This document shows positions 1 through 64,000 of a stretch of DNA of 64,000 bases, in pieces. The stretch covers positions 1 through 64,000 of the IMG/VR virus record IMGVR_UViG_3300010373_000004. One strand, written 5' to 3'. The position numbers and the translations under genes were made by a program. Each line of letters starts with the position of its first letter. The first letter of the stretch is position 1. Source of the stretch: a virus. The notes under the pieces were generated by a model. The model saw only the letters and a program-made list of their open reading frames with translations, was not told the origin of the DNA and ran no database searches.

Positions 1-2097
1 AGTATTCACTATTTGTGTTGTAGGATATTGATCGTTTACTCCACCAGGCAGTTGCACTTGGAAATGTAAATGTATATTTCCTTTTGGATATACATTGCCT
101 AATGACCCTTCTATACCAACAGAGTCGCCAACTGTAACATGTTGGTTAGCACTTAACGTAGAAGGAGTGTTCATATGACAGTATACTACATTAAATGAAA
201 AACCGTATATAGCTGGGTCTGCTTGAATAATAACATAATGTCCCCAACCATCAATTTTATCCGTTGGGCCTGTACTTAGAACCGTTCCAGTAACACATGA
301 AACTAATGTAGTATTTGTACCTGTTGTAAGATCAACACCAGTATGTATAGGCAACTCATTATTGAAACTTGAATAGACGTCCCAATTTTGTTCAACAGAA
401 CATTGAGTATTAGCAGCAAAGACAGGAGCCTTAAGATTAGACGATAGTGGTGGAAATTGATCGTTATACGGACTATCTTTATATTCACTACCATGATTAC
501 TACTAGTTACGCCAATAACTTGTCCGCCAGGATTTGTAAGCTGAGCTTGACCTGTACCGTCTAGTTTTACAACACCTATATTTATGGCTCGTTGATTTAT
601 GTAGTTGAAAAGGTCAGCGTTTACTGGACGACCATATGTTAAATCCATATCTGTAAACCAACCTTCACCAACTTGGAAGGTATGTCTTACAGATTGAACA
701 TAGTAGCAGTTACCATTATGTGGAAGATATATAGTTGAGCCTACTTCATAAGAAGGCCATCCGAGAACTTGTACATGTCCAGCAATATTACTAGCATTTG
801 CCTTAGCCATAAATATTGTAGCATAGGCATTTAGGTAGTCAATTATTTGATTGCCGCCCTGAGCAAATACAGGATTAAGTTTTATTGCCTCTGCTGTAGT
901 ATAGTAAGCCCAAGGAGCTTCAATTTTTCTGTAACGTCTATTGTATAATAATTCTAACTGTGCTTTATTAGGAGCAGTCCATTGGTACGCTTGTCCTATG
1001 GATGCACCAGCATTTGAATTATCTAGACGTATTTCTAGCTGAGTTATTATATTTGTTGAATCTTCCCAATCCTTAAATGTTCTTATTAAAGATGGATCAA
1101 TTGTAACATCATATGTGTTGGCTGGAAGAAACATCGCACACTGACGAAAGTACAACTGTCCAAATCTGGAACAGAATAATTCACAAAAAGATATTTCACA
1201 AAGCTGAGAAATTATTGTAGACCAGTATTGATATTCATGTGTTATTTGGTTGTAGTCTGTAGGAATCTGAACACCTAAAACATTTAGACCTGTAGCTGTA
1301 GTAATCGAGTATTTAAGGTCAGTTCTTACTCCGTCTTTATACACGTCATATGATTGTCGCTGACGTAATAAAGCAAGATACTTTTCTTGATCTTGTGTAA
1401 ACGATATTTGATTCTGCGGTAAATCTAACGGACTAAAAATGTATCTGTAGTCTACGTCAGATTCAAAACAAGCATCTTGAATTAGAATTGATGGCCAGAC
1501 TGGACCTTGAAATACCTGAATAGCAGCTATTGTTGCTGGTAAGCCACCAGGATTATAAACAGTATTGACAGAAGGATCGAGAGGACGGAACTCATTTGTA
1601 ACACTGAATTTAAAGGTATTGCTGGCAAAATGAATAGTAAAACTCTTACCTAGTTGTGGGTCCCAATCACGCTCCATTCTAACAACGACACCGCTATAAA
1701 CACGATTATCTATTGCTAGAAAGGTTTCATCAAATGCAATATTAGTTGTACGCGCCAACTCTCCAGGCTGGTCAGACATATAAATATAAATTTGATCCAT
1801 AGGACCGACTGGAGGAGGATCGATTCCAGCATCTAATACGAACTGTACGGTTCCAAAAGGAATTTCATATAGTAGCGTATTATAAGTTTCTATTCTAGTA
1901 ATACCAGCTAATACAAAAAAGTCATCTGTAACCTTAGACTTAATTGTAACTATGGCAGCAGGAAGCCCGACAGTTCTTCTTGTGTCAACACTGGAGTCAT
2001 TGACGAAATTGGAAGGAACTGAATTCTGTATAAATTGTGAGGGATCGGGAGTTGTTGCTCCACTTCCTACTGATGGTTTTGTATTAGCCGGCGTCAT
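1..2097 (-). CDS. Baseplate/tail-hub protein with C-terminal M23 peptidase (partial)
   Basis: This open frame of 699 codons starts at the ATG at 2095-2097, overlaps the upstream gene by 14 nt, and is still open at position 1, so the C-terminus is cut off. The last ~115 residues carry an M23 (LytM) metallopeptidase signature: HTGVD (H585, D589), YCHM, and HLH (H676, H678), the zinc-binding set of peptidoglycan endopeptidases. The first ~500 residues look like a virion structural protein with no motif I recognise. Its place downstream of the tape measure suggests a tail-tip lysin that opens the cell wall during injection. The M23 assignment is firm; the baseplate role is inferred from gene order. 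Confidence 0.85.
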   Translation of the reverse strand, partial: MTPANTKPSVGSGATTPDPSQFIQNSVPSNFVNDSSVDTRRTVGLPAAIVTIKSKVTDDFFVLAGITRIETYNTLLYEIPFGTVQFVLDAGIDPPPVGPMDQIYIYMSDQPGELARTTNIAFDETFLAIDNRVYSGVVVRMERDWDPQLGKSFTIHFASNTFKFSVTNEFRPLDPSVNTVYNPGGLPATIAAIQVFQGPVWPSILIQDACFESDVDYRYIFSPLDLPQNQISFTQDQEKYLALLRQRQSYDVYKDGVRTDLKYSITTATGLNVLGVQIPTDYNQITHEYQYWSTIISQLCEISFCELFCSRFGQLYFRQCAMFLPANTYDVTIDPSLIRTFKDWEDSTNIITQLEIRLDNSNAGASIGQAYQWTAPNKAQLELLYNRRYRKIEAPWAYYTTAEAIKLNPVFAQGGNQIIDYLNAYATIFMAKANASNIAGHVQVLGWPSYEVGSTIYLPHNGNCYYVQSVRHTFQVGEGWFTDMDLTYGRPVNADLFNYINQRAINIGVVKLDGTGQAQLTNPGGQVIGVTSSNHGSEYKDSPYNDQFPPLSSNLKAPVFAANTQCSVEQNWDVYSSFNNELPIHTGVDLTTGTNTTLVSCVTGTVLSTGPTDKIDGWGHYVIIQADPAIYGFSFNVVYCHMNTPSTLSANQHVTVGDSVGIEGSLGNVYPKGNIHLHFQVQLPGGVNDQYPTTQIVNT

Positions 2098-2938
2098 AAA
2101 ATAATGATTGTATGGTTGATCCATCCTGTGAACTTACAGGATAGTCTGAGGACCAAGATGTTACAGAAAGATGATTTACAGCTTGCATGTAAATAACTTG
2201 TGGTGATATATCTGGACCAATTTTAGAAAAATGATTTGAATACAGATACGTAGCTATTTTATTAAGGTCATTAAGTTGTGGTGAGAGTGTTATAGACTTA
2301 ACATTAGCCGCAGATACTAGTGAGGTTGAGAAATTTGGTTGCGTAATGATTTGAGCAAGGCGTTGAGTTCCGTATGCATCTGATGCTACATTAAGTACAG
2401 TTGTACTTAATTCGCGCATTACTATTGTGTAGTATTCGCCATAAGGACTTTGTGTGGCATCATACGGCATTGATGTAGAAATTATCTTTACGTTAACGCC
2501 AGGTGTACCGCTGTTAGGATTGTTACCAGTCCAACCAAAGTTTGTTTGCATTAAATATGGATATGACCATATTACGTTAGTCTGTCCATCCAACAAAGAT
2601 ATGGTTCTACGAATTGATGGACCATCAAACCCCGCATAACCAGCAATCTCCCAAATAGTTGGTTCTTCCATCCAACGATATGTATGCCACGCATTCATAG
2701 TTGGAAATTCAGATTCAACTACCTTCTTAGTTCTTCGAACTATTTGAGGATTAAGACTGAACACAAGAACTTCCTGAGAAGCCGTAGAGCTTGGTACGGT
2801 AAAGCTCATACGGCCTGCTGAGGAATTTGTTGGATTACCAGCGTTTATTATTTGCTGATTTAACGGATGCTGCGTTAAATCAGTCATTCCACTAGCTATC
2901 GTTTGTGTTGGATCGTCTGTTTGTTGCGGAGAAGGCAT
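2084..2938 (-). CDS. Tail/baseplate protein, function unknown
   Basis: A 284-residue protein sits between the tape measure and the M23 tail lysin; its start overlaps the tape-measure stop by one base. The N-terminus is polar and Q/P/T-rich; the rest is mixed beta-type sequence with several aromatic residues (NAWHTYRWMEEPTIWEI, about 82-98). No signal peptide, membrane segment or catalytic motif is visible. In myoviruses this slot usually holds a LysM-like or hub-associated baseplate protein. That role is inferred from position only. Confidence 0.6.
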   Translation of the reverse strand: MPSPQQTDDPTQTIASGMTDLTQHPLNQQIINAGNPTNSSAGRMSFTVPSSTASQEVLVFSLNPQIVRRTKKVVESEFPTMNAWHTYRWMEEPTIWEIAGYAGFDGPSIRRTISLLDGQTNVIWSYPYLMQTNFGWTGNNPNSGTPGVNVKIISTSMPYDATQSPYGEYYTIVMRELSTTVLNVASDAYGTQRLAQIITQPNFSTSLVSAANVKSITLSPQLNDLNKIATYLYSNHFSKIGPDISPQVIYMQAVNHLSVTSWSSDYPVSSQDGSTIQSLFYDAG

Positions 2939-5325
2939 TAAGTTTTACCTGTAACGTCTTGACTTGAGTTAGTAGATGTGGGACCAGAACTTTGTGTAGA
3001 ACGACCTACAGTTTGCATCTGAGGCTTACCAGCCTGTGGGTTTGCATAAGTAACATTTACATTAACAGCTTGTTGATTGTGTCTGTCTAATTCGGCACTC
3101 AAACCATGCCATCCGTTCATAGCAAAATCACTCATAGACTTATAGTGTCCAGATAGATTGTTTAATATATCTTGCTGAGTAAGTTTAGTATTTGCTAAAG
3201 AAGGGTCATTTAAAACACCCTCAACAATATCATTTCCTACATTTCTGTGCGTAATTGCTTGCCACATAAATGTAAGTGGATTTGTTTCTGCTCGTTGTGC
3301 TTCATGTAACGATGATTGTACAGATTGACTAATTAACTGACTTCTAGTTTCTTCTGGAGACAACATACCCAAAGCTTTTCGTATTTGGTCTGGACTTCCT
3401 CCAGCAGCTAAAGCTTGATAGTCTTTTGGAGTCAAGCCCATACCAGCAGCAATAACAGGATTGTGTCCTATAGCGTTAAACCACGACTTAGCACCAGCAG
3501 CTAATTTGCTGTAGTCTCCCTTGTATGCTGCCTCTAATGTTCCTGTGAAGTCTCCGGAAAAAGCAGCGTACATCATCCAGTTACTTGGATTTCCTGCAAC
3601 ATTACTTAGCACTCCTTGAAGTGCAGGGTTTCCGTTAGGACCATAAGTACCATTATACTGTCCAAGTATAGTACCCATGTCTGTTCCAGCACCAAAAGCA
3701 TTTTGCATTGTTCCTAAATAACTGGCACCAGCAAAACCATTCGCTCCTAGCATAGAAACTAACGAATATGCATTTTTAGCACTCATTCCACCAGATATGA
3801 ATGGATTTACAATTTGACCTATTTGTGTTGGAGAAAGTCCAGATGCACTTGCACCAGCTATTTGAATACCAAACCTTGAATCTTTAATTCCTGTTGCTGA
3901 TGCTATTTGGAATGATGACTTTAACATTTCAGGACTTATACCCATATTTAAAGCTGTACCGTAAAAACCACCAATACCTAGTTCGCCTCTTGTATACTGA
4001 CTAGCTAAAGCTGATTCATTAGAAAGTCTTGTACCTTCTACCATAGCAGCTAAACCAGCGATTCCAATAGCAGCAGGCATAGCTCCCACAGGTAATTTAC
4101 CCATTAAACCATTTGCCAAAAGATTCATAGCTCCACGCTTGAATCCCTCTGTTGTTGAATATGTTGCGAATCTTTGTGTTGCTTCTAACCAACCCATTCT
4201 TTGAAATTCGTCAGAAGAATGCTTTTGTTGTTGATATTCTATGTTAGCCATAGATTCACGACTCATTTGTTCACCTGGAGCAAGTTGGTCAGCAGCTTCT
4301 TTGTATTTATTAAAACCAAAAGGAGTAGTAATACGTTCAAGTTCATCAGAACGCAATAACTTTTCTGAATCAGATAAACTTTCTAGGTATTTCTGCTTCA
4401 TTCCTTTAACTTGTGTAGCTATGTTACCAGACTTTAACATCTGATCTGTGGTCATAGTAGGTGCCGCAACAGGTTTTTGTGCTTGTTTTGCAGACGCTAT
4501 TCCAGCTTCTATGTAGTTTGGAGAGAATTGACCGCCAGCGCCAAAAAGCTTTTGTACTTCTTTTCCGTATTCTATTGTACCTTGTTGCATTGATCCTAAA
4601 GAATTTTCTATATCAAATTCTGCCTTCAAAACTTCTCTAGGATTAAATTTAGCTAAATTTTTAAGAGCATCAATTCTAGAAGTTACTTCTTTAGCCGTAA
4701 AACCTGTACCTTCAGAAGTAAGAACTCTACTTAATCGCGCTATAGCTTCTTGTGCAGACGTAGCTTCTGTCTCACCACCATACGTAGTATTGCTTAATAA
4801 ACTTGTATATGAATCTGAGAACATGCCGCCTACTGGATATGCCTTTTCTATATTAGACAAAGCCATACGTTCTTGTAGCTCTTTAAGAAAAGGACCAGCA
4901 TCTAATTCTTTTGGAGAACGCGCAGAGCCAGTAAGATTCATCAATCTACGTGGATTACGTGACTGTATATTTTCCAACTGGAGAAGTTGGTTAGGAGTAA
5001 GTTGTGTTAATCCGGTTACTATTTTGTTAGCAGCACCCATCGCACCAGAAGCTCTTGCCTGGTATTCATCTAACTCTTTCTTATATGCTTCTCTATCTCC
5101 ACCAGTCATTTCAGAGAAATACTGGTAAGAACCTGGATGCTGGTAGCGTGCTTGAATATAAGTTTCGTCAATACCTAAGCGCTCTACTATTCTACCTGCT
5201 GCTTCCATTTGAGGAAACATAGAATAGTATGACTGATACGCAGGATTGCTTGGAGACATTCCTGCGAATCTAGCCAATCTACTTAGAGAGTTTAGAGGCA
5301 TTGTGCCTCTACGTGGTACTGCCAC
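2938..5325 (-). CDS. Tape measure protein
   Basis: At 795 residues this is the longest gene here. It lies directly after the overlapping tail-chaperone pair and before the baseplate genes, the standard tape-measure slot. Composition fits: long Q/A/E-rich helical stretches in the N-terminal half, a Gly/Ala hydrophobic segment near 405-430 (GAMPAAIGIAGLAAMVEG), Gly/Ala/Ser-rich sequence after it and a polar tail. The protein sets tail length and lies in the tube lumen until injection. It is short for a long contractile tail, suggesting a tail of about 110-120 nm if the usual ~1.5 A per residue holds (inference). The start overlaps the chaperone stop. Confidence 0.85.
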   Translation of the reverse strand: MAVPRRGTMPLNSLSRLARFAGMSPSNPAYQSYYSMFPQMEAAGRIVERLGIDETYIQARYQHPGSYQYFSEMTGGDREAYKKELDEYQARASGAMGAANKIVTGLTQLTPNQLLQLENIQSRNPRRLMNLTGSARSPKELDAGPFLKELQERMALSNIEKAYPVGGMFSDSYTSLLSNTTYGGETEATSAQEAIARLSRVLTSEGTGFTAKEVTSRIDALKNLAKFNPREVLKAEFDIENSLGSMQQGTIEYGKEVQKLFGAGGQFSPNYIEAGIASAKQAQKPVAAPTMTTDQMLKSGNIATQVKGMKQKYLESLSDSEKLLRSDELERITTPFGFNKYKEAADQLAPGEQMSRESMANIEYQQQKHSSDEFQRMGWLEATQRFATYSTTEGFKRGAMNLLANGLMGKLPVGAMPAAIGIAGLAAMVEGTRLSNESALASQYTRGELGIGGFYGTALNMGISPEMLKSSFQIASATGIKDSRFGIQIAGASASGLSPTQIGQIVNPFISGGMSAKNAYSLVSMLGANGFAGASYLGTMQNAFGAGTDMGTILGQYNGTYGPNGNPALQGVLSNVAGNPSNWMMYAAFSGDFTGTLEAAYKGDYSKLAAGAKSWFNAIGHNPVIAAGMGLTPKDYQALAAGGSPDQIRKALGMLSPEETRSQLISQSVQSSLHEAQRAETNPLTFMWQAITHRNVGNDIVEGVLNDPSLANTKLTQQDILNNLSGHYKSMSDFAMNGWHGLSAELDRHNQQAVNVNVTYANPQAGKPQMQTVGRSTQSSGPTSTNSSQDVTGKT

Positions 5326-5743
5326 TTAAATCCTGTCTTTCTTGCTCAGTTAATTCAAAACCAAACCATTCGGGATGCATCATCTGATATTGCATCCAAC
5401 CTTCATACGCATTGACTGGAGAAGGTTCACCTGCTTCTTGATTTTGCAGATAGTTTGTAAATATAGAAGTATCTGTAAGAGCCGCTTTGAATAAAGCTAA
5501 TTGCTCCCATAAATCACGTAAATGTTGTTTACGCTCAACTTCTCTATCTTCGTAAACATTAAGAACGATAAATTGTTTACGAAGTCGAGATAGCGGTCCT
5601 TGCTGCCAATTTGTAAAATTAACAGCCTTAGATACAAGCCAAAAATCTCTTAGGCGTTTTCGTTCTTCGGACTCGCTACCTCGGTAAATTCCCCCAAAAC
5701 ACCAAGAACCTGCATTTCTTTTATCCACATACGCTGGTAGCAA
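5309..5743 (-). CDS. Tail assembly chaperone, -1 frameshift extension
   Basis: This frame overlaps the end of the first chaperone by about 90 nt and is in its -1 frame. No credible start or ribosome site exists: its first start-like codon is a TTG. Most likely it is made only as a fusion: ribosomes slipping at 5692-5698 would read on to 5309, giving about 115 + 127 residues. This mirrors lambda G/GT: short form plus extended form, both needed to load tail protein on the tape measure. The extension is acidic at its C-terminus and ends within the tape-measure start region. Confidence 0.75.
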   Translation of the reverse strand: MLPAYVDKRNAGSWCFGGIYRGSESEERKRLRDFWLVSKAVNFTNWQQGPLSRLRKQFIVLNVYEDREVERKQHLRDLWEQLALFKAALTDTSIFTNYLQNQEAGEPSPVNAYEGWMQYQMMHPEWFGFELTEQERQDLSGSTT

Positions 5744-6036
5744 TCATATATTGCGTTAACAACAGGTTCAGGAAGTTTTAGTATTTTCTCAAACTTATCT
5801 TCGGGGAAATCGCCTAACTTGGTATCAGCGATATTTTCAATGGCGAAGGCTAGGTGCCATCGCTTTAGTACAAAATCATGTACTATTGGATCACTATGCT
5901 CACTTGCTCTCTTTAAACATTCGAGCATTTCTTCGTCATATAACGTTCTCATTAGTATAGGAACGTTCCGCACTAGTACAGAATCTTTATAAGCTGCACC
6001 AAATACTTCAAGTATAATATCTGTTTCGTTATCCAT
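5650..6036 (-). CDS. Tail assembly chaperone, short form
   Basis: Counterpart of lambda gpG: an acidic 128-residue protein encoded just before the tape measure. The ATG at 6036 is chosen because it makes the usual short overlap (ATGGATAA) with the stop of the upstream phosphoesterase; an in-frame GTG lies 24 nt further up. The C-terminus contains the slip site T TTG GGG. Chaperones of this class bind the tape measure and recruit tube protein but are not part of the virion. No sequence motif is recognised; the call rests on position, size and frame arrangement. Confidence 0.75.
   Translation of the reverse strand: MDNETDIILEVFGAAYKDSVLVRNVPILMRTLYDEEMLECLKRASEHSDPIVHDFVLKRWHLAFAIENIADTKLGDFPEDKFEKILKLPEPVVNAIYDCYQRMWIKEMQVLGVLGEFTEVASPKNENA
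5692..5698 (-). other. Programmed -1 frameshift slippery heptamer
   Basis: Read on the minus strand the sequence is T TTG GGG in the frame of the short chaperone, a perfect X XXY YYZ heptamer inside a TTTTGGGGG run. Slipping one base back gives TTT GGG and then enters the open downstream frame, which reaches 5309. The zero frame ends shortly after, at 5650. Position between tube and tape measure is where such shifts occur in most long-tailed phages. Confidence 0.75.
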
Positions 6037-7126
6037 TTTCTCTAGCTTTCCAGAAATCACCTGGCTTTGCTGTATTACCTAAATCTAGGTAGATTGGTCT
6101 ATAGTTAACAAGTCCAAAATCTTCATGGACTTCAAATAAAACTTGGCTGGGTATTGTAACCCTCTTGAAGCCGGACTGGACAAAGGGTGTACTAGGAGGT
6201 AGAGCACCATTTAAGACCTGCCAGCCCCTTCCTAGCGGCAGACAAGCGGCAGTATGATGATGGCCCATGACCAAAATATCAACGCCATCAAGCATTGCTT
6301 GATACTTCATACCCGCGTTTTGAATTGGATACCAACCAATTCCACCGTAAGAACCAGTGGAAGTTTTGAAACTGGCACCATGTTCATAAGCAACACGCTG
6401 TCCAGCTATGATATCTCCATCGAAGAACGAGTTAGAGTTTCTTAAAGTCAGGCGCCCAGCTTCGATAGATTCTTTGAATATTCGTCGCTCAAATTCAGCT
6501 ATAAGCCACGCATATGTATCATGATAACCAAGTTCACCTAAGCCAGCATAACTAGCTTTCTGACTTGTTCTATCATGATTTCCACCAGTATTACGAACGT
6601 TAACTACTGGAAAAATAGTCTCACAGTTTTGAATAAACTCTACGAGAATATCTACTACGTCAATAGTTTGTTTTGTAACTAGCTCATCTATACCAGTAAC
6701 TTGGCTGGTACGCATTCCATCACCCTCAACTAGATCGCCTAATTGAAGAATCCATAAGTCTGTTACGTTAATAGACTTAGTAGCAATAGAATGTAGAAGT
6801 CGTATTGTTTTCCACAGATGTTGCATCTGCTTACGACTGATATCAGTTGATTGCTCGAACAAATGTCCTGTAGCATCAGCCGCAGTTTTTTGTCCTATGT
6901 GTAAATCGGAAAGTACAAGTACCCACGAATGATTAGGCTTATTCTTAGCCCCTCTGTACTTGTCTGGCAATTCAGGAACTTTAAGTAGCGGTGCGTATTT
7001 ATTTATTGTGTGTATGTATCTGTCTTGTGATGACTTTGCACTTAAAAGTTGTTTAAGTTCATTTATCTGTGCTGCTCGTAATGCAGCTGCTTTTTGTTCT
7101 TCTGCTAACTTATCCAGTTCATTCAT
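6029..7126 (-). CDS. Calcineurin-like metallophosphoesterase
   Basis: The complete signature of the metallophosphoesterase fold is present: SDLHIG (about residue 74), GDLVEGDG (~133), GGNHDR (~180) and GHHH (~285), binding two metal ions. An N-terminal helical segment of ~35 residues precedes the domain. The ATG at 7126 is preferred over the TTG at 7138. The family includes DNA nucleases (SbcD/Mre11-like) and nucleotide or protein phosphatases; the substrate cannot be told. It is odd to find it inside the tail operon, between tube and chaperones; it follows a terminator-like hairpin. Confidence 0.85.
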   Translation of the reverse strand: MNELDKLAEEQKAAALRAAQINELKQLLSAKSSQDRYIHTINKYAPLLKVPELPDKYRGAKNKPNHSWVLVLSDLHIGQKTAADATGHLFEQSTDISRKQMQHLWKTIRLLHSIATKSINVTDLWILQLGDLVEGDGMRTSQVTGIDELVTKQTIDVVDILVEFIQNCETIFPVVNVRNTGGNHDRTSQKASYAGLGELGYHDTYAWLIAEFERRIFKESIEAGRLTLRNSNSFFDGDIIAGQRVAYEHGASFKTSTGSYGGIGWYPIQNAGMKYQAMLDGVDILVMGHHHTAACLPLGRGWQVLNGALPPSTPFVQSGFKRVTIPSQVLFEVHEDFGLVNYRPIYLDLGNTAKPGDFWKARENG

Positions 7127-7142
7127 AACGTTTCTCAAATAG

Positions 7143-7170
7143 AAAAAGGGAGGTTTTCACGCCTCCCTTT
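7143..7170 (-). terminator. Intrinsic terminator after tail tube gene
   Basis: On the minus strand AAAGGGAGG, a loop CGTGAAAA, and CCTCCCTTT form a stem of 9 bp followed by TTTTT. It overlaps the tube stop codon. It could lower expression of the downstream phosphoesterase relative to the abundant tube protein. Confidence 0.8.
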
Positions 7171-7681
7171 AAGCTACTCCGGGGTCATTATTTGCATTGA
7201 CACTCTTGCCAATAAATGTTCCGTATTCCCTCGCTAAGGAAGTTGCATCATTTAAATTGAACCCTAGATCAGAGAACATTACACCGTAGATAGTTTCTAC
7301 TATAGGTGATCCAACCTTAGATGCGGTGCCGGGTTGAACGTCACCAGAAGCAGTTATATATTGTTCTGCGTACTGGTTCACCAACGTAAACTGATAATTT
7401 CTAAGGTCTACATTAGAGCTTGATGTATTGTTTAATCCTGCTAGTAAGTCTCTTAACTTAGCTGTGTTAATAGCCAGTCTTTCAAAACTACCCTGAACCT
7501 GGCGCATACCAAATTCAGGTTCCTTATGATCAGAACCAATCTCTGGAACCCAATGAGTTCCAAAAGATTCAGTGTATCTAACATTCTGTAATCCACCAAT
7601 AGGTACATTACCAAACAATATTGTAAAGAATCTACCAGACTGTGCGTTGTAGCCTGGTGTAAAAGTTCCTGGAGTTGGCAT
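7169..7681 (-). CDS. Tail tube protein
   Basis: A 170-residue protein directly downstream of the sheath gene, preceded by a good ribosome site (AGAGGT). Size and beta-rich, Gly-containing sequence (SGRFFTILFGNVPIGGLQNV) fit a myovirus tail tube subunit; order sheath-tube is nearly universal. It polymerises into the inner tube through which DNA passes. A strong terminator after the gene fits a high-copy structural product. Specific residues cannot be assigned. Confidence 0.75.
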   Translation of the reverse strand: MPTPGTFTPGYNAQSGRFFTILFGNVPIGGLQNVRYTESFGTHWVPEIGSDHKEPEFGMRQVQGSFERLAINTAKLRDLLAGLNNTSSSNVDLRNYQFTLVNQYAEQYITASGDVQPGTASKVGSPIVETIYGVMFSDLGFNLNDATSLAREYGTFIGKSVNANNDPGVA

Positions 7682-7691
7682 AGTTTACCTC

Positions 7692-9155
7692 TTAAAGCAC
7701 AAATTCTATTGAAAGTGTGAAATCAATTTCAGTAACTTCAACTCTAGGATTGTAGGCAAAGCTAACAGCATATCTTCCTGGCTGATTTGTTACAGGGATA
7801 ACTGATATAGTCTGTGGATTATATCCAAGAATAATATTGTTACCAGATGCAAAGTTAAGAGCATCCTTAACTCTAGCTAAGATCATTATGGCGTTACCTT
7901 GGGTAAAGGCTAGTCCTAGTAATGTCTGAGCATAGCTGTTCAAAATCTTTATTAATCTGTTTTGCTGAGCTACGATATTCTCTCGTCTATAGTTACCAGG
8001 GTTTGCGGTTGTAACACCGTCAAAGACAATAACACCTGCATTATTAACCAGAGCTACAGCACCATACTTACCTAAGTTCACAAGGTCGGTTTGCTGGAAT
8101 GTTTCTGTAAGAGAAACAAATCCATTAATAAGTTTGTGTGTTAGCGGTACAGCAGGATTATCCATAGCCTTAAGAGCAGCTAGAACAGCAGCTAAATAGA
8201 ATCCATCGTATACCTGATTTAAGTTAGTTACTGGATTTCTTCTAGTTCCACCTTGGTTAGTTAAGAAGGTAACATATTGTGAAACTACAAGATTCTGTAC
8301 TGCTGATAGTGCGTTGTTTACTACAGTAGCATAGTTATAACTGTTGTACGCTACACCTAAGAATGCTTCACAAGGCTGATTTAATGAAGCTTGTGAGTTA
8401 CAGAAATTAAGCTCTGCCTGCCATACACCTGAATCACCTGATAATACACAAACAAAATCTGGATTAGCAGCAGACACGGCTGGTAGATTTAGAGCAGCAA
8501 TCAAATCTGTTGGTGTTGCATTAAGGCCATTCTTTGCACCAGACAAAGTATATGTACCAGCTACACCGGCAGTACCAGTACCAAGTACACAAGAAGCTAA
8601 CTGTGAAATCTGATTAATTTGTTGTGCAATAGACGTTGGAGTTCCTGTATATGATTCAAGAACTGTATTCTGACCTGGAGTATTGTCGTACAAAGATACA
8701 GTCTGAACAGTAACACCAAGACCTATAGAATACAGAGATTGTGAGACAACGGCTGTAACAACATTACTACCTGCATAATGTGGAGCAGCAGTAAATGTAA
8801 ATGCTGTTCCAGTTGCTGTATCTGGAACAGAACCTACAGCTTGTGTTGCACCTGCTCTAACACAAATCATATTTAGGTTAGAGAATCTACCCTGCTGTGA
8901 ATAACATAGTTCAGCAGCAGGTTCTAGGGTATAGCCCTGCTGTATAGCATTTGCCTGTGATTGTACGAATGAACCGAATTCAGCCTGTACTTGTGCTAAA
9001 GAAGTACACAGAAATGGTTGATTAGTACCTTGTGGTGCAGTACCAACCAGAACCATAATTCCCGGTTCACCAATGTTTCCGTTACCAGCAGCAGTTGAGT
9101 TTAATACATTAAATGTAACTGCGGGTCCGTTGTAATTTGAAACAGCTTGTCCCAT
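7692..9155 (-). CDS. Tail sheath protein
   Basis: The 487-residue protein shows the typical sheath opening: a Gly/Pro-rich strand, then GIMVLVGTAPQGTNQPFLCTS and an LAQVQAEFG segment, the pattern 'G-x-x-V-L-V-G-x-A-x-x-G' seen in contractile sheaths. The C-terminal region (RENIVAQQNRLIKILNSYAQ, then beta strands) resembles the conserved sheath C-domain that links subunits. Ribosome site AGGA precedes the ATG. Sheath contraction drives the tube through the envelope, so this gene sets the morphology as myovirus. Confidence 0.85.
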   Translation of the reverse strand: MGQAVSNYNGPAVTFNVLNSTAAGNGNIGEPGIMVLVGTAPQGTNQPFLCTSLAQVQAEFGSFVQSQANAIQQGYTLEPAAELCYSQQGRFSNLNMICVRAGATQAVGSVPDTATGTAFTFTAAPHYAGSNVVTAVVSQSLYSIGLGVTVQTVSLYDNTPGQNTVLESYTGTPTSIAQQINQISQLASCVLGTGTAGVAGTYTLSGAKNGLNATPTDLIAALNLPAVSAANPDFVCVLSGDSGVWQAELNFCNSQASLNQPCEAFLGVAYNSYNYATVVNNALSAVQNLVVSQYVTFLTNQGGTRRNPVTNLNQVYDGFYLAAVLAALKAMDNPAVPLTHKLINGFVSLTETFQQTDLVNLGKYGAVALVNNAGVIVFDGVTTANPGNYRRENIVAQQNRLIKILNSYAQTLLGLAFTQGNAIMILARVKDALNFASGNNIILGYNPQTISVIPVTNQPGRYAVSFAYNPRVEVTEIDFTLSIEFVL

Positions 9156-9164
9156 AATGAAATC

Positions 9165-9830
9165 CTATACAGGGATTTGTATAACTACAGTAATAGTTTG
9201 TGAATAGTCTATAAACATGATTGGAGGTCCAGGAACGTACTGAATCTGCAAAGCCACGTTACATTTTAAATATAAATCTCTTTGAAACAATGTTTCTATA
9301 TCTGTACGGATATTACGGTCATCACCTTCACGCTGGAGAGAATCTTGAATCTTTCGCGTAACAGGAGTCTGTCGCCATCCATGAGATATGATACCAAAAT
9401 TTTGGAGCGTTGCCAAATAAGGTTGATTGTTTACTGCGTCCCATCCTTTTTCTATGTTCATAGTAATGTAGGAAGATAAACGCTGTATCTCACGATAGAC
9501 TTTTGATTCTATGTGTATATTAATTTCACAATCATCTAAAGTACCAACAGTCTGTGTATTAATTAATACATTAGGATCAAATTGTGCCTGCATCCATAAA
9601 TCCCCAATCATTTCAGGATTTATTTCTGGCATATATGCTCTGACACCAATAAACGGATAATTAGGTTCTTGAAGCTTAGTAAACAGAGAAGCTACCTCTA
9701 CAGTCGTTACGCTGGCACCGTCACTCTGCTGTCCAGAATACTGAGACATTAAAATCTCAAATTGCTGAACAATAAATTGCTCGACAGCTTCTTCTAAACC
9801 ATACTGAGCAAATGGTACTTGACTAGCCAC
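9165..9830 (-). CDS. Neck/tail terminator-like protein
   Basis: A 221-residue protein encoded immediately before the sheath. No motif is recognised; the sequence is mixed alpha/beta with an acidic N-terminal helix and a beta-rich C-terminus (QIQYVPGPPIMFIDYSQTITVVIQIPV spans the end). The slot between connectors and sheath usually holds the tail terminator or completion protein that caps the tube at the neck. This is a positional inference. Confidence 0.45.
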   Translation of the reverse strand: MASQVPFAQYGLEEAVEQFIVQQFEILMSQYSGQQSDGASVTTVEVASLFTKLQEPNYPFIGVRAYMPEINPEMIGDLWMQAQFDPNVLINTQTVGTLDDCEINIHIESKVYREIQRLSSYITMNIEKGWDAVNNQPYLATLQNFGIISHGWRQTPVTRKIQDSLQREGDDRNIRTDIETLFQRDLYLKCNVALQIQYVPGPPIMFIDYSQTITVVIQIPV

Positions 9831-10095
9831 GATACACTGGTGGAGCTACATGAGTTTTAGATTCTGTCAATTCAACAGAACCTACATTATGTCTAATTTT
9901 CTTAGCATCATCACGCCATGAACGACCCTTTATAATGTCCCAAATAGTATCTGTACTTACGTTAAATTTCTGTGCCAGTTCTCTAGTTAACATCTTATTC
10001 GGCCAAGCTTTTGGTCCCTTTTCAGCATCATAATGACTTGCCCAATATGACACAATATAGGCTTTATCAACCTCTGTAATTTTATAAGCACCCAT
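9823..10095 (-). CDS. Small helix-turn-helix protein
   Basis: This 90-residue basic protein contains LTRELAQKFNVSTDTIWDI followed by KGRSW (about 36-60), matching the short HTH that often accompanies phage HNH nucleases ('ELAxxFxVSxxTIxxIxxGxxW'). No nuclease domain is attached. It overlaps both neighbours by a few bases and is thus translated with the neck genes. DNA binding is likely; the target is unknown. It may be the remnant of an HNH element. Confidence 0.6.
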   Translation of the reverse strand: MGAYKITEVDKAYIVSYWASHYDAEKGPKAWPNKMLTRELAQKFNVSTDTIWDIIKGRSWRDDAKKIRHNVGSVELTESKTHVAPPVYRG

Positions 10096-11195
10096 TACTT
10101 TATTATTCCTTTTTCTCTTAATACTTTTTCTACCTTAGCTGCTCTAGCTCTGGAAGAACGCTTTGGATTAGGTCCAAGAATAGCAGCTACCTCTCGCTGG
10201 AAAGCTGAATTTGCCTGATCTGGAAGCATTCCTTTAAGTTGTATACCAAAAGCATATTGTTCTAAATATGCTTCAATAGCTTCATTCTCAGCTAAAACTG
10301 CTCTACGTCTATTTTCGTTACTCGTAATTCTATGATGAAGTCTTGCTTGTGAAAGAGTGTTTTCACGCCGCATTTGTTCGTAGCGAGCACCTTCCTCTAT
10401 ATCATGAATTTCATCTTCTTCTTCGGATATATCCCACTCCAAAGGATTATACACGCTACGTAATTGTCGGCGCATATTTTGAATTCTTGATTTCTCTAAT
10501 TCAGATATTCTACGATTTTGGTGTTCCTGCGCTTGTACTAGCTCATCGTAGGTAGCATCTAACTTATTGTAATAATCGTCTATATCTTTAGTAGCAAGAG
10601 ACTTGATAAATTCTCTACAATCATCAATAGCTTTCTCTACATACATTCCAGGTGGTCGTCCAGGAATAGTAACCTTTCTAGTTACTATCTTTTGACCTTC
10701 GCTATTATAAAATACAAGCATTCCTCTGGCAGGAATATTATCCGGTTTACCGTGAACAGTGTAAGTACGCCAACCTGTAAAGTAGAAACGCAACCATTCT
10801 GGACCAGATACAGTTACGATAAGTTTACTTGATGCTTTTACATCAACATCTATTGGTCCAGCATGCCCACTACCCATATACTTTCTTATATCAGGATCAG
10901 AGTTAAGATGCTTGTAGATACCAAACTTAATCTGGCTTTCTATGTAGCTACGCACCTGGCGAGAAAGTTCTATTTCTTGTATGTTGTTTAATTCACCAAA
11001 TGTATCTAATAGAATTTCTTGTTCGTAAGTGCCGTGACTAACATCTGCTCTTTGTTCGTCATAGCGCGTATGCCAGATAGCAGAAAGCTTTTCAAGATCA
11101 TAACCATATTCAGGAACAGCATCTTGGACCATAGGATTGTCATAGACATTCCAAGGCCATTGATGTGTCCAGTCTGGTGTCTTAGGTCTTGCCAT
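10095..11195 (-). CDS. Hypothetical protein with long coiled coil
   Basis: The 366-residue protein begins with ~115 residues of mixed sequence, has a central beta-type region (~120-190), then a long charged helical part (~200-320, repeated E/R/Q and ELEKSRIQNMRRQLR) ending in a basic tail (PKRSSRARAAK). It resembles no family I know. Between neck genes and the small membrane protein it could be a virion or assembly factor. Start overlaps the stop of the upstream membrane protein. Confidence 0.55.
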   Translation of the reverse strand: MARPKTPDWTHQWPWNVYDNPMVQDAVPEYGYDLEKLSAIWHTRYDEQRADVSHGTYEQEILLDTFGELNNIQEIELSRQVRSYIESQIKFGIYKHLNSDPDIRKYMGSGHAGPIDVDVKASSKLIVTVSGPEWLRFYFTGWRTYTVHGKPDNIPARGMLVFYNSEGQKIVTRKVTIPGRPPGMYVEKAIDDCREFIKSLATKDIDDYYNKLDATYDELVQAQEHQNRRISELEKSRIQNMRRQLRSVYNPLEWDISEEEDEIHDIEEGARYEQMRRENTLSQARLHHRITSNENRRRAVLAENEAIEAYLEQYAFGIQLKGMLPDQANSAFQREVAAILGPNPKRSSRARAAKVEKVLREKGIIK

Positions 11196-11463
11196 CTATT
11201 AAACTTTCAACAATAAAACCAATGCGTGTTCCTAACTGAGAACCAGCATATAATACTAATAGCGCTAAAACAGTTTGCCACGATAAGGCAAAATTAACAA
11301 TAACTTGTGCAAAACTTAATGCAGTTGCTATATCAGCTAAACCATCCCAATTACCAGCTAACCAAATCTTTCTTTCTTGGACTGCAAGAGTACATAGTGT
11401 ATTCAAACTATCCCTTGCAGCCATTGAAAGAAATATAATGATAAGTGGTAAAACTACTGACAT
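11182..11463 (-). CDS. Small membrane protein
   Basis: Ninety-three residues with two to three hydrophobic stretches (about 3-20, 45-62 and 60-82), linked by short polar turns, ending in a charged tail. It overlaps the glycosyltransferase gene upstream and the coiled-coil gene downstream. It could be an inner-membrane accessory of the glycosyltransferase or a holin-like protein; the sequence does not decide between them. Confidence 0.5.
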   Translation of the reverse strand: MSVVLPLIIIFLSMAARDSLNTLCTLAVQERKIWLAGNWDGLADIATALSFAQVIVNFALSWQTVLALLVLYAGSQLGTRIGFIVESLIDGKT

Positions 11464-12710
11464 TTTTTAATCGCGTTAATTGCTGCCTTTACAGATTCCT
11501 CTTTAAGTTTATCCCAAGTAAAATTACAATTCTTTAAACTTCTAGCAGACATTTGATGCCATAATGATTTGTTCTTTGCTATATCTACAATCTTATTGGC
11601 GGCATCTACAATGTCTATAAGTGCGTGTTCAACGCCAGAACTATGATGATAGTAATCTGAAACTCTAATTGGAGTTGCATAATCCTTTGCATACTCCCAT
11701 CCAGCGGCATACTGTGTAGTAAGAACAGGCAGCCCACATCTAGCTGCTTCCATGAGAGGTATACCAGCACCTTCAACAGCGGAAGGATGAAAGTATAAGT
11801 CTGCACAGTTGTATAACTTACACAACGAACCTTTTTTATCTGACGGTAACGTGACAAAATCCAGCGGACTTTCATCGTTAGGCTGGGAGAATATAACGTT
11901 ATTTTCGTCTAGCCCAGCTTGATAAACTTCATCGTTTAAAGCCCAACCTTCTAGCTTATAGTCATTATAAACTTTAGTGTGTGCAAGAATCTTAAAGGTA
12001 ATTTCTGGCAACATGTCCTGTGCTAATTTAATAGCTCTAAAGAAACGCGGCCACTGCTTTCTGCCAGCATTTCGCGCATTATACATTATAACAAATGTAT
12101 TGTCGCCCCATTCTTGATTACACTGAGCAGCTAGGTCAGCCTTTAACTTCTTACGATCTTCCTTATTAAACATCTGCCAATTAGCATGGTTCACACCATG
12201 ATAAGCAACAGGTGACAGTCTACCAGTCTTTTCAAAAGCCACAGCGTTAGAGTATTCTGATGGAAGTATAATTTCATCAATCTCTAACTTATTTCTAGTT
12301 TGCTTATTTCTAAAAGCATCATCAACAAACATACGTAACCAAGAGCGCATCATAGGAGCACCCTCGGTTATTAAGTAGCTAGCGTGTGGCCAATAAGATA
12401 TGAAGCTGGAGCGAAGATACTCCATTACCGAACCTACATCGTAATAGGTAAAGATAACATCAGGCTCAAACTTCTTTAACACTTCATTATTAAGTTGTGG
12501 AATTCCATGCATATTTGAAGGTTCGGTCCATGTTGCTCTTTGAACACCATAGTCAGCAAGTCCTTCAAGACACTTCTGTCCATATCCACCAGTACATAAC
12601 GCATGAATATCAAATTCAGTTGCCAGTGCTGGAACAATTTGTTGTGATACAACACCAAATCCGGTGTTAACTGTAGGAGGTTCTGCGATATATAGAAGTT
12701 TCTTTTTCAC
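11454..12710 (-). CDS. Glycosyltransferase, GT-B fold (GT4-like)
   Basis: The N-terminus (KKLLYIAEPPTVNTGFGVVS) is the GT-B nucleotide-sugar fold opening. Near 315-335 the motif HPSAVEGAGIPLMEAARCGLP matches the GT4 acceptor/donor loop 'E-G-x-G-x-P-x-x-E-A-x-A-x-G-x-P-V', whose first Glu contacts the sugar phosphate. At 418 residues it is full length. It sits inside the neck gene block, far from the other sugar genes at 24.8-28.7 kb. Likely transfers a sugar to a phage protein, DNA or host glycan; the acceptor is unknown. Confidence 0.85.
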   Translation of the reverse strand: MKKKLLYIAEPPTVNTGFGVVSQQIVPALATEFDIHALCTGGYGQKCLEGLADYGVQRATWTEPSNMHGIPQLNNEVLKKFEPDVIFTYYDVGSVMEYLRSSFISYWPHASYLITEGAPMMRSWLRMFVDDAFRNKQTRNKLEIDEIILPSEYSNAVAFEKTGRLSPVAYHGVNHANWQMFNKEDRKKLKADLAAQCNQEWGDNTFVIMYNARNAGRKQWPRFFRAIKLAQDMLPEITFKILAHTKVYNDYKLEGWALNDEVYQAGLDENNVIFSQPNDESPLDFVTLPSDKKGSLCKLYNCADLYFHPSAVEGAGIPLMEAARCGLPVLTTQYAAGWEYAKDYATPIRVSDYYHHSSGVEHALIDIVDAANKIVDIAKNKSLWHQMSARSLKNCNFTWDKLKEESVKAAINAIKKCQ

Positions 12711-13031
12711 TTATTTTGTCTTTATTTGTACTGTATTTGTATATGTTCGGCCAGAGGCCATGTTTGCTCTTACTAGAGCTGTATAGTTAGCTTCATCGTA
12801 TGTAGAAATAATAAGTGAGTCGGCTGGAAGCGTAAATTCAAACCAATACGCATCTGTATTATTTACTGGTGGATGAGCTATAGGTGCATTAGTTGAATAG
12901 ACTAATACATTGGATGGATCATAAAGTGCTAGTGTTAAAAGTGTAGGTGTATCATTATCTGTTACAGCATAATCTGATGCCAAAAATACCTGTAACTGCA
13001 ACGTTGTCGCTGCATTAAATAATCCTGGCAT
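12711..13031 (-). CDS. Small beta-rich virion-type protein
   Basis: A 106-residue protein with alternating hydrophobic and Thr/Ser/Asn-rich strands (LQLQVFLASDYAV, YWFEFTLPADSLIIS), consistent with an immunoglobulin-like or jelly-roll sandwich. It abuts the zinc-containing neck gene and the glycosyltransferase. Such small beta proteins in head/neck blocks often decorate virions. No specific family recognised. Confidence 0.5.
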   Translation of the reverse strand: MPGLFNAATTLQLQVFLASDYAVTDNDTPTLLTLALYDPSNVLVYSTNAPIAHPPVNNTDAYWFEFTLPADSLIISTYDEANYTALVRANMASGRTYTNTVQIKTK

Positions 13032-13642
13032 TAGAAGTTATTAACCTGCAATACTAATTTCATTAATTGTTGTGGTCTAAGCTGTAATAGAGAAGAATAA
13101 TTGTCGTTAGATATAGGTAAACTAGCTTGCATTACAGGAACTGGAACGGTATAAATAGTGTCATCCGGAGTGGCTTGAAATACTACTATATGCCATCCTA
13201 TTTGATCGTTATTAAACGTCCAATCTCTAACATTAACTCCAACTCTATATCTTGCGCCAGTATGGTCAATTACAAGATCACCTATTTTGGGCTCTTGTAT
13301 CATTGCTATTGATAGTTTTTGATCTTGTTCAGTTCTAACAGGACCTGACTGATCCCAATCAGTAACCACAGTGTTATAAGAGAAAATACCATAAACACGC
13401 TGGTAAGGACTATTGATGCCTGTATAAGGAGAACCCCAACCACCAGCGAATCCAGTCCCATAACAAATAGGACAATTTGGGTCCGTTTCAAGTTTCTCGT
13501 CAATATCAGCGCATCTAGGACAGAAGCCATTATTAAATTCTGAGTTAAATCTTGGTAGATAGACTAGTCTTTCACCACGACCCTCTAACCACTGTAACAA
13601 GAAGTCTTTGGGTGCTTGATGAAAACTAATATCTATACTCAC
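13031..13642 (-). CDS. Neck protein with zinc-binding CxxC pairs
   Basis: The 203-residue protein contains CPRC (about 41-44) and CPIC followed by GTG (about 57-63), a four-cysteine zinc site. A beta-rich remainder follows. Phages often encode a CPxC-containing head-closure or tail-completion protein between the connector and tail genes, and this lies there: it follows the connector-like gene at 13643. Start overlaps the upstream stop by one base. The zinc site is visible; the neck role is inferred. Confidence 0.55.
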   Translation of the reverse strand: MSIDISFHQAPKDFLLQWLEGRGERLVYLPRFNSEFNNGFCPRCADIDEKLETDPNCPICYGTGFAGGWGSPYTGINSPYQRVYGIFSYNTVVTDWDQSGPVRTEQDQKLSIAMIQEPKIGDLVIDHTGARYRVGVNVRDWTFNNDQIGWHIVVFQATPDDTIYTVPVPVMQASLPISNDNYSSLLQLRPQQLMKLVLQVNNF

Positions 13643-14194
13643 TTAAACCACGCTTATTGCATAATAAGCACCCGAAGGTGCAGTGTACCCTGTAAAGTTA
13701 GATACTTCCTGGTTTGGAAAGCTTCGCTGAAAATCTGGATCGTGTGGTAAGACCCGACCTCTAGCGTGTGCTAACGCTACTGGAAACGTTCTTGCATAAT
13801 ATTCTGTAGATATATTAGCAAAGAAGTAATTAGCATCGCTTCTAAAGTCTGCCTTTTTCTGTTTCCAGTTTATCTGGATTCTTTTAACCCTAGCTAAGTC
13901 CTCTATTTGCTGCTCGACTGGAATGGTTATTTCCAGCCTAGAGCATAGATTAGCACAACATAAAGCTATCGTTCCAGCCTTAAACGAAGTCTGGTCAGGA
14001 TCATTTGGAGCTAATCCCATTAGTATTTGGAAATTAGCTTTTGAGACTCTTGAAATAGCTTCTGCTTCTGCCGAAGGTAAGAATTGAAGTTCGTCTATAA
14101 CTTCATCGGTTAACTGGCGACGAACATCATGGTCTAAACCTAAAGCACCACGAACACTATCGTAGTCTAACTCAGTCTTAAGAATTTGTCCCAT
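13643..14194 (-). CDS. Head-tail connector/adaptor protein
   Basis: This 183-residue helical protein lies three genes upstream of the glycosyltransferase and two downstream of the major capsid gene. The opening (LDYDSVRGALGLDHD followed by LTDEVIDEL) and the helical middle resemble the gp6/gp15-type adaptors that dock under the portal. The match is by general character and position; no residue-level signature is claimed. The ATG overlaps the previous stop. Confidence 0.55.
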   Translation of the reverse strand: MGQILKTELDYDSVRGALGLDHDVRRQLTDEVIDELQFLPSAEAEAISRVSKANFQILMGLAPNDPDQTSFKAGTIALCCANLCSRLEITIPVEQQIEDLARVKRIQINWKQKKADFRSDANYFFANISTEYYARTFPVALAHARGRVLPHDPDFQRSFPNQEVSNFTGYTAPSGAYYAISVV

Positions 14195-14739
14195 TACGGA
14201 TTCTGCGGTTCAGCAGCCTTCAAAGGTTTTGTATTAACTGTATCAACAATCTGACCAGCCTTAATAAGTTCTAAGCAGCGTTTATACTCAGCCTTCTGAT
14301 CATCATCTGTGCCAAACAGCATCGGATCAAGACGGTAAGGCTTTCTAACACGTTCTAGAATAACATCACCCTTCTTCTGCTCTGCTCTAATCTTTAGAAC
14401 AGTATTGGCGATTTCTTCAACAGACATGTTGACGCTTGGATGGCCGATCCACTTAGGTAGTGTTTCTGCTACATCTTCGCTAACTTCTAGTAGTCGTCCA
14501 GAATACTTTTCAAAAGGTTTGCCGTCCTTTTCGCTAAAGCCCATAATCTTTTCTTCATGCAAAGCATGTGTTACAGGTTGTACGTATGGAACTTGAAAGA
14601 CTGGACAAACAGGATCACCTAATTCGTCAAATCCATGAACATGGATTCTTTCATAGCCTTCTTCTGGATCACCAGAAATGTTTTCTTTTATAAAATTGAT
14701 GTGCGGTTCGACAACACGAACCCAAGCTGTTCTAGCCAT
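14194..14739 (-). CDS. Hypothetical head-region protein
   Basis: A 181-residue, charged, soluble protein encoded next after the capsid gene terminator. It has a Pro/Lys-rich C-terminus and no cysteine cluster, membrane segment or recognised motif. Its ATG starts a new translational block after the hairpin at 14784-14817, so its expression is probably lower than capsid protein. It may be a minor head or connector protein. Confidence 0.5.
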   Translation of the reverse strand: MARTAWVRVVEPHINFIKENISGDPEEGYERIHVHGFDELGDPVCPVFQVPYVQPVTHALHEEKIMGFSEKDGKPFEKYSGRLLEVSEDVAETLPKWIGHPSVNMSVEEIANTVLKIRAEQKKGDVILERVRKPYRLDPMLFGTDDDQKAEYKRCLELIKAGQIVDTVNTKPLKAAEPQNP

Positions 14740-14783
14740 TGAAATCCTTTATAACTATGGTTGTATTCTTATTAGATACCAAG

Positions 14784-14817
14784 AAAGGAGGGAGAGCCGG
14801 AACTCTACCCTCCCTTT
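14784..14817 (-). terminator. Hairpin terminator after major capsid gene
   Basis: A stem pairing GGAGGGAGAG with CTCT-a-CCCTCC (one bulged base) and a CCGGAA loop lies in the 90-nt gap behind the capsid stop, followed on the minus strand by a weak T-rich tract. It probably acts as a partial terminator or RNA-stabilising hairpin that raises capsid over downstream products. Confidence 0.7.
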
Positions 14818-14829
14818 CGACGGTTTGTT

Positions 14830-16080
14830 TTAAACGTATGTTAGTGTGATACCAGATTCGTTGATGATCTTATTGAATCCAATGTTCTGTGATACTGTAA
14901 TCATGTTTGTCTGGTCGATTATGTTTCTAGCAGATTCAGTGATATTAGAGTTAACTTCAATCAACTGTTCTAGAAGCAGACTTCGATCCATACCTACAAT
15001 CAGACCACCTGGCATAAATGGCATGTAGACTAGTCTTACACTGCCCCAAATACCTTGTGCTAATTCGATAGTACCGATATTAACACCCTTCTGGTCAAAC
15101 TGAGCAAGAAGAAGCAATGGGTTGATGTTAGGGAACTGCAAAGTAAGAATCTGTAGCAATTCATATAGTCTACCGACGATTGTGCTCATCTGCATAGGCC
15201 ATATAGTAGCCTTGAATCTTAACCAAGTCTGATAATCAAATGTCTTTGAAATCGTTGATGACTGATTTGCATACCCGTACAGAACTAGATATGTATCATA
15301 AACACTTCCTGGTCCAGATGGAGCATTGCTGTTCATGGTAGTCATATTCCAGTTAGGAGCAGCGTTACCATTACCATCACCATTCAGAATAATATCCATA
15401 GCCATTGTAGCCTGGTCTAGCTTATTCTGAGCAGCAATTCTCTGTAGGAATAGAGAGAAGATATCCAGCTTTACTCTACGCATGTATTCATAAGAAGTTA
15501 CGATACGTAGACCATACTTCTTGACATACACGTTATGTTCAGAAGTCTGAATATAGACGGTAGGTAGCTCGGCTCTTTCACCAGTATGCTTTAATCTTCT
15601 CTGTTCCTGAGTATCATTCATATAGATAGTCTTGTAACCAGCGCTATCTATAGGTGTAACCTTAGCTACAAGTTCACCTAGAACATCCTGTGCCAAAGGT
15701 GTAACTCTCATCTGTCGGTTTATAAACTCAGGGAACAGAATCCATGACTGAGGATCACCAGATACGAATGTATTTGATGTATCTCTAGTTACAGATAGCT
15801 CAGGCTTCCAGAACTCGGATAGGCTAGAAGCCGGAATACCGCGCATAGCATCAGACTGAGTTCTGATGTTAAATCTTCGAAGCTGTCGCTGGAAGGCATC
15901 AGTACCGTCGTATTCTCTTTCGTTCTTAGAAGGAGTTGGATTAATTTGTTCTAGTAACTGAGAGAATGTTAACTTACGATCATTCATAGCTCGTTCATAT
16001 GACTGAACAGCAGTAGGACCGAAATCTACTTCTCTAAAGTCTGACTTTACTTCAAAGTCTGGAACAATAACGTCTGCCAT
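14830..16080 (-). CDS. Major capsid protein (HK97-like fold)
   Basis: A 416-residue protein downstream of protease, scaffold-like and decoration genes, i.e. in the capsid position. It has a polar N-terminal arm, an E-loop-like charged segment (~150-180, around YMNDTQEQRRLKHTGE), and a helical spine region (YEYMRRVKLDIFSLFLQRIAAQNKLDQATMAM spans ~198-230) with a late P-domain-like beta region. Ribosome site AGGA precedes the ATG, and a terminator follows. Lack of a visible protease-cut site leaves open how much of the N-terminus is removed. Confidence 0.85.
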   Translation of the reverse strand: MADVIVPDFEVKSDFREVDFGPTAVQSYERAMNDRKLTFSQLLEQINPTPSKNEREYDGTDAFQRQLRRFNIRTQSDAMRGIPASSLSEFWKPELSVTRDTSNTFVSGDPQSWILFPEFINRQMRVTPLAQDVLGELVAKVTPIDSAGYKTIYMNDTQEQRRLKHTGERAELPTVYIQTSEHNVYVKKYGLRIVTSYEYMRRVKLDIFSLFLQRIAAQNKLDQATMAMDIILNGDGNGNAAPNWNMTTMNSNAPSGPGSVYDTYLVLYGYANQSSTISKTFDYQTWLRFKATIWPMQMSTIVGRLYELLQILTLQFPNINPLLLLAQFDQKGVNIGTIELAQGIWGSVRLVYMPFMPGGLIVGMDRSLLLEQLIEVNSNITESARNIIDQTNMITVSQNIGFNKIINESGITLTYV

Positions 16081-16084
16081 GAAA

Positions 16085-16603
16085 TTATCCTAAGTACACT
16101 AGTGCTGAAACTGGACCAGTCGCTACATTTGACGGTGGTACAATATTGCCTGCTAAGTGACTAAATTGTTCTTGATTATGATTGTATACATAACCTACAC
16201 AAACTGCGTTAGCACATAGAGCAGTAGTATCAGGAACACCGATAACTGCACCAGAACCGTCTACAGCGCATAGATGACCAATCTGAGGTAGATTACCTGA
16301 GTTTGGTGTGAAGATACAAAATCCTCTGCATTGTACTGTGCAGTAACCTTCTGCTGCAACAGTTAATACTTGTCCGAAGATTCTCTGACCTGAAACACCC
16401 TTACCAACAGAAATGCCTGTTTCAGAAACAGCATTATATGTTGATGTTGAAGTTATGGTTACAGCAGCAGATAAATCTGTTGAAACGGACAGGTTTGCTC
16501 CACCAGGACCAAATGATGGTAGGTTGATAGAGCTATCTGTGAAAACTAGCACTTCTGGGCCAGTAATGCCCTGAAATGCAATATTTACTCGTGGATCAGC
16601 CAT
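16085..16603 (-). CDS. Capsid decoration/stabilising protein
   Basis: A 172-residue beta-rich protein, Gly/Val/Ala/Thr rich, four bases from the capsid gene. Segments such as GYCTVQCRGFCIF and HLCAVDGSGAVIGV resemble the DUF2190/gpD-like decoration proteins that bind the capsid exterior. Seven cysteines is high for a phage capsid protein. Family membership is inferred from composition and place. Confidence 0.6.
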   Translation of the reverse strand: MADPRVNIAFQGITGPEVLVFTDSSINLPSFGPGGANLSVSTDLSAAVTITSTSTYNAVSETGISVGKGVSGQRIFGQVLTVAAEGYCTVQCRGFCIFTPNSGNLPQIGHLCAVDGSGAVIGVPDTTALCANAVCVGYVYNHNQEQFSHLAGNIVPPSNVATGPVSALVYLG

Positions 16604-16623
16604 AAAATTTCCTTACAAGTATA

Positions 16624-17670
16624 TTATGCCTTATAAAGCTCTGGATTGTCAAATAAGCTTCGAGTCTTACCTTCTTCATCCTTTTGGACGAATTCTCTAT
16701 TGCCAATTCCAGTTGCTGGTGCTACTGTTTGTCTTTGTGGAGTTTGAACTCGCATAAAGTCAGAAATCTTCTTGTCAACAGATGGATTAACCTTGTAAAC
16801 TTCTTCTGCTTGTCGTCTTACAGAATCTACATAAGCCTTTAAATCGCTCATGCTTTCAATAGATCGCATGATTCTAAGTTGCATGTCTGGATCAGCGTTA
16901 TCTCTATCTCTAGCAACAGAATATCTAACACCGTCTAGTTCTAGCTGTCGTCTATATTCTAGACCCTGATCAGCTAGTTCCATAAGTGCTCTAATGCCTT
17001 CGCCATCAAGAGATACACGATAAGGTACAACTGGTAAATCTTCTTCACCAATCTTAAGTGTTTCATCTTTAATAGCTCGTCCACCAGATGGAACTAAACC
17101 ACCCACTGAACCAGTTGCAGTTGGCTTTCCGCCAACTAAGATATTACAATAACCCTGTGGCCATACTTCTAACGTAACATTGCCAGACTCCTGTGCAACG
17201 CCACCGTCACCCTGATGAACTTCTGGACCATCACCAATATCGCCACTACCAGTACCAATAGTAGTACCGGAAGCTTGATACATTTCACCATGAACTGGAG
17301 AAATTGGTTCTGTTCCTGGGAACATATCACCAGCGGTGTGACCCTTTCCTGGTTCCATTCCAGTAAAGTTATTTAGAGAATAGCGAAGTTCGGAAGCTGT
17401 TTTCATTAAGTCAACAATACTTCTAATATTCTTAGAAGGACCAAACACTCTATCAGTCTTTGGCTTGTTGGCTTCTTCATTTTCCATTTCTTCGTCTACC
17501 TTCTTCTGGAAGGCTTCCTTGTCTAGCTTTTCAGTTCGTTCGCCAGATTCGACTTCTCGAATATACTTTGCTAGGATATTAAAAGACTTCTTTGGAAGGG
17601 TATCACCATGCTTACGAAGATACTTCATCCAATGATCAAGTTCTTCACGCATTTCTTGAGATAGTTCCAT
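16624..17670 (-). CDS. Scaffold-like protein
   Basis: The 348-residue protein lies between protease and capsid genes. The N-terminal ~75 residues and C-terminal ~100 residues are charged and helical, while the middle (~105-190) is a Gly-rich low-complexity region with an apparent beta segment. Scaffolds of this type are degraded by the protease after head assembly. It might alternatively be a minor head protein. Confidence 0.5.
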   Translation of the reverse strand: MELSQEMREELDHWMKYLRKHGDTLPKKSFNILAKYIREVESGERTEKLDKEAFQKKVDEEMENEEANKPKTDRVFGPSKNIRSIVDLMKTASELRYSLNNFTGMEPGKGHTAGDMFPGTEPISPVHGEMYQASGTTIGTGSGDIGDGPEVHQGDGGVAQESGNVTLEVWPQGYCNILVGGKPTATGSVGGLVPSGGRAIKDETLKIGEEDLPVVPYRVSLDGEGIRALMELADQGLEYRRQLELDGVRYSVARDRDNADPDMQLRIMRSIESMSDLKAYVDSVRRQAEEVYKVNPSVDKKISDFMRVQTPQRQTVAPATGIGNREFVQKDEEGKTRSLFDNPELYKA

Positions 17671-17672
17671 AA

Positions 17673-18473
17673 TTAATCCTTCTTATGCTTACGTGCTTTT
17701 CGATAAATTCTCATAGCACGTATTAAATAAGATTCATCAGTTTCGTGCAAATCTTCTTTTAAGAACGTAATAACCTCAGCACGACGCATGTCTTTTCTGA
17801 GATTACCACCGTATGTCATATTATACCGTGCTATGTCCTTATCGTCTAATTTACCTAAAGCTCTTAATTGAGCAGCTTTAAGAGAAACTGCGTTAGAATT
17901 AGAACCTTTCCAGACATGAGATAGCTCTGCTGCATGAGCATTATAAATACCATAAGTAGCTTTTCGTAACTTACCACTTACTTCGTATTCTTTGCCTGGA
18001 AGATGTGAACATGCTCGGCTTAGAACTTCGTTATCACAAAGTTCACAAACCTGCTTACCTTCATAGAAACGAACACTCACGTCCTTATAGATACCGGCAG
18101 TAACCGCACGAATATAATCATTAGACGGTATACCAAGGTCTACGCCTCTAACAACATAAATAGAGGCTAAAGTTTCACCATCACGGTACTCACCATTATA
18201 TGTACGGCCCATGACCTTTTCTTCATCATGATTGATTAGAAAAGATCGACCAGCCTGGTAATCTTCTGCGTAATTACGTAATGTAGTATCATCCATTCTA
18301 GAATGGAAAGAATCATAGGTACGATCAGAAGCCTTAGCTGAGAATACGAAAATATCCTCGGGAGAAACATCTCCCAAGGTTTGCTTTCGTATAAGAGCCA
18401 TATCACGTTCTGTAGGATTACCTACTGTTCCTGTAATAGGGAACTTAGAAAAATCAAAGAAATTACTTCGCAT
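17673..18473 (-). CDS. Prohead maturation protease
   Basis: The arrangement FLINHDEEKVMGR (His82) followed about 50 residues later by GIYKDVSVRF (Ser133) is the His...Ser pattern of caudoviral prohead serine proteases (U35/S78-like). A cysteine/histidine cluster (CELC...CSH, 143-157) lies after it, an unusual zinc-like insertion. The gene precedes scaffold and capsid genes, as expected for the enzyme that trims the prohead. Ribosome site GGAG lies upstream of the ATG. Confidence 0.75.
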   Translation of the reverse strand: MRSNFFDFSKFPITGTVGNPTERDMALIRKQTLGDVSPEDIFVFSAKASDRTYDSFHSRMDDTTLRNYAEDYQAGRSFLINHDEEKVMGRTYNGEYRDGETLASIYVVRGVDLGIPSNDYIRAVTAGIYKDVSVRFYEGKQVCELCDNEVLSRACSHLPGKEYEVSGKLRKATYGIYNAHAAELSHVWKGSNSNAVSLKAAQLRALGKLDDKDIARYNMTYGGNLRKDMRRAEVITFLKEDLHETDESYLIRAMRIYRKARKHKKD

Positions 18474-18591
18474 GAGGGTCTCTCCAAAACTCTATGTTTG
18501 CACTTTTACAATTAGGACAAACATTTGGAGCATTTAAAAGTAACTCTGTTCTGTGACAAGAGTTACAGTATACCTTGATATAGTTAATCAT
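18463..18591 (-). CDS. Tiny zinc-ribbon protein
   Basis: A 42-codon gene starting at the ATG at 18591 (ATGATTAA overlap with the previous stop) and ending inside the protease start. It encodes CNSC and CPNC pairs 12 residues apart, i.e. a minimal zinc ribbon. It is translationally coupled to the next upstream tiny zinc gene. Function unknown. Confidence 0.65.
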   Translation of the reverse strand: MINYIKVYCNSCHRTELLLNAPNVCPNCKSANIEFWRDPHAK

Positions 18592-18742
18592 TGGTCTTTG
18601 GTGAGAATATAAACTTACACTTTAAACACTGGCGAACTTCATTTAGAGATTCCTTATATTTCTTAGGAACTCCCATAACCTTCACCATTCCGTCAGCGTA
18701 TGATTCTTCACACCGAGGACACTTTTCTTCGTCTAATTTCAT
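18584..18742 (-). CDS. Tiny zinc-ribbon protein
   Basis: A 52-residue protein with CPRC (8-11) and CLKC (39-42), a treble-clef/zinc-ribbon spacing. The ATG at 18742 shares one base with the upstream stop; it overlaps the downstream zinc gene by 8 nt. Tightly packed pairs like this suggest co-translation. No function can be assigned. Confidence 0.65.
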   Translation of the reverse strand: MKLDEEKCPRCEESYADGMVKVMGVPKKYKESLNEVRQCLKCKFIFSPKTND

Positions 18743-19089
18743 TATTGTAATTCCGCTGGTCCAGATTGTAGGACTGTTACTGTCACATTACCTGAAACCA
18801 TATTTGCTGTTCTTGTTCTAAACTGACCTAACGCTTCTGGCTTATGGTTAGCGTCCATCGTATAAACACCGGCAACTCCAGTATTTGCATACAAAGATGC
18901 ATTTCCAGCACCTTGTAGCACAACTGGAACCCAATTCTGTCCATCTATAGAACATTCAAAGAATATAGTTCCACCAAAAGTTCCAGTTACTTGAACGCCT
19001 AACGCATCATAGCCATTCAAATTAACAGTAGAGCCATTTGCATTGGCAACCTGCGCATTTTGCGTTGTAGTAACAACTGTAGGAACCAT
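18742..19089 (-). CDS. Small beta-sandwich virion protein
   Basis: A 115-residue Val/Thr/Asn/Gly-rich protein with repeating strands (GVQVTGTFGGTIFFECSIDGQNWVPV near 30-56), the look of a small Ig-like or fibre-associated domain. It lies at the protease-proximal end of the tail fibre block. Probably a virion decoration or fibre accessory; unproven. Confidence 0.5.
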   Translation of the reverse strand: MVPTVVTTTQNAQVANANGSTVNLNGYDALGVQVTGTFGGTIFFECSIDGQNWVPVVLQGAGNASLYANTGVAGVYTMDANHKPEALGQFRTRTANMVSGNVTVTVLQSGPAELQ

Positions 19090-19614
19090 CTAACTTAACC
19101 AAGAAAATGCCCAACCAATTTGGACATTAGCACCAGAATTATTCGGGTCGAAAAGCTGCTTAGCTGCTGTTAACAACTGAGCATCTGTATATCTATTTTG
19201 ACTAAAATCTACATGCTGACAACTATCTAAAATTCTATCGTCAACAGTAGATTCAGCAACTACAATTGTGAGAAAATGATTACTATCAATATTGACTAAA
19301 GTTTCAAGATTAACAGCAATCGTTTTAAACTGAATTGGAGTTGTTGTACCAGGAAAATTAACAGACCTTAAATCAGCAGAAGCTGTATCTGGATCAGTAA
19401 TTTCACTGATTCTAAGAGGACAGATAAGTCCTTGCTTATTTAATATTTGGTCAGAACTCTCGTATACCCAAGCATTAAACTGTTGTGCTAACGTCATTCC
19501 ATTAGCATATTCACTAATACCATGATTAACATTTGGTAGATTCCATAAAGTATCTACCAACTGCTTATCTTTATCTACATCTAAAGGCCATAATCCTGCC
19601 TTAACAGCAGCCAT
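19090..19614 (-). CDS. Hypothetical virion-region protein, likely made as frameshift fusion
   Basis: From the first ATG the product is 174 residues, but no ribosome site precedes that ATG. The frame is open upstream to 19734 with protein-like sequence (36 codons from 19722, containing PTVPASIVGPDDQAV) and no ATG/GTG/TTG. This extension lies in the -1 frame of the 65-residue gene ending at 19716, so the natural product may be a ~274-residue fusion. See the pseudoknot at 19671-19715. No domain is recognised. Confidence 0.6.
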   Translation of the reverse strand: MAAVKAGLWPLDVDKDKQLVDTLWNLPNVNHGISEYANGMTLAQQFNAWVYESSDQILNKQGLICPLRISEITDPDTASADLRSVNFPGTTTPIQFKTIAVNLETLVNIDSNHFLTIVVAESTVDDRILDSCQHVDFSQNRYTDAQLLTAAKQLFDPNNSGANVQIGWAFSWLS

Positions 19615-19670
19615 TGTGAGTGTTCTAACACCACAAGTTTCATCATAACCTTGTTGATTAGCATCGACTA

Positions 19671-19715
19671 CGGCCTGATCGTCAGGCCCTACTATTGAGG
19701 CCGGAACAGTAGGGC
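19671..19715 (-). other. Putative frameshift-stimulating pseudoknot
   Basis: Directly after the stop of the 65-residue gene, GCCCTACT pairs with AGTAGGGC (8 bp, 19686-19693 with 19708-19715) around a 14-nt loop. The loop holds CGGCCT, complementary to AGGCCG at 19671-19676 downstream, giving an H-type pseudoknot. An alternative hairpin GCCTGA/TCAGGC overlaps. No U tract follows, so it is not an ordinary terminator. A TTC codon at 19722-19724 can slip to TTT. Confidence 0.5.
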
Positions 19716-19913
19716 TTAATCGAAAGAAATTGGGTCTACTGTATTAGTTAACTTATTATAAACAAGAAGCTTCTTTACCGGATTTCCGTTAGCATCTGCT
19801 ACTTGAACTTGTGCAACAGACATATCTGGAGTGAAATACTGTTCATTAGAAAGTGGAGTAGCATTGTTAGCTGTAATCCAATTTTGAAAGCCTAAGCCTA
19901 ATGTAAGAGCCAT
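19716..19913 (-). CDS. Short virion-region protein, zero-frame product
   Basis: Sixty-five residues, polar and beta-like, with the ATG at 19913 and a stop immediately before the pseudoknot. Near its end, TCT TTC GAT permits a one-base backward slip of a phenylalanine tRNA into the frame of the next gene. Alone it would be a small accessory protein; fused, it would form the N-terminus of a 274-residue protein. No family recognised. Confidence 0.5.
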   Translation of the reverse strand: MALTLGLGFQNWITANNATPLSNEQYFTPDMSVAQVQVADANGNPVKKLLVYNKLTNTVDPISFD

Positions 19914-19933
19914 GTTAGTATCCTATCACTTTA

Positions 19934-20218
19934 TTAGCCACCGTGCAATTTTGCTACTATTTCAAAAGTAGTGTACCCAAGGTTAACAAGAATTGCTATA
20001 GCTGGAAGAATCATTGTTTTTAAAGACAATGATCTCTTTTTATCACTCTTTAATTCATCAACATCAGTACGTAATTCTTTAATATCTCTAGTAGCTTCTT
20101 CCTTAAAAGAAAGAAATCCTTGCTGAGCTTGTAGAATCAAATCTACTTTAGCTTCAACTTTAGCTACTAGCTCTTTAACGGTATAACGAACAGTAGGTTG
20201 GTCGTCAGGACTAGCCAT
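19934..20218 (-). CDS. Coiled-coil plus membrane anchor, holin-associated (XhlA-like)
   Basis: About 94 residues: a charged heptad-like segment (VKELVAKVEAKVDLIL... ELRTDVDELKSDKK, ~10-65) followed by one hydrophobic helix near the C-terminus (MILPAIAILVNLGYTTFEIV). This layout matches XhlA/hemolysin-type holin partners. The ATG at 20218 is chosen for the AGGA upstream; an ATG at 20230 is possible. Neighbouring genes are fibre proteins, so a lysis or fibre-anchoring role is uncertain. Confidence 0.5.
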   Translation of the reverse strand: MASPDDQPTVRYTVKELVAKVEAKVDLILQAQQGFLSFKEEATRDIKELRTDVDELKSDKKRSLSLKTMILPAIAILVNLGYTTFEIVAKLHGG

Positions 20219-20471
20219 CATTTCCTGCATCTTTTTCCTCGTCCCAAGTAATGTTCAAGCTGCCATCATTACCTACTAAAAGCATTAAACTTGGATTTGA
20301 TTCAATTTTTTCATAGTCCTCTGCCGAAAGAATATCTTTTATGATATTTTCTTTTGTCCAAGCAGCAAGTTTAACTTGCTCCTGTATAATTGTACTTTCG
20401 ATGACTTGATTAGCAGCATCTTTTTTCATATTCCAGGCTAGCGTATGACCTGAATCTACTTTTACTTTCAT
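20211..20471 (-). CDS. Hypothetical acidic protein
   Basis: An 86-residue charged protein with a helical middle (QEQVKLAAWTKENIIKDILS) and a beta-type C-terminus. It is encoded right after the tandem fibre-like paralogues and overlaps their stop by one base. Such small genes behind fibre genes can be fibre-assembly helpers, but nothing in the sequence proves it. Confidence 0.45.
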   Translation of the reverse strand: MKVKVDSGHTLAWNMKKDAANQVIESTIIQEQVKLAAWTKENIIKDILSAEDYEKIESNPSLMLLVGNDGSLNITWDEEKDAGNDG

Positions 20472-21031
20472 TATACTGTTCCTTGAATCGTTGCTCTAGA
20501 ACCTGCAACTAGATTTGTACTTAAATTAGTCTGTACCTTTATTGTATTTATGGCTGCCGTGCTTCGCCAGCTTGCACTGGTTAGACTTACAGCCATATTT
20601 GCCTGTGTAGTATCTGCGCAACCACTACTTCCTGTAACACCTTTATTAAGGGTAGTACTGGCATAATCGAGAAACATCGCACGACAAACACCAACAATAC
20701 CGGATGCCGTACTAGTACCACATGAACCCCATTGAAACTGAATTACAGTATCCGATGGAACCACACCCGTGCCAGGTGCGCTACTACTTGTTGTATTGAT
20801 ACTCTGATATCCATAGTGCGAGGCTGTATCAGAGTTTATAATAACTTGTAAATTCTCATTAGTATGCGCTCCATCTCCTCTTAAAGAGGTTAGGAGTTCA
20901 GCATCTTTATAAGAACCACTTAAGGAGCTAAAAGTAATGTTTGCAACGGACGAACCTAACACGCTATCTGCTAAGTTCTGCATACCGACTCCACCACTAA
21001 TCTGTGAAGTTTTTAATAGTGGTTGAGACAT
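20471..21031 (-). CDS. Tail appendage protein, tandem paralogue A
   Basis: A 186-residue Ser/Thr/Gly-rich protein. It shares QVSGGVGMQNLAD-type and WRSTAAI-N/T-IK motifs with the neighbouring 184-residue gene: QISGGVGMQNLAD near 10-22 and SWRSTAAINTIK near 155-166. Both look like beta-rich receptor-binding or collar domains. The pair probably arose by duplication. Base composition is like the surrounding late genes, unlike its partner. Confidence 0.6.
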   Translation of the reverse strand: MSQPLLKTSQISGGVGMQNLADSVLGSSVANITFSSLSGSYKDAELLTSLRGDGAHTNENLQVIINSDTASHYGYQSINTTSSSAPGTGVVPSDTVIQFQWGSCGTSTASGIVGVCRAMFLDYASTTLNKGVTGSSGCADTTQANMAVSLTSASWRSTAAINTIKVQTNLSTNLVAGSRATIQGTV

Positions 21032-21585
21032 TAGTTTATTCCTTGAAGTGTGAATCTAGAACCTGTGACGAAATTTCCTCCGGCAATACTTTTGATTGCC
21101 GTGATAGCGGCGGTACTTCGCCAACTTCCAGCCACCGTTCTGGCATACGTATTAGTAGCGGTCGAATCAGCGTAGCCAACAGTTGACACGTAGCACTTCT
21201 CGGCCGTTGTCCCCGTGTAGTTGGGAATAAGAATATGAGCAACCCCGAACGTATTAGCTCTAGGAGCATTAGCGTCCGGGATAGTTGCCCATATGGCGAA
21301 GGACGTTTGCCCAAGGCTGTTTCCACCGACCGCCGATGCGTTGTTTCCCGCTACGTACTGCGTGTCGTAATTGGCGCCCGTATCGCTGTTGAATTGGCCT
21401 GACACATTTTCTGCGGTTGCTGCCTGATCGCCACGAGCATCAAGGATATACACCATATCCTTATACACTTGACTAATAGATGAAAATGTAATAGAAGCTG
21501 CTGACGATCCTAAGGTAGTGTCCGCTAGGTTCTGCATACCGACACCACCGCTCACCTGAGAAACAGGAACTTGATTAACACTCAT
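21031..21585 (-). CDS. Tail appendage protein, tandem paralogue B (GC-rich)
   Basis: A 184-residue paralogue of the preceding gene (same N-terminal GGVGMQNLAD and C-terminal SWRSTAAITAIK motifs; central part diverged). Its central 21061-21470 stretch is visibly richer in G and C than neighbouring DNA, so the variable part was probably acquired by recombination. This is the usual mode of host-range change in receptor-binding proteins. Function inferred from composition and location. Confidence 0.6.
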   Translation of the reverse strand: MSVNQVPVSQVSGGVGMQNLADTTLGSSAASITFSSISQVYKDMVYILDARGDQAATAENVSGQFNSDTGANYDTQYVAGNNASAVGGNSLGQTSFAIWATIPDANAPRANTFGVAHILIPNYTGTTAEKCYVSTVGYADSTATNTYARTVAGSWRSTAAITAIKSIAGGNFVTGSRFTLQGIN

Positions 21586-21586
21586 A

Positions 21587-22147
21587 TTAAAGATACCTAT
21601 TCAAACGTGCGGAAGCTAAGACTAAATCACGATCACTGGAATTAGAATCGCGCAAAATAGCCTTATCTCTTTCATCCTGCTCGTCTTGTAATTTCTTAGC
21701 CTCAGCAGCCTTATCCTCTGCCTCTTGTGCTAAACGTTTCTGCTCCATCGCAGCATCATGTTCCTCTTGTGTGTACTCATGCCACACAACAAAAGCACGA
21801 CCACTAGCACGACCACTACCATCACAATCATCACAACCATTATGTTGCACTAATTTACCGAAGATATGAGCACCTAATAGTTTCGTAGTCCCTGGATAAT
21901 CTGGATCAGGAACAATCTGTCCACCACCACAAGTAGGGCAGGGACCAGAAGCATCAATATCGATACCAACTAATCTACCTGATGCAGAAGTATTACCTCC
22001 ACAATCAGGACATGGAACGCCATCAGTAACTTTATCTAGACAATGTTCTAAGTGAGAGCAGTGGGCGGTGCCGTCAGCTTGAACAACACCGTGCCCACCA
22101 CATGTCTGACAAAGATTGTAATGACTTGGATGAGGATTATGATACAT
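21587..22147 (-). CDS. DnaJ-type zinc-finger protein (CxxCxGxG repeats)
   Basis: The 186-residue protein has CQTCGGHG, CPDCGGN, CPTCGGG and CDDCDGSG motifs, the four-repeat cysteine-rich zinc module of DnaJ, but no J domain or substrate domain. The C-terminal third is a charged coiled coil (EEHDAAMEQKRLAQEAEDKAAEAK). It is encoded between the fibre gene and the paralogous appendage genes, so it may help fold or fasten fibres; that is inference. The zinc module itself is clear. Confidence 0.7.
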   Translation of the reverse strand: MYHNPHPSHYNLCQTCGGHGVVQADGTAHCSHLEHCLDKVTDGVPCPDCGGNTSASGRLVGIDIDASGPCPTCGGGQIVPDPDYPGTTKLLGAHIFGKLVQHNGCDDCDGSGRASGRAFVVWHEYTQEEHDAAMEQKRLAQEAEDKAAEAKKLQDEQDERDKAILRDSNSSDRDLVLASARLNRYL

Positions 22148-22148
22148 A

Positions 22149-24014
22149 TTAGACCGCCTTACTATATGCGTATATAATTGCTATTCCAGCAGCGCCAGTG
22201 TTACCAACACCGTTACTACTATTAGGGCCTGTTGTGCCACCTTGACCACCACCACCAACACTAGGTAAACCACTTGCTGTTCCACCAGCACCCATTGAAG
22301 ATGTACCGCCAGGACCGCCTCCGTAAATTCCACCGCTAGGCATGATAACTCCCGGTCCTCCAGCTTGGCCTGATATTGTAATATCGCCTGTACTACTACC
22401 ACCACTACCACCAACACCACCTGTAGCACCAAACGCCGGAGTGGAAACAGCAACACCTGAATTCCCTCCAGTGCCGCCTTTAGCTACACACGTTGTAGAA
22501 TTAAATGTTGAATCATTACCATTATTTCCAGCAGCGCCTGCACTACCTGTAGTACCGCCAGCACCTACAACTACTGTATAATTGCCTGTCGGATTAGCAA
22601 ACCACTTCTGCGCAAACGCACCGCCACCGCCACCACCGCCTGCTGCTCCTTGATTAGTGCTTGTAGCAGCAAATCCTCCACCAGCACCACCGCCGCCAAT
22701 AAGTTGAATTAATAAAGCGTCCGCGCCTGCTGGAGTAGTATAAGTATTAGAACCTGATGTATATACTGTTGGAGCACCAATTAACTTATAGTTTGATCCT
22801 AACTTACCACTAGCATCAGTAACAGGAATAGTATTAGCTGTAATAGACGGAGATAATGCTGTATTATACCCATTTAGAGAGGACGCATTGCCTGCGCCTG
22901 TGCCTTGCGAACCATAGCCAATAATTACATTTGTCACACCATCAAATGCCGACGTAAATGTAAGGACACTACCAGCAATCGTGTAATCTGTGCCTGCACG
23001 CTGAATCCCCGAACCTCTGGCAACAAATAAGACTGTGCCAGGAGTCTGTGATAACGTGACAGTTGTTGCAGTATTTGCTGGTGTATATTCCTCATGCTGG
23101 AACGTTACTGCACCGCTGAATGTACTAGAAGTAGTGTAGACGATAAAGATAGTATCGGTAGATAACGCCGTAGTAAATGTGACTGTACTACCTACAACAG
23201 TTACATCTGTTCCAATCGCTAAACCAGAACCATTCTTTCCAACGTATAGTAACGTTACACCAGAATCATTTAATGTAACAGTAGTTCCTGTAACACTTGC
23301 ATTATAGAAAGTTTTAAATACAGATACCCCACCCTGGCTACCCGCATTCGCTTGAAATGTTGGTAAACTACCTGGACCATTATCAGTTAACACGTAACCT
23401 GCTGAAACAGGTTTAGCTATTGCTACTTGCGTAGCATTTGGACCTTGACCTAACAAAACACCAATAGGTATGTTGTAGTAACCTGTTCCACCGTATAAGG
23501 CAGACAGCGGTGTAGACAACAACAGTGTGTTAATGTTTGCTGTATTAAGAACAGAAAAAGTACGTGTTGCTACGTTTCCGTTAACAAATAATGAATTACC
23601 AATAGTAGCGGCTTCACTTATTGCAATAGTAGAAACATTAAGATTTGTAACACTTTCTGCATATGTAGAAATATTTTGTCCTACACTTACAGAAGATGAA
23701 ACATTTAATGAAGAAGTAAAACTACCAGCAACACCAGAAAATGTATCTGTGCCGACTGAATAGGTAGATATTGAATTTGCTGTTACAGTACCTAAATTAG
23801 ATGTACCATAAGCAGAAATATTATCAAATGATCCATTTGTTGCATTTATAGTAGCAGCAACTAACGGTCCACCTAGCTGGAGAGATTGACCAATAAACTC
23901 AGTAGCAGATACTTCATATGAAGAAATGTTACCTGATATATTAACATTTCCTGTTTGTGTACCAGAAGGGTTTAATAAAACCGCATTGGCAAAGAAAACA
24001 CCACCGTGTCTCAT
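22149..24014 (-). CDS. Tail fibre protein with Gly-rich tip domain
   Basis: The 621-residue protein starts with repetitive beta-type sequence (short ISTY/NVS repeats over ~30-170), continues with beta-rich segments, and ends in a glycine-rich region (GGGGAGGG and AAGGGGGGG near 440-470, more to 610). Poly-Gly tips form the receptor-binding loops in fibre adhesins such as S16 gp38 and related glycine-rich domains. It is therefore the main candidate for host recognition. The Gly-rich part explains apparent overlapping frames on the opposite strand. Confidence 0.75.
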   Translation of the reverse strand: MRHGGVFFANAVLLNPSGTQTGNVNISGNISSYEVSATEFIGQSLQLGGPLVAATINATNGSFDNISAYGTSNLGTVTANSISTYSVGTDTFSGVAGSFTSSLNVSSSVSVGQNISTYAESVTNLNVSTIAISEAATIGNSLFVNGNVATRTFSVLNTANINTLLLSTPLSALYGGTGYYNIPIGVLLGQGPNATQVAIAKPVSAGYVLTDNGPGSLPTFQANAGSQGGVSVFKTFYNASVTGTTVTLNDSGVTLLYVGKNGSGLAIGTDVTVVGSTVTFTTALSTDTIFIVYTTSSTFSGAVTFQHEEYTPANTATTVTLSQTPGTVLFVARGSGIQRAGTDYTIAGSVLTFTSAFDGVTNVIIGYGSQGTGAGNASSLNGYNTALSPSITANTIPVTDASGKLGSNYKLIGAPTVYTSGSNTYTTPAGADALLIQLIGGGGAGGGFAATSTNQGAAGGGGGGGAFAQKWFANPTGNYTVVVGAGGTTGSAGAAGNNGNDSTFNSTTCVAKGGTGGNSGVAVSTPAFGATGGVGGSGGSSTGDITISGQAGGPGVIMPSGGIYGGGPGGTSSMGAGGTASGLPSVGGGGQGGTTGPNSSNGVGNTGAAGIAIIYAYSKAV

Positions 24015-24473
24015 TTAAGACCACGCACGTACTACAACACTTGTTGGAGTAACACACCACAAATGTATCTTAGTTGTATTAACAGAAGTTATAATTTGAG
24101 CGCCAGCAGGTATCTGCGGAGAAGCAGAATTGCTGGAAGGAGTATCAGCAAATTCTACATATACAGGATTTGAATTTCTAGTATTGTCAATCAATACCTG
24201 ATGTACTGTTGCACTAAATGTAATAGTCTGATCTGTAGATGGAGAATTTGTTGGAGAAGGTGTCTGATAACTATTTGCCAATGAAAACAAATTATAAAGA
24301 TCGTTATCTTTTACACCTAATTCAGCAAAATATCCTGTACCATCATCAGAATCAACATTAGATACTGTATAGGTATTATAAGGTCTTATTCCGTAGAATC
24401 TGGTGCCATCCTCGGCGCCAAATACTGGTAAGTTTGAAGCGTCCTTAATAAGGACGTATTTTCGTACTGGCAT
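24015..24473 (-). CDS. Fibre-associated virion protein
   Basis: A 152-residue protein with beta-type N-terminal half and a Ser/Thr/Pro-rich stretch (TPSPTNSPSTDQ) in the middle, ending one base before the fibre start. The layout suggests a virion component such as a fibre connector. No motif is recognised. Confidence 0.5.
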   Translation of the reverse strand: MPVRKYVLIKDASNLPVFGAEDGTRFYGIRPYNTYTVSNVDSDDGTGYFAELGVKDNDLYNLFSLANSYQTPSPTNSPSTDQTITFSATVHQVLIDNTRNSNPVYVEFADTPSSNSASPQIPAGAQIITSVNTTKIHLWCVTPTSVVVRAWS

Positions 24474-24474
24474 G

Positions 24475-24810
24475 TTATAAGTCCCTCACTAGGGTTGCAC
24501 CAGGAAAATTTATCTGAGAAATTGCTGTAACTAAATTACTAATAGTATTTACATTATTACCTTCAACAGAAATACGACCAGTATCATTAGTTGTTATCGT
24601 ATTTGACGGTAGCAATGCAGAAAGGGCGTTGGCTGCCTGCATATTTGACGCATTTATAGTCAACGCCCCAAAGGGATCAAGAGACACCTGAGCTAAGGAA
24701 CCACTACCTGCTGGTATATTCCATGCTAGCTCAGATGCCAATGAAGAAGCCTGAAAGCCTGCTATGTAACCATTATCTTCTAAATGATATCGTAAAGTTA
24801 CAACACTCAT
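24475..24810 (-). CDS. Hypothetical fibre-block protein
   Basis: A 111-residue, mildly hydrophobic protein, Ala/Ser/Asn rich (SNMQAANALSALLPSN near 53-70). It heads the fibre block just after the sugar-modification genes. Composition fits a virion protein; no family is recognised. Confidence 0.45.
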   Translation of the reverse strand: MSVVTLRYHLEDNGYIAGFQASSLASELAWNIPAGSGSLAQVSLDPFGALTINASNMQAANALSALLPSNTITTNDTGRISVEGNNVNTISNLVTAISQINFPGATLVRDL

Positions 24811-24817
24811 GCTTCAA

Positions 24818-25870
24818 TTATATCAATGTTTCAAAGAAATGTCGAATTTGTTTCGCTTCCCTTTCAAAATCAACATACATCTTATACCGTAGTTGTGTTT
24901 GCTTACAAAGATATTGATAGAACTCTGGATTTTCGGCACGTCGTATAAAGTCTACAATCCACTCAATATTGCGTCCATCAAGATTACAGCCAGTTTCTTC
25001 ATCTACTAATAAGTCTCTAGCCTGTCTATCTCTATAAGCTTCGTAACTTGCTATTACAGGACGACCACAAGCAAACCAATTATGAATTATATGACCGTAA
25101 CCATCTACTGTCTTATAATGCCATCCAAACCTAGAGTCGTGCATTATCTTAGCAATATTACTAATTCCCGTTATTTGAGGGTGGTCACAAGGCGGAGAGT
25201 ACCCATAAGATACGAAATTATAGTCTGGAAGAAGTTGCTTAGCTGCTTCAAACAGATGATGCTGTTCTGGAAACAAAATCATAGAAGTTACATTCTTTGA
25301 ATCTGTTGGTTCTCCAGGATAAAACACTTCTTCTTCGAATTTCTGGTGATATCTTAGATAGTTATACGCTCTACGTTGTTCATCCCTAATCATCCCAACC
25401 GAGTCAAGAATATTAGGATACTTCCCAATTTCAGGTAAAGACCATCCAGGATTGCCAATCTGATATATAAGTTTGGCTCTCGGCTGAAACGTATTGCGTA
25501 ATCCATAGAATTTCTCTAAATCATAGGGTATTGTACAAATAATAACATCAAAGTCTGTATTGGCGAAAGTTTCGAAACTAATAGCATATGTCCGACTTTC
25601 ATGAGCAATATCGTTAGCAACAAACACAGAATCGGTACGTAGGCTTCCGTAATTAATAGAAGGAACAAGATCATGCATTGGAACAGAATCGAATTCGAGA
25701 AACTGTCTAACAGTCTCAATAGCATTACCATACGGCTCTGCAATACCAAAATATCCATTATTAAACCAATCCATACCTACAGGTCTGTATATTTCTGCTC
25801 CTAAATCATCCGCCATCAACTGGAGAGAATGATACAGACCGCCATGATGATAATCAGCAAATATCTTCAT
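24818..25870 (-). CDS. Glycosyltransferase-like protein (GT-B)
   Basis: Starting at ATG 25870 (GGCGGA just upstream), the protein is about 350 residues. It opens KIFADYHHGGLYHSL, a GT-B N-terminal strand and loop, and later has HNWFACGRPVIASYEAYRD, like the 'x-x-x-G-x-P-V-I-A-x' sugar-donor motif of GT4 enzymes. It is the last of five consecutive sugar-modification genes. An ATG 54 nt upstream would overlap the previous gene, so the shorter start is preferred. Confidence 0.65.
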   Translation of the reverse strand: MKIFADYHHGGLYHSLQLMADDLGAEIYRPVGMDWFNNGYFGIAEPYGNAIETVRQFLEFDSVPMHDLVPSINYGSLRTDSVFVANDIAHESRTYAISFETFANTDFDVIICTIPYDLEKFYGLRNTFQPRAKLIYQIGNPGWSLPEIGKYPNILDSVGMIRDEQRRAYNYLRYHQKFEEEVFYPGEPTDSKNVTSMILFPEQHHLFEAAKQLLPDYNFVSYGYSPPCDHPQITGISNIAKIMHDSRFGWHYKTVDGYGHIIHNWFACGRPVIASYEAYRDRQARDLLVDEETGCNLDGRNIEWIVDFIRRAENPEFYQYLCKQTQLRYKMYVDFEREAKQIRHFFETLI

Positions 25871-25892
25871 TCCGCCAGACTCGCCCAATAAT

Positions 25893-26918
25893 TTAACCAA
25901 GAAGTTCTTTCCACAAAGGTTCAACTGCCTTTGGGCTAAAATGCTTCATTGCGAACTTTCTGTTGTCCTCTGAGATAGTCTGCAACCAATCTGGATGCTC
26001 CAGAAGTCTCTTTAACATTTCAGCACCTTCTAAGTTATTGACCATAACTTCATCAGGTATCCAGTTACAAACATCGAACATTCCTTTAGGAACCCAATGT
26101 TCATGTCCCTTGCGCCACCAATCATCTGTAAAAGTAAGAATCGGTGTTCCTACCATCATAGCTTCAATTGGTACTAATGTGTATGCAGCAGGGATAGTGC
26201 CAGAGTAAAGAAGAATCTCCGAATGAGCGAATCCCCACAGTAAACCACTGTATTCTGGACATTGAACCGCAATTCTATCGGCCAATCCTTCATTTGAGGG
26301 ACCAAATAGAACCCTATTCGGTATGTTAGCTTCTTCTGTAACAGCAAATAAATCATTGAATTTAAGCCAACTTCCTCTCTGCTCAGCACTTTGAGCGCAA
26401 AATGCTACGTCAAACATACAATCATCAGAATTCCATGTATAAGGAATGTCCTTATAGAACGGAATTATGCAGTCTGCACCAGCATTATTAGGCCATAGAA
26501 GTTCATTCTTAGAATACTTAACTATCTTCAATTGATCTCCGAGGACCAATTTCATATTGTTAAGTTGCTGTTCAACTAGTTCAGAGCTTTGTCCAATGCT
26601 TCTAAAGACGACAGTACCGCCCCACTGCTTTAATTTCGCTAGTTGACCTTGAATCCAATCGGGCATATGCATAAATACAACTACGTCTGCCCAATCTAGG
26701 TGTTCTTGATGCAAATTATCTTGGTGGAATCTATTTGAAATGTCAATATGCTGTAGATTTTGCTCCATCGACATAATAGGTGGTCTTTTAGGGTCTCCAG
26801 GACTGTGGGGATTCGTATACGACCCAATAGCTCGAACATTATACCCAGCTTCTGAAAGTAACTTACATTCATCATATTCTAATATCGCATGACAACTTAA
26901 ATATAAAACATTTTTCAT
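25893..26918 (-). CDS. Glycosyltransferase (GT-B fold)
   Basis: A 341-residue protein beginning MKNVLYLSCHAILEYDECKLL, a GT-B opening. The C-terminal half contains AAYTLVPIEAMMVGTPILTFTDD, the conserved 'E-A-M-x-x-G-x-P' loop of GT4-like enzymes. The stop overlaps none of its neighbours, and its start overlaps the methyltransferase stop by 4 nt. Together with 24818-25870 it forms a two-transferase cassette. Confidence 0.75.
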   Translation of the reverse strand: MKNVLYLSCHAILEYDECKLLSEAGYNVRAIGSYTNPHSPGDPKRPPIMSMEQNLQHIDISNRFHQDNLHQEHLDWADVVVFMHMPDWIQGQLAKLKQWGGTVVFRSIGQSSELVEQQLNNMKLVLGDQLKIVKYSKNELLWPNNAGADCIIPFYKDIPYTWNSDDCMFDVAFCAQSAEQRGSWLKFNDLFAVTEEANIPNRVLFGPSNEGLADRIAVQCPEYSGLLWGFAHSEILLYSGTIPAAYTLVPIEAMMVGTPILTFTDDWWRKGHEHWVPKGMFDVCNWIPDEVMVNNLEGAEMLKRLLEHPDWLQTISEDNRKFAMKHFSPKAVEPLWKELLG

Positions 26919-27481
26919 CTAACTATACCTTTGAATATACCAACACACTGAACACCAATTTCTTCATTATAGACAACAGAAACAGCTTTCGATTCTGTTA
27001 CCTCTAACCAAGGCTGATGTACTCCATTTGGTGTTTCACAATAAAAATACTGTGTGCTGAAACTAAACTTATCTAATAAAACACCATAAAAATCTATAAG
27101 ATTTTCTAGCGTTATACATTTAAATCCAGTTCCTTCTCCTTTTCCTACAGGAAACGACACGTAAATAGCCTTATCAGAAAGGTCTATTGCAGCTTTAAGA
27201 ATTTCTAACGGCTTGTCTACATGTTCAATAACAGATACGCATGTAACTAGATTATATTTACTGTAGAATTCATGCGCACAAACATCATCTTGAATAAACT
27301 TATCTATATAGACTACTTCATCACCAATAGGAAGTAAGTCTATACCTGTGTAAACACCATATTTTATCAGATGTTTAGCATAGAAAGCTGAATCATGACA
27401 ACCTATGTCTAAAATATTGAACGGCAGCACCCTATGAACAAATTTAACTAATTCTGGTATTTCTATTGTTCTTTCAGACAT
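26915..27481 (-). CDS. Class I SAM-dependent methyltransferase
   Basis: The motif NILDIGCHDSAF (about 22-33) is motif I of class I methyltransferases, followed by the acidic strand YTGIDL and later VSVIEHVDKPLEIL, the typical post-motif III segment of small-molecule or sugar methylases. Start is taken at the ATG at 27481, overlapping the previous stop by 8 nt. Its neighbours are sugar enzymes, so O-methylation of a glycan is plausible (inference). Confidence 0.75.
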   Translation of the reverse strand: MSERTIEIPELVKFVHRVLPFNILDIGCHDSAFYAKHLIKYGVYTGIDLLPIGDEVVYIDKFIQDDVCAHEFYSKYNLVTCVSVIEHVDKPLEILKAAIDLSDKAIYVSFPVGKGEGTGFKCITLENLIDFYGVLLDKFSFSTQYFYCETPNGVHQPWLEVTESKAVSVVYNEEIGVQCVGIFKGIVR

Positions 27482-27980
27482 GAATATTAGCTGCAAAACT
27501 TTCTAGTTTCTTTATATCTTTGAGTTTTAAGCCTCTATGAGGGTTAGGTTGGATAAAAATCGTATTTAAACGGTCTGCAACCCAATCCTCAATATGCTGT
27601 CCACCCTTGTCATCCACTACAGCACAAGGTCTGTCACCAGCAAATCGCCTTATTTCGTCCAATTTCTCTGGTAACATTTCATCATTCTTATAATCTTCGG
27701 GATTTCCGGGCAACGGAAGCTGTTTTAGTGCAGTCGGTAGACTAAATATGGGCGATAAATAGGTATCTTCTCGTCCGCGCCAGCCTTTAGAAGCCCATAC
27801 AATCTCAAATATTTCCGATAATTCAGGTAATTTGTCAACAACTGACAAGTCATAGACGAACTTATGTCCATCAACCTTAGTTTTAACTCTAGATTTAAAG
27901 TGTTCACGCGGTTTTTGAAGGTTTAAAACACCATCTACGTCTAAAAACAGGAATGGTTTACCAGATTTTGAATCTGTCAT
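27474..27980 (-). CDS. HAD-like phosphatase
   Basis: Motif I is visible as FLFLDVDGVLN (about 10-20; nucleophile D14, acid D16). A motif II-like WASKGW follows near 62, and VVDDKGG near 122-128 is motif IV. At 168 residues it lacks a large cap, like small HAD phosphatases. Co-transcribed with glycosyl and methyl transferases, it may remove phosphate from a sugar intermediate. Start overlaps the upstream methyltransferase-like gene by 23 nt. Confidence 0.75.
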   Translation of the reverse strand: MTDSKSGKPFLFLDVDGVLNLQKPREHFKSRVKTKVDGHKFVYDLSVVDKLPELSEIFEIVWASKGWRGREDTYLSPIFSLPTALKQLPLPGNPEDYKNDEMLPEKLDEIRRFAGDRPCAVVDDKGGQHIEDWVADRLNTIFIQPNPHRGLKLKDIKKLESFAANIHV

Positions 27981-28653
27981 TACGCTTTATCCACAAACTC
28001 TGCTGTCCATCCATTACGCAAGCCCAAAACTCTGATAAAAGATACTCTTTTGTAAGCTTACACTTGCCACCATAAGGTAAATCATTGTCATCTAACAATA
28101 AAACCTTAAACGGAGCCTTGTCATCGAATAACTGGAGAGCAATCTTGGCTTCACAAAGCTGATGTTTCTGCGATTCTTCTGTAGTTTCCTTGCCTTCGGG
28201 TACTCTTGGGTCACAATCCATAGAATCTAGATATATTCCAGTAAATCTAGTGTCATTTCCAGAAGGCAATGTCAGCATATTTCCCAAAATAGCTAACGAA
28301 TCACCGCAAATAGGCTTCCAATCAAAGTTTTCAGACCCATTTCTAAACACTAAATTCTTAACTGCATAATCCGCACAAGCTAAATTCTGTGCAACTATGT
28401 CTACAGAAACTAAAGTACCGCCTGGTACATAGTTTTGCATGAAATCTGATATTACCCATGAAGAACAGCCGCCACCCCAATCATCAAAAAGACGCATGCA
28501 CCCTGTTTCTAAGATTGAAACTGGAACACCAGGTAAACCTGCTGATACTAAGTTAAGAAAAGCCTTCATAGAAGCAGAGCGGCCGCTTAAATTAGCACCG
28601 AATTTCTGCTCCCAATCACTATGTACGTTTACAAAATCTGTTTTTATATTCAT
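27958..28653 (-). CDS. Methyltransferase-like protein
   Basis: About 231 residues. SILETGCMRLFDDWGGGCSS (near 50-65) resembles motif I of class I methyltransferases of the TylF/MycE type, and GTLVSVDI supplies the next acidic strand. FTGIYLDSMDCD and VLLLDDND resemble the metal-binding aspartates. The ATG at 28653 is chosen over 28692 because the latter overlaps the preceding gene and lacks a better ribosome site. Substrate unknown; likely sugar related. Confidence 0.55.
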   Translation of the reverse strand: MNIKTDFVNVHSDWEQKFGANLSGRSASMKAFLNLVSAGLPGVPVSILETGCMRLFDDWGGGCSSWVISDFMQNYVPGGTLVSVDIVAQNLACADYAVKNLVFRNGSENFDWKPICGDSLAILGNMLTLPSGNDTRFTGIYLDSMDCDPRVPEGKETTEESQKHQLCEAKIALQLFDDKAPFKVLLLDDNDLPYGGKCKLTKEYLLSEFWACVMDGQQSLWIKRNDRFKIW

Positions 28654-28673
28654 TTCTTTATCTCTTTGCTTAA

Positions 28674-29033
28674 TTATTGGGCGTAATAACACCCAGCGAC
28701 TTCTTTTGGTTGATTATCCATGGACCTTACAGTACAGACATAGACAATTGGACCGTCTTGGTCTGAGCCTGTAAGCTTAAAAGTTACGATTTCACTAGCG
28801 CCGACTTTAGTATCATCTAGTAATTCTGGATTTCCTAATGATAGATGGTACTGCTGAACCAATGCTTTAAATTGAGGATCAGCAACAACTAGATTTAGAT
28901 CATCTTGGCTTGGTTGTAGGTTATGTGGAGAGGACGCAGTTCCATGTACTGTGTATCCTTCGTAAAAACCAAAACCTAAAGCACAACATGTGATGATAAG
29001 AAATCCAATTAGTAATTTAGTAAGACTTCGCAT
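28674..29033 (-). CDS. Membrane-anchored or exported protein
   Basis: The N-terminus is KLLIGFLIITCCALGFGFY, a typical signal anchor with two cysteines; a weak lipobox is possible but the -1 residue is not ideal. The remaining ~90 residues are soluble with two further cysteines. It is next to a holin-like gene, so a spanin or lysis-linked role is possible. It could also be an exclusion protein. Confidence 0.5.
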   Translation of the reverse strand: MRSLTKLLIGFLIITCCALGFGFYEGYTVHGTASSPHNLQPSQDDLNLVVADPQFKALVQQYHLSLGNPELLDDTKVGASEIVTFKLTGSDQDGPIVYVCTVRSMDNQPKEVAGCYYAQ

Positions 29034-29268
29034 TGTTCAAATCCACGGTGTAATTCGTTGGTGTGACTGCTGTACTGTCTCCACCTTTGGCTACGAAGAT
29101 CACGCCAGCCGTAGTCAGCATGGCCATCACAGCCCCTTGAAGTGCCCCAGCCCACACAGGAGCCCCTAGAGCAGCTACAGGGCCAAGAGCCGTCAATCCT
29201 ACGAAGGTTAGTAAGATAACTAACAAAACCCAAGGTGAAACAGGTATATGAAAATTAGCTACTTTCAT
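29017..29268 (-). CDS. Holin-like protein with two membrane segments
   Basis: Two hydrophobic helices (about 12-34 and 38-60) separated by a short Gly/Pro turn, then a polar C-terminus with a positive residue cluster absent. That is the class II holin layout, forming membrane lesions that release the lysin. It overlaps the portal stop (14 nt) and the next gene. No endolysin gene is visible next to it. Confidence 0.55.
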   Translation of the reverse strand: MKVANFHIPVSPWVLLVILLTFVGLTALGPVAALGAPVWAGALQGAVMAMLTTAGVIFVAKGGDSTAVTPTNYTVDLNNAKSY

Positions 29269-31114
29269 GGTCAGGTCCTTCCATTCCTAATAATTCTGCA
29301 TGTTGCATGCAGTAATCGCCATTTGAAATTTTCTTTTTACAATCTTTGTAATTACAATCATTTCCTAAGTCCATAGGGAACAAAGGCCAAGACTGCTGAG
29401 CATCTGAGTTAAAGTCTCTTGCATTCTTGGACTTTGTACTTCCCTTTCCGGACGTTACTTGTGATGTATTCTTATCTCTACCAGATGCAACCTCTCCAGT
29501 ACCACCTTGCTTCTGTGAAACAAGATGTTCCCAATCAGGTTGTGCTTTTGCAGCTTTAGTACCAGTTACCTTCAAAGAAGCCTGGTCCTGTGTCTGCCAG
29601 CCATTATCTCTAATCATCTGGTGATTGCCAATCTCAACTCTATGAGCCTGCGCATCTTGTAATCGCTGAGTTGATCTAATAGCATCCCAAGAAGAAACAA
29701 CGCGCAAATCATGATATCCAAGTAAGAAAGCATTTAATACAAGATGCTTCTTAATATGGTCAGATATTACATCACGATATGCTTCTACATCATGAACATA
29801 CATTTCAAACTGATTAGCAGTAAGTTCTGAATTACCGGTATCCTCTACGTCCATGAACTGAGGGATTTCTTTAAGTGCAGTAACAATTTCTCTTTTTACA
29901 GCACTTATAATTTTATCAATACCAGTAAGGTCTGCGCCTTTAACATCTTGCGTTACTTCAAGATAATCAGGATGAACAAACGCATCCCTAGGCTGGAGAG
30001 CACCATATTGAGACTGAACTTCACTAATTCTGTCGTTTATGAATGACGCTAACTTAGCAGCACTATTCATTTCATTTGGTGAAATCTGTGCCATTAACTT
30101 CATTAAGATTTCAGACTTTAGACTAAAATCAGTGTGGCCCCATGCCTGGTTTTCAACAACCCTTTGAAGATCACGAAATAGTTGTGCCGCAAAGAAGATA
30201 ACCTGTAAGGCAGGCCAAGCTGGAGAGCGGCCATACGGATCATCAATACCGGGATCAAAAGGGGTATATGCAAAACTAGCAAGATTCATTTCCCTAAAAG
30301 GAAGTGTATTCATCTGGTGCATATCATGATACAGTTCTGGAAGATTCATTCCCCACAGATACTGTAACTGAAATGGTCTTGGAAACTGATTAGCATCCCG
30401 CTCAAAATAGATTGTATCAGGACAAACAGGAAAGATATTTCCAGTTCCCTTCAAATCTGGCATGATTTCAGAATCATGACATGCAGCGCCCCAACAGAAT
30501 ATAGAAAACACCAACTGCTTTATAATCATGTTGATGCCACCATAGAAAGGATTGATTCTTGTTATACAATCATCAATCATTCCTTGACCGCGTGGGTCCT
30601 CTGAACCATCTTTCTTAACAGCCTTGAAAGTTACTTTGGTTCCAACCATTCGTAACTTATTATTCAATGCCTTAGCAATTTCAGGAGAAACATCAGCTAA
30701 AACATTAAGTAATCCGCCTGGTGTCCAACCATAAGCGTTAAGGTCTTGAATATCAATTTGCTGAGGGTTTTTTTTCGGTATCCAAAAATAACCGTGTGTA
30801 TAACCCGACGCAGCAGCAAATGGATTATAATTAGTAGGTTGTGATTGACGACCTACAGCAAGACCGAAACCTTGCGCTCCACGTAATGCTGTCCAAATTG
30901 ATTCTGCTGTTGGTGACACAGGTAATTGAGCCATTTCCACTTTTTCAAGTGGAGGCGTCATTATCTTACCCGGTGATGACTTTGGATGCCCAAAAGCATC
31001 TTTTGTCAGTTCACCAGAACCTTCTGATTGTGGCTTATTAAAACTGGAATTATCTGGCACCAGTCGCTTGTAAAGAGCATCCAGAACTGCTACATGAAAT
31101 TTATCTAATTGCAT
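29255..31114 (-). CDS. Portal protein
   Basis: The 619-residue protein follows large terminase and small zinc genes. Segments such as GYTHGYFWIPKKNPQQIDIQDL, VSPEIAKALNNKLRMVGTKV, and PYGRSPAWPALQVIFFAAQLFRDLQR are typical of phage portals (wing and stem). The C-terminal end has a small CNYKDC...YCMQH zinc-like cluster, unusual for portals. It forms the dodecameric channel at the head vertex. The stop overlaps the holin-like start. Confidence 0.85.
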   Translation of the reverse strand: MQLDKFHVAVLDALYKRLVPDNSSFNKPQSEGSGELTKDAFGHPKSSPGKIMTPPLEKVEMAQLPVSPTAESIWTALRGAQGFGLAVGRQSQPTNYNPFAAASGYTHGYFWIPKKNPQQIDIQDLNAYGWTPGGLLNVLADVSPEIAKALNNKLRMVGTKVTFKAVKKDGSEDPRGQGMIDDCITRINPFYGGINMIIKQLVFSIFCWGAACHDSEIMPDLKGTGNIFPVCPDTIYFERDANQFPRPFQLQYLWGMNLPELYHDMHQMNTLPFREMNLASFAYTPFDPGIDDPYGRSPAWPALQVIFFAAQLFRDLQRVVENQAWGHTDFSLKSEILMKLMAQISPNEMNSAAKLASFINDRISEVQSQYGALQPRDAFVHPDYLEVTQDVKGADLTGIDKIISAVKREIVTALKEIPQFMDVEDTGNSELTANQFEMYVHDVEAYRDVISDHIKKHLVLNAFLLGYHDLRVVSSWDAIRSTQRLQDAQAHRVEIGNHQMIRDNGWQTQDQASLKVTGTKAAKAQPDWEHLVSQKQGGTGEVASGRDKNTSQVTSGKGSTKSKNARDFNSDAQQSWPLFPMDLGNDCNYKDCKKKISNGDYCMQHAELLGMEGPDHESS

Positions 31115-31407
31115 TATCTAAAGTAGTGATAGGTTCTACCTCGATTATTGCCTCGCATGCGTTCCATACCAACACCCATACGTGCCTGCCACTCTTGGAC
31201 AGTTTCTCTTTGTTCTGATGACATTCCATCATCAGGGATACAACATTGTTCTAATTCTTCACGACCTATATGCGTGATACCCACTGGAGAACTATTAACT
31301 CCATTTCCAATATCACGTAATTGGCCTGGAGCCTTACTTAATTCTTCCTGAGTGTATATAGGTTCTTTGTAGACCGCGTTAGGATCATACTCATTTGTTT
31401 CAGGCAT
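31114..31407 (-). CDS. Hypothetical protein upstream of portal
   Basis: A 97-residue charged protein with a Met/Arg-rich end (MGVGMERMRGNNRGR), overlapping the portal start by one base. No motif is seen. It could be an adaptor between terminase and portal, but the sequence does not show it. Confidence 0.45.
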   Translation of the reverse strand: MPETNEYDPNAVYKEPIYTQEELSKAPGQLRDIGNGVNSSPVGITHIGREELEQCCIPDDGMSSEQRETVQEWQARMGVGMERMRGNNRGRTYHYFR

Positions 31408-31424
31408 ACAATACTCCGTACCTA

Positions 31425-31634
31425 TTATACAGCCGCTTCTGGTTCTGCGCTACTCTTACGCTGATTATTGAACCACTCAATGAAGTTATCATCAAATGTT
31501 AACTTTCCGCAAGACGCGCACAGAAATCCTCCGTAGGCTGGAAGGAAACGTATCTGATGATCTTGTAATAAACACTGTTCAAACCAACGCTTGTATAGGT
31601 ATTGAAATTCTGGCTTAACCTGTGCAAAGTCCAT
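31425..31634 (-). CDS. Small CxxC protein
   Basis: Sixty-nine residues with one CASC pair (39-42) and an aromatic N-terminal half. A single CxxC cannot hold a zinc alone, so dimerisation or partner binding would be needed. It overlaps the next small zinc-type gene by 20 nt. Function unknown. Confidence 0.45.
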   Translation of the reverse strand: MDFAQVKPEFQYLYKRWFEQCLLQDHQIRFLPAYGGFLCASCGKLTFDDNFIEWFNNQRKSSAEPEAAV

Positions 31635-31797
31635 TCATTATATCCCAATCAGCTACTTCTCTACCACAAGAAACGCACCGTGTGCTTTGAACATGTATAT
31701 CTCTTATTACAGTATGATCGTCTCTGATACATGACCCAAACAGCAAAAACAATGCTGTAGCCCACCTATCATTAAAAGGAAGCATTTTAGATTCCAT
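31615..31797 (-). CDS. Small CxxC protein
   Basis: Sixty residues with CVSC near 40 and a further cysteine near the end. It overlaps both neighbours by 10-20 nt, as in a polycistronic translation chain. Together with adjacent genes it forms a run of four small cysteine-pair proteins between terminase and portal. Function unknown. Confidence 0.45.
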   Translation of the reverse strand: MESKMLPFNDRWATALFLLFGSCIRDDHTVIRDIHVQSTRCVSCGREVADWDIMNGLCTG

Positions 31798-31990
31798 ATA
31801 CTTTTTCTATTCCTCTGACTCTAACTTTTGTAGAACCGCATTTACACTGCCATTGTTTCGGATGATATTCATCCTGGCTCCAGAAATTATGGCAGATAGC
31901 ACAATACAGAGTGAAACACAAAAGAACCGCTTTTGGTTTCTTAGTACCCTGTAGGGCGGCTTTGAGTCGTTCCTTGTCTGTATTGTCCAT
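31787..31990 (-). CDS. Small zinc-ribbon protein
   Basis: About 67 residues: CAIC (~30-33) and CKCG (~47-50) form a compact zinc ribbon in a Lys-rich sequence. The ATG at 31990 lies inside the terminase end; an earlier in-frame start at 32026 would overlap more. Likely a nucleic-acid or protein-binding zinc domain; no defined role. Confidence 0.5.
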   Translation of the reverse strand: MDNTDKERLKAALQGTKKPKAVLLCFTLYCAICHNFWSQDEYHPKQWQCKCGSTKVRVRGIEKVYGI

Positions 31991-33914
31991 AAAAACCACG
32001 TTGTTGTTGATTTCCTCTGATAACACCTAATCCTGGAAAGACTGGAGCAGATTTCTCCGGGGCCGCGCTTTTAACTCCAAAGAAAAGATCTTGAAGTGCA
32101 GTTTCTACCGGGATTGATGAATTATCAAGTCTAGTAGCTTTAGCCGCTACTAAAGCGTATGTTAATGAATGAGCAAAATGATCATCACCAGTATTTATGT
32201 ATATAACTTTACCTGTTGGTACTTGCTTCTTTAATTGTCCATTTTGAAGCGTCTGGACGGAACCATCGTCTACAATTCTAGTAAGCGCCATTAAGTGACG
32301 CGGAAACTGTCCGAACCCGCTGTCATCTTCCAAACCGCCAACTCTATGGATAGGGTAGGGCAAAACAATGTTTTTCTTAAATACATAGTCGAACATAAGC
32401 TCCAAGCATTCCGAACGGCCCATTGTAACTGAGTAGGTAAATTCTTTGGAAGATTCCAAATCATCTTCATCATAGACGTATAGATTAGCACCTTTATTGG
32501 CCCAACCTGGAGCGTAGTGTCCAGCATAAATGCGATACGGAAATGCTTTACACAATTCCATTGTTTTACGATATTCTGGATGATTGTCAATTACGCCTCG
32601 TAGACAGTCGTATTTTTTGAATATAGGAGGTAGTTCTTCAAACTCCTTAGGACTACCAGCAAATAATAATACAGGTACATCACGACCTCCGGTCATTTCG
32701 TATAGTGATGCATTATCTCTAGGATAACCAATCACTGTAACATGTAGAATGTTTTGTCCTACATCAACTCCCATGAAACAACGCTTCCAGTCACCATCAT
32801 AGGCAGTATAAAATTGATTAAACACAGGTGAAGCATTATTGGCAGGTTGGCAGGCTTGTAAATGTTCAAGAGAACACTGAACTCCTTGGGGAGCCCTAGG
32901 AAGTCCACAGACAGAATTATAGAATTCTTGTGTCGCAGCCTCACTTAATTTACCTTCTCTTTCTCTTTCTACTGTCTTAGCTATTGAATCAAACAACTCA
33001 CCAGCAAGCCTGTTAGAGAATAGCTTAGGTAAGTGATAGCCTTCATGGTCCACGTTAGGACTAGATAATTCACGTTGATTAACCCAACGACCATTCCAAA
33101 CATTACTGATATGAGCACAAGAAGGACACCCAACGTAATAGTCTTTACCACGATGAAAGTTCGTACCAATTTTTTCATCAGCATAGTCTATTGTTAATTG
33201 TGATTGCTTAACGCCACTAAGCGGTCTAATCCAATCGTGGACCAGGGCCAAATCATGCTCATAGCCGCAACGTGAGCATTTAACCATCCAGGTTTTGTTG
33301 GTGCTCCGCTGAATGAGGGAATCAATCCCCCTATTTGGATATTTTGGTGTTGATCCGCCACGATAAAAAGGGTGCAGTGAGGACTGTGCTCTAATCTTAC
33401 CAGCTTCGATGACGGTATCAGCCATTTCGTCAACTTCATCGAAAATAACAACATCAGCATCAACAGATATGACCTGGCGTCTATTTTGCGATCCTCGGAA
33501 GTATATAAATCCATCACCAACTTGTTTAATTTGAACATTTTGTTTTGTCTTTACTTTCTTTTGGTTTATAACCCTATTAGCGGTTCGCTGGGCGAGATAA
33601 GGATTAGAAGATATCTCGGGATCAAGTCTGGCAATAGAATAGTCATTTAGCTGCTTTTCAGATGGGAAGTAATAAGCAACAACGCCTCTATCGCCCCATT
33701 TAACATCAGCAGCAAAAAATGCTAACGTAATGAGATATTCTGAGAAGAATAACTGAGCCGCTTTTTCAACATACATTTCCATCGACTGGTCACGATAGAT
33801 TGCTTTGTATGGTGGAATTATACTAAAAGGTTTCCCTTTAAGTGTTCTACGATTCAAAGACCAAGTATAAAGGTCTATCTTCTCTAAGGGACTAAGTGGT
33901 CCTACAAGTGGCAT
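31941..33914 (-). CDS. Terminase large subunit (GpA-type)
   Basis: The start at 33914 has a strong ribosome site GGAGGT. EKAAQLFFSE (about 50-59) is the deviant Walker A of GpA-type terminases, DVVIFDEVDEM (154-164) the Walker B with catalytic Glu, and CSRC/CPSC (213, 263) the zinc ribbon of this family. MGVDVG (381-386) begins the RNase H-like nuclease. The 657-residue length matches. It pumps and cuts DNA at the portal. The Walker A lacks the usual Lys but keeps K51 nearby, as in lambda gpA. Confidence 0.85.
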   Translation of the reverse strand: MPLVGPLSPLEKIDLYTWSLNRRTLKGKPFSIIPPYKAIYRDQSMEMYVEKAAQLFFSEYLITLAFFAADVKWGDRGVVAYYFPSEKQLNDYSIARLDPEISSNPYLAQRTANRVINQKKVKTKQNVQIKQVGDGFIYFRGSQNRRQVISVDADVVIFDEVDEMADTVIEAGKIRAQSSLHPFYRGGSTPKYPNRGIDSLIQRSTNKTWMVKCSRCGYEHDLALVHDWIRPLSGVKQSQLTIDYADEKIGTNFHRGKDYYVGCPSCAHISNVWNGRWVNQRELSSPNVDHEGYHLPKLFSNRLAGELFDSIAKTVEREREGKLSEAATQEFYNSVCGLPRAPQGVQCSLEHLQACQPANNASPVFNQFYTAYDGDWKRCFMGVDVGQNILHVTVIGYPRDNASLYEMTGGRDVPVLLFAGSPKEFEELPPIFKKYDCLRGVIDNHPEYRKTMELCKAFPYRIYAGHYAPGWANKGANLYVYDEDDLESSKEFTYSVTMGRSECLELMFDYVFKKNIVLPYPIHRVGGLEDDSGFGQFPRHLMALTRIVDDGSVQTLQNGQLKKQVPTGKVIYINTGDDHFAHSLTYALVAAKATRLDNSSIPVETALQDLFFGVKSAAPEKSAPVFPGLGVIRGNQQQRGFYGQYRQGTTQSRPTGY

Positions 33915-34281
33915 ATATGACCTCCATACATGTATGACCAGTAACAGGATCATACATAACTCCACAATTAAGGCACTTTGTTAAACTTGTGCTAATGTAA
34001 GGAGCAGTAACAGTACACGAATGCGTTTGTCCATGAGGAACCCATGAACCACACAAGGAACACCTGTAACCAGTTATATATACTGGAGCAGAAGGAACTG
34101 TCCACATATTTCTGTTTTGGTAAAGTGCGATTAAAATTTCAGCTAAATCATAATCTGCATCATTTAAATGCACTAATTGAACATAATCTTCCTTATTCTT
34201 GTCGATTGGCTGGACGCCAAGCGCCGTAACGATGCTGGAGAGCATTAACTGATTTCTTTCTTTTCTATCAATCTTGAACAT
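33892..34281 (-). CDS. Small protein with two zinc fingers
   Basis: About 129 residues. Two C2HC-like clusters lie in the C-terminal half: CSLCG...HSC (~72-88) and CLNCG...HTC (~102-116). The N-terminal part is helical. The ATG at 34281 follows AAGGTGAG and sits in the last codons of the previous gene. The pair of fingers suggests nucleic-acid binding next to terminase. No family recognised. Confidence 0.55.
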   Translation of the reverse strand: MFKIDRKERNQLMLSSIVTALGVQPIDKNKEDYVQLVHLNDADYDLAEILIALYQNRNMWTVPSAPVYITGYRCSLCGSWVPHGQTHSCTVTAPYISTSLTKCLNCGVMYDPVTGHTCMEVIYATCRTT

Positions 34282-34915
34282 TGAACTCACCTTCTAGTGC
34301 CTCTATCTGTGCCAAACGATCTTCTGGATTGTTGGCCTGGTGGAATTTAGCTGTTACTTGTTGTTGTGAAGCTGTTATAGATTCTAAATTAGCTTCACCT
34401 GGGCGAATCGCCTCAAATGGATTCGTTTTATCTGGAAGGATTCCTACTGACTGCATGTGCTTTAACTTCTTTTCCCTGATCTCGGCTCTACCTTTAATAG
34501 CCGATAGCTTGACAGCCGAACCCTTCCCTGCTTCCTCTATGAAATCCGTAAGTGCTTTTAAGTCCTCATCATACCCAAATACACCAGCACCAACTAAATG
34601 GTCTGGATTCATGTGGCGAACTGATAATTTTGTGGTTAATAATTCACCAATTGAACGTTCGTCATACTTGGGAAAGCGATTACATAGCTGGCGGACTGAT
34701 GCTCCGGCTACATATAGCTCAACAATCTTATTTTCTATCTTTTCAAGTTCTACTGCATATTCTTCTTCGGGAGTCATAACTTGAAGATGTGTTTCTTGTT
34801 GAGCCTCTAAAGGATCATCAATGTCATCTGCCTCTTGTAATAGGGCTTCCAGGTCATTTTCGGAGGACATACTGGCAGAATACCTGATTTTGTTGACAAT
34901 TGCAAGAGGGTACAT
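34268..34915 (-). CDS. Probable terminase small subunit
   Basis: First gene of the late operon. The 215-residue form begins at 34915 after GGAG; a 200-residue form begins at the ATG at 34870, which coincides with the predicted start site of the minus promoter. A segment around 60-95 (KIVELYVAGASVRQLCNRFPKYDERSIGELLT) looks like an HTH as in small terminases. Charged helices follow. Role inferred from position upstream of the large subunit. Confidence 0.55.
   Translation of the reverse strand: MYPLAIVNKIRYSASMSSENDLEALLQEADDIDDPLEAQQETHLQVMTPEEEYAVELEKIENKIVELYVAGASVRQLCNRFPKYDERSIGELLTTKLSVRHMNPDHLVGAGVFGYDEDLKALTDFIEEAGKGSAVKLSAIKGRAEIREKKLKHMQSVGILPDKTNPFEAIRPGEANLESITASQQQVTAKFHQANNPEDRLAQIEALEGEFNVQD
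34877..34905 (-). promoter_or_regulatory. Late-operon promoter (minus)
   Basis: On the minus strand TTGCAA and TATTCT are 17 bp apart. The predicted start site falls at or beside the ATG at 34870, so the transcript could be leaderless. The -35 shares bases with the plus-strand promoter. Confidence 0.5.
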
Positions 34916-34920
34916 ATACT
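34893..34920 (+). promoter_or_regulatory. Rightward sigma70-type promoter
   Basis: TTGACA (34893-34898) and TATACT (34915-34920) are 16 bp apart. The start site near 34927 would give a ~480-nt leader before the gene at 35409. It overlaps the leftward promoter, so the two may interfere. Confidence 0.7.
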
Positions 34921-35408
34921 GATTGCTCCGCGCCGCCAGGTAAGTCCTATTAGTATCACTGTAAAAGCTGTAATCTTGACAGGCATGGTATAATTAAAGG
35001 TGAGAGATACTAACATAAAGGGAAGTCCTATTGGTATTCTAGAAATGAAAAATATAAATTTCTGGTTAGAATCATGCTTTTCTGCAAAATCTAATAATAT
35101 TATTTTCAGAAAGGGGAGAAAATTCTTTGCGACACCAGTCCCCTCGGATTGTGGACGGCGCTATTAGGGCGCGGTAACATGGGGTCTTAGGTAATACTAA
35201 CATTTGTTGTTAGGTCGGGATAAACCACGATGTTAGGGGATGCTAATAATTGCGGTGAGGGTACTAATAGATTGGAAGTTAGCGTCCTATTACCGACCAG
35301 GACCTATTTCCTATATGTTTTGGCAGTCGCCTATCACGCGCGATACTTCCCCTGGCGGCAGGAACCGCCACGAAAAAACGCATGCCTAAAAGGCAGGAGG
35401 GACTATCA
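34921..35408. promoter_or_regulatory. Divergent control region, long leader
   Basis: About 490 nt with no credible gene. It holds ATACTAACAT twice (35007-35016, 35194-35203), AAGTCCTATT twice (near 34943 and 35024), and a second TATAAT (34989) preceded by TGG. AT-rich hairpins include TTTCTG/CAGAAA near 35075-35110. Two hairpins stand before the next gene: TGGCGG/CCGCCA (35353-35370) and TGCCT/AGGCA (35383-35395), the latter next to the ribosome site. This looks like a regulated leader; an origin or packaging signal is also possible. Confidence 0.5.
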
Positions 35409-36227
35409 ATGGCCACTGATAACGAATCCACAAACAATGAGACGGAAAGCACGCAAAGGGAACGCGTATGCCCGGTGAACGTCTACAAGAAGGGCCTTAT
35501 TAAACCGTTCATTATCGGCAACGGTTTCATTACCGTATGGCCCACTTTCACGGTTGAAACTGCCAAGGAACAAACCGCCGAGGATATCCTGTCTGAGCGT
35601 TTCGCGGGAAAGGTTGATGCGCTCAAAACGGCAGGGGCATATGACGCCATATTGGAAATGATCAAGGGTGAGATTGCGGCCAGGAAGAATAGCGGCAGCA
35701 ATAAGCTTCCCGAATCCATCAATGGTGACGATCTGAGGGCATTTCCAGCAGTGCGTATCTACTCGGCACTCGGGCGATATGACCTGTCTGTGATGGCAGT
35801 CAATTCGGTATCGCAGGATGACACCGAAACCCTTACCGAATTCGCCGAGCTAATCATCCGTCGCATGAACGGCAAGGTTGCCTCCTCCGATTTTGCGGTG
35901 ATGTGGAAGATCGAAACCCTTGAAGCGATGATCAAGATCGCGGGATGCGCAAAGCTGACTGCCGTGGAAATGAGCCAGGATGACAAAAAGGCTCGGGATA
36001 AGGCTCGCAAGGAAAAGGCAGACAAGATGATTGCTGATTGCGGTTTCACGGCCGACCAATTGAAGATCGATGCGATCAAGAAGATCGTTACCGATGCTTC
36101 CCGAGAGGGCGAATCCGGGCAAGCTTTCACGGTTGAGGGCAAGTGGGACAATGACAAGCTTTGGGCAGAGGTGATCAAAGCGAATCCCCGTACTGCTGGC
36201 GCCAAGGAACCTGCTAATCAACAGTAG
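35409..36227 (+). CDS. Hypothetical early protein, GC-richer gene
   Basis: The 272-residue protein starts at 35409 after a strong GGAGG; its sequence is charged, with Lys/Asp-rich helices near 195-215 (DDKKARDKARKEKADK) and no recognised motif. Its codons are visibly richer in G and C than those of neighbouring genes. A hairpin-capped leader and strong terminator suggest high expression as an independent unit. Function unknown. Confidence 0.75.
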   Translation: MATDNESTNNETESTQRERVCPVNVYKKGLIKPFIIGNGFITVWPTFTVETAKEQTAEDILSERFAGKVDALKTAGAYDAILEMIKGEIAARKNSGSNKLPESINGDDLRAFPAVRIYSALGRYDLSVMAVNSVSQDDTETLTEFAELIIRRMNGKVASSDFAVMWKIETLEAMIKIAGCAKLTAVEMSQDDKKARDKARKEKADKMIADCGFTADQLKIDAIKKIVTDASREGESGQAFTVEGKWDNDKLWAEVIKANPRTAGAKEPANQQ

Positions 36228-36269
36228 GAACAGTCGAAACAGGGAGTGTCTGAGCAGACTTACTGATAC

Positions 36270-36313
36270 GCCGAAACGTGCCCTCCCATCGGCAACGGTG
36301 GGAGGGTTTCGGC
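36270..36313 (+). terminator. Strong hairpin terminator
   Basis: Two stacked stems, GCCGAAAC/GTTTCGGC and CCCTCCCA/TGGGAGGG, enclose a loop TCGGCAACGG. It follows the 35409 gene by about 40 nt. The U tract after it is weak (ATTTCTG), but the stem is very stable. Confidence 0.75.
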
Positions 36314-36324
36314 ATTTCTGAGAC

Positions 36325-36672
36325 ATGAAAGACCTGGAAATACTTTACTTTCTAAAGTATCAATGCCGGCACGGTCTGAATACCCTACCAGGGTATCCTA
36401 TGACTGATGCCCTCGTTTCATGCATGGGAAGCACCATAAGCGAGAGCTATCATTCCTGCCATTTTGAGGGCCATACAGGCGATTTTCGGCGACGTCCGAT
36501 AACTGATGCGTTGAGGGCTAGAATCGCCCGTAGAATCGGCTCAAATCAGGTTTGTATTATTGTCAAGTGGAGCACGGCGGTCGCCTGGCCAGAAAAGCGA
36601 CCGGCCTTCATAAATAACATCAATGTTTTGGATTGTGTTATCTATGTGGGCGCTCTAGTCCTAGTCCACTAA
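36325..36672 (+). CDS. Doubtful 115-codon open frame
   Basis: An open frame in the 385-nt gap between a terminator and the next clear gene. It has no convincing ribosome site, and the protein (Cys/His/Arg mixed, hydrophobic end) resembles no family. A hairpin ATACCCT/AGGGTAT lies inside at 36380-36396. It may be non-coding leader sequence instead. Confidence 0.25.
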   Translation: MKDLEILYFLKYQCRHGLNTLPGYPMTDALVSCMGSTISESYHSCHFEGHTGDFRRRPITDALRARIARRIGSNQVCIIVKWSTAVAWPEKRPAFINNINVLDCVIYVGALVLVH

Positions 36673-36698
36673 AATCAAAAACAGAAAGGGAAGTCCTA

Positions 36699-36932
36699 AT
36701 GTCACTCGATCAACAATTGGCCGCATTCAGAACAGACTGGAGCAATGTCAATCGCAAATTGTCATTTGCGCAAAGGGATGGCCGTAAGTCTAAGACGGCT
36801 GAATTGTCCTTGCGAAAGACAATCATCGAGAACATGATCGAAAAGATTAATCTCGATATCAACAAGTGCATCGCATCTAGCGACCACTCCAAAGCTTTCT
36901 GCAACAATTGCGGGATGCAGGTCGAACGATGA
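36699..36932 (+). CDS. Small helical protein with C-terminal CxxC
   Basis: The 77-residue protein begins at the ATG at 36699 after GAAAGGGAAG; an upstream ATG (36633) is less likely. It is mostly helical and charged and ends FCNNCGMQVER, a single cysteine pair. Its stop overlaps the next ATG (ATGA). Function unknown. Confidence 0.55.
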   Translation: MSLDQQLAAFRTDWSNVNRKLSFAQRDGRKSKTAELSLRKTIIENMIEKINLDINKCIASSDHSKAFCNNCGMQVER

Positions 36933-37111
36933 TCAAAATCAACGTCAAAGAAGTCACAAGCATAGGTGTTTCCCACAACATCATCACCGTCACTGAACAA
37001 CAAGCCATTGTTTTAATCAAAGCTTTGGTCGATGTGATGACTGGTGGTGAGAATATGATGGGCTCTCATCTGCCTGGACGCGATTTCGAGGTTTCAGTAG
37101 AGCGCAAATAA
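36929..37111 (+). CDS. Small hypothetical protein
   Basis: Sixty residues starting at the ATGA overlap with the previous gene. Beta-type N-terminus (IKINVKEVTSIGV), helical middle, acidic end. No motif. Ends about 95 nt before the ATPase gene. Confidence 0.5.
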   Translation: MIKINVKEVTSIGVSHNIITVTEQQAIVLIKALVDVMTGGENMMGSHLPGRDFEVSVERK

Positions 37112-37118
37112 CGTCGAA

Positions 37119-37147
37119 ATTACTGGTGGTAAATAGCCGCCAGTAAT
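37119..37147 (+). terminator. Hairpin between small genes and ATPase
   Basis: ATTACTGG pairs perfectly with CCAGTAAT (8 bp). A second stem, TAGTGGA/TCCACTA (37049-type spacing, at 37149-37169), follows at once. There is no long U tract, so these may be attenuating or stabilising hairpins ahead of the ATPase. Confidence 0.45.
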
Positions 37148-37206
37148 ATAGTGGATTGACATTCCACTACTGATGAGACTGTCACAATTTAGCAGAAAGG
37201 ACAATC

Positions 37207-38529
37207 ATGGCAGGTAGAAAGTGCGCTGAATGCGGTGGGCCGGGTCATAACTCGGCTACTTGCGGACAGTATGCACATTACAAATGTCCAGAATGTGGGC
37301 TTACATTTAGTAAATGGCCCGCTCCTAGGTGGCGCGCAGAGGCGTACTGCAAAGGTGACGAAGTAAATCCACACAATGAAACAGAGGTTGTGGAATTCGA
37401 CGGCCGCCCAACACCGAGCGCACGACCTACTAGCAATAGTGGATTCGACCTTGATAAATTAGTCGAGCAAATATCCACTGCTGTAGTCGCCGCCAGTGGT
37501 TTGTCAAATGTTGAATATGACAAGCTACATAACTGGATCAAAGAAGAAGCGGATTCAAGACTGGAAGCGTATGATACGCAGCATATCCAGCTTGTTAATG
37601 AACTGCGAGAGTTTACAAACACTCTCAATGATCTCCGCAACAAAGTAGCGGCTACACAAACTCACACCCACACTTTGCAACTGGCAGAGAATAAGGGTGA
37701 GTATAAGTTCGCTACTAATGAGGCGCCCTCTGCAATCTTGCAGGATTTGGTGAAGTATTACAAGATTCGCCAGCTTGCGATGATTTGGGGACCGTCGGGC
37801 AGTGGTAAATCATTCGCCGTCGAACAAGCCTACAAAGTAATTAAGGCTCAGTTCGGATTCAGTGATGATGAATTCATCTTTGTACCACTGTCAATGACTC
37901 TTGGCATTAATGAGGCTGACCTTTATGGTCGCATGTTGCCGGATGGCTCATTTGTTGAGTCTAAGCTTTGTGTGGCCTATGAGAAAGGTGGGCTGGTGCT
38001 GTGGGATGAAATGGACGGTGCCGACCAAAACTTGTTACTTGTCATTAATAGGATTGTGGAGTATGACGATTTCTACAACCCAAAGAACGGCAAGACTTAC
38101 AAGAGACACAAAAACTTCCATTCATTTGCTGCAACCAACACAAACGGTCGTGGACCGACAGCAGCATACAATAGCCGCAATCGGCTAGATATGGCAACAC
38201 TTACACGGTTCAACCAAGCTGTGTATCTCTCTTACAATGAAGATGTGGAGAGGGCCATTCTTTCCGATGAAACATTGCTGAATGTGGCATGGAAGATCAG
38301 AGAATATCTGATGAATAACAATGCACAGGAAGTAATGTCAACCCGACATATCCGGGATATCGCTAAAGGTCTGGCAGAATTCGATGCTAAGACTCTTTTT
38401 GAACGCATGATTTCTACGTGGGCTCCTAATCTGCGCGAGGGCATCGTGCGCCTGCCAGAGTGGGGATATCTCGCTGCATATAAGGCTAATGTAAATCTGG
38501 ATTTTCTCTATGAAGAAGTCGAGAACTAG
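37207..38529 (+). CDS. Zinc-knuckle AAA+ ATPase (MoxR/CobS-like)
   Basis: The 440-residue protein opens with CAEC...GHNSATC and CPEC (6-30), zinc knuckles, then a coiled-coil linker. The ATPase has GPSGSGKS (195-202, Walker A), GGLVLWDEMD (261-270, Walker B) and SFAATNTNG (sensor 1), the AAA_5 pattern of MoxR/CobS proteins. MoxR types remodel partner proteins; the gene two further down (38763) is the likely partner. Ribosome site is AGAAAGGA. Function in phages is unproven. Confidence 0.8.
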   Translation: MAGRKCAECGGPGHNSATCGQYAHYKCPECGLTFSKWPAPRWRAEAYCKGDEVNPHNETEVVEFDGRPTPSARPTSNSGFDLDKLVEQISTAVVAASGLSNVEYDKLHNWIKEEADSRLEAYDTQHIQLVNELREFTNTLNDLRNKVAATQTHTHTLQLAENKGEYKFATNEAPSAILQDLVKYYKIRQLAMIWGPSGSGKSFAVEQAYKVIKAQFGFSDDEFIFVPLSMTLGINEADLYGRMLPDGSFVESKLCVAYEKGGLVLWDEMDGADQNLLLVINRIVEYDDFYNPKNGKTYKRHKNFHSFAATNTNGRGPTAAYNSRNRLDMATLTRFNQAVYLSYNEDVERAILSDETLLNVAWKIREYLMNNNAQEVMSTRHIRDIAKGLAEFDAKTLFERMISTWAPNLREGIVRLPEWGYLAAYKANVNLDFLYEEVEN

Positions 38530-38770
38530 ATTTACCTGCCTCGATTGTGGCGTGGACACAAGCAGGATCGGGGAGTATTATATGCTCTCCGATTCTACTT
38601 GGAGTCTAATACACAATAGCAATAAAGGCATGTTGTGTATTGGCTGCGCTGAAAATCGTTTAGGTCGCAAGCTGGTAGCATCCGACTTCCATGTTTGTAC
38701 TCTCAACGATTTTCACCATAGCTGTTATATGCGTTCACAAAGATTAGTTGATAGGATGACTAATGGCTGA
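38510..38770 (+). CDS. Small zinc-binding protein
   Basis: Eighty-six residues with CLDC (10-13), CIGC (43-46) and further Cys/His residues near the end (HVC, HHSC). Overlaps the ATPase by 20 nt and the next gene by 8 nt. It may be an adaptor between the ATPase and its partner. Function unknown. Confidence 0.5.
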   Translation: MKKSRTRFTCLDCGVDTSRIGEYYMLSDSTWSLIHNSNKGMLCIGCAENRLGRKLVASDFHVCTLNDFHHSCYMRSQRLVDRMTNG

Positions 38771-39608
38771 TTTTGAATACGAACACACTCTCGAAGAAAT
38801 AAAAGAGTGGGTTCGGAGCGATGATTTGCGGACGGCTATCAAATTAGATAGCAATAAGCGGAACATGGATTCAAATGTCATACGGCCTAATGATCCATCA
38901 TTCTATGGTGCATCATATAAAGAGTCCGTAAGACAGTTATTCGACGGTGTTGATAACTTCAATGATTGGTTGTCTAGTTCACCGCCGATGGACATTCCCA
39001 CAAAATCAATCCGGCGCCGTCGTGTTTATAGCGATAGTTCTGGTGAGATTGATATGGACCGCCGATGGGATGATTATCCTTTTGAAACATTCCATCATGT
39101 GCGCTTTGATAATCCGATTGTCAAGGTCTACATTAATGGTGGTTTTAGAGGGATGGTTCACCAACGCCATATAAATGCGTATGGAATGAAGATTTATTCC
39201 ATCATCAACGCATTAGAGACTGCGGGTAAGATGTGTGAGATTTATCTCTACTACAATACCCTCGGGATTACTGGTGGAAATGAACTCACATTCACAACAG
39301 TGAAGATTAAAGGTTCTGATGAATACGTGGACGGCAAAGTATTAGCTACATGTTTCACCAGTTTCTTCTATCGTCGTTTCATATTTGCTCTACGTATTAA
39401 GGATGCGGACAGCCGCAACGAAACAGCATCGTGGGGCATGGGTTCGTCACAACTTTATAAGCACACTCTTTTACAAATATCAGAGGCAGGAGATACTATT
39501 TGGTTGGAGGCCACCGACCCGGCTAATTTTGATGGGTCCACATACACAAAGGCAGTCGATGAAATCCTAGAAAAGGTTATCAAAGGAAGGGACGAGATAA
39601 GCGAATGA
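38763..39608 (+). CDS. ATPase partner protein, VWA-like/DUF7192-type candidate
   Basis: A 281-residue protein in the operon of the MoxR/CobS-like ATPase. The central part (VKVYINGGF ... YSIINALETAGKMCEIYLYYN ... FTTVKIKG) has the alternating strands of a Rossmann-like fold as in the VWA partners of MoxR ATPases, without a clear MIDAS DxSxS. Phages often pair such ATPases with a conserved domain of unknown function (I believe DUF7192). The pairing by position is solid, family identity tentative. Confidence 0.5.
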   Translation: MADFEYEHTLEEIKEWVRSDDLRTAIKLDSNKRNMDSNVIRPNDPSFYGASYKESVRQLFDGVDNFNDWLSSSPPMDIPTKSIRRRRVYSDSSGEIDMDRRWDDYPFETFHHVRFDNPIVKVYINGGFRGMVHQRHINAYGMKIYSIINALETAGKMCEIYLYYNTLGITGGNELTFTTVKIKGSDEYVDGKVLATCFTSFFYRRFIFALRIKDADSRNETASWGMGSSQLYKHTLLQISEAGDTIWLEATDPANFDGSTYTKAVDEILEKVIKGRDEISE

Positions 39609-39862
39609 AGGCAGTCACTATAACTGTTGCTTTCACAGCAACTGTGCCTGACGATGTGGAAACCGGGTATTTAGCTGTTGATTTAGATGTTGACAGAATA
39701 AAGCTTGTCAATCATCGGTTTAATTCTTTGTCTAGTGCTAATTGCATTAGTCATTTATCTCTGGAACCGTATCTAATAGTCGAAACATATCTTGACAGCT
39801 ATGTTAAGATATGTCTGTGGGAGTCGCCTACCTACACTGATGATGACAGGCGAGAAAGATAA
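39605..39862 (+). CDS. Hypothetical 85-residue protein
   Basis: Starts four bases inside the preceding gene. Beta-rich N-terminus (KAVTITVAFTATVPDDVETGY) and acidic end. No motif; part of the translationally coupled run 38510-40333. Confidence 0.45.
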   Translation: MKAVTITVAFTATVPDDVETGYLAVDLDVDRIKLVNHRFNSLSSANCISHLSLEPYLIVETYLDSYVKICLWESPTYTDDDRRER

Positions 39863-39971
39863 AACAATTATCACTTTCTATGTTTCCAATAGGGAACAAG
39901 GTCGGGCCGTTCTGCGCATGCTCAATAAGATGCGCGTTAAGGCTTTCATTGTGAGGCCGTGTTATGCCTAA
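39843..39971 (+). CDS. Tiny basic protein
   Basis: Forty-two to 43 codons (an ATG pair at 39840 and 39843). The product is a basic, helical peptide (NREQGRAVLRMLNKMRVKAF). It overlaps its neighbours at both ends (20 and 8 nt), typical of coupled phage genes. Function unknown. Confidence 0.4.
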   Translation: MTGEKDKTIITFYVSNREQGRAVLRMLNKMRVKAFIVRPCYA

Positions 39972-40182
39972 TCTCACTGAATATCTGGATGCGACCATGC
40001 CAGATGTAATCGAGGAAGAACAACTGGAAGAAATGAATCGTGAAGTAACGATTATGCTTCCACCAATGGAAAAGAAGGATAGGCGTCCTAAGTGCAAGGT
40101 CTGCAATAAGACCAACATTTATGGTCGTACAATCAAATTTAGCTATTGCGAACAGCACTGGCCAATGAAAGCGGAAGGATAA
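39964..40182 (+). CDS. Small CxxC protein
   Basis: Seventy-two residues: acidic N-terminal half, basic zinc-type C-terminal half with CKVC (~44-47) and later CEQH. These could form one treble-clef-like site. Function unknown. Confidence 0.45.
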   Translation: MPNLTEYLDATMPDVIEEEQLEEMNREVTIMLPPMEKKDRRPKCKVCNKTNIYGRTIKFSYCEQHWPMKAEG

Positions 40183-40186
40183 ACAA

Positions 40187-40333
40187 ATGCCACGTAAGAA
40201 CGGACCCACTCATAAGAGGAACGAACGCAAGTATAAGAATAAGAGTCGCCCAGCTTGTCCTGGTGGAAGTTGTGGCTCTCTTACATGCACTGTTTGTCGA
40301 TCACCTTGGAACAATCGTAGTTCCAATAAGTAG
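40187..40333 (+). CDS. Tiny cysteine-rich basic protein
   Basis: Forty-eight residues, very basic in the first half (KRNERKYKNKSR), with CPGGSC and CTVC after it. That is enough for one zinc site. The gene follows the previous stop by 4 nt. Likely nucleic-acid binding; unproven. Confidence 0.45.
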   Translation: MPRKNGPTHKRNERKYKNKSRPACPGGSCGSLTCTVCRSPWNNRSSNK

Positions 40334-40344
40334 ACGCAGATGGG

Positions 40345-40373
40345 ACTGGAGAGAAATCTCCAGTTTAATGCGG
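40345..40373 (+). other. Hairpin with GTTTAATGCGG tail, copy 1
   Basis: ACTGGAGA-gaaa-TCTCCAGT, an 8-bp stem with a GAAA tetraloop, directly followed by GTTTAATGCGG (40363-40373). An unrelated stem with the same 11-nt tail recurs at 41237-41266, on the other side of the 40430 gene. Confidence 0.6.
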
Positions 40374-40429
40374 CAGTTCCGAATTCCAAAGCACGGAACA
40401 AATAACAACCGCAGAAGAAAGGAACAGTA

Positions 40430-41227
40430 ATGTTCTCAAACCTTCCTAAGACTCAAAAGACCGCGCAGGAGCAAGTGCTGGATGCTATGGCAGTCAGTCG
40501 TTTTGTTTTCCATCTGACAGGTTCTCGCTTTTTCGGAACTAATCGTGAGGACAGCGATTACGATTTCTTTGTCGAGGATGATCATTATTCGCCTTTCGTT
40601 GGAAATGTTCGCTCATGGCTCATAAGTGAGGCTTTCTATTTGATGGATAAGAGTGATTATCTGTCAACTGTTCAGGGCATCAATGATGTTTACCAGCATG
40701 TTAGTGCGAACATTCAGGTCCAGGTTGTTCAGGATGCTACTAAGAAGCAGCGCATTCAAGACGGGATCAAGAACAGTCCTGAATGCATGAACGTCATTAA
40801 GCAGTGTGACAAGTCTCGCAATAAGGGTTTGTGGGAAGCTCTTTACATCATGGATGCTTTCAAGCCTGCTCCAAAGACTCCCGTAAACAAGATTCTCATG
40901 ATCAAGAATGTTCGTGAGTTGTCTGGATGCGGATTGAAGGAGGCCAAGGATTTCGTTGAGGGAGTTTTGATTCCCAATTTCAATGGAACGCCTGCAACAA
41001 TGGAAGTAAACGCAACAAAGAGCGTTGTTCCTGTTGTGAATTCTTCTCCACTTCCAGTTATCGCATGTGGTCGTTGCGGACTGTCACTAACGCGGTTCGC
41101 CTGTTATCGACAAGATTACCGAAACAATAAGCCGCTGTGCTTTAATTGCTGGATTAATGAACGGACATATGTTGATCCGATCTTTGTTTCAGACTGGATA
41201 AGCACACGCAACACAACCACCGTTTAG
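40430..41227 (+). CDS. Nucleotidyltransferase fused to L7/L12-like segment and zinc site
   Basis: Three parts are visible in 265 residues. LTGSRFFGTNREDSDYDFF (29-47) is the nucleotidyltransferase motif GS...DxD with D43 and D45. NKILMIKNVRELSGCGLKEAKDFVEG (153-178) closely matches the C-terminal domain of ribosomal protein L7/L12, the part that binds translation factors. CGRC and CFNC (213-240) make a zinc ribbon. A tRNA- or ribosome-directed transferase is suggested. Hairpins with a shared tail flank the gene. Confidence 0.7.
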   Translation: MFSNLPKTQKTAQEQVLDAMAVSRFVFHLTGSRFFGTNREDSDYDFFVEDDHYSPFVGNVRSWLISEAFYLMDKSDYLSTVQGINDVYQHVSANIQVQVVQDATKKQRIQDGIKNSPECMNVIKQCDKSRNKGLWEALYIMDAFKPAPKTPVNKILMIKNVRELSGCGLKEAKDFVEGVLIPNFNGTPATMEVNATKSVVPVVNSSPLPVIACGRCGLSLTRFACYRQDYRNNKPLCFNCWINERTYVDPIFVSDWISTRNTTTV

Positions 41228-41236
41228 CAGAGTGGG

Positions 41237-41266
41237 CCGAGAGTTTAATCTCTCGGTTTAATGCGG
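41237..41266 (+). other. Hairpin with GTTTAATGCGG tail, copy 2
   Basis: CCGAGAG-tttaat-CTCTCGG (7 bp) is followed at once by GTTTAATGCGG (41256-41266), as in the copy at 40345. The stems differ but the tail is identical, so the tail and the stem-plus-tail layout appear to be what is conserved. Confidence 0.6.
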
Positions 41267-41314
41267 TAAGGTCGTCACAAGCCCGACCTAAATACAAACG
41301 CATTAGGAGTATTT

Positions 41315-41551
41315 ATGCTAGAGGAAGTTCTAGCGGCATCAGAGATTCAACTGAATATGTGCATTGAAAAAGGCATCTATTCATTTGAGGATTTGATGAA
41401 TCTGAGTCTGTGGGAGCGAGATACAGCTTATGCTTGTCATTTCCAGAGACAATTCGGAGTCCATTATCACAAAGCTGGCGTCCAGTACATCAAAGATGGT
41501 GCAAAGATGCCTCCGATAAATCCTGATAAGGAGATTGGTGATGCCTCTTGA
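41315..41551 (+). CDS. Hypothetical 78-residue protein
   Basis: ATG preceded by TAGGAG. The product is acidic at the start, helical, with an aromatic centre (ACHFQRQFGVHYHKAGVQYI). No motif. Its end overlaps the next start by 11 nt. Confidence 0.5.
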   Translation: MLEEVLAASEIQLNMCIEKGIYSFEDLMNLSLWERDTAYACHFQRQFGVHYHKAGVQYIKDGAKMPPINPDKEIGDAS

Positions 41552-41741
41552 TAAAGAGGGACAACGAATGATGAAGGATTACCTTGATGAATTAATCAAG
41601 GGAAACGTTATCACAATTCCGCGCGAAGTAAATGTTTTTCGCTCAATTTATGAGCGTGCTTATAACGACGGAAAACAGATGCAGCGCATCCGTGAGAATC
41701 AACAACTGGAAGGATTGGAAATAGCTCTCGCATTAGTATGA
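41541..41741 (+). CDS. Hypothetical small helical protein
   Basis: Sixty-six residues from the ATG at 41541 (TTG and GTG codons just upstream are less likely). Charged and helical; no motif. ATGA overlap with the next gene. Confidence 0.45.
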   Translation: MPLDKEGQRMMKDYLDELIKGNVITIPREVNVFRSIYERAYNDGKQMQRIRENQQLEGLEIALALV

Positions 41742-41917
41742 GGACTTATACTTCTCATGAACTTGAAACCGATGTTCTCATTGATGAATATGAGGAAGAT
41801 ATCGTTGTCAAATGGAAGATTGATGGATTCCGAAAGCGTATGACATTCCGTGAAGGTATGGAGTGGACTGCACAAACATATGTGGACACTGGCGAAAGCT
41901 TCCATCTAGTAAAGTAA
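41738..41917 (+). CDS. Hypothetical acidic protein
   Basis: Fifty-nine residues, ATG at 41738 within the previous stop (ATGA). Highly acidic N-terminus (ETDVLIDEYEED) and beta-type rest. Directly abuts the HNH gene. Function unknown. Confidence 0.45.
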   Translation: MRTYTSHELETDVLIDEYEEDIVVKWKIDGFRKRMTFREGMEWTAQTYVDTGESFHLVK

Positions 41918-42307
41918 ATGGCGAAGCAGAGTAGAAAGAGGTACGGTTTCGGCCGTGCAAGAGTAGTTCGAGAATTCCTTTACATGCTCCAAAGTGGTCG
42001 CTGCGCAAGATGCGGCGGTCAAATGCTGGCAGACAAAGTTTCTATTGATCATATCAAGCCTTGGAGCATCTACAAAAATGGTGATATCCGCAATTTATGT
42101 GCGATGCATCCACGATGTAACACTCGGAAGGGTGCTATGGAGATTGAGCCGCCATTTGTAGTGCATGTTTCCATGCAAGATTGGTTCGGATGGCTAGCAA
42201 AATGCTGGTCTAATGATCCAGATCGCTATTGGAGCCACAAAGAGCAAGAAAACATCTTCCAGCATAATAATTATAGGACGTGGTCGAGGCGTGCTATTGC
42301 TGGTTGA
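41918..42307 (+). CDS. HNH endonuclease
   Basis: The 129-residue protein has CARCG (~30-34), DHIKPW (~48-53) and NLCAMHPRCNTRKG (~64-77): the full HNH metal- and zinc-binding core. It begins one base after the previous stop. Phage HNH enzymes act as homing nucleases, or in packaging; the location among small early genes favours a homing-type element. The C-terminal part (SNDPDRYWSHKEQ) is not catalytic. Confidence 0.8.
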   Translation: MAKQSRKRYGFGRARVVREFLYMLQSGRCARCGGQMLADKVSIDHIKPWSIYKNGDIRNLCAMHPRCNTRKGAMEIEPPFVVHVSMQDWFGWLAKCWSNDPDRYWSHKEQENIFQHNNYRTWSRRAIAG

Positions 42308-42464
42308 GTTTGTTGCGTGGGCTGTATTCACAGCAGGGTTAGCTGTTGCAATCCTGTTTTATGTGATGATAGTCATTCGTAACCTAGTAAGAGAATTTAT
42401 CCGCATTCGAGAAGAAAGAGAAGAAAGAGAAGAAAGAGAAGAATATGATTATAACGGCAGGTAA
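42291..42464 (+). CDS. Small membrane protein with charged repeat
   Basis: About 57 residues from a GTG at 42291: a hydrophobic helix (LLLVEFVAWAVFTAGLAVAILFYVMIVI spans most of the first half), then an R/E-rich tail with the repeat REE from a DNA repeat of agaagaaag units at 42412-42440. One-pass membrane protein. An upstream ATG at 42213 would overlap the HNH gene. Confidence 0.45.
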   Translation: MLLLVEFVAWAVFTAGLAVAILFYVMIVIRNLVREFIRIREEREEREEREEYDYNGR

Positions 42465-42693
42465 GCTGCGAGAACTGATTAGTGATGTGGAGAATGATGA
42501 GCTTCTTCATATCACCGCACACTCAATCACCATAAAGAAGGAACTCTTTAAGTCAGATACATCACATCTTGGACGACCTACTGCTCCTAAGAAGTACGAG
42601 TCTTATGAAGAAAAGAAGCACGCTTTTCTGGAGGCCATCAATGGCTCCTATGAGTATGAGATTTTAAATAACACAGGAGGAAAGAATGATTAG
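42445..42693 (+). CDS. Hypothetical 82-residue protein
   Basis: ATG at 42445 in the end of the membrane gene. Charged, Lys/Glu-rich, with YESYEEKKHAFLEAINGSYEYEIL in the second half. No motif. Overlaps the next small gene by 8 nt. Confidence 0.45.
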   Translation: MIITAGKLRELISDVENDELLHITAHSITIKKELFKSDTSHLGRPTAPKKYESYEEKKHAFLEAINGSYEYEILNNTGGKND

Positions 42694-42853
42694 GTGGGTA
42701 TCTGCTATTTCTGGAGGAATACTGCTTTGTTTTCTACCAGAAATAGTTGATCAGTTTGTGTATCCAGTGTCTTATACTGTAACAATGGCTACACTTATGG
42801 CGGCTCTCGGTCTTATTATTTGGCCATTTGTTGATTGGGTGCTACATGGCTGA
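42686..42853 (+). CDS. Small membrane protein
   Basis: Fifty-five residues starting at 42686 after AGGAGG. Two hydrophobic stretches (about 4-20 and 29-50) separated by a short polar turn. Holin-like size, but there is no lysis context. Overlaps the next gene by 8 nt. Confidence 0.5.
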   Translation: MIRWVSAISGGILLCFLPEIVDQFVYPVSYTVTMATLMAALGLIIWPFVDWVLHG

Positions 42854-43646
42854 AAAATTTGAGGTAGGAGATCATGTCTCCTTCAAAGGCTGGGAGAGAT
42901 ATAAGCGTTCTAGCCGCGAATTAGATGCATTGTCAGTGCTGCAATTAGTTCGTGGACAAGTAGAGCGCGTGGACAAAAAGACCATCATTGTTCGGTGGGG
43001 CGGTAATGTCTACAAACTAGACGCAGGTGATTTCGTTATAGAGAACCGGAAGGGTTTTCTAGCAGAAATGTATCCAGAAGAAATTGAAAAGGTGATAAAT
43101 GAGTCCGTTACAGAGACAGTTGAAGATCAAGAAGTTGAGGACGAAGAAGTTGGAGAAAGTGAAGAAAATCAACCAACTCCTACGGCACCTGAACGAAATC
43201 AACAAACAAATCAGCCAACTGGAAATGTCGAACAAATCGAGTTTCTCTCCAAGAACGCACTTAAGTTTGATCCAGCCAGCAAGATTTTCATAGGAACTGC
43301 CTATAAGAAAATCCGACTTCTAGACGGCACCTTCTATCAAGTGCAAGAAGGTAATGTTGTTGATGCAGCAATTGTCCAAGATGCTTTCAAGTTGTGGCGA
43401 CTTGGCAAGGTTTGCTATGATCGTCTGAATATCCTGTTTAGAAATGGTCAACACTTTGGCCGTGTTGAAGATTTCTTGCGAGATATTCATCACTCATGGG
43501 AACGGTGGGGTTCATGGTCGCCAGGACAAGTAGCAGCTTGTTACAAGCATATCAATAAGTACCAAGACGAAATCAAGAGATTACAAAAGGATGATTACCG
43601 TTCCATAAAGAATGGATGGGGAGTCATCGAACCAAAGGATGAATAA
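42846..43646 (+). CDS. Hypothetical protein with SH3/KOW-like start
   Basis: The 266-residue protein starts at the ATG at 42846 (ATGGCTGA overlap). The first ~75 residues (KFEVGDHVSFKGWERY ... LVRGQVERVDKKTIIVRWGGNVYKLDAGDFV) read as a small beta-barrel like KOW/SH3 nucleic-acid or protein binders. An acidic, Gln/Pro-rich linker (~90-130) follows, then a ~130-residue domain with several Trp residues. Function unknown. Confidence 0.55.
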   Translation: MAEKFEVGDHVSFKGWERYKRSSRELDALSVLQLVRGQVERVDKKTIIVRWGGNVYKLDAGDFVIENRKGFLAEMYPEEIEKVINESVTETVEDQEVEDEEVGESEENQPTPTAPERNQQTNQPTGNVEQIEFLSKNALKFDPASKIFIGTAYKKIRLLDGTFYQVQEGNVVDAAIVQDAFKLWRLGKVCYDRLNILFRNGQHFGRVEDFLRDIHHSWERWGSWSPGQVAACYKHINKYQDEIKRLQKDDYRSIKNGWGVIEPKDE

Positions 43647-43802
43647 ATGACAGCTATAATTTCAGTAGTTATCTGCCTTGCAGGAAGCATTACTCTTTTG
43701 TGGGTTTTGCCTTTCATGATTGGCTACACAATAAATGAAGTTCGTAATTCCTTTATGTGTGGTCTTACAGGTATTCCCTCGTCGAGGCGTAAGCATCGGT
43801 AA
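43647..43802 (+). CDS. Small membrane protein
   Basis: Fifty-one residues starting one base after the previous stop. A hydrophobic helix (SVVICLAGSITLLWVLPFMI) and a basic tail (SSRRKHR). The stop lies in the first GGTAA of the structured region that follows. Confidence 0.45.
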   Translation: MTAIISVVICLAGSITLLWVLPFMIGYTINEVRNSFMCGLTGIPSSRRKHR

Positions 43803-43951
43803 ATAAAGGTAAACATTTGTCAGTAGGTGCTAGAGGGCCGTTGGTCGAGCGTGATCAGCCCTCTAGACCACTACTAAATCCTGTTTGCAAAAGTAAAACA
43901 GTATCCAGTAGTGGTATTCCCTCCCTCCCTAGGACCGTAAGGATCGGTCAC

Positions 43952-44056
43952 TATCGGTAAGAGAGAGGTAAATATGAAGGTAAACATCTGTAAGTATCGG
44001 TTAATTACATTTGCTTACACATGTTTACCCTCATATTTACCGTTCTTTTACCGATA
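43952..44056. repeat. 43-nt imperfect inverted repeat with GGTAA iterons
   Basis: Arms 43952-43994 and 44014-44056 match at 38 of 43 positions around a 19-nt centre. Each arm has three GGTAA units at 11-12 bp intervals (one helical turn), so bound protein would line one DNA face. Confidence 0.8.
44015..44029 (+). repeat. 15-bp repeat TTACACATGTTTACC, copy 1
   Basis: Part of the right arm of the inverted repeat. Its exact second copy is at 44175-44189. Confidence 0.75.
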
Positions 44057-44174
44057 TTTACATCGTATTACGATATATCTCTCGACTCGTTTACGCTTAG
44101 AGGCTATGTATTCCCTCTGATAAGCAGGTGGTTATGTCTACCAGGGTATGTGCTCAGCGGAGGGTAAAATCGTG

Positions 44175-44189
44175 TTACACATGTTTACC
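44175..44189 (+). repeat. 15-bp repeat TTACACATGTTTACC, copy 2
   Basis: Ends 4 bp before the -35 box of the promoter at 44194. That spacing suits an operator for an activator or repressor recognising the same site as the inverted repeat. Confidence 0.75.
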
Positions 44190-44193
44190 TATC

Positions 44194-44223
44194 TTGACAC
44201 ATGCTCTCCAGTCGGCATACCAT
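44194..44223 (+). promoter_or_regulatory. Promoter of the 44.3-45.5 kb gene group
   Basis: TTGACA (44194-44199) and TACCAT (44218-44223) are 18 bp apart. The leader of ~50 nt contains GGAAGTCCTATA, a motif also seen at 35022 and 36689. Confidence 0.5.
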
Positions 44224-44277
44224 AGAGCCGAGGGAGCGCGCCTGGAAGTCCTATAAATAGAAATTGAAAGGGTAGTA

Positions 44278-44442
44278 ATGTCAGTTAGAAAACCAGAAGA
44301 TGAACAACCTTCTTGGATACTTAGAACACGCAGCTTTAAAAGAGCAGTTATGTCAGATGCTCGCCATAATAGGCTGCGCCCACCAGAGAAAAAGAGAATT
44401 TTTGCTAAACATTTTTGTCGAATAGTGTGGTGGAATGATTAA
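44278..44442 (+). CDS. Small basic protein
   Basis: Fifty-four residues, ATG at 44278 after AAAGGG. Arg/Lys-rich helical peptide (RTRSFKRAVMSDARHNRLRPPEKKR). First gene after the structured region; overlaps the next start by 8 nt. Possibly a DNA-binding regulator of that region, but this is inference. Confidence 0.5.
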   Translation: MSVRKPEDEQPSWILRTRSFKRAVMSDARHNRLRPPEKKRIFAKHFCRIVWWND

Positions 44443-44830
44443 CGCCAACTTTATTCGTCGTGTTGAAAACAATCCACGAAACATTCAATCAATAGATTTA
44501 TACATTCCGCAGACAACACTCAAAATCGAGTGGCCAGAATATGCTAGTCATTTCATGTTGAATAACATTTCTGGTTTTTCAGATTGGTTTGCGACAACTG
44601 TCACAGACATTGTGTCTGATGATAACTTTTGGGAAGAAATCTATTATATTCCTTCTAATATTCCTAACGGTCGAGCATGTTGGCTAACACTAGTCAATAG
44701 ACTTAGAAAAGAAACAGGTCGTCCAGTCATTACTTTTGAAGAAGATGAGTGGATGACGTTTCTATGGAATATGACTGGTACACGAAAACATCAAGATTGG
44801 AGAAATATGTGGCTATCCAAAGTTGGGTAA
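44435..44830 (+). CDS. Hypothetical 131-residue protein
   Basis: Begins at the ATGATTAA overlap. Mixed alpha/beta, aromatic rich (DWFATT, FWEEIYYIP). No motif. It overlaps the next gene by 22 nt. Function unknown. Confidence 0.5.
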   Translation: MINANFIRRVENNPRNIQSIDLYIPQTTLKIEWPEYASHFMLNNISGFSDWFATTVTDIVSDDNFWEEIYYIPSNIPNGRACWLTLVNRLRKETGRPVITFEEDEWMTFLWNMTGTRKHQDWRNMWLSKVG

Positions 44831-45324
44831 ATGAAGATACACTTATTCTTCTTCACCAGATGGGCATCGACTCTAACCACAAGTTAAAAGAATTAGCTAA
44901 AACATACATTAGTCGGCGTCCATCAAATTCAATTCATGGTCTAGATGTTTTCTCTCCCAGGTATTTCTTCTTAGTCGCAGCGACTATTGATGAAGGAACT
45001 ACCCAAGAACTCGTAGATCGAGCAGTTTATCTTTATCTTTCTCATTGGAAGCAAAATAATACTGATGTTCAGCGAGGATTGCAACAATTCAACACTCTAG
45101 TCGTTGCTGACTTGCGGCGATATTGTGAGCGTCATCCAGATTTTGTTAAATTCAATAACAATAGTCCTAAGTTCTCAGTCTCTCTAGTCGATAAAGAGTT
45201 TTCGTGGGAAGATTTTGAAAGAGCAAACGGAGAGCCTCTTATAGATTTGTATGCACACTGCAAAGATAAAGAACCAGAATTAAACGAAGTTCCAGATTGG
45301 AGTTGGACGGAAGAAAATGATTAA
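44809..45324 (+). CDS. Hypothetical 171-residue protein
   Basis: The GTG at 44809 is preferred because GGAG lies 6 nt upstream; earlier in-frame starts lie deeper in the previous gene. The product is helical, with a region around 85-110 (TDVQRGLQQFNTLVVADLRRYCERH) and an acidic tail. No motif. Confidence 0.5.
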   Translation: MAIQSWVNEDTLILLHQMGIDSNHKLKELAKTYISRRPSNSIHGLDVFSPRYFFLVAATIDEGTTQELVDRAVYLYLSHWKQNNTDVQRGLQQFNTLVVADLRRYCERHPDFVKFNNNSPKFSVSLVDKEFSWEDFERANGEPLIDLYAHCKDKEPELNEVPDWSWTEEND

Positions 45325-45541
45325 GGTGCCAGAAATTTGTCCTTGTGCGCCACTTAGAGAAGAAAGACGTTGGGTTAATTCTGACAGTAACACAGGACTT
45401 CACGGACAAGGTACAGGACATATTGAACTTACTACTGCGCCAGGTTATCATGAATGGAGATATGGTGGATACAAATCAACAATCGCAAGTACATATGATT
45501 GGTTTTACTGTATTTATTGCTTAGAAAGAAAATCAGTGTAA
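45317..45541 (+). CDS. Small Cys-containing protein
   Basis: Seventy-four residues; CPCAP near the start and CIYC near the end could hold one zinc together. Overlaps the preceding stop by 8 nt. Last gene before the promoter at 45553. Confidence 0.45.
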   Translation: MIKVPEICPCAPLREERRWVNSDSNTGLHGQGTGHIELTTAPGYHEWRYGGYKSTIASTYDWFYCIYCLERKSV

Positions 45542-45552
45542 TACCTTTAGTC

Positions 45553-45581
45553 TTGACAAGGTATTCCCTTTGTGGTACAAT
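45553..45581 (+). promoter_or_regulatory. Consensus-like promoter for RHH regulator
   Basis: TTGACA (45553-45558), 17 bp, TACAAT (45576-45581), preceded by TGG as an extended -10. The predicted start site coincides with the ATG at 45589. Confidence 0.8.
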
Positions 45582-45588
45582 AGCGCGC

Positions 45589-45765
45589 ATGGAGAATCTT
45601 ACATTTCCGCTGCGCGCTAAGATTGCTCCGTCAGTAATGAAATCTATAGATGACATTGCAGATGATTTTGGTTTAAATCGTTCGGAAGCAATAAGGGCAG
45701 CTTTAAAACTGTTTATCAAACTAAGTGGAAAGCTTACACAGGAGCAAATACAAAAGTTGATTTGA
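45589..45765 (+). CDS. Ribbon-helix-helix (CopG-like) regulator
   Basis: The 58-residue protein LTFPLRAKIAPSVMKSIDD followed by FGLNRSEAIRAALKLFI is the strand-helix-helix pattern of CopG/Arc repressors. These dimers bind short operators. The ATG lies 8 nt after the -10 box, so the transcript is probably leaderless; no Shine-Dalgarno exists. As the first gene after the promoter it could be autoregulated. Confidence 0.75.
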   Translation: MENLTFPLRAKIAPSVMKSIDDIADDFGLNRSEAIRAALKLFIKLSGKLTQEQIQKLI

Positions 45766-45766
45766 A

Positions 45767-45982
45767 ATGGCCATTAATTTCTCAGGAATTACAATGAAGT
45801 GGTCAGGTAATTTCGTAGAATTCTACACTAGATTGTTTTGTCCTGAGTGTACGAAAATAACTCCGTGTGCATTCAGAAGTAACAAGTCATTTTTAGGAAT
45901 AGAATGTCTAGAATGTAAATATATTGTTATGTCTACAGTAATGAACGGAGAGCGCATCGTGAAGATGTTTCAAGATACGTGA
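45767..45982 (+). CDS. Small zinc-ribbon protein
   Basis: Seventy-one residues with CPEC (25-28) and CLEC (47-50), a transcription-factor-like zinc ribbon. One base separates it from the previous stop and it overlaps RNase H by 4 nt. Function unknown. Confidence 0.55.
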   Translation: MAINFSGITMKWSGNFVEFYTRLFCPECTKITPCAFRSNKSFLGIECLECKYIVMSTVMNGERIVKMFQDT

Positions 45983-46440
45983 ACCTAAAAGTATTTAGTG
46001 ACGGCGGCTCTAAGGGAAATCCAGGGCCGTCTGGTTACGGTGTGGTTATTCGTGATGATGCGAAAAATACGCTCTGCACATTCGGTAATTTTATTGGCAT
46101 TACAGGCAATAATATTGCTGAATATGTAGGAGCTATTATGGCATTACGAAAAGCTGCTGAATTTGAAGCTGAATCTGTCCAGCTTTTCTCAGATTCACAA
46201 TTAGTTGTTTGCCAAGTCAATGGTTTGTACCGCGTGCATCCAAAGTACGCGCCATACTATAGGATGCTTCTTGAATTGAAAGAGAAGTTGGCAGCTACTG
46301 TTGATTGGATACCAAGAGGCGCTAATCAATTAGCAGATAAGGAATGTGATTATGCCATTCGAAAACGAGTTACGTGTGACCCAAGAGGAATCCCAAACGA
46401 TCCTTTCTCAAATCCGTGCATCGTTTCATTCGCGGCCTAG
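45979..46440 (+). CDS. Ribonuclease H (type HI-like)
   Basis: All catalytic residues are visible: SDGGSKGNPG (D8), NNIAEY (E48), FSDSQLV (D72) and ANQLADKECDYA (D120 or D124). It cleaves the RNA of RNA:DNA hybrids, for instance primers during phage DNA replication. 153 residues from the GTG at 45979 is a normal length; GTG overlaps the previous stop (GTGA). The DNA ligase at 46965 fits the same primer-processing role. Confidence 0.85.
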   Translation: MNLKVFSDGGSKGNPGPSGYGVVIRDDAKNTLCTFGNFIGITGNNIAEYVGAIMALRKAAEFEAESVQLFSDSQLVVCQVNGLYRVHPKYAPYYRMLLELKEKLAATVDWIPRGANQLADKECDYAIRKRVTCDPRGIPNDPFSNPCIVSFAA

Positions 46441-46564
46441 CCACACGTTAGATAAAAGTATTTTAGATGAAAAAGGATGCTGCAAGTTTTGCGGAATGCC
46501 CAAAATAGAAGCGAAATGGGAAAAGCGAAAATTGCAGTGTAATTGGCCGTATGGCAATTTATGA
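46352..46564 (+). CDS. Small CxxC protein overlapping RNase H
   Basis: About 70 residues. The first 30 codons lie within the RNase H 3' end in another frame, while the rest is unique and contains GCCKFCGMP. The ATG at 46352 is chosen; the true start may be later. Overlaps the next gene by 14 nt. Confidence 0.4.
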   Translation: MPFENELRVTQEESQTILSQIRASFHSRPSHTLDKSILDEKGCCKFCGMPKIEAKWEKRKLQCNWPYGNL

Positions 46565-46781
46565 GGTAGAGCACACTAATTGGGTAGCAGTCAGAGAATA
46601 TACACTGGTTGATGCTGATTCTAAGGAAGAAGCACAACGTATATTTGAAGATAGATATGACGCCCATGCGATGGAATGGCCGCATGCTGTTCCAGAATTT
46701 ATAAATGTCCAGGTGGATAACGTTGAAAGATATCCACTTAAGAATGCAAAAAATCTTGATGCTTTTGAGATACTAGATTGA
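46551..46781 (+). CDS. Hypothetical 76-residue protein
   Basis: Acidic, mixed alpha/beta; the pattern YTLVDADSKEEAQRIFEDRY resembles small DpnD/PcfM-like domains that contain 'V-x-A-x-S-x-E-E-A'. Starts inside the previous gene. Function unknown. Confidence 0.5.
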   Translation: MAIYEVEHTNWVAVREYTLVDADSKEEAQRIFEDRYDAHAMEWPHAVPEFINVQVDNVERYPLKNAKNLDAFEILD

Positions 46782-46786
46782 GTAGA

Positions 46787-47008
46787 ATGATACTCATTGA
46801 TGATCTGCCATTGTTGGAGCACAATGAGGTAAAAGAATACACAGATGATAAGGCTGTGGTTCTTAAATACATGCTTATTCGTCAACAACACCCAATGTGG
46901 CATGTTGCAGTCGTGCCGTTTGAACCTGAAAACAAATTCAACTGCCAAAAGATAGGAACCAATCGTGCCAACAGAGTTACCCAAGCTAGCGACACTCCAG
47001 CCGGATAA
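46787..47008 (+). CDS. Hypothetical 73-residue protein
   Basis: ATG at 46787 (a TTG lies 9 nt upstream). Mixed sequence with VVLKYMLIRQQHPMWHVAVVPF in the middle. Overlaps the ligase start by 44 nt in another frame. No motif. Confidence 0.45.
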   Translation: MILIDDLPLLEHNEVKEYTDDKAVVLKYMLIRQQHPMWHVAVVPFEPENKFNCQKIGTNRANRVTQASDTPAG

Positions 47009-47846
47009 AAATGATCCGACTTTTCCAACAAATCATGAGGCTTATATCTATGAGCCAAAGTTTGATGGAATCAGAACGCTAGTTTACTTCAACGGTGAAG
47101 ATATTAAACTGGTTTCTAGAACAGAAAAGAATGTAGATGTATCAATTAAGTTTAGAAATGCAGTCACCGAACAGCTTAAGAATACAGGCTGCCGCAACGC
47201 GATCATTGATTGCGAACTTATTGCCATTGATACTGAACACCTTACCGGAAATTTCGAGGCTTTACAAAATCGAAAGCGCTATCCTTGTATCCTACAATTA
47301 CGGGCATTTGATGTGCTCTATTACAACGGAGTGGATATTAGAGGGTACTCTACAATGGAGCGGAAAAAGGTTCTCGCAGCGAAATTCGACATTAAAAGTG
47401 TCCCATTCAAATTGGTCCCATTCGCTGACTCAGTTGATGGACTCCCTGTCTACTCCAACATTGAAGGACATGTTGCTAAGCAACGTAAAGCTAAATATGA
47501 GAGTGGACGACAGCGAACTTGGGTCAAAATTAAACCCTTCGAAACAGAGATTGTACGAGTCACTGGATACATCGAGGGTTTGGGAAAGTTCGAGAATAAT
47601 GTCGGCGCGTTAAACATCGAATGGATCATCGTTGATCCAAAAACTAAAGAAATCTCAACAAAAGATGCAGGTCAAGTAGGGAGTTTTCACATTGATGATT
47701 CTAAGCGCAAAGAAATCTGGGATAAGATTCAACTCATGGGCGAAAAGTTTAAACCATTTTTCGCAGAAGTTTATTATCTTAGAAAGACAGCAGCAGGCAA
47801 GATTTATCACGGAGTATTTCTCAGAGAAGTAGAATTAGATGTTTAA
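46965..47846 (+). CDS. ATP-dependent DNA ligase
   Basis: EPKFDGIR (motif I, K32 adenylation site), CELI (motif III-type FDVLYYNG), EGHVAK (motif IV) and TWVKIK (motif V) identify the nucleotidyltransferase core of DNA ligases; an OB domain follows (about 190-293). At 293 residues it is a minimal form like T7 or Chlorella virus ligase. The GTG start follows AGGA by 8 nt. It seals nicks during replication and repair. Confidence 0.85.
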   Translation: MPTELPKLATLQPDKNDPTFPTNHEAYIYEPKFDGIRTLVYFNGEDIKLVSRTEKNVDVSIKFRNAVTEQLKNTGCRNAIIDCELIAIDTEHLTGNFEALQNRKRYPCILQLRAFDVLYYNGVDIRGYSTMERKKVLAAKFDIKSVPFKLVPFADSVDGLPVYSNIEGHVAKQRKAKYESGRQRTWVKIKPFETEIVRVTGYIEGLGKFENNVGALNIEWIIVDPKTKEISTKDAGQVGSFHIDDSKRKEIWDKIQLMGEKFKPFFAEVYYLRKTAAGKIYHGVFLREVELDV

Positions 47847-48060
47847 ACCAAATTTAGAAGATTGTTGTCATCATTGCCCTAAGTGTGACGGGTGCGGTAA
47901 TTTCTTTGATGATGAAGAACACTTTACAAAAATAATGCTTTCTATTCACACATATTGGAATCTGTGTCATAGATGCCTAGCACCTTTTCTTTTAGAGTGT
48001 GAAAAGCTTACATTAAAAATTAAAACCAGCAATCCAGACTTTTTCAATGGCGATTCCTGA
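47839..48060 (+). CDS. Small multi-Cys zinc protein
   Basis: Seventy-three residues with CCHHCPKCDGC (9-19) and CHRC (43-46), enough for one or two zinc ions. Overlaps the ligase by 8 nt and the next gene by 14 nt. Function unknown. Confidence 0.5.
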   Translation: MFKPNLEDCCHHCPKCDGCGNFFDDEEHFTKIMLSIHTYWNLCHRCLAPFLLECEKLTLKIKTSNPDFFNGDS

Positions 48061-48316
48061 TCCTAAAAAACTGGATATTAACTTATCTAGTAAGGCAAAG
48101 ATGCCGCCCTCCGACGCTCAGATAGCCTTAGTGGATGCTCTGTGCCGAGAGAATAAGGGCCTACGCCGCCCCGAAATGAACGCTCTAGCCGTCTCTAGGT
48201 GGCTAGATGACGTTCTAGACCGCCTGGAGCCGGACGAACCGGCCACCGTGATCCATGAGGATTTCGGCCAGTGGTCCGAATACTACGGGGAAAATTTCAC
48301 AGAATTTGGGTGTTGA
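48047..48316 (+). CDS. Hypothetical 89-residue protein, GC-richer
   Basis: Helical, with an R/E/D-rich centre (GLRRPEMNALAVSRWLDDVLDRLEPDE). The DNA is richer in G and C than around it, suggesting recent acquisition. Ends in the promoter at 48313. Function unknown. Confidence 0.5.
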   Translation: MAIPDPKKLDINLSSKAKMPPSDAQIALVDALCRENKGLRRPEMNALAVSRWLDDVLDRLEPDEPATVIHEDFGQWSEYYGENFTEFGC

Positions 48317-48341
48317 CAGGCACCGCAGGCTATGGTAGTAT
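48313..48341 (+). promoter_or_regulatory. Promoter of the 48.4 kb gene
   Basis: TTGACA (48313-48318), 17 bp, TAGTAT (48336-48341) with TGG before the -10. A leader of about 75 nt precedes the ATG at 48421. Confidence 0.75.
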
Positions 48342-48420
48342 GGTTGTAGACGGTGAGGCGGCCAGCCTGACGCCGCCAGCCAACAAAAAACAAAAATTTA
48401 GGAATTTAAGGCACAAACAA

Positions 48421-48969
48421 ATGGCAAAGCTTTCAAAGGCAAATAAGGACACTCTCGAAATTCTTAAGAAGGGTCTTGCAGGCAAGGAAGGTCTACCTGA
48501 TGACTTGATGCAGCTTCTTGAAAAGACTATTATCGACATTAAGGAAGATGCATCTTCAAGTCGTGAGCGCAAGCCTCGATCTATTAGCAATATCTTCTCT
48601 CCGACTGCTGCAAAGATTTTCCGTATGCGAATTGTGGACGGCAAGTCTCAGCCCGATGTTGAGAAGGAACTTGATCTAGAGGCTCAGAAGGTAGCTTCCG
48701 GTGTTCGTGAAGTCGGATACAAGTTGGTGGCTCATCTTTTGAAGGATGAAAACATCGGCGAGGCAGTTAGCAAGGCAGTAGACGAACTGCTTGTTAAGTA
48801 TGCCACTGGTAAGGAACGAGGTTCTAAGGATGACACCGTAGAAACTCCTTCCGCTGATGGAGCTACAGAAGGTGAGGGCGATTCCACTGATGCTGATGCA
48901 GAGGTTGGTGAGGAACCCGGCACCGAGCCTGATGATGACGAACTAGCGGCACTTTTGGCTGCTGAGTAA
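48421..48969 (+). CDS. Hypothetical acidic-tailed protein, single-gene unit
   Basis: The 182-residue protein starts at ATG 48421 after AAGG; Lys-rich helical N-terminal half, HTH-like region (RMRIVDGKSQPDVEKELDLEAQKVASGVREVGYKL spans ~70-105), then an acidic Gly/Asp/Glu tail to the end. Own promoter and a strong terminator make it a monocistronic unit with high expression. The acidic tail resembles DNA-mimic or histone-binding tails, but function is unknown. Confidence 0.65.
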   Translation: MAKLSKANKDTLEILKKGLAGKEGLPDDLMQLLEKTIIDIKEDASSSRERKPRSISNIFSPTAAKIFRMRIVDGKSQPDVEKELDLEAQKVASGVREVGYKLVAHLLKDENIGEAVSKAVDELLVKYATGKERGSKDDTVETPSADGATEGEGDSTDADAEVGEEPGTEPDDDELAALLAAE

Positions 48970-48984
48970 ATCTCACAAAACTTT

Positions 48985-49029
48985 ACTATACCTTTAGCCA
49001 GGAGAAACACTCCTGGCTAATTGTATAGT
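48985..49029 (+). terminator. Long hairpin terminator
   Basis: TTAGCCAGGAG/CTCCTGGCTAA (11 bp perfect) inside ACTATAC/GTATAGT. A weak U-rich tail follows. It ends the 48421 transcript. Confidence 0.8.
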
Positions 49030-49043
49030 TTGGACCGAACGAA

Positions 49044-49199
49044 ATGAAAATCAAAGGTTTATCTCGGTCTAAAAAGCTTGAAGCAAAGAAAGCGCGGATT
49101 CCAAAACATGGTCGCAGCTTTATCAAGTATTATTTAGAGGAAGAATGGAAGCGTGAGTCTAGACAGATACGACTTGGATTATTGCCAACCACCAGATGA
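49044..49199 (+). CDS. Small basic protein
   Basis: Fifty-one residues, ATG at 49044; very basic helical N-terminal half (KKLEAKKARIPKHGR). It overlaps the next gene by 47 nt. Probably nucleic-acid binding if real. Confidence 0.4.
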   Translation: MKIKGLSRSKKLEAKKARIPKHGRSFIKYYLEEEWKRESRQIRLGLLPTTR

Positions 49200-49338
49200 T
49201 CTTCCTGAAAAGCCAGAACTAGATGGTTTTGCGCTGGACAGAAAGATTCAAATGTCGCGTGAAGAAAGAGATAGAAAGGATTGGGAAGACTATCAGCGTT
49301 TTGAAAGCTGGCGTGAACATCAAAGGATGCATTCATGA
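49153..49338 (+). CDS. Hypothetical charged protein
   Basis: Sixty-one residues from a GTG; acidic start and E/R/D-rich helix (MSREERDRKDWEDYQRFE). Overlaps both neighbours. Function unknown. Confidence 0.45.
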   Translation: MSLDRYDLDYCQPPDDLPEKPELDGFALDRKIQMSREERDRKDWEDYQRFESWREHQRMHS

Positions 49339-49613
49339 ACTGTGATTTTTGCGGCCGAGAAACTGGTGATGATTATACTGTTAAGTATTGCGATCCTTTC
49401 ATTATTTCCACGCCACTCAGTACATTTATTGATGGTGGAGAGTGGTCGGCGTGTGAAGATTGTGCTCCCTTGGTGGATGACGATAATATAGGAGAACTTC
49501 TCCAGCGTGCATACCGCCAAAATGGCGTCGCAATGAAGAATGATTCACATTCTATGCATTTGAAAGCACATTATCAGTTCTTGTTTACTGCTTTTCTTAT
49601 GCACAAGAGGTAA
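49335..49613 (+). CDS. Small zinc protein
   Basis: Ninety-two residues with CDFC (3-6) and CEDC (~40-43), a zinc-ribbon spacing. Rest is helical. ATGA overlap with the previous gene. Function unknown. Confidence 0.5.
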   Translation: MNCDFCGRETGDDYTVKYCDPFIISTPLSTFIDGGEWSACEDCAPLVDDDNIGELLQRAYRQNGVAMKNDSHSMHLKAHYQFLFTAFLMHKR

Positions 49614-49615
49614 TT

Positions 49616-49888
49616 ATGAGTACAGATGTTGCAGAAAGAAACTTCAAGCCTGGATTATGGTACGGACCAAAAGAGTTATGCTCTCCAGCAACGAAGTGTG
49701 ATTGGTGTGGATGCGATGATTCTCCGTGTACGCGATTTACTGTGCAGGGTTTGCGTAACCAAACTGAAAACGTATGTGCAGAATGTGAAAAGCTAGCGCG
49801 TCGAATCAGTATTGGATCATTTCGTATCAATCCTAAGCATAAAGCTTTGATTGCTAAAGCAAGATTGCAGCGTAAAAATAGGACTTGA
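49616..49888 (+). CDS. Small Cys-rich protein
   Basis: Ninety residues with CDWCGC, CTRF and CAECEK; at least one zinc site. A basic C-terminus (KALIAKARLQRKNR) suggests nucleic acid. Last protein gene before the tRNA cluster; its stop is in the tRNA promoter. Confidence 0.5.
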   Translation: MSTDVAERNFKPGLWYGPKELCSPATKCDWCGCDDSPCTRFTVQGLRNQTENVCAECEKLARRISIGSFRINPKHKALIAKARLQRKNRT

Positions 49889-49913
49889 CACGCTCCTGCT
49901 GATGTGGTAGTAT
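49885..49913 (+). promoter_or_regulatory. Promoter of the tRNA cluster
   Basis: TTGACA (49885-49890), 17 bp, TAGTAT (49908-49913) with a TGG before it. A small hairpin GAGTC/GACTC follows at the likely start site, and a ~130-nt leader leads to the first tRNA. Confidence 0.8.
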
Positions 49914-50048
49914 AGATGAGTCGCTTCGGTGACTCTCCTTTCTCCCTCAATTCAAGACATGCTTTGCTGATTTTAGACACTTGAATCCAAATAAAACGGT
50001 TTAATAAATTAGCTCCAAAGGACCGAATTAGATACTCGGTCTTACTAT
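49914..50048 (+). other. Leader of the tRNA transcript
   Basis: No open frame of note. It holds the hairpin GAGTC-gcttcggt-GACTC and T-rich stretches. It is probably removed during tRNA processing. Confidence 0.4.
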
Positions 50049-50123
50049 TGGGGATTAAGATCAGTCAGGTAGATGGCTCGGCCTGGAACCGAGAGGTCGC
50101 GAGTTCGAATCTCGCATCCCCAA
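50049..50123 (+). tRNA. tRNA-Pro (UGG)
   Basis: Acceptor TGGGGAT/ATCCCCA, anticodon stem CTCGG/CCGAG with loop CCTGGAA, and T arm GCGAG TTCGAAT CTCGC. First of the array. No encoded CCA. Confidence 0.85.
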
Positions 50124-50157
50124 CAACTACTTCTATTTTAGAATAAAGAGAAAGATA

Positions 50158-50313
50158 ATGAAGCGATTTGAATTGACTGGATGGAAGGGAGCTATTGCAT
50201 CTTGGTATGTGATTTTGTCCCTTGTTTTTGGAGTTGCTACAGAAGTTTATGTAGTTGCAACTCATGCTGTTCCAGCAGCAAATGCAGTTCATAGCCTAGT
50301 GGCCAAGCGGTAA
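50158..50313 (+). CDS. Small single-pass membrane protein within tRNA cluster
   Basis: Fifty-one residues, ATG at 50158 after AAAGA. A hydrophobic helix (AIASWYVILSLVFGVATEVYVV) occupies the middle. Its last 7 codons lie inside the tRNA-Asn gene, so its transcript can be cut by tRNA processing. Function unknown. Confidence 0.45.
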   Translation: MKRFELTGWKGAIASWYVILSLVFGVATEVYVVATHAVPAANAVHSLVAKR

Positions 50314-50367
50314 GGCAGGAGACTGTTAATCTTCTATGCGTAGGTTCGAATCCTACCTGGGCTGCCA
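50293..50367 (+). tRNA. tRNA-Asn (GUU)
   Basis: Acceptor AGCCTAG/CTGGGCT, anticodon loop CTGTTAA, T loop TTCGAAT. The DNA encodes the terminal CCA (50365-50367), unlike most tRNAs here. Confidence 0.85.
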
Positions 50368-50369
50368 AT

Positions 50370-50444
50370 CCTCTGTTAGTCGAACGGTTTAAGATACCGC
50401 CCTGTCAAGGCGTGTGATTACGGGTTCAAATCCCGTACAGAGGG
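50370..50444 (+). tRNA. tRNA-Asp (GUC)
   Basis: Acceptor CCTCTGT/ACAGAGG, loop CTGTCAA, T arm ACGGG TTCAAAT CCCGT. One mismatch at the base of the anticodon stem. Confidence 0.85.
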
Positions 50445-50499
50445 CTGTCGTTAAACTTTAAGATTTGTGGAAGTTCATCGTTATAAACAAATCACTGAT

Positions 50500-50570
50500 G
50501 GCGCATTCATCTAATGGCAGGATAAGTGACTTTCAATCATTTCGCAGGGGTTCGATCCCCCTATGCGCTA
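50500..50570 (+). tRNA. tRNA-Glu (UUC)
   Basis: Acceptor GGCGCAT/ATGCGCT (one G-U), anticodon loop CTTTCAA, T arm AGGGG TTCGATC CCCCT. Confidence 0.85.
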
Positions 50571-50572
50571 CT

Positions 50573-50662
50573 CCGAACCGCCGGTCTAGAACGGTCATAG
50601 TGTATGGTATTGCACGTTAGCTGCGCGAGCTAAAAGTAGAGTTCGAATCTCTTGGAACGGAA
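50573..50662 (+). tRNA. Degenerate tRNA, possibly Tyr-like (class II)
   Basis: A good T arm (AGAG TTCGAAT CTCT), a long variable arm (TTAGCT/AGCTAA) and a GTGTA/TGCAC stem enclosing TGGTAT are visible, the layout of class II tRNAs with a GTA-like core. The acceptor strands do not pair well (CCGAACC with GGAACGG) and the anticodon loop has only 6 nt. Probably decayed. It would supply the missing tyrosine tRNA. Confidence 0.35.
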
Positions 50663-50666
50663 ACAT

Positions 50667-50737
50667 GCCCTGATAGTTAAATGGTATAACAGTAGTCTTG
50701 TAAACTTCTGTTCTCAGTTCGATTCTGAGTCGGGGCT
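50667..50737 (+). tRNA. tRNA-Thr (UGU)
   Basis: Acceptor GCCCTGA/TCGGGGC, loop CTTGTAA, T arm CTCAG TTCGATT CTGAG. Confidence 0.85.
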
Positions 50738-50739
50738 CG

Positions 50740-50937
50740 ATGTTAATAGTAACATTTCACAATCAAGGTATGGATATAAACCTTCCACCAGATGAACAGT
50801 TTTGCGACTATAACGTAGAAGTTATGGTTACTACTAGTCCTACATCTGTAAAAACTATCTATAAAGGTAAAGTTAAGAAACACTATCGAAAAGATGGCTG
50901 GAAGAAATTGCTAGAGTTGGCAACAAAGCAACTCTGA
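50740..50937 (+). CDS. Hypothetical 65-residue protein within tRNA cluster
   Basis: ATG three bases after tRNA-Thr, ending 2 bases before tRNA-Val. Beta-type N-terminus and a basic helical end (KKHYRKDGWKKLLELATKQ). No ribosome site seen. Translation may follow tRNA processing. Confidence 0.45.
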   Translation: MLIVTFHNQGMDINLPPDEQFCDYNVEVMVTTSPTSVKTIYKGKVKKHYRKDGWKKLLELATKQL

Positions 50938-50939
50938 AC

Positions 50940-51012
50940 GCTCCTGTGGTATAAAGGTCAATTATACTTGGTCTACACCCAAGTGATTCTAGTTCGAATC
51001 TAGACGGGAGTA
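50940..51012 (+). tRNA. tRNA-Val (UAC)
   Basis: Acceptor GCTCCTG/CGGGAGT, stem CTTGG/CCAAG, loop TCTACAC. Position 33 is C instead of U, which is unusual. T arm TCTAG TTCGAAT CTAGA. Confidence 0.8.
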
Positions 51013-51077
51013 CAGTGACTCAGCCATCATGCACTTGATAATTTCTATCACAGTGGAACATTATAAGGATAACCATA

Positions 51078-51162
51078 GGAAATATGCTGGAGTGGTTTAA
51101 CAGGCACGCCTGCTAAGCGTGTGACCGTAACTGGTCCCTGAGTTCGAATCTCAGTATTTCCG
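51078..51162 (+). tRNA. tRNA-Ser (GCU)
   Basis: Acceptor GGAAATA/TATTTCC, loop CTGCTAA, long variable arm (GACC/GGTC), T arm CTGAG TTCGAAT CTCAG. Confidence 0.9.
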
Positions 51163-51270
51163 CAGAGTCTTAGGGTTCGTGGTATAGAGGGCAGACTCTT
51201 TCAAAACACAGCATACTTACTGATAGTTTTAAGTTCGCGTGAGTTCTATCATTAAAAACTCTACGAAAAT

Positions 51271-51357
51271 GGAATTGTGGCCGAGTGGTTTAAGGCAATA
51301 GTCTTGAAAACTATCGACCGCGCGAGCGGTCCTAGGGTTCGAATCCCTACAATTCCT
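51271..51357 (+). tRNA. tRNA-Ser (UGA)
   Basis: Acceptor GGAATTG/CAATTCC, loop CTTGAAA, variable arm CCGC/GCGG, T loop TTCGAAT. Confidence 0.9.
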
Positions 51358-51374
51358 CTTGACAAATAAGTCAT

Positions 51375-51445
51375 GTGGTGCTAAGATAATGGTAGTCCCG
51401 CAGTTTGTGACACTGCGCGTTCCCGTTCGAACCGGGAGCATCACT
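51375..51445 (+). tRNA. tRNA-His (GUG)
   Basis: Acceptor GTGGTGC/GCATCAC, stem GCAGT/ACTGC, loop TTGTGAC, T arm TCCCG TTCGAAC CGGGA. The usual extra 5' G is not encoded. Confidence 0.85.
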
Positions 51446-51462
51446 CTTTTAAGGTTTATTGA

Positions 51463-51711
51463 ATGTCTAACGCATGGGATTTAACAACATCTGGTGCCTT
51501 AACCAGATTTAATAGTAATGTGAATACAAAAAGCACTTATGGACCGTCAACAGCGAGTATCGGTCCCAACAGTCTCAGTGCTTCTGGATATGTTGATCCT
51601 ACTATTGTAACAGCGAGTTTAGTTGAACCTTCTCAATATACTAGTCCGGCGGATAACGTCGCCAAAAAGTCATACCCCGGTTTCGAAATCGACGGAGTTA
51701 ATTACATTTAG
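51463..51711 (+). CDS. Hypothetical Ser/Thr-rich protein
   Basis: Eighty-two residues, ATG at 51463 after AAGG. Polar, Ser/Thr/Asn/Pro-rich with no Cys. Unlike the surrounding basic proteins it looks virion-like. Function unknown. Confidence 0.5.
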   Translation: MSNAWDLTTSGALTRFNSNVNTKSTYGPSTASIGPNSLSASGYVDPTIVTASLVEPSQYTSPADNVAKKSYPGFEIDGVNYI

Positions 51712-51952
51712 AAGTTGGTCGTATTGTTGGTCCGACCATCCTCTTGGTAAAGTTCATATAGCTTGGTCGGATGATAGAAGCATTGCTTGTAAGAATATTT
51801 ATTTTGTTCCGCAACATTTTAGAGTTGGGGTTCTAGGATATCTTCCTATGGAAAAGCAAAAGAATCTTTGCAAGCATTGCGCCAAGGCTCTTGAATTAGA
51901 AAGAAGGAATATGTATGCCCCTTCAAACAGGCACTTCACAGAAAGCAATTAG
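51623..51952 (+). CDS. Probable small CxxC protein, start uncertain
   Basis: Open frame with convincing sequence only from ~51715 on ([15 protein letters not shown] ... [16 protein letters not shown]). A TTG at 51623 is the only listed start and overlaps the previous gene; the real start may be unconventional. CKHC plus an upstream cysteine suggest zinc. Confidence 0.35.
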
Positions 51953-52052
51953 TAGTAATATAGCGACAGAAGTCAAGGCAGGAAAGCCACAAAAGCAAGC
52001 TGTGGCAATTGCAATGAGTAAAGCTGGTAAGAGCACTTCTAAAAAGAAGTAA
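51915..52052 (+). CDS. Conserved small phage protein
   Basis: A 45-residue basic protein containing [20 protein letters not shown] recognise this 'GKPxKQAVAIAxSxAG' peptide from many phage genomes, where its function is unknown. The ATG at 51915 overlaps the preceding gene. Confidence 0.6.
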
Positions 52053-52062
52053 CTTACCTCAT

Positions 52063-52133
52063 GCGCCTGTGATTAAATGGTATAATGGGTGCCTTCCAAG
52101 CATCATTTGAGAGTTCGATTCTCTCCAGACGCA
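52063..52133 (+). tRNA. tRNA-Gly (UCC)
   Basis: Acceptor GCGCCTG/CAGACGC (one C-A mismatch), loop CTTCCAA, T arm GAGAG TTCGATT CTCTC. Confidence 0.85.
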
Positions 52134-52237
52134 CAATGGTTTACTAGTGACAAACAACGCTTTGCAATGATTAGGAACTAGTCGTCTAAGTAGCCTGTGA
52201 GTCGCGCATAAAGACGTTAATTGTGGAGACTCTTAAA

Positions 52238-52320
52238 GCCGCTGTGGTGGAACAGTAGACACGCTTGCCTTAGAAGCAAGTATTCTTATGAATGTACGAG
52301 TGCGAATCTTGTCAGCGGTA
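52238..52320 (+). tRNA. tRNA-Leu (UAG)
   Basis: Acceptor GCCGCTG/CAGCGGT, loop CTTAGAA, variable arm ATTC/GAAT, T loop TGCGAAT (unusual G). Confidence 0.85.
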
Positions 52321-52321
52321 C

Positions 52322-52594
52322 ATGAGAACTATTAAAGATTCTGAGAGAGATAGAAGGAACGCTGATCTTAAAAGAAATGTAGTTGATGCTTTTAAACTAG
52401 CTAAAGGTTGCATTGATTGTGGGTACAAGGAAAATGCAGCAGCACTAGAATTTGATCACTTACCAGGCTTTAGGAAAAATGCTACAGTAGCTTCTCTAAT
52501 GTATAGAAGTCTTAAAGTAATTGTTGAAGAAATAAAGAAATGTGAAGTTGTATGCGCTAATTGTCATGCAATAAGAACGTATAATAGACGATAA
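52322..52594 (+). CDS. HNH endonuclease (tRNA-cluster type)
   Basis: About 90 residues from the ATG at 52322, one base past tRNA-Leu. GCIDCGY (first zinc pair), LEFDHL (catalytic His), and CEVVCANCHAIRTYNRR (second half) form an HNH fold common in phage homing nucleases. Its position right next to tRNA genes is typical of elements inserting at tRNA arrays. Confidence 0.75.
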   Translation: MRTIKDSERDRRNADLKRNVVDAFKLAKGCIDCGYKENAAALEFDHLPGFRKNATVASLMYRSLKVIVEEIKKCEVVCANCHAIRTYNRR

Positions 52595-52595
52595 T

Positions 52596-52678
52596 GCTTC
52601 CTTGGTGGAACGGTAGACACCCTGGACTTAAAATCCAGTGTTCGAAAGGACGTGTCGGTTCGAATCCGACAGGAAGTA
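52596..52678 (+). tRNA. tRNA-Leu (UAA)
   Basis: Acceptor GCTTCCT/AGGAAGT, stem CTGGA/TCCAG, loop CTTAAAA, variable arm, T arm TCGG TTCGAAT CCGA. Confidence 0.9.
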
Positions 52679-52708
52679 CGGGTTTAATAAACCTAAATTA
52701 AAATTATA

Positions 52709-52930
52709 ATGGAGGCCCATGTAGTGGCTAAGTTATGTTCAAGCAACCTAGAAAGTTGCGAATTTGATTCCGAAACTGGAGTCTTAGTAATAGATTTTGT
52801 TGCAGGTTCTACTTATAAGTATAAGAATGTTCCTGCTAACATTTATCACGGCTTATTAGCTGCTGAGTCTCATGGAAAATTCTTCCATGAAAATATTAGG
52901 GATAAGTTCCCTTATCATAGAGTAGCTTAG
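52709..52930 (+). CDS. KTSC-domain protein
   Basis: Seventy-three residues: SSNLESCEFDSETGVLVIDF, then GSTYKYKNVPANIYHGLLAAESHGKFF. This is the KTSC domain pattern. KTSC proteins are small and often found in phages and beside lysyl-tRNA synthetases; exact function unknown, possibly RNA related. ATG follows GGAGG-like bases. Confidence 0.7.
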   Translation: MEAHVVAKLCSSNLESCEFDSETGVLVIDFVAGSTYKYKNVPANIYHGLLAAESHGKFFHENIRDKFPYHRVA

Positions 52931-52942
52931 TCTACTCTTAGT

Positions 52943-53016
52943 GCTTCAATAGCCAAGTGATCTAAGGCGCTTGTCTGCAAAACAAGTATTCGTCGGTTTG
53001 AATCCGACTTGAAGCT
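52943..53016 (+). tRNA. tRNA-Cys (GCA)
   Basis: Acceptor GCTTCAA/TTGAAGC, stem CTTGT/ACAAG, loop CTGCAAA, T loop TTTGAAT. Confidence 0.9.
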
Positions 53017-53090
53017 CATTGGTTTGTTAGTTTTCCAAAAGACACATAGTCTCTTTGTGATTTACACGGTCTAGAAAAACTAACACAAAT

Positions 53091-53163
53091 GCCTCATTGG
53101 TCTAATGGACAGGGCGGCAGCCTTCTAAGCTGTTCGGTACAGGTTCGAATCCTGTATGAGGTA
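53091..53163 (+). tRNA. tRNA-Arg (UCU)
   Basis: Acceptor GCCTCAT/ATGAGGT, stem CAGC/GCTG, loop CTTCTAA, T arm ACAGG TTCGAAT CCTGT. Confidence 0.9.
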
Positions 53164-53193
53164 TATTAGCTAATCAAGGACTCAATTAGGTCA

Positions 53194-53583
53194 ATGAACA
53201 GCAATGAGCAAAAAGCTTTGCAATTAGGAATGCCTTTTGGTACAGCCTGTAATAGATTAAGAAAAAATATACTTTTTAAACTTCTAGTAGATTTTAAATT
53301 AAATGTATGTTTTCATTGTAATAGAGATATTACTAATGTAGACGAACTGAGTATTGAACACAAACAACCTTGGTTTAAAACAAATGCTGATTTATTTTGG
53401 GATTTAGATAATATAGCATTTAGTCACTACTCATGTAATTCAGGTGCTGCAAATCATGACAATCAGAGAATACTTAAAACCCATTGTATAAATGGGCATG
53501 AATATACAGAAGCAAATACGTCTAGGGTACTAATTCGCGGTAAAGTAACTCGTCGATGTAAAAAGTGTTTAAGTAATCGTTAA
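53194..53583 (+). CDS. HNH endonuclease with C-terminal zinc motif
   Basis: The 129-residue protein has CFHCN, LSIEHKQPW and a HYSCN element (HNH core), then CINGHEYTEANT and RRCKKC, the small C-terminal zinc motif often appended to phage HNH enzymes. Located between tRNA-Arg and a membrane gene. Likely a homing nuclease. Confidence 0.75.
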   Translation: MNSNEQKALQLGMPFGTACNRLRKNILFKLLVDFKLNVCFHCNRDITNVDELSIEHKQPWFKTNADLFWDLDNIAFSHYSCNSGAANHDNQRILKTHCINGHEYTEANTSRVLIRGKVTRRCKKCLSNR

Positions 53584-53598
53584 ATTATCGTATGACAC

Positions 53599-53826
53599 AT
53601 GACAGAAAAGCAATTTAAAGATAATAGTATTGTCTGGTGGAGTTGGGTCTTTCTTTGGTTAATACTGGAAGGATTGGGATTCTCACGGAAAACTCCGTGG
53701 GCGCCACTTACTGAGTATGTTTGGGCCATCGAAGATAGAAATCACTTGGCGCAGTACGGTTTCTTAGTTCTATTTGCGGCTCTGTTAGTCCACTTTGTCG
53801 GTAGGTGGACTGGACACAACGATTAA
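53599..53826 (+). CDS. Small membrane protein
   Basis: Seventy-five residues with two hydrophobic segments (WWSWVFLWLILEGLGF ~13-28 and FLVLFAALLVHFVG ~55-68). It ends 2 bases before tRNA-Ile. Function unknown. Confidence 0.5.
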   Translation: MTEKQFKDNSIVWWSWVFLWLILEGLGFSRKTPWAPLTEYVWAIEDRNHLAQYGFLVLFAALLVHFVGRWTGHND

Positions 53827-53828
53827 AT

Positions 53829-53902
53829 GGTCCTGTGGTGTACGGGTGCGTGCATAAGTGTCTTATAAACACCAGGTTCTAGTTCGACTCTAGGCAGGAC
53901 TA
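53829..53902 (+). tRNA. tRNA-Ile (UAU)
   Basis: Acceptor GGTCCTG/CAGGACT, stem GTGT/ACAC, loop CTTATAA, T arm TCTAG TTCGACT CTAGG. An AUA-reading tRNA with UAU, which most bacteria lack. Confidence 0.85.
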
Positions 53903-53907
53903 CGTAT

Positions 53908-53980
53908 GCTCCGATAGCTCAGATGGTAGAGCGCATGTCTGAAAAACATGAGGTCGTCGGATCGATACCGACTCGGAGCA
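53908..53980 (+). tRNA. tRNA-Phe (GAA)
   Basis: Acceptor GCTCCGA/TCGGAGC, stem CATGT/ACATG, loop CTGAAAA, T loop ATCGATA, which departs from the usual TTCGAAT. Confidence 0.9.
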
Positions 53981-53986
53981 CTTATT

Positions 53987-54058
53987 GCTCGCTTACGCTA
54001 ATGGTTGGCGACAGTTCTGATAAAGCTGTGTGAGGTAGTCCGATTCTACCAGCGAGTA
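53987..54058 (+). tRNA. tRNA-Ile (GAU)
   Basis: Acceptor GCTCGCT/AGCGAGT, stem CAGTT/AGCTG, loop CTGATAA, T arm GGTAG TCCGATT CTACC. Confidence 0.85.
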
Positions 54059-54075
54059 CAAAGCTAAAATAGCAC

Positions 54076-54104
54076 TTGACATCGTTCCTCCAGTATGGTA
54101 TTAT
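54076..54104 (+). promoter_or_regulatory. Internal promoter of the tRNA cluster
   Basis: TTGACA (54076-54081), 17 bp, TATTAT (54099-54104), TGG before the -10. It would drive tRNA-Lys onwards. Confidence 0.8.
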
Positions 54105-54118
54105 AGATAGGTCGTTGA

Positions 54119-54190
54119 GCGCCTCTGACGTAACGGTAGCGTAGCGGACTTTTAATCCGACAAGTAAGAGTTCGAATCTCTTGGGGCGTA
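54119..54190 (+). tRNA. tRNA-Lys (UUU)
   Basis: Acceptor GCGCCTC/GGGGCGT, stem CGGA/TCCG, loop CTTTTAA, T arm AAGAG TTCGAAT CTCTT. Confidence 0.9.
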
Positions 54191-54199
54191 CAAAAAGAA

Positions 54200-54433
54200 A
54201 TGCTAAAAACAAAAGAAGCAGTAAAAAGAACAGCTACCTTCAAAGCTTTTGAAATTGAAGGTCTTTGGTATCGTGAAACCTGTAATTTCTGTGGTAAGGA
54301 AATAGATCACTTCTATAAATTAGAGTTTGACGATACATATCCAATAAAGGAAAATCAGGATGGTCCTAATAGACCATACATTTATCTTTGTTTGGAACAT
54401 TACGAACGGTTAACACATGCTCCAGTAGCATAA
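54200..54433 (+). CDS. Small CxxC protein overlapping tRNA-Arg
   Basis: Seventy-seven residues with CNFCGKEIDH and a later CLEH, one zinc site. The last five codons (to 54433) lie inside the tRNA-Arg gene (54419). ATG follows tRNA-Lys by 9 nt. Function unknown. Confidence 0.5.
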   Translation: MLKTKEAVKRTATFKAFEIEGLWYRETCNFCGKEIDHFYKLEFDDTYPIKENQDGPNRPYIYLCLEHYERLTHAPVA

Positions 54434-54491
54434 TGGAAAGTGTCTCTGCCTTCGAAGCAGGTGGGTACGGGTTCGAATCCTGTCTGGAGTA
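54419..54491 (+). tRNA. tRNA-Arg (UCG)
   Basis: Acceptor GCTCCAG/CTGGAGT, stem TCTGC/GCAGG, loop CTTCGAA, T arm ACGGG TTCGAAT CCTGT. Confidence 0.9.
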
Positions 54492-54535
54492 CGCAAATGG
54501 TTACTCAATAGACTCTCGTTTGATGGAATTAGAAT

Positions 54536-54606
54536 GGGCCATTAAGTTAATGGGAAACTTCCTGCTTTGCACGCAGGGTTTGAGAGTTCGATTCTCTCAT
54601 GGTCCA
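54536..54606 (+). tRNA. tRNA-Ala (UGC)
   Basis: Acceptor GGGCCAT/ATGGTCC, stem CCTGC/GCAGG, loop TTTGCAC, T arm GAGAG TTCGATT CTCTC. The Ala-type G3-U70 pair is present. Confidence 0.9.
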
Positions 54607-54607
54607 C

Positions 54608-54680
54608 TGCGGGATAGTGTAATAGCAACATGCCAGCCTCATAAGCTGTGCGACTATGGGTGCAAATCCCATTTCCGCTA
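54608..54680 (+). tRNA. tRNA-Met-like (CAU)
   Basis: Loop CTCATAA on stem CAGC/GCTG, T arm ATGGG TGCAAAT CCCAT, acceptor TGCGGGA with TTCCGCT (a T-T mismatch at 1-72 as in initiators). The GGG anticodon stem of initiators is missing. It might also be a lysidine tRNA-Ile2. Confidence 0.75.
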
Positions 54681-54818
54681 CTGAGTTGTCAGAGTCTTTA
54701 AAACTGTCTGTCAGTTACCAATCTGACATTAATTAAAATTGGGTGCGCGAATAGAATTAACGAGGCGTCGCTACACGCCTACACAGCGAGTAATGTCGGT
54801 GAGCTATTCCGGTAAAAT
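54681..54818 (+). other. Inter-tRNA spacer with hairpins
   Basis: About 140 nt between tRNA-Met and tRNA-Gln. It has a stem AGGCGT/ACGCCT near 54762-54779 and CTGTCAG/CTGACA elements. No intact tRNA is seen; decayed tRNAs are possible. Confidence 0.35.
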
Positions 54819-54889
54819 TGCCGAGTGTTGTAATGGTAGCAAAAGTGACTTTGAATCATTTAGTCTGGGTTCGAAACCTAGCTCGGCAG
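54819..54889 (+). tRNA. tRNA-Gln (UUG)
   Basis: Acceptor TGCCGAG/CTCGGCA, stem AGTGA/TCATT, loop CTTTGAA, T arm CTGGG TTCGAAA CCTAG. Confidence 0.85.
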
Positions 54890-55059
54890 CTACACAGTAG
54901 TCGAATAATAGACAGCCTGACAAAGGTAAATGTGCAAGAATGAGAGAATCTTGCCTGTGGTAGGAAGCCAGTAATCCTTATTCCAAACTGGTTGTACATA
55001 AATGAATTGGTGCCTTAACCTTTAGGTAAAAGCTTAATGTCTAGAACGCCAATTCTTAT
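54890..55059 (+). other. Inter-tRNA spacer with hairpins
   Basis: About 170 nt. It contains GCAAGA/TCTTGC near 54938-54958, CCAG/CTGG, and GAATTGG/CCAATTC at 55005-55055 enclosing about 37 nt. The last resembles a tRNA acceptor but no complete tRNA folds. Possibly a small RNA or relics. Confidence 0.35.
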
Positions 55060-55132
55060 TACCGAATGGTGTAATAGGTAACACAACTGTCTCTGAAACA
55101 GTAGAGTAGTGGTTCGAAGCCACTTTCGGTAG
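55060..55132 (+). tRNA. tRNA-Gln (CUG)
   Basis: Acceptor TACCGAA/TTCGGTA, stem ACTGT/ACAGT, loop CTCTGAA, T arm AGTGG TTCGAAG CCACT. Confidence 0.9.
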
Positions 55133-55196
55133 CCGCGCCCTCAAACATGCCAAACAGTTCACTAGCTCTGTATAAAAAGCTAGTTTTATTTTGTCT

Positions 55197-56198
55197 ATGA
55201 GTTTATCACTTCTTTCTTTTAATAATCAAGTAGCTTCCGGCGCTGTAGTTAACGCCGTTAAGCTTGCACGACCTAGAGCCATACTTGTTATGGACGTAAA
55301 TAATAAGCCGTATCTTGAAGATTTGCGTGCAGCTAATCCTAATATGTGGGTCATTGCGCGTAATTATCAATTTGACGGAAACTATGATGGTCCAGCAGCG
55401 TATCAAACTGGACAGCAACATGGTGAAGCAGCACTAAATATTGAAGCAAATGGATTTAAGTTTGATCGCTGGACGAGTATAAATGAGCCAATATCTGATT
55501 GGGAACCTAATTGGTCTTGGTATGATAGTTATGCTGCTGGGTTTTATGATACTGTGGGTGACAGGGCGTTGGCGTTCAATACTGCAACGGGTAACTTTCC
55601 TAAAGTATCGTCTCCTGGACAATTTGTAGAGGATGACTTTGACCGTTTTACCCAAATTCAACAACGTTACCACAAATTTGCATTTCATGCCTACGGTCAT
55701 CCTAGATTTGATGCCAATTCGGTTCCCTGGTGGATCGGTCGTTACCAGCATTTTATTCATGATCCGCTGGCGGAGATTCACCTTACTGAGGTCGGATATC
55801 ATACGGTTAGTGGCAATCCCACTCCAGATAAGGGTTACAAATACGACGGTGTAACCGAAGATGATTACTGGAACCAAATGGTTTGGCTTGATGATTTTCA
55901 TATCGCCGATCCTAGGGTTGAGGATTTATGTGTGTTTATCGTTGGAGGGAACTCTGGCTGGTCATCTTTTGAAATACTAGGAACATCAATCATTCAGCGA
56001 CTTGCTGACAGGAATAATGAATTGGATCAAACAATTGGGCAGCAGTTGGCTGCATTTCAAACACAATTTCAAACACAAAATGATATGTTAGGTCATGGTC
56101 TGTCTGATTTTGTAAAGGCTAATCCTAGTCTAGAAACACAAGAGCTAAAGACATGGTTGAAGGCAATGTCACCAGATGCTCCGTGGGCGCAATTTTAA
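55197..56198 (+). CDS. Clan GH-A-like glycosidase
   Basis: Start at ATG 55197 (TTG 6 nt upstream). The 333-residue protein has WTSINEP (E97, acid/base signature of clan GH-A) and IHLTEVGYH (E198, nucleophile signature), spaced ~100 residues as expected for a TIM barrel. FHAYGHP lies between. The substrate could be a host polysaccharide or capsule. The C-terminal ~60 residues are helical and Gln-rich. Odd location: after tRNAs, among early genes, not with the virion genes. Confidence 0.65.
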   Translation: MSLSLLSFNNQVASGAVVNAVKLARPRAILVMDVNNKPYLEDLRAANPNMWVIARNYQFDGNYDGPAAYQTGQQHGEAALNIEANGFKFDRWTSINEPISDWEPNWSWYDSYAAGFYDTVGDRALAFNTATGNFPKVSSPGQFVEDDFDRFTQIQQRYHKFAFHAYGHPRFDANSVPWWIGRYQHFIHDPLAEIHLTEVGYHTVSGNPTPDKGYKYDGVTEDDYWNQMVWLDDFHIADPRVEDLCVFIVGGNSGWSSFEILGTSIIQRLADRNNELDQTIGQQLAAFQTQFQTQNDMLGHGLSDFVKANPSLETQELKTWLKAMSPDAPWAQF

Positions 56199-56453
56199 AT
56201 GCTACCTGAGAATGAAAGAGAGCAGATAAAACGAGCAGTCATAGGGTTTGCTGTTGATTTAACTAGAGCACTTCAAGAGTTTAAGTTTAGTTCTATGGCT
56301 TCTGATGAAGCTGAGGCTGTTTGGAATCTTATTGGTGCAACTTCAAATAATTACCTAGAAGTCATCGCTAGACCTAAGAAGCAAATCCATGCCAGCAAGC
56401 AAACGAAGTCTGCTGGTGAAACATTAAATACAAATACAGTAGTGACAGAATAA
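56199..56453 (+). CDS. Hypothetical 84-residue protein
   Basis: Starts right at the previous stop. Helical first half (EREQIKRAVIGFAVDLTRALQEF), polar Thr/Ser/Lys tail. Could be an accessory of the glycosidase. No motif. Confidence 0.5.
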   Translation: MLPENEREQIKRAVIGFAVDLTRALQEFKFSSMASDEAEAVWNLIGATSNNYLEVIARPKKQIHASKQTKSAGETLNTNTVVTE

Positions 56454-56939
56454 ATGAAAGTATACGTAGCTGGCTCATGGGATGCCAGACAAACATGCAG
56501 AGAAATCGCTAACCATGTAGCTAGCAAAGGACACGTTGTTCTTTCTAACTGGTTGTATTGGGAACCACCAGAGGACGTTCTTGCTAATTCTAAGAAGCTT
56601 AATATGCTTATTAAGAAGATGGACTGCGACGGCGTTAGAAATGCTGATGCAATTATCGTCTTTACAGAAGTACCTTCAACTAAGCATGGTTTCTATTTTG
56701 AAACAGGAATGGCGGAAGGCTGGAACGCTCTAGTTCGTTACATGGGTAGCCAGATGGCGAATCTAGAGAAAATCATCTATATGATAGGTAAGCAGCCAGA
56801 AGATTTGTGTGCTTTCTTGGCAGGCTATAGAACCTATCCAACGCTGGACGATTTCTATCATCATTGGCCTAAGATGGGTGATTCCAATGAGATTGATCTG
56901 ACAGCTATTACTCCACTTATTGGTCCTAGTGATAACTAG
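56454..56939 (+). CDS. Nucleoside 2-deoxyribosyltransferase-like protein
   Basis: The 161-residue protein opens KVYVAGSWDARQTC and has NADAIIVFTEVPSTKHGFYFETGMAEGWN, a pattern of the nucleoside 2-deoxyribosyltransferase fold (DNA glycosyl or sugar-swap enzymes; Glu in the FETG segment). It could salvage or modify deoxynucleotides. No neighbour confirms the substrate. Confidence 0.6.
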   Translation: MKVYVAGSWDARQTCREIANHVASKGHVVLSNWLYWEPPEDVLANSKKLNMLIKKMDCDGVRNADAIIVFTEVPSTKHGFYFETGMAEGWNALVRYMGSQMANLEKIIYMIGKQPEDLCAFLAGYRTYPTLDDFYHHWPKMGDSNEIDLTAITPLIGPSDN

Positions 56940-56946
56940 GACTTTA

Positions 56947-57018
56947 CCCGACAAGATGTTAAGGCGGCATACACGACTCTTAATCGTAGAAGTGAGGGTT
57001 CGAATCCCTCTGTCGGGA
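56947..57018 (+). tRNA. tRNA-Lys (CUU)
   Basis: Acceptor CCCGACA/TGTCGGG, loop CTCTTAA, T arm GAGGG TTCGAAT CCCTC. One mismatch at the base of the anticodon stem. Confidence 0.85.
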
Positions 57019-57025
57019 CGATATT

Positions 57026-57256
57026 ATGGCTAATAAAAGAATATCACATGACTGGACTGGACAACTTGGTGGTGTTTTCAAGTGTTCAGTTTGCAGAACA
57101 ACATTAACAGATAAAACACTAAACAGTGGTTGTCAAGGTACACGGCATCGGAGTGATAATGAACATGTTTCATTTGGAGAGCCGTTAAGAAATATAGGAC
57201 AGATAATGCAAGCCTTGTCTCCAGAAACAGTAAAAGCACTTAAAAATGCAGCGTAA
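57026..57256 (+). CDS. Small CxxC protein
   Basis: Seventy-six residues; CSVC (20-23) with a later Cys and His residues (GCQGTRH) form one zinc site. Overlaps the kinase gene by 11 nt. Function unknown. Confidence 0.5.
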   Translation: MANKRISHDWTGQLGGVFKCSVCRTTLTDKTLNSGCQGTRHRSDNEHVSFGEPLRNIGQIMQALSPETVKALKNAA

Positions 57257-58133
57257 TCAAAAGATTATATTCATGCGAGGACTGCCAGGTTCTGGTAAGT
57301 CCACATGGGCAAAAGCAAAGGTACAAGAAGAACCAAACATCTGGTATCGTATCAATCGAGATACGCTGCGAGAAATGATTGTAGAACCAAAGCTATCCAT
57401 TCAAGAGAAGAAGGTAGCGAAGTGTCGTGACGCTCTAATTGTTCATGCAATTCAAGATGGTCAAAATGTAATCATTGATGATACTAATCTTGATATAGAT
57501 TCTATTCAGGCTCATGTAAAAGACTTGTTGGTGAATACTGTCCATACATTTACGGTGGATTTTGAAGTTCAAGATTTTACATGGGTTCCACTGGAGGAAT
57601 GTATAAAGCGTGATAAGAATAGACGTGGTGAGAGTGTTGGTGAGCACGTTATCAGGCGCATGCATCACCAGTATCTTGCTCCAAAACAAGATAAGCCTGC
57701 ATATAATCCTTCACTGCCGTGGGCTATTATCTGTGATCTGGATGGAACCTTAGCTAAGATTATAGATAGAAGTCCTTATGAAGCAAAGTATGAGACTGAC
57801 GTTCCACGGGAATCACTTACTAGTTTATTGCGAGCGCATTACTTCCACTATAACGATAAGATTGTATTTGTTTCGGCACGCGAAGATCAGTACAGAGAAA
57901 AGACTATTGACTGGCTACGGAATACAGCTAATTTTTGGGACCTCGCCTTCGATCTTATCATGCGAAAGACAGAGGACTTTCGTAACGATGCAATCGTCAA
58001 AGAAGAAATATACGAAAATCAAATAAAGCCTAATTACAATGTTAGGTTTGTGTTAGATGACAGGGATAGAGTTGTACAAATGTGGAGAGATAAGGGACTA
58101 GATTGTCTCCAGGTTGATTATGGCGAATTTTAA
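57246..58133 (+). CDS. pnk: Polynucleotide kinase/3'-phosphatase
   Basis: The N-terminal kinase has the P-loop GLPGSGKST (12-20) and the RR segment NRRGESVGEHVIRRMHHQY; the C-terminal half is a HAD phosphatase with DLDGTLAK (D164, D166), VSAR and VLDDRD. This is the T4 Pnkp domain order. It rebuilds 5'-phosphate and 3'-OH ends on cut RNA or DNA. Next to RNA ligase at 58320 and the tRNA genes it forms a tRNA-repair pair. Confidence 0.88.
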   Translation: MQRNQKIIFMRGLPGSGKSTWAKAKVQEEPNIWYRINRDTLREMIVEPKLSIQEKKVAKCRDALIVHAIQDGQNVIIDDTNLDIDSIQAHVKDLLVNTVHTFTVDFEVQDFTWVPLEECIKRDKNRRGESVGEHVIRRMHHQYLAPKQDKPAYNPSLPWAIICDLDGTLAKIIDRSPYEAKYETDVPRESLTSLLRAHYFHYNDKIVFVSAREDQYREKTIDWLRNTANFWDLAFDLIMRKTEDFRNDAIVKEEIYENQIKPNYNVRFVLDDRDRVVQMWRDKGLDCLQVDYGEF

Positions 58134-58320
58134 TTCAGTTGTAGCTTGGGATAAAGACTCAATGGCTACATTAAATAGAATTGTTGGTAATTTGGAGAAC
58201 AAACTGTCATCACTAAAGAGACTTCGCCTCCAGTGTCATGAACAAACTCCTGATGTTAAGAAACCTGTCGTTGATCTAAACGACATACTAAAAGAAATAC
58301 TAATGAGAGATATAACTTAG
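58120..58320 (+). CDS. Small helical protein between kinase and RNA ligase
   Basis: About 66 residues from the ATG at 58120, coupled by overlap with both neighbours (TAGTG at 58318). Helical with a K/R-rich middle (KLSSLKRLRLQC). It could assist repair. Function unknown. Confidence 0.5.
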   Translation: MANFNSVVAWDKDSMATLNRIVGNLENKLSSLKRLRLQCHEQTPDVKKPVVDLNDILKEILMRDIT

Positions 58321-59249
58321 TGCTAGCTATACCAAGTTACGTAAAGATAGCTCACGCTGGTGATGGTATTGCTGCTAATGCTTTTATCGGCACCGAAATT
58401 ATCATTCAAGAAAAGATAGATGGTTCGCAATTCGGCTTCGGTTGGAACGAGAATGGAGATTTGACTTGCCGGTCTAAAGGTAAAGTTCAAGATATCGACG
58501 CTCCTGATAAGATGTTCACACTAGCAGTAGAGTATTGTCGAGGACTGGAAACACGACTTCCGGACACATATTTCTACTGTGAGTATTTGAATAAACCAAA
58601 GCACAATGTTCTTTGCTACGACCATACACCAAAGCACAATTTAGTTCTTTTTGATGTACTTCAACCAGATGGACAGTTTATTGGCAAAGATAGAAAATCA
58701 CTAGAGTATTCAGCAGAGGTTCTTGGAATAGATGTTGTTCCAGAACTGTATCGTGGTCCAGTTGATTTACAACTGATCAAGGATATGACTGAAACTCCAC
58801 CTGAAAGTTTCTTAGGTCGAGAAAAGATTGAAGGTGTTGTCTGCAAGAACTATGATCAAGTAGTAAACTTCTATGGCCATCTTTTTCCTTTAATGGTAAA
58901 GCATGTTCGTGAAGCATTTAAGGAAAAGCACTCTATTGAGTGGTCATCACCAGAGAAGGCATCCACTAGACTTAATGCACAGACATTCGTCCAGTCTTTT
59001 AAAACAGATGGTCGCTGGCAGAAGGCAATCATCCATGCCAGAGAGAATGGAACGTTAACCAACTCTCCAAAGGATATCGGTCCTCTTATTAGAATTATTC
59101 AAGAGGATATCAAGGAAGAAGAACGAGAATATATAAAGGCAACACTGTATAGTCTTTATATAGATGATGTTCTTAGAAATGCTATATCAGGATTTCCTGA
59201 GTGGTACAAGAATAAACTATTAGAAGGTGCGTTTGAAAAAGTAGCATGA
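58320..59249 (+). CDS. RNA ligase (Rnl2-type family)
   Basis: EKIDGSQFGFG (K32, lysine adenylation site), FYCEYLNKPKHN (motif III-like), EGVVCKNY (motif IV) and PLMVKHV (motif V) define the core of the Rnl2-type RNA ligases. The C-terminal ~90 residues are helical. It joins the ends restored by the kinase/phosphatase. A GTG start at 58320 overlaps the previous stop. Together these can restore tRNAs cleaved by host anticodon nucleases. Confidence 0.85.
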   Translation: MLAIPSYVKIAHAGDGIAANAFIGTEIIIQEKIDGSQFGFGWNENGDLTCRSKGKVQDIDAPDKMFTLAVEYCRGLETRLPDTYFYCEYLNKPKHNVLCYDHTPKHNLVLFDVLQPDGQFIGKDRKSLEYSAEVLGIDVVPELYRGPVDLQLIKDMTETPPESFLGREKIEGVVCKNYDQVVNFYGHLFPLMVKHVREAFKEKHSIEWSSPEKASTRLNAQTFVQSFKTDGRWQKAIIHARENGTLTNSPKDIGPLIRIIQEDIKEEEREYIKATLYSLYIDDVLRNAISGFPEWYKNKLLEGAFEKVA

Positions 59250-59593
59250 AAGAAGGTTTTGGAGCAGTAGCAACATTTTTAGTTGTCGCTGTATTTCTAA
59301 CAGCATTAGGTATAGGAGGTGTGTTCCTGTGGGCTAAGATGGAACGTCCACTGAATGATATTCATAGACAGGCAACAGAATGTAGTCTTGAATATGTAAA
59401 TAGTACACAGGCAACACTACAAGCACAGATTACGCAGTATAACGGATTTGGACCCGATACTACTGAGGGACAGAAGCGAGCACTTATTAGTCAGATGCAC
59501 GCTGAAATCAATGTAATTGATACTTGTAGTGACAATAACAATCCTGTTCCTCCAGCAATCCGGTCGTTTATTAACGCCCATCCAGTTAATTAA
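59246..59593 (+). CDS. Membrane-anchored protein
   Basis: An N-terminal helix (AVATFLVVAVFLTALGIGGVFLWA) followed by ~80 soluble residues, Thr/Gln/Ala rich. It starts at the ligase stop (ATGA). With the following lipoprotein it may form an envelope pair. Function unknown. Confidence 0.55.
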   Translation: MKEGFGAVATFLVVAVFLTALGIGGVFLWAKMERPLNDIHRQATECSLEYVNSTQATLQAQITQYNGFGPDTTEGQKRALISQMHAEINVIDTCSDNNNPVPPAIRSFINAHPVN

Positions 59594-59609
59594 CAAAAGA
59601 TAAAGAGAT

Positions 59610-60221
59610 ATGAAAAGAAACATTTTCGGCATCCTGGGTATTCTCGCTCTTATTACTACGATTTTCCTTAATGCTTGTAGTGCGGAAGCACAGTCTACGA
59701 GTAAAGCTAACGTAGCAGAAAATCAAGTAGTGCTCAATCAACAAGATCACTATAACAAGACTCAACCAGTTCCCTACTTTGATTTCAGCTTGAAGCGACA
59801 GATTCTGATTGACTACTATAAGGCAGCTAATTCAGCAGTCAGTACATTTAGTTATGTTTTGACGCAGTTCCCACAGCCACAAATGCATCTTATTTGTCCA
59901 TCCGTAAGCTTTCCTATTCAGGGTGGTACACAGTTAACAAATGGACAGCAAGCAACTGAATACGCTGCTGATGGCACTAGAGCATGTTATAATGGTTGCT
60001 CACTCGCAACAATTGGACAAGCTGAACCTGACGGCTCATTCTCTCCAGCTAATGGACAAGGAACAATTGTTTTGTGTTTGAACGATGACGGAACTGCTGC
60101 TCCAGTTTATCAAGAAGGTGAAGTTTATACGTATCCGTATAAGTTAGCTAACGCAGATGAAAAACTTATGGCGCGTAGTGGAAAGTCTAGTATAAATCTT
60201 GACACCAAACAGCACGAATAA
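59610..60221 (+). CDS. Lipoprotein
   Basis: The signal peptide ends TIFLNAC (lipobox; Cys about 23), so the protein is lipidated after the signal II cleavage site. The 203-residue mature part has five further cysteines, likely disulphides. Superinfection exclusion or immunity lipoproteins look like this, but no family is identified. It overlaps the transferase gene by 23 nt. Confidence 0.7.
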   Translation: MKRNIFGILGILALITTIFLNACSAEAQSTSKANVAENQVVLNQQDHYNKTQPVPYFDFSLKRQILIDYYKAANSAVSTFSYVLTQFPQPQMHLICPSVSFPIQGGTQLTNGQQATEYAADGTRACYNGCSLATIGQAEPDGSFSPANGQGTIVLCLNDDGTAAPVYQEGEVYTYPYKLANADEKLMARSGKSSINLDTKQHE

Positions 60222-60891
60222 AACAAATATACTAAAGGTTCTTGTGGGTAGCCACGCTCATGGACTGGCTACTCCAGAATCTGACTACGATTATCGTGGT
60301 GTGTTTGTTGTACCAACGAGAGAAATCCTCTCTCTTGGTAGTAGAATTAAGAACACTAATTGGATCGAAGGTAATGTCGATGATACTTCTTGGGAGGTCG
60401 GACATTTTCTTAACTTGGCGGTCCACTGCAATCCAACTATTCTAGAAGTATTTGCTGCTCCTAAAACACCTAAAGATTGTGATCCTTATTGGGGAGATCA
60501 ACTGGCGGAACTGTTTGATTATTTGTGGAATCCAAATGACGTTAAAAATGCGTTTATGGGTTATTCACATAACCAACAGAAGAAGTTTCTGGATGGTAAG
60601 GATGCCAAGTCAGCTAAATTTGCTTGCGCTTATCTAAGAGTTTTAGTTCAAGCAGATTTTCTCTTGACTTATCAAAAAATGCTTGTTGACTTTCGCGACA
60701 CGCCGGTGTATAATACATTGGTACGTTGGAAAGCCTGGAAGCAAGAAGATATAGACTACGGTGAAGTTATGTCTATATGCAAATATTGGGAAGGGAAAGT
60801 CCTTGAAGCGTATGATCGATGCAAATCTCATACCCCGGATATAAACAAGGTTAACGATTACCTTCTTAGAGTGCGCCAGAGATTCTGGTAG
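60199..60891 (+). CDS. Nucleotidyltransferase (COG3541-like)
   Basis: The 230-residue protein has LVGSHAHGLATPESDYDYRGVFV, the GS...DxD nucleotidyltransferase motif of the predicted-nucleotidyltransferase family. The rest is helical with many Trp and aromatic residues. TTG at 60199 is the start taken; GTG at 60244 is possible but would cut the motif. As the second NT after 40430 it may act on RNA ends or tRNA; the substrate is unknown. Confidence 0.7.
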   Translation: MTPNSTNKTNILKVLVGSHAHGLATPESDYDYRGVFVVPTREILSLGSRIKNTNWIEGNVDDTSWEVGHFLNLAVHCNPTILEVFAAPKTPKDCDPYWGDQLAELFDYLWNPNDVKNAFMGYSHNQQKKFLDGKDAKSAKFACAYLRVLVQADFLLTYQKMLVDFRDTPVYNTLVRWKAWKQEDIDYGEVMSICKYWEGKVLEAYDRCKSHTPDINKVNDYLLRVRQRFW

Positions 60892-60898
60892 CACTATT

Positions 60899-60969
60899 AG
60901 GGGCTTAGGCTAGAGGTAAACTGAGGGTCTCCAAAACCCAAGTCGAGAGTTCGATTCTCTCAGCCCCTG
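60899..60969 (+). tRNA. tRNA-Trp (CCA)
   Basis: Acceptor AGGGGCT/AGCCCCT, stem AGGGT/ACCCA, loop CTCCAAA, T arm GAGAG TTCGATT CTCTC. Confidence 0.88.
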
Positions 60970-60971
60970 CG

Positions 60972-61244
60972 ATGAACATTCTTATATTAGAAGAAGCTAA
61001 TGACGTTTTCATTAAACCATTCTATCTTTTACAAACCCGAGAATCAGTCTCCTTACCTGTCGCTAGCGCGTTATCCAGAAACAGGTCAAATCATTTTTAT
61101 ATGGTTCGTGAAGTTCCTAGATTTCGCTCCACTTTCTGGATGGCGGATATACTTTGGTGGCGTCCTGAGTATGTGGTAAACATAGCTGATTGGGAAGTAT
61201 GGGTAGATTTCAATAAATATTTATTAGGTAAAGGCCGTGACTAA
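60972..61244 (+). CDS. Hypothetical aromatic-rich protein
   Basis: Ninety residues, ATG just after tRNA-Trp. Trp and aromatic rich C-terminal half (WMADILWWRPEYVVNIADWEVWVDF). No motif. Overlaps the next gene by 8 nt. Confidence 0.5.
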   Translation: MNILILEEANDVFIKPFYLLQTRESVSLPVASALSRNRSNHFYMVREVPRFRSTFWMADILWWRPEYVVNIADWEVWVDFNKYLLGKGRD

Positions 61245-61680
61245 ACGAGCACAGATTATTGACGAAGGTCATGAACAAACACAATTTGTGACTGGTGGAC
61301 GCAGAGAGATTATCCCAGGTAAAGGACGCTTTGATCTTATTCCTCCAGAACCAATTACAGAATCATCACAGCATTTTGAGGCTGGTGCAAATAAGTATGC
61401 AGAACGTAATTGGGAACAAGGCTTACCTTTAAGTACATTTTATAACTCACTCAGTCGTCATCTACGTGACTGGTATATGTATGGTAAGACAGATGAAAAT
61501 CATTTAGCTGCACTTGTATGGAATGCTATGTGTGCTTTAGCAACACAACGACGTATTGATGCAGGAACATTACCAGCATCATTAGATACGCGACCAGCTA
61601 CAGCGATAACAAATTGGAATTGCTCTCTTGGTGGAACGGTAGACACAGCAGATTCAAAACCTGCCGCTCTAACAGCGTGA
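61237..61680 (+). CDS. dATP/dGTP diphosphohydrolase-like protein
   Basis: The 147-residue protein has GRFDLIPPEPITESSQHFEAGANKYAERNW and a later SRHLRDW and ENHLAALVWNAMC: the pattern of the DUF5664 (dATP/dGTP diphosphohydrolase N-terminal) family linked to nucleotide-pool control in phages. The last ~20 residues are encoded inside tRNA-Leu (61622). Start is a GTG at 61237. Confidence 0.6.
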   Translation: MTKRAQIIDEGHEQTQFVTGGRREIIPGKGRFDLIPPEPITESSQHFEAGANKYAERNWEQGLPLSTFYNSLSRHLRDWYMYGKTDENHLAALVWNAMCALATQRRIDAGTLPASLDTRPATAITNWNCSLGGTVDTADSKPAALTA

Positions 61681-61703
61681 GAGTTCGAATCTCTCAGAGA
61701 GTA
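61622..61703 (+). tRNA. tRNA-Leu (CAA)
   Basis: Acceptor GCTCTCT/AGAGAGT, loop TTCAAAA on stem GCAG/CTGC, variable arm GCTC/GCGT region, T arm GAGAG TTCGAAT CTCTC. Overlaps the hydrolase 3' end. Confidence 0.85.
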
Positions 61704-61706
61704 CAA

Positions 61707-61779
61707 TGCGGTTGTGGTATAGTGGTAGAATGCGACCTTGCCAAGGTTGAGACGCGAGTTCAATTCTCGCCAGCCGCAC
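61707..61779 (+). tRNA. tRNA-Gly (GCC)
   Basis: Acceptor TGCGGTT/AGCCGCA, stem CGACC/GGTTG, loop TTGCCAA, T arm GCGAG TTCAATT CTCGC. Confidence 0.88.
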
Positions 61780-61789
61780 GGAGTAAATA

Positions 61790-62245
61790 ATGATACACGC
61801 AACACAGATAAGAGATAGACTTTGGATAGGTTCACACCAGGCTTATGATGAAGTTGCTAATGGTAATCCAGATAATATAACAGCTATACTTAATGTGGCA
61901 ATGGATTATGTTCCTAAGCATACAATTCATCCACACAACGTTAAGTATGCTAAAATCAATCTTGGTGATGGATTAGACAATCCACAAGAACAAATAGATT
62001 TAGCCGTGTTGGTTGGATACATTTACTACACTAACGGTAATAATCTTCTTATTCACTGTATTTCTGGTGTAAGTCGTAGTCCGCACATCGCAACCAAAAT
62101 TCTTCTTCGTGATGACTTTTTGTTTGGTGCTACTTATGATAGTATTTATCAAGAGATAAAGTATAAGCGTCCAGAAGTACAGGTTCCTAGTTTCATGGAT
62201 GCTCGTCCTGAAAGTCTTAAAATTAGAATGTTAAACGAAGTATAG
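61790..62245 (+). CDS. Dual-specificity protein phosphatase-like
   Basis: The signature HCISGVSRSP (C90 nucleophile, R96) is the HCxxGxxR loop of dual-specificity and tyrosine phosphatases. Strands around ILNVAMDYVP and INLGDGLDN match the fold; the acid Asp is probably in this segment. Such phage enzymes may act on host proteins or RNA 5' triphosphates. ATG at 61790. Confidence 0.75.
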   Translation: MIHATQIRDRLWIGSHQAYDEVANGNPDNITAILNVAMDYVPKHTIHPHNVKYAKINLGDGLDNPQEQIDLAVLVGYIYYTNGNNLLIHCISGVSRSPHIATKILLRDDFLFGATYDSIYQEIKYKRPEVQVPSFMDARPESLKIRMLNEV

Positions 62246-62494
62246 ATGGCTGGTTATGTTAGTCCTCCTACGGACGTTAGATACAAAAGACCCATTGACG
62301 GCGACACGTTCCAAGAGTTGGTAAGACAACTTAATGCTGGAGAAAGATTAGCTATTCTTGCAGATGCTCGACACAATCGTACCGGGTATTCTGCACATGT
62401 ATGTCCTATTATAGAGACTCAGGAAGAATTTGATTCTTGGATGCTGAAATGGACAGACGAAGGATACTACATAATTCATCCATATGCAGTATAA
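62246..62494 (+). CDS. Hypothetical 82-residue protein
   Basis: Begins at the previous stop. Mixed alpha/beta; acidic C-terminal part with EEFDSWMLKWTDEGYYIIHP. No motif recognised. Overlaps the next gene by 11 nt. Confidence 0.5.
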   Translation: MAGYVSPPTDVRYKRPIDGDTFQELVRQLNAGERLAILADARHNRTGYSAHVCPIIETQEEFDSWMLKWTDEGYYIIHPYAV

Positions 62495-62651
62495 GATAAT
62501 TAGTTACACGTGGCCTGCTCATTTAGAAGAAGAAATAAATACGCTTGCTAAAGAAGGCTGGCGACTTATGAACCCAGGTGTACAAATGAGTTGTGTAGGA
62601 ACAGATATTTACTACTACTGCACACTTTGGAAATCAGATGGAACCCATTAG
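62484..62651 (+). CDS. Small DUF1737-like protein
   Basis: A 55-residue protein with LEEEINTLAKEGWRL followed by beta strands, the short 'E-x-x-V-N-x-x-L-x-x-G-W' pattern of DUF1737/DUF4177. Function unknown. ATG at 62484; it overlaps the nuclease gene by 14 nt. Confidence 0.5.
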   Translation: MQYKIISYTWPAHLEEEINTLAKEGWRLMNPGVQMSCVGTDIYYYCTLWKSDGTH

Positions 62652-63555
62652 AGTAGACGTATCTGGAATGAAGCTTTGGCGCGACTGCCAATTAGCTCAT
62701 TATCTTAGCTATGTTCGTAAGCTTCAACCTAAAGGCTCTAGTAATCCTAAAAGTCCGCTCATTTATGGCTCTATAGGTCATGATGGGCTGGAGGGATGGT
62801 ATACGCCATCTACCTATCATGATGACCAAGCCTCTGTTCTCGCCAGCACTAAATCTTGGGCCAGATATCGCGCAACAGATGAACGCGCAGAAGAAAACAA
62901 ACTTGAATGGGGAACACTTCTTGCTGGTGTAACAGGGAACCTTGTTAACTACCATAAGTTTTATCGTGAAGAAGATGTGCATCCTCTTAATCCAGAGCAA
63001 CCATTTGAGTTAGAATTAACTTCCGATGTTTCACTATATGGCAAGATTGACTCCTTCATTGAATATAAAGGTAGTAATGATCTGGACTATAAGATTTGGA
63101 TTCTTGAACACAAGTTTTATAAGACCATTCCAAATGATCTTACTTACCTCAATTGGGATTTTCAAACGTCGGTTTACTCCTTTGTGGGCCGCGCGTTGTT
63201 TGGGGAACGGTTCGGTGGAGTTCTATACAATTTTATCCGTAAAGTAGTTCCCAAAGACCCTGAGAATCCACAATTCCTAAGACAAGAAATAACCAGACCA
63301 AAAGAACTTCTTAAGTCTATTGCTAAGTTCGTTGTTGTGCAAGCACGACAAATGAATATGGTTTATGAACGTGGTCCTATTTGGTTAGTTCCCAAGTTAG
63401 ATTCAAGCCCAATGTATAACAACACCTGTAAAGGGTGTATGTTTAATCGTGATGCCTGTAAAGCCTTTAGAGAAGGTGGCGATTGGGAAGGCATCCTAGA
63501 AAACAATTATATGGCTCGTCCAGAATATGCGAACCATGAAGAAGCAGATTTATAA
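62638..63555 (+). CDS. PD-(D/E)XK nuclease with Fe-S cysteines (RecB/Cas4-like)
   Basis: YGSIGHDGLEGW (~43-54), GKID (D138), LEHKF (E157, K159) and a later QTSVY give the RecB-family nuclease core. C17 plus C264, C267 and C274 are arranged as in Cas4/AddB for one 4Fe-4S cluster. It probably is a single-strand exonuclease for recombination or replication. At 305 residues it is stand-alone. ATG at 62638. Confidence 0.8.
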   Translation: MEPIRVDVSGMKLWRDCQLAHYLSYVRKLQPKGSSNPKSPLIYGSIGHDGLEGWYTPSTYHDDQASVLASTKSWARYRATDERAEENKLEWGTLLAGVTGNLVNYHKFYREEDVHPLNPEQPFELELTSDVSLYGKIDSFIEYKGSNDLDYKIWILEHKFYKTIPNDLTYLNWDFQTSVYSFVGRALFGERFGGVLYNFIRKVVPKDPENPQFLRQEITRPKELLKSIAKFVVVQARQMNMVYERGPIWLVPKLDSSPMYNNTCKGCMFNRDACKAFREGGDWEGILENNYMARPEYANHEEADL

Positions 63556-63980
63556 TGGTACAAGAAGAATTAGATAAGTTAGTGGCTGGTGTCACTCCTT
63601 CCAGCTATATTAAAGACGCGATGCGCACAAACAGTCTTGCTGGTAATGACCCTGAGACATTGGTAGGTGCTATCAATCATCCTACGTTTGGAGTACGTTA
63701 CGTTACCGTTGGTGACTTGATGCTTCAAGATGCTGGATGGGGAATTACAGGTGAAGCTGGAGAGGTTGCTGATTTGATAAAGAAGCAATACTCTATGAAT
63801 CATCCAACAGACGATGACAAGCTTGCTAAAGAAACTGGTGATGTTCTTTGGTATGTAGCAGAGATTTGTTTAGTTAAGGGTTGGACATTCAAGCAGCTAA
63901 TGGCTGCAAACGTTAAGAAGTTGGCAGAAAGATATGGCGACAAGTTTACAACAGAAAAGTCTCTCAACAGAGCAGCATGA
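63555..63980 (+). CDS. MazG-like nucleotide pyrophosphohydrolase
   Basis: The 141-residue protein has WGITGEAGEVADLIKK (E67, E70) and LAKETGDVLWYVAEI (E93, D96): the ExxE...ExxD metal site of MazG enzymes. It hydrolyses NTPs or (p)ppGpp-related molecules and may keep the host from starvation response. It shares its first base with the nuclease's last. Confidence 0.85.
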   Translation: MVQEELDKLVAGVTPSSYIKDAMRTNSLAGNDPETLVGAINHPTFGVRYVTVGDLMLQDAGWGITGEAGEVADLIKKQYSMNHPTDDDKLAKETGDVLWYVAEICLVKGWTFKQLMAANVKKLAERYGDKFTTEKSLNRAA

Positions 63981-64000
63981 AGATTATAGAGACAACGATC
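63977..64000 (+). CDS. Start of a gene cut by the window edge
   Basis: ATG at 63977 overlaps the MazG-like stop (ATGA) and runs off the right end. The first residues are MKIIETTI. Identity cannot be determined. Confidence 0.5.

Follow-up and report, generated by a model that had tools for sequence, protein, structure and literature searches.

The described systems closest to the locus presented here are replicons in which a helicase-initiator reads iterons through its C-terminal part. The alpha protein of P4 is a helicase-initiator that does so through a C-terminal winged helix (PMC4234260), and the helicase-initiators SaPI Rep and SCCmec Cch2 use a C-terminal domain (PMC7581432). Deletion of the inverted repeat in SCCmec left Cch2 binding unaffected (PMC7581432). 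In P4, the type-1 boxes of ori (type-1 repeat TGTTCACC) are spaced 10-11 bp apart in the annotated P4 record, and crr, which the alpha gene adjoins, consists of two 120-bp direct repeats with type-1 boxes in both orientations. The origins of SaPIs and PICIs consist of two facing iteron groups around an AT-rich stretch and lie directly 3' of rep/pri. For tailed phages outside the model systems few origins are known, and GC skew is often no guide to them. Overlap of an origin with a promoter is common, and the roles of origin and operator are compatible.

We compared these systems with a repeat block in the early region of a phage from the IMG/VR collection (IMGVR_UViG_3300010373_000004). The record is 83,776 nt long, and the window analyzed is its positions 1-64000. 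A 123-bp direct repeat is common to both ends of the record (window 1-123 and record end), indicating a genome of approximately 83.65 kb that is circular or circularly permuted; the record thus probably represents a complete assembly of circular type. Structural genes run leftward from ~77.8 kb via the genome ends to 34.9 kb, and early and replication genes run rightward from 35.4 to 77.4 kb. The phage encodes a PolA-family polymerase, a primase-helicase, a Sak4-like recombinase and an SSB-like protein, as well as an SNF2 helicase, a PD-(D/E)XK nuclease, an RNase H and a ligase. The block is a gene-free interval of 475 bases that runs exactly from 43803 to 44277, provided that the 51-aa ORF at 43647-43802 is real. 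A coding function was rejected, as the ORFs overlapping the repeat are at most 48 aa long and were judged spurious. The first gene past the block (44278-44442, +) encodes a basic protein of 54 aa of no recognizable family: PHROGs and Pfam searches gave no match, and a single-sequence structure model was poor (pLDDT 60). The RNase H gene (45979-46440, +) and the ligase gene (46965-47846, +) that the earlier note placed downstream of the block are both backed by PHROGs matches (phrog_531, E 2.4e-16 and phrog_114, E 2.8e-28, respectively), the latter as an ATP-dependent DNA ligase. Elsewhere in the rightward region, a 265-aa protein (window 40430-41227, +) matches the C-terminal domain of ribosomal protein L7/L12 (Pfam E 1.3e-7, above cut-off) and, weakly and close to its own N-terminus, a nucleotidyltransferase. 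A Twister-P5 match (39.7 bits; Rfam gathering score 37.6) lies between two early genes at window 41226-41286 (+), and tRNA genes covering most amino acids (26 by ARAGORN, 25 by Rfam) are found at window 50049-61779 (+).

The block is dense in short boxes. GGTAA or its complement TTACC occurs 10 times (the first at 43798), where 1.2 would be expected in 475 bp; across 15 second-order Markov genomes, the densest 475-bp window contained 4-6. The earlier note had placed three GGTAA units, one helical turn apart, in each arm of an inverted repeat and two more units at 43798 and 43808. All of these positions are correct (GGTAA at 43956, 43967 and 43979 and TTACC at 44025, 44037 and 44048 in the arms), but the helical phasing is only rough, since the spacing is 10, 11 and 12 bp. 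Two further units, at 44163 and 44185, had been overlooked. The boxes have the core form TGTTTACC and surround an AT-rich core in groups, some direct and some inverted. A longer form, the full box GGTAAACATNTGTNA, had also escaped notice. It has four copies in the whole genome, all of them inside the block, at 43808 (S1, +), 43979 (S2, +), 44029 (S3, -) and 44189 (S4, -). S1 (43808-43823) reads GGTAAACATTTGTCAG, and S4 (44174-44189) reads TTACACATGTTTACC on the + strand and ends 4 bp upstream of a -35 element. This 15-mer is present at 44015-44029 and recurs at 44175-44189, 4 bp before the TTGACA at 44194, as the earlier note had it. The full box is an imperfect dyad, GTAAACATGTGTAA centred on ACATGT.

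Part of this arrangement consists of two diverged direct copies of one module, which were not recognized before. Module A (43770-43828, +) contains GGTATTCCCTC, CGTAAGCATC and the GGTAA boxes at 43798 and 43808 and overlaps the end of the 51-aa ORF. Module B (43913-44001, +) contains GGTATTCCCTC, CGTAAGGATC, three GGTAA boxes and full box S2. Both share the order GTATTCCCTC, then CGTAAGNATC, then GGTAA boxes, and their local alignment score is 66.8 against a shuffled maximum of 34.7. The box-bearing part of the module also appears in inverted form, as the right arm of the inverted repeat. The block has a trait of iteron origins, namely several copies of one short box that are locally phased and region-specific. 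No DnaA boxes were found in the block, and across the genome there are seven scattered single matches.

The inverted repeat itself stands as first described: the left arm (43952-43994, +; boxes at 43956, 43967 and 43979) and the right arm (44014-44056, -; S3 at 44014-44029 and boxes at 44037-44041 and 44048-44052, in reverse orientation) are identical at 38 of 43 positions around a 19-nt centre (43995-44013) that is 74% AT. It extends to 48 nt at 85% identity (43947-43994/44014-44061). The best other 43-nt inverted repeat in the genome (loop of at most 60) reaches 28 of 43, and the best in each of ten Markov genomes 25-28 of 43. The 43-nt inverted repeat and the box density are real and far beyond chance. 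The AT content is 68% over the 130 bp from 43951 to 44080; 60-bp windows starting at 43960-44020 are in the 94th-97th percentile for AT, which is not extreme. The two additional hairpins reported ahead of the arms are also present. H1 (43830-43866) has a 9-bp perfect outer stem (CTAGAGGGC/GCCCTCTAG) and an inner stem, seen in both sequence and fold, and H2 (43867-43915), with the outer stem ACCACTACT/AGTAGTGGT, adjoins it and appears as an inverted repeat and in the fold. Two palindromes can be added to the earlier description, a perfect one (ATCGTA-T-TACGAT, 44062-44074, seen in sequence and fold) and a second small one at 43933-43949.

A second motif, GTATTCCCT, was likewise absent from the earlier note. 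It occurs at 43771, 43914 (copy 2, 43914-43922), 44108 (copy 3, 44108-44116) and 45561, always on the + strand, with one further copy in the rest of the genome. These four copies span 1.8 kb. Such clustering, with four copies on one strand inside 2 kb, is seen for no other 9-mer of the genome and for none in 20 second-order Markov genomes. Copy 4 lies in the spacer of the strong promoter (45540-45581, +; TTGACA-17-TACAAT, 11/12 matches, TG before the -10) of a gene for a ribbon-helix-helix (RHH) protein of the CopG/Arc type (45589-45765, +; 58 aa). The -35 of this promoter is crossed by an exact 8-bp inverted repeat, AATACCTT-N10-AAGGTATT, of a kind (exact, 8 bp, spacer up to 16) that numbers only 69 in the whole genome. 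The RHH identity proposed for this product is upheld by a match to Pfam RHH_1 (PF01402) of 23.4 bits against a cut-off of 20.5 and by a CopG-like PHROG. Its structure model has the two expected helices, and the top Foldseek matches, none of them significant, include the RHH proteins CopG and ORF56 and those of the MazE type. The earlier note had named the 44278 product and the RHH protein as candidate binders of the repeats. The RHH domain is real, but the protein appears better matched to GTATTCCCT, which is present in its own promoter, than to GGTAA, and the 44278 product is without a recognizable domain. That the RHH protein binds GTATTCCCT is a guess from the position of the motif.

The -35 element next to S4 belongs to a promoter-like site, P44194 (44194-44223, +; TTGACA-18-TACCAT, 10/12 matches), ahead of the 44278 gene. 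Promoter-like sites are not enriched in the genome scan (31 found against 31.3 expected from shuffles), and what speaks for P44194 is therefore the exact TTGACA and the place where it lies; its -10 (TACCAT) is poor. A consistent, strong phage promoter form with an extended -10, CTTGACA-spacer-TGGTANNATAG, is found at genome positions 45552, 49884, 54075 and 64638 (+). In three other places, all on the + strand, TTGACA is followed after 7 bp by TATAAT or TAAGAT (window 34976 and 39792 and genome 74129; TTGACAGGCATGGTATAAT, TTGACAGCTATGTTAAGAT and TTGACAGCCGTGGTATAAT). This gap is too short for a sigma-70 -35/-10 pair, and each of these sites may be an extended -10 promoter overlaid by an operator.

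The primase-helicase is a better candidate for binding the GGTAA boxes than the proteins suggested initially. It has Zn_ribbon_DnaG and DUF3987 domains above cut-off and a weak Toprim_2 match below cut-off, and its C-terminus has a weak winged-HTH match (HTH_24, E 0.018) that is below the Pfam cut-off; such an arrangement would be that of P4 alpha-type initiators. In a BLASTP comparison with P4 alpha, the alignment (E 0.005) is limited to the N-terminal primase part and does not establish homology to the origin-binding domain of P4; the C-terminal half shows homology with Curtobacterium phage Nonagon. Searches of the genome for integrase, resolvase, Rep3 and phage O families found none of them.

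With these features in hand, the locus can be set beside the described systems. The P4 type-1 repeat and the core box TGTTTACC have seven of eight bases in common. This is weak evidence, as many iterons are known and the likeness is that of an 8-mer with one mismatch to one of them. The spacing of the boxes (approximately 10-12 bp) is close to that in P4 ori, both loci have duplicated units with boxes in both orientations, and each genome encodes its own primase-helicase. In contrast to P4, where the repeats of crr are direct, the core here is a 43-nt near-perfect inverted repeat. To our knowledge, P4 has no second motif like GTATTCCCT, and its type-2 repeats differ. The two facing box groups around an AT-rich stretch are as in SaPI and PICI origins, but the block does not directly follow a rep/pri gene. 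The placement of the origin beside the initiator gene, a trait of P4 alpha and PICI Rep replicons, is not found here, with the primase-helicase gene at genome 68,666-70,927 and the block at 43.8-44.3 kb, a distance of ~24 kb. The putative origin of SCCmec, like the block, combines hairpin-forming inverted repeats with short direct repeats, and its Cch2 is a self-loading helicase whose C-terminal domain binds the repeats; whereas the SCCmec inverted repeat is dispensable for this binding, the boxes here are part of the inverted repeat. In iteron plasmids whose origin adjoins an autoregulated promoter, the initiator boxes likewise stand beside a promoter, but no Rep3-type initiator was found in this genome. 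The predicted initiator families differ as well, DUF3987 here as opposed to the Primase_Cterm/D5 or DUF927 types in SaPI/PICI (PMC7581432).

GC skew, proposed in the earlier note as a check on an origin, gave no support at 44 kb. Over the whole 83.7-kb genome the skew turns at ~34.5 kb, at the divergent gene boundary, and there is no turn at 44 kb. Skew at 4-fold sites carried no replication signal, and placing an origin at 44 kb brought no gain (log-likelihood -1725.0, equal to that of strand alone). The suggestion of a replication origin or master operator fits all of the anatomy, but its origin part gains nothing from skew. The skew minimum coincides with a large divergent intergenic region (window 34916-35381) in which AGGNAAGTCCTATTNGTAT is repeated (34938 and 35019). 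This region is the other candidate place for an origin or for the main early and late promoters; as a rival origin it was rejected, because it has no comparable repeats.

Relatives for a comparison of the block were also sought. blastn against phages found no close relative with the block, and scans of viral contigs with the ligase, portal, PolA, major capsid protein (MCP), TerL and primase, and of genome contigs with TerL, found no relative close enough for a conservation comparison. A scan of viral contigs for the facing-box pattern had no matches, and two matches to the GTATTCCCT-promoter pattern were dismissed as chance, being inside structural genes of an unrelated phage. The nearest relatives have identities of at most 30% for TerL, 29-31% for MCP and 26-28% for portal, which points to a deep lineage that lacks close relatives in the collections examined. 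The best TerL, MCP and portal relatives have no homologue of the neighbour genes of the block, and three larger related contigs have no comparable long inverted repeat (best 21/24, in one of them).

We tentatively read the block, at somewhat less than an even chance, as a composite of a replication origin and a promoter-control region, with initiator boxes and putative RHH operators. This reading ranks first among those considered, and what the named rivals leave over falls to options that we do not name. In its favour are the uniqueness and density of the repeats, with two direct modules and an inverted copy; the P4-like layout and the likeness of TGTTTACC to TGTTCACC; and the early-region position ahead of the RNase H and ligase genes, with facing groups of boxes on either side of an AT-rich core. 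There is established precedent for helicase-initiators in which a C-terminal domain recognizes the iterons, and the primase-helicase, with its weak winged-HTH match, is a plausible initiator. The significant clustering of GTATTCCCT and its presence in the RHH promoter, and the failure to find integrase, resolvase, Rep3 and O families, point the same way. Against it count the missing skew turn at 44 kb, the 24 kb between the block and the candidate initiator gene, an AT-rich core that is short and only moderately AT-rich, a winged helix below the Pfam cut-off, and a BLASTP match with P4 alpha confined to the N-terminal primase part.

The main rival gives the block a role in transcription and none in replication. 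Under it, the block would be a multi-site control region of P44194, perhaps also of readthrough from the upstream operon, in which a dimeric phage regulator binds the boxes, forms a DNA loop from S1-S2 to S3-S4 and activates or represses, with the RHH protein on GTATTCCCT. The way S4 abuts the -35 indicates that sites are positioned on the promoter, a -10 as poor as TACCAT is found in activator-dependent promoters, and an imperfect dyad such as that of the full box is typical of dimeric regulators. Control of transcription also fits with the GTATTCCCT copy between the -35 and -10 of the RHH promoter, with the inverted repeat that spans this -35 and with the lack of an origin mark from skew. 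However, the 38/43 near-identity, which runs across the linkers, and the hairpins H1 and H2 exceed what an operator needs. In addition, the full box is found at no other promoter in the genome, so that such a regulator would serve the block alone. We regard a purely transcriptional role as a serious but, on balance, unlikely explanation.

Improbable in our view is that the block acts as structured RNA, in which readthrough from the upstream operon would yield an RNA that folds into a leader or processing element and so determines the 5' end of the downstream mRNA or how stable it is; its stem, with 41 of 48 Watson-Crick pairs, would be a possible RNase III target, next to H1 and H2. The + strand folds at -180.5 kcal/mol (z -10.4), but the - strand folds almost as well (z -9.6), as in any DNA inverted repeat, and the arm differences show no G-U bias on the + strand, where 2 of the 48 pairs are G-U as compared with 1 on the - strand. 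No credible intrinsic terminator was found between the upstream genes and the block, and the Twister-P5 ribozyme candidate lies 2.6 kb upstream among same-strand early genes, both of which would suit an RNA element, whereas Rfam on the block itself returned only chance miRNA models below the gathering score. With their spacing and mixed orientation, the boxes of the block show the pattern of DNA sites: sites in both orientations, 10-12 bp phasing, modules shared with a second motif and an abutted -35 together read as protein-binding DNA. Such DNA might also be a partition (centromere-like) site, with box arrays around a promoter bound by the RHH protein in the manner of ParR, omega or CopG-type proteins. 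RHH centromere binders use arrays of short repeats, and an RHH gene is nearby; yet the main boxes of the block are absent from the RHH promoter, and in a survey not aimed at such genes no ParA/ParM gene was noted beside the RHH gene. The failure to find any integrase family favours a lytic life without partition, and we consider a partition site very improbable.

Returning to the composite of origin and operator, its steps can be proposed as follows. The primase-helicase, as the most likely initiator, would bind the boxes on both sides of the AT-rich core via its C-terminal winged-helix-like domain, at about residues 640-753. It would then open the core, perhaps aided by extrusion of the 43-nt repeat, load itself as helicase and prime DNA synthesis. 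Through box S4 the same initiator could modulate how the 44278 operon is transcribed towards the RNase H and ligase genes. By way of GTATTCCCT, the RHH protein would repress its own promoter, and on the three copies in the block it might time or damp the same region.

These predictions, drawn from sequence, describe a distinct repeat block, in a phage without close relatives, for which a candidate initiator and a further candidate regulator can be named. Initiator boxes inside a 43-nt inverted repeat and duplicated modules, interleaved with RHH operators, could be a new origin design, which we think doubtful and give a modest chance. If true, two phage proteins would gate the start of replication and early-to-middle transcription at one site, and the two-motif reading would show how a phage may tie the start of replication to the timing of its genes.
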